In this document: piece by piece, positions 1 through 23,930 of the stretch | Numbering within the stretch: the first letter of the stretch is position 1 | Layout of the letters: each line of letters begins with the position of its first letter | Origin: Pigoraptor vietnamica | Taxonomy: Eukaryota > Opisthokonta > Filasterea | Direction of reading: 5' to 3' | Length of the DNA: 23,930 bases | NCBI GenBank assembly: GCA_943704525.1 | Contig: CALSCQ010002434.1 | Coordinates: forward strand, 1-23,930 | Notes under the pieces: generated by a model | The model's input: the letters and a program-made list of their open reading frames with translations, nothing else | Database searches by the model: none | What the model was told of the DNA's origin: nothing | Made by a program: the position numbers and the translations under genes

Positions 1-4
1 CCCA

Positions 5-78
<74 letters not shown>
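1..78. repeat. (CA)n dinucleotide microsatellite
   Basis: The window opens with an almost pure CA tract of about 70 nt. On the minus strand it reads as (TG)n and lies just downstream of the last visible BBS9 exon, so it is most likely in the third intron of that gene. Confidence 0.97.
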
Positions 79-79
<1 letters not shown>

Positions 80-111
80 CAAGCAAGAACGTGGCAGCGC
101 GCGACTCCCAC

Positions 112-1590
112 CGTTCGTGGCGGACGCGCCGACAGGGTACGCCACCATGCAGCTGGGGTTGTAGTCCAGCCGTCGCGACATGCGCACCGATCCCGTTGGC
201 TTGAGACAGAAGAGATTTCGCTCCCCAAGCACAATCAAATCGAGCTGTGACGACGACTGCGCCGGGCTGAAGCGCGCAACGACAATCGCTACCACGTCTT
301 CGCCGATGTTGAGCGACCAGTCCGGCTGTAGCAAGCGCGAGCTGCCGTCGCCCTCTTGCGCGGAGGCCGCAATGTTCGCAAACCTGCGTGGAATCGCGGC
401 CAGAAGTAGAGTTAACGTGAGGGTTTGTCGAGAGGGAAATCCTAACGGGTGCGAATGCAAGGTGTAGTCATTGCAGCGCGACAGCGGCACAAGCCACACA
501 CAGAGACAACGAATATCAGTACAACGAAGGAAGGCACAGCAGCACATAGGACGACGTGCCAGGTGCCGCAGTCGATCCCACTCGCCTGAAGGACTGAATG
601 TGACGCGATGCCGACCACGTGACAAACGAGTCGGTGCGCGCGACGTAGCAGAGGGGCCCCGGCAGAAGGGCGCCGGGCAGCGAACACGAAAACTGGAACG
701 ACTCCCTCTCATAGAAGAACAGGACGCCGTCGAGCGACTGCACGCACACGCAGTCACGCGTGCGCGACCCGCCAAACGGACCGTACGCGAAGTTGGCGGC
801 GCTTCTCACGAGGATGTGCTCGTACAAGAGGCGGATGCCGAGCTGGCCGTCCCCGTCACGTGACACAGAGTACACGGCGAGCCGCCGCGGGTGGAGGACG
901 GCGAGGGCATTGTCCGACGAATTGGGCGCAAAACGGCCGAGGGCAATCTGGAGAACGGGGTCGTCGAGCGAGACCTCGCAGAGGAGATGGTCGGGGCGGT
1001 ATGCGCGTTCGGCGGGGCGGTACACGCGCAGCACACCCTGCAGCATACCACGAGTGAGTGCGCCATACAGTGCGAAAGGCTTTGAGCGTTGACGACGGAG
1101 TATTGGTAGAAACAGAAGGCGTTGTAGGGCGTGTTTTGTGTGTGTGTGTGCGGATACAAAAGTGCTCAAGGGCCACAACCGGCCATAGGTGTGGAATTGT
1201 CGTGCCGTGTGTGCGCCAAGCCAAGCTGGCGGCGTTCGCGCGAGTGGCAGCAACGCTGACAGGCGTATTATGAGAGTGCGCAAGGCGTGCGCGAGTGGCA
1301 GCAACGCGGACAGGCGTACTTGAGTGTGCGTGGCGTGCGCGAGTGGCAGCAATGCTGACAGGCGTACGTTGAGAGTGTGTGTGGCGTGCGCGAGTGGCAG
1401 CGACGCTGACAGGCGTACGATGAGAGTGCGCATCCACCACTTTCAGACGCACCTGGAAGGAGCCGACGACAATCTTGTCGCCGTCGCTGTCGTTGTTGTC
1501 CACGCACCCCACGCACAAACTGCCGATGTCGAAGTCCTCGCCCACGCCAATGGTCGTCCCCCAGAACTCCCGCGCGCTGAAGAGCGACAT
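112..1590 (-). CDS. BBS9: BBS9/PTHB1, BBSome subunit, N-terminal part (gene runs off the left edge)
   Basis: BBS9 (PTHB1) is a subunit of the BBSome, the coat complex that moves membrane proteins in and out of cilia. Three exons are visible on the minus strand: 1590-1453 (46 codons), 1037-586 and 383 to about 112. They encode about 287 residues of the N-terminal beta-propeller. Family landmarks appear in order: the start MSLFSAREFW; DKIVVGSF at the first junction, continuing into GVLRVY; VSLDDPVLQIALGRF; AVLHPRRLAVYSVS; YGPFGGSRTRDCVCVQSLDG; LLPGPLCYVARTDSF; and in exon 3 DWSLNIGE, LGERNLFCLK and LDYNPSC. Intron 1 (1452-1038) has a GTGCGT donor and CAG acceptor, phase 0, and carries a minisatellite. 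Intron 2 (585-384) joins in phase only if its donor is GC (CAG|GCGAGT) or a weak downstream GT. The exon 3 donor is probably GTGGGA near 111. The gene is divergent from the coiled-coil gene at 2024. I am confident of the family; the exon 3 end is approximate. Confidence 0.92.
1240..1436. repeat. Four-copy ~50-bp minisatellite in BBS9 intron 1
   Basis: Four tandem units start with CGAGTGGCAG at 1241, 1292, 1340 and 1391, giving periods of 51, 48 and 51 bp. Each unit continues with CAACGCTGACAGGCGTA or a close variant, then TGAGAGTG and GGCGTGCG. The array lies wholly inside intron 1 of BBS9, next to its 5' splice site. No function is evident. Confidence 0.93.
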
Positions 1591-2023
1591 TTGCGCGGGA
1601 TAAAGACAGCATCGAGCCTAATCTAAGTTGCCGCCATTTTTCAGTGCTTGGTGCCATGGATCGACCATGACGTCACTGTCGGGTGATTGGATTGACGTCA
1701 TCACAATGTTACAAACTCTGTTACTGTGTATTTCTATTTTGGGCACGGTTGTCAGGGTGGCCCTCCAGTTTCGCCAACGGCCGTTTGCATCTTTTTTTTT
1801 TAAGCGCAGGCTTGTTCTCCGTTCGCCCCGTTGCTCGCACAGCGCGGGATATTAGCGCGACAGGGGGGCGCACCTTACCAGTGCGTTCGCACTTTCAGCA
1901 TCGCATGGGCCCAGTTTGACATTGCTGGGAAGTGTTCCGTGTTTAGCCACTGTTCGTTCGGCAGTGCGAGCAGCACAGCGGGAGAGCGGGATAGGGAAGG
2001 GGAGGGCTGCTGGAGGGCGCGGC
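1591..2023. promoter_or_regulatory. Divergent intergenic promoter between BBS9 and the coiled-coil gene, with paired CRE sites
   Basis: These 433 bp separate two start codons that face away from each other. Two perfect 8-bp palindromes TGACGTCA lie at 1668-1675 and 1693-1700, 25 bp apart. An inverted CCAAT box (ATTGG, 1686-1690) lies between them. In other eukaryotes TGACGTCA is the full cAMP-response element bound by bZIP factors of the ATF/CREB class. Whether it acts that way here is inference. A T-rich tract lies at about 1792-1801. No coding exon is apparent. Confidence 0.6.
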
Positions 2024-3724
2024 ATGGCGGCGTCGGAGGGCGGGGGATTGCTTCCCCCGCCGGTGTACGACCCCAATGCGGTCTACTACGACGAGTCCGG
2101 CCAGCAGGTCACCTACGAGCAGTATGTCGCCGCGTACGACCGGCAACAGCAGGCGCTGAAGAAGGCGCAATTGAGCGGCGGCGCTTTCTCAAAGAGCGGC
2201 ACGGCGCTCAACACGGTCGTTGAGAGCGCGGGGGAAGAGAGCGACTTGGATTCGTCGTTTTCGCCGCGTGGGAAGGCGGCGTCGCTCAGGGCGAACGATG
2301 ATTACGAGACTGTCGAGTCGCTTGTAGAGGAACTCGAGCGATTGAAGGTGGAGAACATGCGGCTGTCCGCGGACAACGACGACCTCCGCGCGCAGGTGGC
2401 GCTGCAGACGACGCTGAAGGCGCTGGACCTGCTCGCGACCGTCAACGACAAGATATCGGAGACGAACAACGAGCTGCAGCGGCAGTACCAGGAGGCGCTG
2501 AAGCTGCAACAACAGCGCGCGCTCAAGGTGCGTTTGGTGGAGTCGGATGTTCTTGCGTGTGGTGAGAGTGTGTGCACACACGTGTTCTGGCGTGCACAAG
2601 CACTCAGCGGCTGCGCATCTGCAAACTCTGTCGAAGTGCGCGTCGTAACATGCCCCTTTCGCCCTTTCATTCGCAGGCAAAGGCGAACGGCGCGCAGGCG
2701 TCGAGTGGCCCTGGGAGTGGCAACGGCAGCACCGGCAAGTCGCCCCGCAACAACGGACGGAACCCGAAGGACATTGCCGAGATCTCGCGGCTGAAGATTG
2801 AGCTGGAGACGCGAGACAAGCAATTGGCGAAGATTCGCAAGCACTTGGACCTCACGCGAAAAGAGAACGGCGTATTGCAGAAAAAGGTGGACGAGTACGG
2901 CACGGCGGGTCAGATCACGTCGCTCGAGAACGAAATTGTGGCGCTCAAAAAGACCATCAAGGGCTACGAGCACGAGCTGCAGGTCGGTGGTACCCTCGAT
3001 GCAAGGCGATAGTGGCACACGCGTGCTCGTTTCGCTTGGAGGGTTTACGTGGGGGGGGGGGGGGGCCATATGTGGACCCCTCTTTTCCAACTCACCCACA
3101 CCGCCAACTGCCTATCCGACGACACTGGTCCGGCCGCAATTCTCACTGGCCATTTTCCGTTCTTTCTCTGCGCAGGTGATGCGCCTCATCCAGCACCAGC
3201 AGGAGAACGCGCTGCTGCAAAGGGAACGAAGGCACGCGGCATCCACGGCGGCGCACAATGACAAGCCGCATGGCGACGACGTCTTTATTCCGGCGAGGGG
3301 TCCGCTGCGACTCACCGCGCAGGTGCGTCGTAGTGCGCGCACGCCTGCACTCCGTTCACAGTGGGGTTGCTAGGGTTCGCGAAGCCATCAATTCCTTTAG
3401 ACTCTACTATTCGCAGCCCCCTGCTCTCTCGTCGTGTGGGATCCACGCATCTCATTGGTACAGGCGCCATTCTGCCTTTGTTTTCTCTTTCGTCCATTGT
3501 AACGCACAGTGCCTGACCGTTACTCTTGCCATGCGCCTCTCCAGACGCGGAAGCCCATGCAGCCGATGGGCCCCATGAAGCCGTCCCAAATGACGGCACT
3601 CCCGTCCATCGTCGCCGCACAGAATGCGCGGGCCGCGGCAGCCGCAGCCGAGAGCCACATTCCGTATGTGAAGACAGGACCGCACGGCGACCACGTCGTA
3701 CCAGAGGGCGCTGGGCCGTGGTGA
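2024..3724 (+). CDS. Coiled-coil protein of unknown function, four exons, 378 aa
   Basis: Four exons join in phase 0: 2024-2527, 2677-2982, 3176-3322 and 3545-3724, ending in TGA. Donors are GTGCGT, GTCGGT and GTGCGT; acceptors are CAG, CAG, CAG and CCAG-type. The N terminus holds a proline/tyrosine-rich segment (PPPVYDPNAVYYDESG, residues about 11-26), then a Ser/acidic stretch. Residues about 95-168 form a first coiled coil (LVEELERLKVENMRL). A Gly/Ser/Asn-rich linker follows (about 169-198), then a second coiled coil at about 200-300 (RLKIELETRDKQLAKIRKHL). The tail is Met/Pro-rich (QPMGPMKPSQM), then Ala-rich, and ends at PEGAGPW. I do not recognise the family. No membrane segment or signal peptide is seen. 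The head-to-head position with BBS9, only 433 bp away, allows co-regulation and a cilium or basal-body role, but that is inference only. The ATG is chosen because exon 1 is open from it and the upstream extension is low-complexity. Confidence 0.85.
3051..3065 (+). repeat. Poly-G homopolymer in an intron
   Basis: Fifteen consecutive G lie in intron 2 (2983-3175) of the coiled-coil gene. The tract could form a G-quadruplex in DNA or pre-mRNA, and it is also a likely length-error site in sequencing. Confidence 0.9.
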
Positions 3725-4104
3725 GAAGAGCGCTGCGCTGGCTGCGTGCGTGCGATGCGTGCTGCGTGCGTGGGTGCTGCGTTGCGTTGCGTTGTGTTGC
3801 GTGTGCGTTCGCTAGCCTTTCACTGGCGTAAATTACAAGCCGCCGATGGCGGTCACCTGCACTGACCGGATATGCACACGGGCAATTTATCGCAATAGTA
3901 CGTGCCCCACTAGCTAAAATAGGAACGCATCACGATGACATCGCAACAAGGGCGTGGAAATAGATTACGAAACACGAAACACGCGCAAAAACCAATCGAG
4001 GAGCATCGCCTCCGTTTCTGCGCACAAGCACAGATATTTACACAATCGCGCGCGAGTGGGACAGCCCTATCTTGCCGACAGGGCAACCGAAGCTCACACG
4101 CGTA
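3725..4104. other. Convergent intergenic region (3' ends of the coiled-coil and CUE-SMR genes)
   Basis: The first ~90 bases are G/T-rich with short GCGTGC and GCGTT repeats (about 3738-3810), as in the downstream elements of many 3' ends. The rest (about 3840-4104) is closer to average composition. I see no gene, tRNA or clear polyadenylation hexamer. Confidence 0.5.
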
Positions 4105-6996
4105 TCATCTAAAGAACACAATTATGGACCCGGGGTTGCTGCTCTCGTCAAACGACAGACCCTCTCGCACCAGGTACGAGATCACCGCAGGCCGCAGCCG
4201 CGCACGCCCGCCTGCGCTGTGGCTCCCACGACCCGTCACCACCTCCAGTGTGTCGACGGCTCGCGCGCCGCGTCCACTCGACGATCGCGCTGCCCGCTTT
4301 GCGCCGACAACAAATTCGAGCGTCGCAATGGCCTCCGCCACGACGAGGCCATGCAAGTCGAGCACGCTGAGGGCGGCGGCGTCGGCGGCGTCCAGCATTC
4401 CGAGCGACTCGCCCTGGGACGCGACAAACAGCGACACGGCGACCGCACCGCCGTCTCCCTTTCGCATAAGCAAGGGCCCGGCGAGAGCACGCTCCACCTT
4501 GGCCCGCGCAGCGTGCTCGCGCGCCGTCGCAGAGTAGTGCCCCGCGACCGCACTCTGACCTGCGTGGAAGGCTTCGGCTGCTTTGGCGACGTATTCGGCG
4601 CGCAGGGCGTCGTGGCGAACGGCAGCCGCCGCGTGTGAAGCGCGACTAGCAGCAGGCTCAGAGGCAGCCGTCCCAATGTCCGTTGCGCCGTTTTTCGCCG
4701 CAACGCGCAACGTTCTGGCTGGCACTGTGTTGTCGGCGGCGAGCGCAGACACCGCGGGCGGTCCGAAGTCGTCCGCGAGCAGCTGCACGGCCGTCTCGAT
4801 CGACTCACCGGCGGCCTCGAGAATACCCGCCAGGTCACCCGCGGGCACGGAAGGGTACATGTCACGCAGCCGCGCCAGCTTGATTTTGCCGGCAATCGAC
4901 GGGCCGTTCGCACTTCCGCTTCCGCCGGCACGTGCGCTTGGGACGCCAGCAGTGACGTCAAGCACGCGTTTCGATTTTGAATTGCCACGCCGCTTGCGCC
5001 CACGGCCGCCAGCAGAAGTCTTCTCGTCGTGCGTGTTCGTGCTGGCGTGGGCGGTTTGCATGTCAACAAGGCCGTACTCTTCCGTCAGCACGCGAACGGC
5101 AGCGTCCACGGCAAACGCGGCCGTCTCAAACACAGTCAATAGAATGTCTTCCGGCATCTCCGGAAAGCGGCGCTGGAGAGCAGAAAATCCCTCGTCCTGT
5201 TCGCCGGACGCGGCGAGCCCATTATCGGCCCGTTTGAGCGCATTCCCCTCGCCCACGCCGTCCCCCGCACTGCCCGCCGACAGAATGAACGCCACAGCCG
5301 TGTCAAATTCGCCGCCCGCGTCACGCAATGCCGCGGCGAGCGCGGCGGGTTCTGCGCCGGGAAACATCTCGCGCAGGTTCTTCAGGGCGCACCGATTTTC
5401 CTCGCTGTTCGGCAGATTTGCGGCCCTCAGCACAAACGAATTGTCGAGCGAGTCGTCGACGTCGTCGTCGGTCAGTGCATCTGGGGTCGCGCCCCCATTG
5501 AGCGTCATGTCCGCCACCGCATTCACCACTGCAACCAACGCTTCGTTCGAATTCGCATTTCCGACGGGAAAATCTTCCGACAGAAATTCCGTGACGGCAT
5601 CCAAAGTCGTGTCGAGTGCCGCGAGTGTCTCGATGGCGGCGTGCACGTCGCACTCATTCTCGCTCAGAATGGACGCAATGAGCGCACCGTCGACGCCGGG
5701 AAATGCGAGCACTAGAAAATCGAGCGCATCCGCTGGCACGTCCGAACTGGATGCGCCCACTGGCTCGTCACGTGCCAGACTGCGCTTGTACCCGGGATAT
5801 CGGGCCCACGTGCGCGACCCACGCGCAGCGCTTTGTTCAAACACAACGCGCACTGGCGATATCGGCGCAACGGGATACCGGTCCAGATCGTCGGATTGCA
5901 CGCTGCGTGCGGGCGACGTGGGCACTGGATTCGCAGAGGGCATGGTCGCACGCGGCGATGCGGGGACTTCGTTTGTGTCGCCATGTTCTGAAGACCATGC
6001 AGGGGGCGTCGCTTGCATGTATGGCGCAGGGAATGCAGCCGAGGCGGCGTCGGATTCGGGGGGCGCGTAAGACGTGATATGGGTCGACTGGGGCGCACGC
6101 GATGTTGTGTGGGGCAATTGGGGCACAGCGCCGCCCATGGTCGCGCGCACATCCGAAGACTCGAACGACCAGCCACTTGCACGCAAGGTCACGTGATCGG
6201 AAGGTGGCGCAGCGCCATATTCAAGGGGCTCATGCGCCGCGCGGGTGCTCTCGCTACTAGCTGCTGACCACGCCGTCACGTGACTTGCTGGGCGCGTGCG
6301 GACTTCCGCGTAATCGGACCGAAGAGCCGAGGCAGGGACACCCGTGCGGGAAGTGGGCATGTAGCTCGAGACATACCCGCGCGCCCACGCGGCGTCCGAA
6401 GTGGGTGCATGCGATTCACGCCCCCGTGCGTGGGACCCGTGCCGCCACGGCTCAGATCCGTATCTTCTTGCATTCGCGCCTCTTCCCTTCTCCGGTTTCC
6501 CGCGATTTCCACGGCTCCGTGCAGCGGGACGGAAAGAGTTGAAGGAGGAAGACGCGTCGACTGTCGATGCAGGCGCAAGGGAAGGGCCACTAACGTCGCG
6601 CTCCAAGTCGAAGTCGTCGTCGTCTTCGTCCAGAATGCGACCAAACGGATTGCTCCCATCACTGAAAAACAAAAGAGGCTCGTCCTCAGAGCCGCCGGGA
6701 TGCTTTCCGGCGCCTTCGCGGGCGAATTCCGCGCGTTCTGCAAAATATCTCATGTCAGTAACGCAAGTAGCAGAGCACCTCGTGAGAGTAACGCAAATGT
6801 CTCTCTGTGCTCGCACAGCGTGCACGTGCGTTCGCCCACCTTCGAGGCCCAGCGGGTTTTCCAGCCACCACCCGCGGCAATTGGGGCGCGCAAAAGGCTC
6901 TGCGCGGAAAGGGCATCGCGTAAGTTGCCGCTTGACCAACTCAATGTCCGTTTTCAGTGCGAGCACCCACCGCCCGTTACAAAATCGCCAAACCAT
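4105..6996 (-). CDS. CUE-domain, DUF1771 and SMR-domain protein, Cue2/N4BP2-like no-go decay endonuclease
   Basis: Two exons are proposed: 6996-6840 and 6737-4105, giving 929 aa. The 102-nt intron (6839-6738) has a GTGGGC donor, a TTACTGAC branch-like site and a TTTTGCAG acceptor. It is a multiple of three without stops, so retention is possible (963 aa). In spliced numbering, residues about 70-370 are low-complexity with an acidic patch (DEDDDDFDLE). Four CUE-like ubiquitin-binding modules follow at about 390-430 (LVLAFPGV), 503-540 (LREMFPGA), 570-608 (LQRRFPEM) and 671-711 (LRDMYPSV). A basic stretch (GRGRKRRGNSKSKR) lies before the fourth. DUF1771 spans about 761-804 and the SMR domain about 844-929, with LDLHG and TGRGSHS, the two signature motifs. 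Yeast Cue2 and worm NONU-1 share this layout and cut mRNA on stalled, ubiquitin-marked ribosomes. The conserved Asp/His of LDLHG suggests an active nuclease. No N4BP2-type polynucleotide kinase domain is seen. The far N terminus (Trp-rich, from 6996) is less certain. Confidence 0.88.
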   Translation of the reverse strand: MVWRFCNGRWVLALKTDIELVKRQLTRCPFRAEPFARPNCRGWWLENPLGLEGGRTHVHAVRAQRDICVTLTRCSATCVTDMRYFAERAEFAREGAGKHPGGSEDEPLLFFSDGSNPFGRILDEDDDDFDLERDVSGPSLAPASTVDASSSFNSFRPAARSRGNRGKPEKGRGANARRYGSEPWRHGSHARGRESHAPTSDAAWARGYVSSYMPTSRTGVPASALRSDYAEVRTRPASHVTAWSAASSESTRAAHEPLEYGAAPPSDHVTLRASGWSFESSDVRATMGGAVPQLPHTTSRAPQSTHITSYAPPESDAASAAFPAPYMQATPPAWSSEHGDTNEVPASPRATMPSANPVPTSPARSVQSDDLDRYPVAPISPVRVVFEQSAARGSRTWARYPGYKRSLARDEPVGASSSDVPADALDFLVLAFPGVDGALIASILSENECDVHAAIETLAALDTTLDAVTEFLSEDFPVGNANSNEALVAVVNAVADMTLNGGATPDALTDDDVDDSLDNSFVLRAANLPNSEENRCALKNLREMFPGAEPAALAAALRDAGGEFDTAVAFILSAGSAGDGVGEGNALKRADNGLAASGEQDEGFSALQRRFPEMPEDILLTVFETAAFAVDAAVRVLTEEYGLVDMQTAHASTNTHDEKTSAGGRGRKRRGNSKSKRVLDVTAGVPSARAGGSGSANGPSIAGKIKLARLRDMYPSVPAGDLAGILEAAGESIETAVQLLADDFGPPAVSALAADNTVPARTLRVAAKNGATDIGTAASEPAASRASHAAAAVRHDALRAEYVAKAAEAFHAGQSAVAGHYSATAREHAARAKVERALAGPLLMRKGDGGAVAVSLFVASQGESLGMLDAADAAALSVLDLHGLVVAEAIATLEFVVGAKRAARSSSGRGARAVDTLEVVTGRGSHSAGGRARLRPAVISYLVREGLSFDESSNPGSIIVFFR

Positions 6997-7845
6997 CCTC
7001 GGTACGCAGCGCCTTCATCGCGGGCCATTACTGACGGTGCATTTCCAGTCGACTGGACCGCCTGTGCGGGGCGCGCTCTTTGGGGTCGGTCGCCAGCCCC
7101 GCGCCCGTGCGAAGGCTGCGGATGCGCGCGTGCGGCGCGTCGAGTGGACGGCGACGACGGGCCATGCCTGGAGTGCGGGTGCGGCCGCGAATGCCCACGC
7201 CAGTTGGTGCGCTGCGCGGATTGCCCACGGTGCGGGGACTGCGAGTGTGCGTGCCACTCGTGATCGGGGCGTGGCGAGCGGTACGGTGCGTGCGTGTGTT
7301 CGCTGCCATTGTACGGGTCCTCAGTGGCCGCCCCATCGACCCTTCTCCATTCGCCGTCCCCATCGGGCGCATCCGCCTGCGCACTATGCGCGCCTGCAAT
7401 GCGCCCGCGCCGCGAATTCATAACTGGGCTTCGAAAGAGATGCATATGCTGCAGCGACAGAAGAAAAGGATGTTCATGCGTCAACATATCACGTGATAGC
7501 ACGTGATGATCAGCGATTATCCGAAATCTCGCTCAATGGAGTGGACTGCCCTGGCAACCGGGTACTTACTAGAGAGTCTGCTTTCAACCGACGCACACGG
7601 TGAAAGGCCTGAGGGCATCCTCACACACTCGCTGAACTTTGCCGCACTCGCCGCGTTCCCTCTTCTGTTTAACGCTCTTGTGTGCTGTTGCATTACTTCT
7701 TCTTCTGTTGAACTCTCGTGTGTCCTTCTCACCTTCGTGTGCCACGAGCGCTGGTCGAAGTAGGTCTGCTACATGGGACAATAACTGGGCGGTCGAGTCG
7801 ATCCCCGTCGTGGGCTGGGGAGGCGTTCACGCCGTTGCTCAGAAG
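6997..7845. promoter_or_regulatory. Divergent intergenic region between the CUE-SMR gene and XRRA1
   Basis: These 849 bp separate two divergent start codons. The part at 7040-7263 is very GC-rich and contains an isolated Cys-rich plus-strand reading frame (see findings). ATCACGTGAT lies at 7488-7497, and a second CACGTG core at 7500-7505, ten bases from the first core. The last 250 bp before the XRRA1 ATG are pyrimidine-rich, including CTTCTTCTTCTG near 7697. CACGTG palindromes are E-boxes bound by bHLH factors in other eukaryotes; that role here is inference. Confidence 0.45.
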
Positions 7846-10800
7846 ATGGCGTCGACGTCGTTTGTTCCCACGAATTTCTTTCCCCCGCGGCAGCTGAACC
7901 GACACGGCGGCCGCGGTGAGTGCATCTGCCTTGCGAGTGTCTTGCTGGGCAGCTGTCCTTTCTGCTGCGCTGACGTGTGTTGCGAATAGGGGGCGGTATG
8001 TGGGCACGGACGTCCACTGCGACGTCAACAACGACGCCGTTTTCGGTGCATCGGCACATGAAAGAGCGGCAAAAGTTTGAGGCCTCTCTTGGCCGTCGCC
8101 CTCCCGAAAAGCTGTCTGTGGATGCCGGCGCGAAGAGCGAAACGGACACGCACAAGGGGTCGTCGGCGGTGTCCACTGTCGGCGACAACGATCGCGGCGT
8201 CTCGTGGCTGTTGGACGGCTACTACATGGTGCGTGGAACAGGCGTATTCGTGCGCTGTGTTTGTGTTTGTAAACAACGAAACATTGCCGCGTTGTTTGGA
8301 GATGCCGCTGCTGAGTATTGGGCCGTCCGCAGCTGCGCGCGTGCCATGTCGCGGACCCGGACGACGCGTACCGGTGCAAGATCAACGGGCGCAATCTGCG
8401 CGCGGTGGTGGAGGAGGACCTGCAGCACTTTCGGAACCTGACCATGCTCGAGGCGAACGAGAACACGCTGCAGTTGGGCCCGCTCGGCGCGCTCCCGAAC
8501 GTCGAGGTGATGCGGCTCGCCTTCAACGAAATACGCGACGTCGTGATAGCGCAGGGCGCATTTGCGCGGCTGGAGGTGCGTGGCGTTGCTGTCTGCGTGT
8601 GCGGAACGGGCATTCGCGGACCGCGTGCTGTTTGTGCGCATTTGCGATCCATTCCTTGTGTTGTCCCCCTTTTCCTTCTTCATTTTTCCCCCCTTTTGTT
8701 TCTTGAACAACTCACGTTCACCCACACTGTCCTCGGCAGTCGCTCGACCTCTCCTTCAATCGGCTGTCGCTCGATGCTGTTCTCGCGCTGTCCGAACTGC
8801 CGCGCCTGGAGACGCTCGACCTCACCGGAAACGGCCTCTCGTCATTTCCCGCGTACAAGCAGAGCGTCGTGTTCTTCCCGCGCCTCGCAAACCTTACCTT
8901 GGACCGCAATGCGCTATCAGAAGACGAGATGTTTGCCACACTCGCGCCGCTGCCGAGCCTAAATCGCCTGAGCGCACGCCACAACCGCATCGCTCGCGTG
9001 CCGCCCGCCGACACGGCGCGCCGCCTGCCGTGGTTCAACGCGCTCCAGTCGCTGGACGTCGCGCACAACGCCATCGCGACCGAGGACGACCTCGTGGGCG
9101 TGACGACATGGCCGGCCGTGCGGGAGCTCGTGTGCTGGGGGAACCCGCTCGCCCTCGCGCTGAAGGTCGGGTACGGGCTGATGGTTGCGCTGGTGGAAGA
9201 CCGCGGCATGAACGTGGTGAAGCAGGAGCCGGACGGCAGCGGACGCACGCGCGTGCACCTCGCGGCGCATGAGGTACTGCGTGTGAAGGAGGATCCCCTG
9301 CCGCCTATAGTGCGCGGGCAGCTGCAGATCACGTTTCCCTCCAAGGTGCGTCGAGTGGTCGCTAGCTGCGATGACCGCTGCGCAGACCGAGTTCTGTGTT
9401 ATTTGCTGTTGCGTCTGCTTGGGATTCGACATTGATGGCAGCACTGGTCCTTGACGCTGCGTGGCTCGTTTCTCCATTGTTGTGTGCGTGTGTGTGCTGA
9501 TGTGTCTGCGTGCGCACGTGCGCAGGAGGAGTCGTCGAGCAGCGAGTCGGAATCGTCGTCGGAAAGCGAGGAGGAAGAGGCGTCGAGCGAATCCGACGGG
9601 TCGGACTCTGATTCCGACGACAGCAAGAGCTCGTCCGACGAGTCCGAGTCGGAGGACAGCAATTCCGACAGCTCGGAAAAGCGCTCGAAGGCGAAGCGGA
9701 AGAAGCGCAGCGCCAAGGACAAGGGCAAAGAGAGTGACGCGAAGGAGGCGAAAACCAGCAAGGAAACCAAGGGGACTGACGAGCGAAAAGGGGGCGACGC
9801 CCCGCCTGCACCATCATCCGGGGGTTTCTTCATGACGCAGGCCGACGAGCCCGCAGGCGCCCCTACGGCTCCGTCGGGTGTGCAGCCCGTTACTGCCGAG
9901 GCGCTTTCTCTGCTCGAGGCGGCGGCGGTCGCGCCGAAGCCGGTGGCCGCCGTGGTGCCGCGGCGGTATCGAGGGTACGAGGCGCTGCTGTCGATGGACC
10001 CGGAGGAGGGCGACCCGCCGGCGGTGGACTTGCCAAGCGACACGCGCGGGGCTGTGCAGGCGCTGCGCTATGCCCTTGCGCGCCCGCTCGTATTTTCGGA
10101 CAAGCCGTCGCTGGCAGGGTACAAGCGTCGCAATCAACTCAAGCGGCAGATGCAGGACTCGCTGGCATCCCGCACGGCCGCGAAGGCGCTCAGCAAGACG
10201 CGCGCGCAGGTGGCCGCGGCGAACCGGCAAGCGTCGCAGGGACAGCTACCGCCCCCACGGCGCGCGTCGCTCGCGCTGACGGTTGTTGCACCAGACAGGC
10301 GTGCCTCTCAGCTACCAGGGGACCGTCGTGCGTCGCAACTACCGGGCGACCGTCGTGCCTCCCAATTGCCCGGCGATAGGCGCGCGTCCCAATTGCCTGG
10401 CGACAGGCGCGCGTCCCAATTGCCTGGCGACAGGCGCGCGCCCCAATTACCCGGCGATAGGCGCGCTTCTCAACTGCCGCCGCCGGCGGGTGCGAGGCGA
10501 ACGTCGCAATTGCCCACGGGCGACCGCAGGGGGTCGCAACTTCCGCCGCCCGCCAACCGCCGCACGTCGCAAGCACCGGCCACTGGGGACAGGCGGGGAT
10601 CCCAGCTGCCCCCGAACCGGCGCACGTCGCAGGTCCCTTCGGCAGCCGACCGTCGCGCATCGGTGGCACCACAGACGCCCTTGAGCGCTCTCTCGGCACC
10701 GCTATCGCAGACTGGCGCGACGTCCACGCAGATTGTTGTGCACGCTCTCGCCTCGACGCTCGCGGAGCTGGCGACGGCACCCGGCTACCGCGCGCCGTAT

Positions 10801-11579
10801 AAGGAGAGCGCGCTGCAGCGGGCGCGTCGGAAGATGGCCGCCACGCGAGTAACGGGCGCGAAGAAGTCGGTGACAGTGGAAATGGTCGTCGAGGCCATGA
10901 GGGAGCGACCGGCGGTTGAGGAGGACAGTCTCGGTGAGTGCTGCATTGCTTGTGCCGGTTGTTCGGTGCTCGGCCGTGCACTGCTCTATTTCTTACCTGT
11001 GTTGCATATCGTGATTCCCTCGTTTGCGATGATGCGTAGACGCTAGTCAGCATGTACCTTTTACCTTGTAAGCGGCACACTCACGAGATCTCGTCCTCGC
11101 ACGCAGCCACTGTCCTCGCGCAACCCGCCGTCGTGGCACCGAAGCTCTCTCGCGGGGCGGAGCGTCTGCTGCAGAAGGCGCAGGCCGAATTCGACCGCGT
11201 GCGCGCGTCCACCATCGGCGCCGCCGAGCAGAAGGCGATGCTCGGGGACATGTCCAACTCGCCTGAGCTGGCCAGTCTCATCGCATCGCGCGCTGCGAGC
11301 GTCTCGTCAATGAGGCGCATGTCGGCGGTGCTTGGGCAAACGGCGTCGCAGACGTCGTCCGCCGCGTCGCCGTCTCCTGTGCCCCCGATGGGCTCGCCCC
11401 CGCCGCGCGGTCTCACGGCGCTCATGGAAGACGACGACGCACCGGGTGTGTCGCCGGACCGACGCGTGCTGAGCGTCGAATCGCGCGCGCAGTCACGTGG
11501 GCAGTCGCGCAGCCCTTCGCGCTCGAACAGCATCGCGACTGACTTGCGACCGTTGTCGCGCCAGTTCTCGTCGCACTAA
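7846..11579 (+). CDS. XRRA1: XRRA1-like leucine-rich repeat protein with an RRxS repeat array
   Basis: Six exons: 7846-7915, 7990-8228, 8333-8575, 8740-9345, 9526-10933, and a last exon starting at 11107 (or 11047, also in phase) and ending at 11579. This gives about 1012 aa. Donors are GTGAGT or GTGCGT. The start ATG precedes a segment (FFPPRQL) that resembles the XRRA1 N terminus. Leucine-rich repeats span residues about 104-340 (for example LDLSFNRLSLDAV, LDLTGNGLSSFP, RNALSEDEMF). Exon 5 begins with about 50 residues of Ser/Glu/Asp (casein-kinase-2-like), then a basic stretch (KAKRKKRSAKDK). Residues about 532-576 carry the XRRA1-specific block (RRYRGYEALL, then AVQALRYALARPL), the strongest support for orthology. 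A nonapeptide array follows, then a Ser-rich tail with SRSPSRSNS. XRRA1 is named for altered X-ray response in human cells; its biochemical role is poorly known. The acidic tract and repeat array make this protein longer than I remember for the human protein (about 790 aa). Confidence 0.87.
10294..10671 (+). repeat. 27-bp coding minisatellite: DRRASQLPG nonapeptide array in XRRA1
   Basis: Seven in-phase nonapeptides lie back to back (consensus DRRASQLPG; the sixth has Pro for Ser). Looser copies follow (ARRTSQLPT, DRRGSQLPP, NRRTSQAPA, NRRTSQVPS, DRRASVAP). Adjacent units are nearly identical in DNA, for example GACAGGCGCGCGTCCCAATT twice in a row. Counting PRRAS just upstream at about 10258, there are 13 RRxS motifs and one RRAP. 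RRxS is the classical basophilic (PKA-type) phosphorylation consensus. Confidence 0.95.
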
Positions 11580-12006
11580 TTAAATGTATTGACTTGATGG
11601 ATGAACGCGCCACAACCGAGCACTTTATGTTGTGTGTCGCGTGACGCGGTGGACAGGCGAAAATGGCCCAGCGGGTTATTGCGCCAGCCATTTCGGCAAG
11701 TCAAGCGACGTTTCAGAGATTCTCAGTTTTGTCACCTGGAACCGACCGGTAGGGTGTGTGGAAATTCTCAGCCACCTCGCGGTGCGCTGTTACGAATAGA
11801 GAGGGCGATTGTTATAACATTATTGTGGCCGTGGCAAACACATTGGGGCCATGAACTGAACTGGCGGATGAAGGTGTCCGTCGGATCGCGGGCCACGTTC
11901 GGGACACAGTCGCAGGGCAAATTTCGGTCAGGTGCGCTAACTGAGAAACAACACTGCGCTGCGCAGGTTTATGCTATAGAAGAGCACCAGTCTGCCAGTG
12001 ATGTCC
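11580..12006. other. Convergent intergenic region between XRRA1 and the minus-strand receptor kinase
   Basis: These 427 bp lie between two stop codons. TAATTAAATG begins right at the XRRA1 stop. I see no credible exon, tRNA, repeat or clear polyadenylation hexamer. Confidence 0.5.
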
Positions 12007-15000
12007 TCAGTCGGACTGTCCAACGGGCGGGACGCGTTGTCCTTGCACGAGACTGACGGGAGGGGCGGGCGGCGCCGGCAACCGTGCGTGCAAATCCGAA
12101 TACGATGCGATGGGCTCACTATCGTATTGCGACAGCCCCATCTCCGTGCCGGGGTAACTATCGTCACAACCCGCGGGAGTGCTCTTGGTCCGACCGTCCC
12201 ACTCCGATGCGAGCTCCACGAACACACCGAGCAGGTCCAGTATGCGCGCGAACGAGGGGCGCAGGGCGGGATCTTCGTTCCACGCGGCCACCATCAGCGC
12301 CGCCCACGGCTCTGGACAATTCGCGGGTGTCGGCGGGCGCAGGCGGTAGTGGGAAACGAGGCGGATAATGTCCTCGCGCGAGAGATCCGTGTGCGGGAGG
12401 CGCCGGCAGAGCAACTCCCACAGAATGACGCCTGCATGGGAAACAGCGACGGTCACAAACAGTGCGTAACGGCAGCAGTCAACCGCAGCGCCGCACGCTT
12501 AATAGCTCGCTGCGTGGCATCGCCAGACCATCGCAAATTCTTCTGGACCCACCGAAGCTGTAGGCGTCCGCCTTTTCGCCTTCGAATGGGACTTTGCGCA
12601 CGACCTCCGGCGCCATCCTGCGGTCCAATGGACAGGGTTGCTGGCATGAGTATATACGCCTACTCCGCAGTGGGCCAAAGAGTAAGACGATGATATTGCG
12701 CGCCATTGTGAGTGCACAAGTGCTCTCGGTTGACGCGAGCAGTCGCAACGCACCACAGCAGCGTCCCCGTGCGGCCCACGTCAAGCTTTCTTCCGCGCTT
12801 GAATTCTGCCAATCCAAAATCGCCGACCTGAACCATATTTAGAGGGTCATTTTAGATCACTTCGAGGGAATTATGCAGTGAAGGACGCTCCCCTGGCATG
12901 CGTAGATTTCGCATAAGCACGCACCTTCACGCGCATGGCTTCGTCGACAAACAAATTGAGGCTCTTGAGATCGAGGTGGTCTGTGGAAATGGATCAACAC
13001 GGCAGACAAAATGAGATCACTGCAACCCGGGGCACATGTGACGTCCCACTGGCCATCATCTTACTCACATATGGGCGGGTTGGATGCGTGCAAGTAGGCG
13101 AGCCCTCGCGCGGCATCCGTCGCTGTTGGGGTTGGGAATTGTCACCCGCACAGCCAACCCTCGCTTGCAATGTGCGCACACTTGGTTTGACGCGTGCACA
13201 GGGATTGAAACGGGTGCAATTGCGCCTATGTGTTAGCCCACTAACCCATTTCAACACGCAGACGCCAGTCCATTCCAATCTGCGGGTTGCTGTAGACGTC
13301 GTAGAGGCTGCCGCGCGCCATCAGCTCAACAACAATGGCGAGTTCGGGGTCTGCGGACGGAGAAGCCATACTCAGCATGCGGCGCACACAGGCACAGAGG
13401 TTTGAGTGTGGAACTGAAGAGCGACTACCACTCACACTGCACACTCGCGGCGAGAAGCATGACGATGTTCGGATGGCGGAGTGCGCTCATCGTACGCACC
13501 TCCTGCGCCATCACAGGGAAACAATGAACTTGAGCATTTGGAATGCGCAATCAAAGATATCTAATGTCACACCACACTCAAAGCACACACCTTCATGAAG
13601 CCGGCGACCGCGGGCTTGAATACGTCCGAGGGTATCTTCGCGGGCGGCGGCTTAGCGACAGTTAATGCCTTGCCCTTCGCGTTTCTGTCCCCTCCATCGG
13701 CGATTGGCTCGAAGAGGAGGCTGCTTGCGATGGCGTCCACGCGGCCACGCGCACCCATGCGCTTGACTGGCGCCACTTCCACGCCCTTGATGCAGAGCGT
13801 CTTGATCGCCACGTGGGACCCGCGGAAGGAGCCCTGCGGTGGTACCGTTAGTTCGCCGATGTGGGATAAAGCCGAGTGCGCAATTGACATACTCACCAGG
13901 TACACTTTGCCGTACGTTCCCTGCACCCAAGCAAACACAGATAAGTCGACGTCACAACACGCACAGACCCTGTCGGCGAAAACGATGCATGGGCACTACA
14001 TACAATGTACAGTATGGTCACAAGAGTTAAAAAGGCCAATACAAACCTGTCCGAGGAGTGTCTGGAACGAGAGCTCACGGAAATCGACCTCGTAGTTGCG
14101 CTCCTCGCGCTCGATCGCTTTCTTCTTTCGCCAGTACATGACGGCACCAAAAGCAGCGACAGCAACAACGGCCGCGGGAATGACCGCAAACACAGCCGAC
14201 GACGTGTGCGCTGCATGCCGAGGCTGTTAAAGTTACATACAAACCCCGGGTGGTCCTCCCCCTCTTTCCTTTTCTCACAAGACCATTTCCCAGGAACCCA
14301 CCTGCTGACGACAACTCCACACAAATAGGGTAGCTCGTCCCATCGATCGTTTCGGCACTTGTGTAGAAGCCCTTTCCGCATGGTAGCACAGTTGCGACGA
14401 ACGAAGCCGATATGTTCGACGTACGAAAGAACGGCGAGGCAGAGATGAGCGCCACAGTGTACGTGCCGGGATCTGCGAAGATGCGCACGGACGGGAACTG
14501 CGCGGTCGAGTGCAGGACGGCCTTCTTCGTCAGTCCCTGGAGGCGCACGCGCGGCGCCAACGCATTGCCGCGCCCGAGCGGCGACAGTGGGCGCGCCTCC
14601 ATATTGATGAGGAGCACGTGGTACGGATCGGTCGCTGTCCACTGGCCGTATGCGTCCAGTGCGACGACGCTGACGGTCGGCAAAAGCCCGCCGCTCGTAA
14701 CGACAACGGGTCCACTCGACGCAAGCGACACGCCGATAGATCGCGGCGGCGTAGCCACGGCCGACGTAAGCGCGTCCGCCGTACCCGGTCGAGAGGCAAA
14801 GGTGCAGTTCACAATGTCACGGCCGACGACAAAGTACGATTGCGTCTGCGTCGAAAAGCACGCACTTCCAAGCTTGGCTACATTGCCAACGAAGGCCGTG
14901 TCCCGCAGCTTCGCGGATGCGCCTGACGACGGGTCGAGGAGAACGGCGCCCCCTTCGCCGCCGTCCACGTCGCGCACCACGTTGGCGATGAATGCGGACG

Positions 15001-16828
15001 CGCTCACCTCGAGGCGGCCCTGCGAAGTAACCGAAACGGCGCCGCCACCAACCCCTGCGCTGTTACTCCGCAGCGTGCACTCGCTCAAATATGCCGAAGC
15101 GGAATCCGTTACGAGCAGCACACCACCACGCGAAGCGGACGGCGCGGCCGTGTTGTTCTCAAACACGCAACGAAACGCCTCGAGCACCGAGGCGGTGTCG
15201 AAAAATATGGGCGCTTTGGCGGGCCCCATCGACGTGTTGTTTACGAAACGCGAGTCGCACATACGCAGACGGCCGTCGTCCGATCCGGCGACGACTTTCA
15301 GGCCGACATGGTCGCGAATTACAGTCTGAGTGACGTTCACTTCGGCCCACGCCTGGATGGCGGCGACCGAGCCCGAATTGCGCGCGATGAGGCTGCGCTC
15401 GACAGTCAAGCGCCCGCCGCCCTCAGCGTGGATGCATCCACCATAGTATGTCGCGGCGAGGTTGTCCGTACATTCCGAGTCCGCGAACAGGACGTGCGCA
15501 CTCCCACGAGCGCCGAAGCCCCCGCCTGACTCATACCCGGTGTTGCCGGTCACCACGCACCCGCGCACCACCACGGTCGCCGCCAGCGTCGCAAACAGGC
15601 AGCCCCCAGTGAACCCCGCGTAATTCCCACGGCACACGCAGTCCGTCACTGAGACATTCGACGCTGCGCCTGTCACATACAGGGCTCCCCCAAAGTCGAG
15701 CACTTTCGAGTCCTCGAGAACGCTCCCGTGCAAGGCGACCCGCCCTGCGTCCTGCAAGGACAACGCACCGCCCCAGCCAGCCGTCGCCGAATTCGCCGTC
15801 AAATTCGTACGCTCCACCGACACAAACGCGGACAGGAGCGCATACACACCACCGCCGGCGTCAACCGCCGTGTTGCCGTCGATGCCTGATTGGTCGACGG
15901 CGAAATGTCCGTCAGAGGTGACGGACGCGCACCCGCCGGTCTGTTTCGCGGAATTGCGCGCGCAACGGGACGCGAACACGTCGGCGCGGCTGTACCCCGA
16001 CACAGCCATCGCACCGCCGCTGAGGGCTGCGTTTCCTGTGAAGTCGCATTGCGACAGCGACACGGACCCTCCGCCGCTAACGGCCAGCGCACCGCCCGTC
16101 GCCGCCGTGTTGTTCTCAAAGTGTGAGTCGGTCACAGTGCCCTCCGCTCCGCCCGAGAGGACCACTGCGCCACCCGCGTCCACCGCAGCGTTCCCACTGA
16201 ACACGCATGCCTCCAGGGTCACCGACGCAGACGCACCCGTCACGTGCACACCGCCGCCGTTGTTCGTTGCGCTGTTGTTGCTGAATGCGCATCCAGTGCA
16301 TCTAAAGTGCGCATCGCTCACTCGAACCGCACCCCCCTTCGCAGCGCCCGCGTTACCCACAAACAACGACCCCACCGCCGTCGCATTCGCTCCGCCCGAC
16401 ACGCACAGCGCCGAGCCAGCGCAGTTCGAGAAGGTCAGATTCGTAAAAACCACGACGACAGACGCACCGCCGGAGATGTCGAGTCCCGCACCCGCAGCGC
16501 CATTTGCGCACGCAACAGTTGCACTTCCGTCGCCAGCACTGGCGAGTGAGAGCGCAAAAGTCACTGCCACACCCGCATCGAGCACGTGCACACCCGCATG
16601 CAGCACAATAGTGGGTGCGCTAGAACCGCCGGTGACCTGCGCCGCAGCGACGGCCGCAGCGAGGGACGCGAGGGGATGCGTTGCGTTGCCGCGACCGTCC
16701 GCGTCCACACCGCCCGAAGAGGGTGTGGCCACGTGGAGCACCTGTGCACGCACGATAAAGACGGTGTGCGCCCAAACTGACAGCGCGATTGCAATGGCGG
16801 CAGACCGAGTCACGTGACGTGTCGCCAT
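12007..16828 (-). CDS. Receptor-type TKL protein kinase with Pmp-like beta-helix ectodomain (minus-strand paralogue)
   Basis: Eleven exons, 1267 aa: 16828-14302, 14210-14047, 13920-13897, 13833-13591, 13502-13436, 13350-13246, 13122-13069, 12980-12925, 12827-12754, 12617-12553 and 12431-12007. All phases match those of the divergent paralogue. A signal peptide (about residues 1-28, ending FIVRA) precedes QVLHVATPSSGG, a usual opening of secreted beta-helix proteins. Residues about 60-700 are GGA(V/L/M) and FxxN repeats (GGAVRV, FSNNSA, GGGVHV, FSGNAA), as in chlamydial Pmp proteins. One membrane helix (FAVIPAAVVAVAAFGAVMYW) and RKKK follow at about 850-875. Kinase landmarks are: glycine loop LLGQGTYGKVYL; VAIK (Lys about 916); helix-C Glu in KEVRTM (about 987); HLDLKSLN (about 1063-1070); DFG (about 1083); MAPE (about 1109). 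The DLKSxN form points to Ser/Thr specificity in the TKL group. Oddities: HLD for HRD, LLW before MAPE where the partner has LRW, a ~60-residue beta-3/helix-C insertion, and a 24-nt exon. It likely acts at the plasma membrane as a sensor; the ligand is unknown. Confidence 0.9.
16084..16741 (-). repeat. Left arm of a 658-bp inverted repeat
   Basis: The reverse complement of this stretch aligns without gaps to 17553-18210; paired coordinates sum to 34294 throughout. By hand I count about 16 mismatches, so identity is near 97-98%, and the first ~140 bp of each arm appear identical. It encodes the N-terminal mature ectodomain of the minus-strand kinase. Confidence 0.95.
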
Positions 16829-17007
16829 TTCCGTTGGCCGGCAGTGGGCTGGCGGCAACGTCACTGAATATCACAGCGCTCAGCGAACGTAGCTGTGGGA
16901 CTTCGAGTAAAGTGGGGTGCGTGTGTGTTGTGCCCGCTCGACGCAGAGCAACTGCGAGCAACCCGGCTATGTGGCGGCGCGTCAACTTCGGCTGCGGTTA
17001 CCCCACT

Positions 17008-17023
17008 GGACAACGTATTGTCC
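17008..17023. promoter_or_regulatory. Perfect 6-4-6 dyad overlapping a CCAAT box
   Basis: GGACAA and TTGTCC are perfect inverted arms around CGTA. The right arm runs into CCAATCAG. The site sits 180 bp from the minus-strand ATG and 448 bp from the plus-strand ATG. It is a plausible dimeric factor site; no specific factor is recognised. Confidence 0.45.
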
Positions 17024-17209
17024 AATCAGAGCACACCAGGTGGCTAAAAATTGCATGCCCCCACCCGTTCCCCGGCATGTTCGTGTCCGAGTTGACGACT
17101 TCTCGAGTTCCAGAGTGGCTGCTGCCCCGGCGTGCGACCATGTGCGCGTGTCGCATCCGGGCAGTCGCGTATGCGCCGGTTGCAGTCGACCTCTGTATCC
17201 ACCGTGGGC

Positions 17210-17300
17210 TCGGTGCGCCGGCTCCCGGCCGACCGCCGCCGTCCGGCGGCCGGCGACGCCGGCGCCGCCGATCCGCCGGCCGCCGGCTGGCGGCGGGGGC
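17210..17300. repeat. GC-rich palindromic cluster in the kinase promoter
   Basis: This run is almost only G and C, with overlapping inverted repeats. One is a perfect 7-bp stem GCCGCCG/CGGCGGC with a 2-nt loop at 17235-17250; another lies around CCGCCGGCCGCCGG at about 17274-17287. It could form cruciform or hairpin structures and lies at the centre of the larger 658-bp inverted repeat. Confidence 0.6.
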
Positions 17301-17471
17301 CGTGCTCAGCCGAGCCCGCAGCCCGTGGGCGGCACTGGCAGCGAAGAAGTGACCGTGCTGGCAGCGAACGCGGTGCGCCCTGCTTATAACAACAGGTGGC
17401 ATACGCGAGAGTGATTCGGCCTGCTCAGAGTGCCCCGCGCGCCAACTGTCACGTGACCCGCACGTTGTAAA

Positions 17472-20400
17472 ATGGCCGCCTCGGTGACACTCGTCGTGGC
17501 ACTGCTGTGCTTTCACGCCGTTCCCACGACATGCGCACCCCCGCAGCCGCAAGTGCTCCACGTGGCCACACCCTCTTCGGGCGGTGTGGACGCGGACGGT
17601 CGCGGCAACGCAACGCATCCCCTCGCGTCCCTCGCTGCGGCCGTCGCTGCGGCGCAGGTCACCGGCGGTTCTAGCGCACCCACTATTGTGCTGCACGCGG
17701 GTGTGCACGTGCTCAATACGGGTGTGGCAGTGACTTTTGCGCTCTCACTCGTCAGTGCTGGCGACGGAAGTGCAACTGTTGCGTGCGCAAATGGCGCTGC
17801 GAGTGCGGGACTCGACATCTCCGGCGGTGCGTCTGTCGTCGTGGTTTTTACGAATCTGACCTTCTCGAACTGCGCTGGCTCGGCGCTGCGCGTGTCGGAC
17901 GGAGCGAATGCGACGGCTGTGGGGTCGTTGTTTGTGGGTAACGCGGGCGCTGCGAATGGAGGTGCGGTTCGAGTGAGCGATGCGCACTTTAGATGCACTG
18001 GATGCGCATTCAGCAACAACAGCGCAACGAACAACGGCGGCGGTGTGCACGTGACGGGTGCGTCTGCGTCGGTGACCCTGGAGACATGCGTGTTCAGTGG
18101 GAACGCTGCGGTGGACGCGGGTGGCGCCGTGGTCCTCGCGGGCGGAGCGGAGGGCACTGTGACCGACTCACACTTTGGGAACAACAAGGCGGCGACAGGC
18201 GGTGCGCTGGCGGCGAACGGAGGGACTCTGTCTGTCGTTTCGAGTGCCATCGTCAGCAATAAGGCCACGAACGGCGCGGGGTTTTTTCTGTCCAATGGCG
18301 CGTGTCTGGACATGGTCGCCGGCCTGTGCAGCGCCAACAGAGCGCGCACCGGTGGCTGTGCGCATGTCACCACGGCCGCCAACGCGTCGTTCCGCGGCGT
18401 TGCGATTGATTCCAACACAGTGAACGACCAGGGTGCCGGCGTATGGGCGATTGGGTCCTCAGCGCTGTTCGACGGCGTGCATGCCTCCCAGAACGCCGTG
18501 CTCGGTGGCTCCGGTGGCCTCTTCTACGGCGAGGAAAGTGCGGTCGTTGCTCGCGGCTGCGTTATCGAGCGTAACTACGCCAGCGAAAAGGGCGCCGGTT
18601 TCATGCTGGCCCTCAATGCGCACATGCAGTTCAGCGACTCGACATGCCGGTGGAACAACGGCGTCCGGGACAGCGGGTGCGCGCACGTGCAGCGGGGATC
18701 CGCTGCTTTGATCGACCGCGTGCGTGTGGATTACAATTACGGGCGGCGCTCCGCCATCAATGTGTGGTACACGTCCACGCTGCACATGAGCGACTCGACG
18801 TGCGACGGAAACGCGGCGCTGCTATCGTATGCGGCGTGCGTGTACGTGTCTGATTCGAACGGATATTTTGCGCGCGTGAACTTCACAAACAGCTGGGGCG
18901 TGACGTGGGTGTCGGCCGTCCTGTGTGACGGCGTGGCGGTCGCTGAGATCTCCTCGTCGATCGTCGCCAACAATTACCGCGAGTCGGCGCTGATGCTGTG
19001 GGACACGGCCGAGGCGCGCGTCACGGACACGGTCTTCCGCAACAACACGTGCTCGGAGACGGCCTACGGTGGCGGTGCGATTGTGGCGATGGACTCGACG
19101 CGCCTCGCGGTGACGCGGTGCATGTTTGATGCGAATCAGGGGCGGAAGTCGGCGGGCGCGGGGGGTGCGGGGGGTGCGGTGACGGTGATGACGAGCGCCC
19201 AGGCCACCTTCTCGGACTCTGTGTTTGTGGGCAACGTGGCGCAGTCGGGTGGTGGGGCGCTGAACGTCCGGGACAACGCGGCCGCGCATGTCACGGGCTG
19301 TCGGTTCGGCAACAATGTGGTGTTGGATGGTGACCTGGGCACCGGCGGTGCCATTCTCTACGCCCCCGCGGCCGGTCCATCGGCCATGTCCATCAACAAC
19401 TCAACGTTCGCCGCGAACACGGCGTCGTTTGGGAGCGACATTTATTCCGCGGACGTGGCTCGTCCACTGCTCTTCGGGGCCAACATCGCCGGCTGCGCCT
19501 TTACGGAGGGCGCTTCTGTCACAAGCCCTCCCGTTTCGATTTCGATCGCGCCCTCCACACGAGGCCCCTTTTCAGTCGCGAGCGGTGGCACTCTCCCGCC
19601 GATCAGCGTGTCTGCCGTCGACGCCTACGGTCGTCCCGTAGTGCCGCTCTCGTCGCGCGTGCTTATCATCGAGCTGAGCCTGAGAACCCCCGGCGCTGCT
19701 GTGCCCGCCACGGGTGCCGCGCTGCAGGGCAACACGGAGGCGGCGGTGCTCACGCCCGATGTGCCGTTCTCTGACGTCCGCGTGTTTGCGCCGTCGGGAA
19801 CGTACGCACTCGTGGTGGGTTCGGGAACACCGCTGTACGACCGCACCGTGTTTCTTGATGCCGCCCCCGTCACGGTGACGCCGTGCGTTTGGCCAATGTT
19901 GGAGGCGTCGGTTGTTGTCAACGGGCAAACTGTGCTCGCGTGCCAAGCCTTCTCCGAAGGCTCAGGTACGTCCATCTTGACGTCGCGTTACATTGGCGAC
20001 TTCATGGCGTTCGCACTGTGCGTTTACGTGCGTGGATTCTTGACGTCGCGTCACATTGGCGATTTTATGGCGTTCGCACTGTGCGTTCACGTGCGTGGAT
20101 TCTTGACGTTGCGTCACATTGGCGATTTTATGGCGTTCGCACTGTGCGTTTACTTGCGTGAATTTGTGTTTAGCCTCACTCTCAAGCACTGATCGTGTCA
20201 CTTCGCAAGAGACTTTCTCTGATGTGATTGCGCGTGCGCACTATCCTGATGATGTCATCTAGCTGTGCATCCGTTTGAAAAGCGTGAACTTGGGGGAGGG
20301 GTCGTCTGCCGTCGTCGCTTATTGGTCTGTATAATCGCAGGCTCCATTTCAGTCGCCGTGTTCGCTGCGGTCATCCCGTGCGCCGTTGTAACGGCTGCTG

Positions 20401-22623
20401 TTACGCTGGGTGTGCTCTACTGGCGCAAGAAAGCGCTGATGGAGCGCAACGCACGGAAGTACGAGGTCGAATTCCGCGAGCTCACGTTCATCTCGCAGAT
20501 TGGGCGGGTGAGTAGGCCCCTGTGTGCGAAGTCGTGTTCTGTTGCGGCATATGACACGTTATTTATAACATTCAACCTTTGCGCATGCAGGGGTCGTACA
20601 GCACCGTGTACCTGGTGGGTCCACCGACAATGTATATTACGTGTGCATGCGTGTGCCTCGCTGTGTTTCGTGTGCGACTGCTTACGCGCGCGCTGCCGGC
20701 CCGCGAGCCTCATACGACATCACCCGTCCGTTCACAGGGCTCCTTCCGCGGGTCCCACGTGGCGATCAAGACGCTCTGCATCAAGGGCGTGGAAGTGGCT
20801 CCCGTCAAGCGCACCAGTGCCCCCGGCCGCGCGGATGCATTCGCGAGCAGCCTTGTGTTCGAGCCGATGGGCGAGGAAGAGGAACCCGACGGAAAGGGAC
20901 ATGGTGCGCGCGTGCTAGGCGGGCGCGCTCAGATTCCGTCGGACGTATTCAAGCCCGCGGTAGCCGGCTTCATGAAGGCGCGTGTGCTTCGAGTATGCCG
21001 TCCTTGGTTCATGCATTCCGAATGCTCAAGTTCTCTGTGTTTCCTTGTGATGACGCAGGAAGTGCGCACGATGAGCGCACTCCGCCATCCGAACATCGTC
21101 ATGCTTCTCGCCGCCAGTGTGCAGTGTGAGCTCGGTTGCCAATAGGAAGTCGTGTGCCCCTGTGCCGCGAGCTGAGTCCTCTGTCTCCGCAGACCCCGAA
21201 CTCGCCATTGTGGTTGAGCTGATGGCGCGCGGCAGCCTCTACGACGTCTACAGCAACCCGCAGATCGGAATGGACTGGCGCCTGCGCGTCTCCATGGGTG
21301 GGCCACCTGCCGCGCTTTCTGCACGCATCGCTCCCCCGCCCTTGCAATGTGCGTATGCTCACACTCTTCTATGACCGGCATGCAGCAACCGACGCCGCAC
21401 GCGGACTTGCCTACTTGCATGCGTCGAATCCGCCCATATGTGAGTGCCGCGGCGTTAATCAGGCAACCCCAATTAAAGCCGTGCCGCCGAATCTGTGTTG
21501 GCTGCGTGCAAAGCTGCGCTATTGCCTTCGCGCTGATCACTGTCCCTCGCAGACCACCTCGACCTCAAGAGCCTCAATCTGTTCGTTGATGAGGCCATGC
21601 GCGTGAAGGTACGACTTCAGTTCCCCCTTCTGCGCCATCTTGCAGTCATGCCTTGCGAACGGCTGGCCTTCGTTCTCTCAGGTGGGCGACTTTGGTCTCG
21701 CCGAATTCAAGCGCGCAAGTGGCAAACTCGACGTTGGGCGCACGGGAACACTGCGGTGGTGAGAGTTATCACTGGGAGTGTTGTGGATCCATCTGCGCTT
21801 GAAGTGCTCGTACTGAAAGCTCATTCATTCCGTACGCTGAGGCAGGATGGCACCCGAGGTGCTGAGCGGCAAGTCTTTTGAGGGCGACAAGGCCGACGTG
21901 TACAGCTTCGGTGAGTGGATCGTCCTTACATCTTGCAGCTCGCGTGCCAACAAAATTTCACCCATGCCACCGCGCTCTTCTAGACACACGTGCACACTCG
22001 CCCGCGCACGCAGAGACACGCACTCTCGCCCGGCGTGCACTATCACTTTCAGCACATTAACGCACAACACTAACACGCACACATTTCGCCTCGCACACAC
22101 TCAACACGCAGGGATTGTCTTGTGGGAACTGCTGTGCCGGCGGCTGCCGTATGCGGAGGGGCGGCACGAGCACACGCGGCAGGACATCATTCGGCTCGTC
22201 AAGGAGGACCGCATGCGCCCCCATGTGCCGCCGCACTGCCCTGAGCCGTGGGCTCTGCTGATGGCCGCCGCGTGGGGCGACGACCGTGCTCAAAGGCCCT
22301 CCATGAGTCACGTGCTCTCGACGCTTGAGGACTTCGACCCCGTCGGATGGCCTGTGGACGAAGCGGTTGCTGCGCTACGTGCCCGCCCTATGCCGCCGCT
22401 GGACGACGGGTATGCGAGCGGAAGCACAGAGGGAGGGAACATGATCCGCGAGGGGGGTACGGGGTCGTCGCCGCACTTTGAGACCGACGCGCGTGCGCCC
22501 GTGCGGCAGGGGCACCTCCGCATTGGCGTTGCTGATGGATACGAAGGCCACGTACGGTTGCCGCAAAGCGCCGATCGACCGGGACCGCGCGGGGCGGACC
22601 GCGACGACCAGGCTACTTCTTGA
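17472..22623 (+). CDS. Receptor-type TKL protein kinase with Pmp-like beta-helix ectodomain (plus-strand paralogue)
   Basis: Eleven exons, 1286 aa: 17472-19965, 20341-20507, 20591-20614, 20738-20977, 21059-21125, 21193-21297, 21386-21439, 21553-21608, 21682-21758, 21846-21910 and 22112-22623. The signal peptide is MAASVTLVVALLCFHAVPTT and a few more residues, then QVLHVATPSSGG. The Pmp-like GGA/FxxN beta-helix runs to about residue 720, followed by a beta-rich segment (ISVSAVDAYGRPV). The membrane helix (about 833-857) is VAVFAAVIPCAVVTAAVTLG and LYW, then RKK. Kinase landmarks are: QIGRGSYSTVYL (third loop Gly replaced by Ser); VAIK (Lys about 906); KEVRTM (Glu about 976); HLDLKSLN (about 1052-1059); DFGLAEF (about 1072); TLRWMAPE (about 1093-1099); IVLWELLCRRLP. 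The tail of about 95 residues is low-complexity. Exon 4 ends AAG|GCGCGT, which implies a GC-AG intron (a weak GT six bases on also keeps phase). Intron 1 (19966-20340) holds a 63-bp in-frame repeat. It is probably a plasma-membrane sensor kinase; its ligand and substrates are unknown. Confidence 0.9.
17553..18210 (+). repeat. Right arm of the 658-bp inverted repeat
   Basis: This is the partner of 16084-16741. Identity starts exactly at the QVLHV codons just after the signal peptide. It stops at the GGALA codons: beyond these the two ectodomains diverge at once (GGALAVSGGG against GGALAANGGT). Confidence 0.95.
19977..20161 (+). repeat. 63-bp tandem repeat, about 2.9 copies, in intron 1 of the plus-strand kinase
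   Basis: Units start with TTGACGT at 19977, 20040 and 20103, exactly 63 bp apart, and contain GGCGTTCGCACTGTGCGTT. The period is a multiple of three and the exon 1 reading frame stays open to 20192. A retained intron would therefore encode three copies of a ~21-residue hydrophobic unit (IGDFMAFALCVYVRGFL). The minus-strand paralogue's intron 1 is only 91 nt and lacks the repeat. Confidence 0.95.
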
Positions 22624-22925
22624 AGGGGGCCGTGCTGGTCACGGGCACTTTTTGTGTCGAGCAGGTTGTGTGAGCAAAAGGGGCCCCTGGCAAAGGCTCA
22701 CCGCGGCACCACCTATCCGAGGGCCGTTCCATAAATGGAATCTTCTACCAGCGAGAAGACATATGTAGTATCTAATGGATCACAATATTTCCATTTATGG
22801 AGTGCGGTTTTCGCGGAAAATCAGCCACGCCAACTGTCCGCGTCGCACCAACTCGGCACACGCCGTGCAAGTTCAAACCGACACGAGGCCCATTCTTACC
22901 AGTGGCGAGGAACCCCGCGGGGAAA
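22624..22925 (+). promoter_or_regulatory. Intergenic region with two perfect CArG-type boxes
   Basis: CCATAAATGG (22729-22738) and its reverse complement CCATTTATGG (22791-22800) both match CC(A/T)6GG. They lie 62 bp apart and 126-197 bp before the next ATG. In animals, fungi and plants this motif is bound by SRF/MADS-box factors. Use of such a factor here is inference. No exon is seen in these 302 bp. Confidence 0.5.
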
Positions 22926-23930
22926 ATGGGCGTCCTGCTTCGTTTTGCCGCGGTGATGGCCGTGCTTGGGCTCCTCACGATTCCTGCCGTGGTGTGTTTT
23001 GTGCTCACTGCAGTGCGGGCCAGTGCAGCCTTTTCACAGCATATTCATGGCTCCCATGCACGCAGGCTCAAAGTGGCGGCACTGTCGTTGTGAGGATCAA
23101 CACGCTGACGAACCCGCACCAAGTCGTGGACTCCGGCAGCTACTGTGACGCTACCTCAAACTGCGACGTCTGGCCCGAGCTGTGCATGGACTACAGCACG
23201 TACGGTGCGTCACGATGCGGTGTCCGAATTCACGCACCTGCTAAGCTGACGTGCTGCGTGTGTGTGCGCATGTGCGTAGAGTATACGGAAACAGACAGTA
23301 ATGACAATGAGGTCACTCGCACTGGGCGAAACTGCGGCACGACGAAGACCGGTGACAAAACGCAAGATGCGCCGTCGTTTGTTGACTTCGGCAGCTTTTC
23401 GGAGTCCATGAATTTCGCAGGATCATATAAGGTTTGGATGCACGTGCGTGTGCGCGTGCGTTTGTATGTGTGCGTGGCTGTCTTTGTTTCGTGCGTGTGT
23501 GTGTTCTGGGCGTGCACGTGGTTGCGCCTGCAACGTGCTTGAGGTTTGCACGCAGGGGAACCATGTTCTATCGGAGAGGCTGACTTTTAATCTCCGCCAC
23601 TGCAGTTCAGTTCCCTCCAATTCCAGATCCGCCTGATGGACCAAGACGTTTTGGGCTCGGATCAAATCGTGTCTGTTGTCAAGGCGATATCTTTGCTCCG
23701 TGTGTCTTCGCAGCCCGTGCCACAGACATACACGTTTAAAGGCGATTCCTCGTCATATTTCACATGGGGTACGTCATTTTCGGTGTCTTTCTCCCCTGTC
23801 GTCACTCGCGACCGAAGTCACTGGGCTCGCGTCCATAATTGGTTTTTATTTCTCTCGCACGGTCTCTGTCACCTCTCTCTCACGTAGATTGCTTGGGCAC
23901 GCGGGTATAATCGAAACTGGTGCCCCCCCC
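22926..23930 (+). CDS. Secreted or membrane protein with possible MNNL/C2-like domain (5' exons; 3' end uncertain)
   Basis: Four exons join cleanly: 22926-22991, 23066-23204, 23280-23431 and 23606-23768. Donors are GTGTGT, GTGCGT, GTTTGG and GTACGT. Exon 1 plus the start of exon 2 gives a signal peptide (MGVLLRFAAVMAVLGLLTI, then PAVA), with likely cleavage before QSGG. The mature part starts GGTVVVRINTLTNPHQVVDS, then has four Cys (SYCDATSNCDVWPELCMDY; later GRNCGT). It ends in a strand-rich stretch, FQIRLMDQDVLGSDQIVSVV and YTFKGDSSSYFTW. The order (beta strand, NP, Cys cluster, then a C2-like LMDQD strand) recalls the MNNL/C2 domain at the N terminus of Notch ligands, but similarity is weak and the call tentative. 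A possible fifth exon after the TAG acceptor at 23885-23887 reads DCLGTRV and then TAA. The gene may end there (about 180 aa) or continue beyond the window by another splice. Confidence 0.6.

Follow-up and report, generated by a model that had tools for sequence, protein, structure and literature searches.

The window, a stretch of 23,930 nucleotides from the filasterean Pigoraptor vietnamica (contig CALSCQ010002434.1), contains two large genes that are transcribed away from each other. A search for EF-1A, a marker for placing the organism, yielded HBS1-like proteins only, as judged from their motifs. The question raised by this locus is whether both would encode receptor kinases with a beta-helical ectodomain and, if so, whether these would function as a pair.

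Gene Models and Domain Organization

Gene A (12007-16828, minus strand) and gene B (17472-22623, plus strand) each comprise 11 exons, which splice from ATG to stop into open proteins of 1267 and 1286 amino acids, respectively; these residue numbers replace the erroneous size of 1.27-1.29 kDa given in the initial sequence-only reading. All introns are bounded by GT-AG, except for intron 4 of B, which is GC-AG. A GC donor at intron 4 is also present in a paralog, the C912 minus gene. As that reading had claimed, the exon phases of A and B are equal in all 11 exons; this is due to duplication and uninformative on function.

Both proteins begin with a signal-peptide-like stretch, after which a right-handed beta-helix is predicted. 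A C-terminal beta-sandwich comes next, and a membrane helix joins this part to a TKL-type kinase. Start, beta-helix, and beta-sandwich are assigned to exon 1 (A, 14302-16828, minus strand; B, 17472-19965, plus strand) from gene models, Pfam, AlphaFold2, and hydropathy. The membrane-proximal beta-sandwich, delimited by the strand pattern of the predicted structures, spans approximately residues 690-840 of A (14309-14761) and 689-826 of B (19536-19949). Exon 2 (A, 14047-14210; B, 20341-20507) carries the membrane helix (approximately 14134-14205 in A and 20346-20417 in B), the juxtamembrane part, and the start of the kinase. By hydropathy, the N-terminal starts score 1.76 (A) and 1.87 (B) and are putative signal peptides; the top hydrophobic stretches, residues 842-870 of A (2.52) and 830-860 of B (2.48), are the putative membrane helices, and a second, weaker stretch in A (residues 408-428, 1.83) lies inside the beta-helix. 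Judged by hydropathy alone, A and B fit type I receptor kinases that have one membrane helix behind a signal peptide, and the ectodomain would be placed outside and the kinase inside the cell.

The start codons are separated by a spacer of 643 bp (16829-17471), which, from the head-to-head geometry of the gene models, is a candidate for the shared bidirectional promoter that had been proposed. The spacer of a second head-to-head pair in the same genome (C184) measures 385 bp; there is no significant similarity between the two (best E 0.10), and conserved promoter elements were thus not found.

The Beta-Helix Ectodomain

The Pfam family Beta_helix (PF13229) matches the ectodomains of A and B at 7.3e-27 and 2.9e-22, respectively. 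AlphaFold2 predicts a beta-helix with confidence for both, in agreement with the fold proposed earlier; mean pLDDT is 85.2 (A) and 85.4 (B), pTM is 0.76 and 0.74, and the middle coils, with three strands per coil, reach a pLDDT of about 97.

The sequence-only reading had likened these ectodomains to chlamydial Pmp proteins, which are beta-helices with GGA[ILV] and FxxN repeats. This holds for the style of the repeats. GGA[ILVM] occurs eight times in A and seven times in B (means of 0.49 and 0.44 and maxima of 4 and 5 in 2000 shuffles), and FxxN occurs nine and 11 times (means of 1.41 and 1.98, maxima of 7 and 8, 2000 shuffles). The strongest Asn autocorrelation is found at 27 residues in A (0.238, versus a maximum of 0.237 over 1000 shuffles) and at 26 residues in B, where the value of 0.191 stays below the shuffle maximum of 0.194 (1000 shuffles). 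The likeness appears to be confined to repeat style. Chlam_PMP (PF02415) passes its cut-off in A (22.3 versus 20.6 bits) and altogether in four of the six ectodomains of the subfamily (A, C184 minus, C184 plus, and C912 plus), with C912 minus just below; B, however, gives no match at E up to 1, and when the entire genome was searched in six frames with this family, no match came up at E 0.001 (42 candidates scored). No C-terminal autotransporter barrel family is found in either ectodomain (Pfam, E up to 1), the C-terminus being formed by the membrane helix and the kinase.

A sequence search with the A ectodomain against solved structures gave no match at E up to 0.1. Foldseek neighbours include PL6 alginate lyases, at 6.0e-06 (A) and 1.2e-06 (B), as well as O-antigen-binding tailspikes, capsule-specific enzymes, and the PfbA adhesin; among the 50 structural neighbours listed per model, most are carbohydrate-binding or carbohydrate-cleaving beta-helices, albeit at low TM-scores. 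Since the query-normalised TM-scores are 0.10-0.39 among the neighbours listed, only the fold class is held in common. Short peptide patterns of A matched 44 stretches in GTDB genomes, one of which was confirmed; this match, in Hymenobacter montanus (30% over residues 131-680), is uninformative on origin.

The Kinase Domain

PF07714 matches the kinases of A and B at 3.9e-48 and 1.3e-46, respectively, and in a search with A the best solved relatives are CTR1 (3ppz, 2.5e-52) and then MAP3K9. According to the gene models, exon 3, of 24 nt, encodes the glycine loop (GTYGKVYL in A, 13897-13920; GSYSTVYL in B, 20591-20614), and exon 4 (A, 13591-13833; B, 20738-20977, with the GC donor) encodes VAIK and a variable insert, located in the N-lobe in A. 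The helix C region is found in exon 5 (A, 13436-13502; B, 21059-21125), further kinase sequence in exons 6 (13246-13350; 21193-21297) and 7 (13069-13122; 21386-21439), the catalytic loop HLDLKSLN in exon 8 (12925-12980; 21553-21608), DFG in exon 9 (12754-12827; 21682-21758), and APE in exon 10 (12553-12617; 21846-21910). Exon 11 (12007-12431; 22112-22623) contains the kinase end and the cytosolic tail, which is longer in B.

Read off the models, Lys, Glu, Asp, DFG, and APE are all in place. The arginine preceding the catalytic Asp is missing; HLD instead of HRD is present in all six genes for which this exon is available (A, B, C184 plus, C912 plus, C912 minus, and C1370), which makes the kinase a non-RD member of the TKL group. 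Exons 5-10 are under purifying selection, with dN/dS of 0.06-0.17 in the four gene pairs computed. The C912 minus kinase may be weak, because its catalytic loop reads HLDLNSHN and its activation loop is shorter.

Further Pairs and the Probable Fusion of Ectodomain and Kinase

Searching the same genome for further such pairs, as had been suggested, was successful. There are three loci of one subfamily in all (C1002, which is A/B, C184, and C912), each with one gene of ectodomain type I, such as A, and one of type II, such as B. While C1002 and C184 are arranged head-to-head, C912 is tail-to-tail with gene starts about 11 kb apart; head-to-head geometry is, therefore, not essential. From exon 2 on, the kinases at the three loci follow a common exon plan. 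The C184 minus kinase runs off the contig end within a (GT)n intron, and contig C1370 opens with (GT)n and then contains exons 5-11, so that C1370 is likely the continuation of this gene.

In the models of A and B, which are predicted from DNA, introns separate the ectodomain from the kinase, and the joint between exons 1 and 2 is resolved in these two genes only and not in the paralogs. Secreted beta-helix genes situated upstream of unrelated kinase genes could thus have been wrongly joined. Relatives within the genome render such an artefact highly improbable. In L034 and L036, a single frame runs without interruption through ectodomain-like repeats, membrane helix, and kinase; for C717, matches to Beta_helix and to a kinase are both reported from a 1136-amino acid open frame, on the same strand; and in L022 (C602), the frame with a Beta_helix match (4.5e-18) runs into a kinase-like start. 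The same order, with a same-strand kinase at most 4 kb downstream, is seen in 12 of the 54 other ectodomain-matching clusters, and one more combination of kinase and cluster within 4 kb is arranged differently. Given the single-frame relatives, the fusion in A and B is very probably real, and the earlier view of ectodomain and kinase as one gene has held as far as genomic sequence can show.

Concerted Evolution of the Tips

Approximately the first 220 residues of the ectodomains sort by locus, while most of the remainder sorts by type. For ectodomain residues 251-838, the tree separates A, C184 minus, and C912 plus from B, C184 plus, and C912 minus, with a bootstrap of 100 in both segments; for segment 29-245, the grouping is by locus, again with a bootstrap of 100. 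In A and B, blastn together with the bounds and dS analysis places the shared tract of 662 bp at 16083-16744 (A, minus strand) and 17550-18211 (B, plus strand), at 97.4% identity. Within pairs the DNA identity of the tract is 95-98%; between pairs, the tips share about 50% protein identity. Within the pairs, dS in segment 29-245 is 0.034, 0.091, and 0.045, versus 1.05-1.86 in the two remaining segments of the ectodomain; between loci, segment 29-245 gives 1.27 and 1.72 in the two comparisons made. In A-equivalent numbering, the ends of the tracts fall at residues 249, 246, and 253, within a span of 7 residues, and one 28-residue coil is missing from both C184 partners.

A recent duplication as the source of the identical tips was rejected, because the remaining ectodomain is near saturation (dS >1); amino-acid constraint was rejected because the synonymous sites are almost identical as well. 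As read from these alignments, the locus-wise tips are a case of concerted evolution, which would most simply be brought about by gene conversion between the partners; the evidence comprises three loci of a single genome. It does not extend to the wider family as a whole, since in the tail-to-tail beta-helix pair C1378 the parts compared do not match each other in blastn at E 1e-5, with proteins 26-29% alike. At C184, a reciprocal swap of the membrane and juxtamembrane halves is apparent (bootstrap 97 and 87), and one gene of each type remains there. The kinase core is not cleanly sorted by type; A is nearest to B (78.3%) and C184 plus nearest to C912 plus (79.4%), with supports of 50-82.

Models of Pairing and Function

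Tentatively, and with slightly less than even confidence, we regard A and B as an old two-chain cell-surface receptor whose partners carry a common, pair-specific outer tip copied by conversion and signal as a heteromer. Each chain would be a type I membrane protein, with a long rigid beta-helix standing on the membrane-adjacent beta-sandwich, one membrane helix, and a cytosolic MAP3K-like kinase of the TKL class. The pair would be old and would have been duplicated as a unit, giving three loci at which each type is represented once. Gene conversion would copy the membrane-distal tip of about 220 residues between the partners, the remaining ectodomain staying type-specific. Both partners, presumably co-expressed, would present the common tip to one ligand or to each other, and the differing stalks would allow assembly of type I and type II as a defined heteromer. 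Clustering by ligand or contact would then bring both kinases together, leading to phosphorylation and, presumably, to a downstream pathway. Co-retention of the two types and the matched tips lend indirect support to a heterodimer.

Conversion between nearby inverted copies can also proceed without selection, which is a point against pairing. A and B could be two independent receptor kinases, each forming a homodimer, with the matching tips arising mechanically from inverted duplication; conversion would run where the copies stay similar and halt where they have diverged. The copies are indeed close inverted duplicates at two loci. The tracts stop where divergence is large; such divergence can halt conversion by itself and could stem from the ancestral pair. 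A smaller within-pair patch exists in kinase exon 5 (96% for A/B and 97% for C912, versus 78% and 87% in the two comparisons made between loci). We consider this possible but doubtful, as it would not account for the retention of exactly one gene per ectodomain type at all three loci, nor for homogenisation of the tip at C912 despite starts about 11 kb apart. A further proposal, already made in the sequence-only reading, is a sensor of bacteria, prey, or matrix polysaccharide, in which the beta-helix groove would bind a long polymer and the kinase would signal feeding or defence. The Foldseek neighbours named above are in line with it, as is the non-RD loop, since PMC8463890 associates non-RD kinases of different kingdoms with innate immune signalling. 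The low TM-scores, however, leave only the fold class in common, and non-RD may be a lineage trait. We rate this sensor as rather unlikely; it would be compatible with the pairing model and not an alternative to pairing.

Returning to the two-chain receptor, a more specific version would have the two kinases serve self/non-self or pair recognition, with each new tip converted into both at once. This appears quite improbable to us. If true, a new specificity would arise pre-matched, answering how two-chain recognition changes specificity without breaking pairing.

Comparison with Known Systems

A close parallel is TgrB1/TgrC1 of Dictyostelium, likewise paired divergent membrane-protein genes with one spacer and repeated intralocus recombination, of which matching sequences heterodimerise (PMC12324515, PMC3188802). 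Divergence around one spacer applies to two of the three loci described here (C1002 and C184), C912 being tail-to-tail. Tgr proteins are built of IPT/Ig-like repeats, instead of which beta-helices are found here; no such Pfam family occurs in A or B (E up to 1). Tgr proteins are not known to have a kinase domain. A and B differ in having a kinase in both partners and in tips that are near-identical in sequence rather than complementary.

Head-to-head pairs are also formed by plant NLRs such as CHS3-CSA1 (PMC11298796). These are, unlike A and B, intracellular and made of unrelated domains. From chlamydial Pmp proteins, A and B are distinguished by being eukaryotic, spliced, kinase-fused, and without an autotransporter barrel. 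The kinase of A resembles CTR1, MAP3K9, and B-Raf, its best solved sequence relatives, which are cytosolic kinases not known to carry such an ectodomain and from which it differs in having HLD instead of HRD. PL6 alginate lyases and phage tailspikes, the closest solved beta-helix folds, are enzymes or adhesins not known to have a membrane helix or kinase, and match at the level of the fold with low TM-scores.

No description of a beta-helix receptor kinase was found among the papers listed in searches of the open-licence literature, and the term "beta-helix" is absent from the available part of PMC4053784. If the pairs do act as pairs, they would constitute a family of protist receptor kinases whose class of ectodomain was not encountered in receptor kinases in those searches, and the tips of the two partners would evolve in concert. 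For TgrB1/TgrC1, PMC12324515 names as an unanswered question how two-chain systems can gain new specificities and avoid mismatch. A simple route to matched specificities, suggested by the three loci, would be gene conversion that carries the outer tip from one partner to the other.

Architecture of the Paired Receptor Kinases

Both gene models of the head-to-head pair are open. Gene A (12007-16828, minus strand; type I) encodes 1267 and gene B (17472-22623, plus strand; type II) 1286 amino acids; each has 11 exons and, as the sequence-only reading had stated, their exon phases are identical throughout. Either protein is composed of a signal-peptide-like start, a beta-helix, a beta-sandwich, a membrane helix, a kinase and a tail, in this order. 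The beta-helix ectodomain claimed there is borne out by matches to the Pfam profile Beta_helix (E values of 7.3e-27 for A and 2.9e-22 for B) and by AlphaFold2 models, built on alignments of nine (A) and six (B) sequences, in which three-strand coils are predicted for both proteins with pLDDT near 97 in mid-helix. Confidence is low for the first ~27 residues and for parts of residues ~36-51, and the beta-sandwich is predicted less certainly than the beta-helix. The assignment to the TKL kinases likewise holds, as PF07714 is matched at 3.9e-48 (A) and 1.3e-46 (B) and CTR1 is the best solved relative of the A kinase. The catalytic loop of both kinases reads HLDLKSLN, with the usual Arg absent, and VAIK is separated from helix C by a variable insert.

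Intron 1 of gene B contains a 63-bp tandem repeat (19975-20164; three copies, 93% matches) which makes up about half of the intron; for gene A, no array was listed in the tandem-repeat scan of the window. Intron 4 of gene B (20978-21058) has a GC donor, a feature shared by the corresponding intron of the C912 minus-strand gene, also of type II. The spliceosomal introns identify the source as a eukaryote. Elsewhere in the window, a homolog of the PTHB1 (BBS9) N-terminus (516-1442, minus strand; 1.6e-54) suggests a ciliated cell. A 969-amino acid frame (4105-7014, minus strand) includes a CUE domain and has weak Smr and DUF1771 matches, and a leucine-rich-repeat frame (LRR_4, 1.5e-12) is found at 8707-9435 on the plus strand. 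The plus-strand frame 9436-11046 carries a 27-bp tandem repeat (10294-10478) encoding DRRASQLPG-type peptide repeats.

Three Pair Loci and Two Histories within the Ectodomain

A search of the genome for other such pairs located the subfamily on contigs C184 and C912, besides C1002, the contig of the window. The C184 pair is head-to-head with a spacer of 385 bp; that of C912 is tail-to-tail. In the paralog comparison, which covers exon 2 onward, the exon 1-exon 2 joint being resolved in A and B only, C184 plus, C912 plus and C912 minus show the kinase exon order of A and B, with almost the same exon lengths. In C912 minus, exon 9 is shorter by 6 bases; in C912 plus, a gap of 33 bases within the variable insert led the program to split exon 4, which is probably an artefact. 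Contig C184 ends in a (GT)n run, by which its minus-strand kinase is truncated after exon 4. On contig C1370, exons 5-11 of a kinase of this kind follow a (GT)n start, so that this contig probably represents the missing part. A further N-terminal tip, 44% identical to A and also cut off by a contig end (C1168, 12274-12573), is possibly a fourth pair.

For residues 251-500 and 501-838, the six genes split into type I (A, C184 minus, C912 plus) and type II (B, C184 plus, C912 minus), a division with a bootstrap of 100 in either segment, values inside the types being 42-100. Residues 29-245, in the membrane-distal tip, follow the locus throughout (bootstrap 100); here the proteins of a pair are 94.9, 93.4 and 95.3% identical at the three loci, and those of different pairs 49-53%. 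Within-pair dS is 0.034, 0.091 and 0.045 for this segment and 1.05 to 1.86 for the others. In A-equivalent residues, the shared tracts start at 30, 13 and 11 and end at 249, 246 and 253. One coil of 28 residues is absent from both partners at C184, and ~216 bp upstream are alike in the C912 partners (85.6%); such upstream likeness is absent between the C1002 partners. The simplest cause of the shared tips at all three loci would be gene conversion between partners. At C184, the types have exchanged their membrane and juxtamembrane halves (bootstrap 97 and 87), a swap that a crossover between the inverted arms would yield; one of each type is still present at the locus.

The grouping of the kinase cores does not follow the types cleanly. 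A and B are identical over the initial 62 bp of exon 4 (13772-13833 and 20738-20799), which belong, with the last bases of exon 3, to a coding stretch of 71 nt without differences; their exon 5 copies are 96% identical, those of the C912 pair 97%. Smaller exchanges would thus also reach the kinase, as second conversion patches at the start of exon 4 and in exon 5. Another tail-to-tail beta-helix pair, on C1378, has no DNA in common within the parts fetched, and hence the tip pattern belongs to the A/B subfamily.

A Wider Family of Beta-Helix Kinases

The 32.5-Mb assembly (1395 contigs) was searched for relatives; these make it very probable that ectodomain and kinase belong to one gene in A and B. 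At the kinase locus L034 (contig C327), a single frame of at least 1121 amino acids combines ectodomain-like repeats with a membrane helix and an entire kinase; at L036 (C465), a frame of this arrangement reaches as far as the beginning of the catalytic loop. Pfam finds the kinase in both pieces and no Beta_helix match at E 0.01, the repeats being recognized by weak matches to A (2.9e-8, 3.4e-4) and by reading of the sequence. The kinase at L034 (C327, about 2396-3187) is tyrosine-kinase-like rather than TKL, having the motifs RWMAPEA and HRDLAARN, the latter a loop characteristic of tyrosine kinases. On the minus strand of C717, a Beta_helix match over the cut-off and a kinase match are reported within an open frame of 1136 amino acids. 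Outside the three pair loci, at least 54 clusters match the ectodomain or Beta_helix among the matches listed, one of them (C1006) in the sandwich part only; 12 of the 54 are followed by a kinase within 4 kb downstream on the same strand. In one more case a kinase and a cluster lie within 4 kb of each other in a different arrangement, the kinase already belonging to the facing cluster. The single-frame relatives and these 12 clusters argue for a family of beta-helix receptor kinases in this genome, of which A and B would be one subfamily.

Proposed Function and Likeness to Known Systems

The best-supported reading is that of a putative two-chain receptor. Rigid beta-helix rods would hold the tip outward, the partners having the tip in common and different stalks, and clustering via a repeated ligand or tip-tip contact would bring the MAP3K-like kinases together. 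Kinase exons 5-10 show purifying selection, with a dN/dS of 0.06-0.17 in the four gene pairs for which it was computed, so the signalling output matters. The C912 minus kinase (HLDLNSHN, shortened activation loop) may be weak, act as a scaffold or be a pseudokinase. A glycan ligand is kept possible by the structural neighbours, since most of the 50 listed per model are carbohydrate-handling beta-helices. Nearly as likely is a mechanical conversion between independent receptors; gene conversion requires no selection. For the ectodomain, dN/dS does not allow positive selection to be recognized, every computed value being below 1 (0.26-0.81) and synonymous sites being near saturation outside the tips.

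The likeness to chlamydial Pmp proteins drawn in the earlier reading stands for the repeat style and goes no further. In genome organisation, the A/B pair is most alike to TgrB1/TgrC1 and to paired NLRs, but is a member of neither; the known kind to which the system is rated to belong is the receptor kinase.
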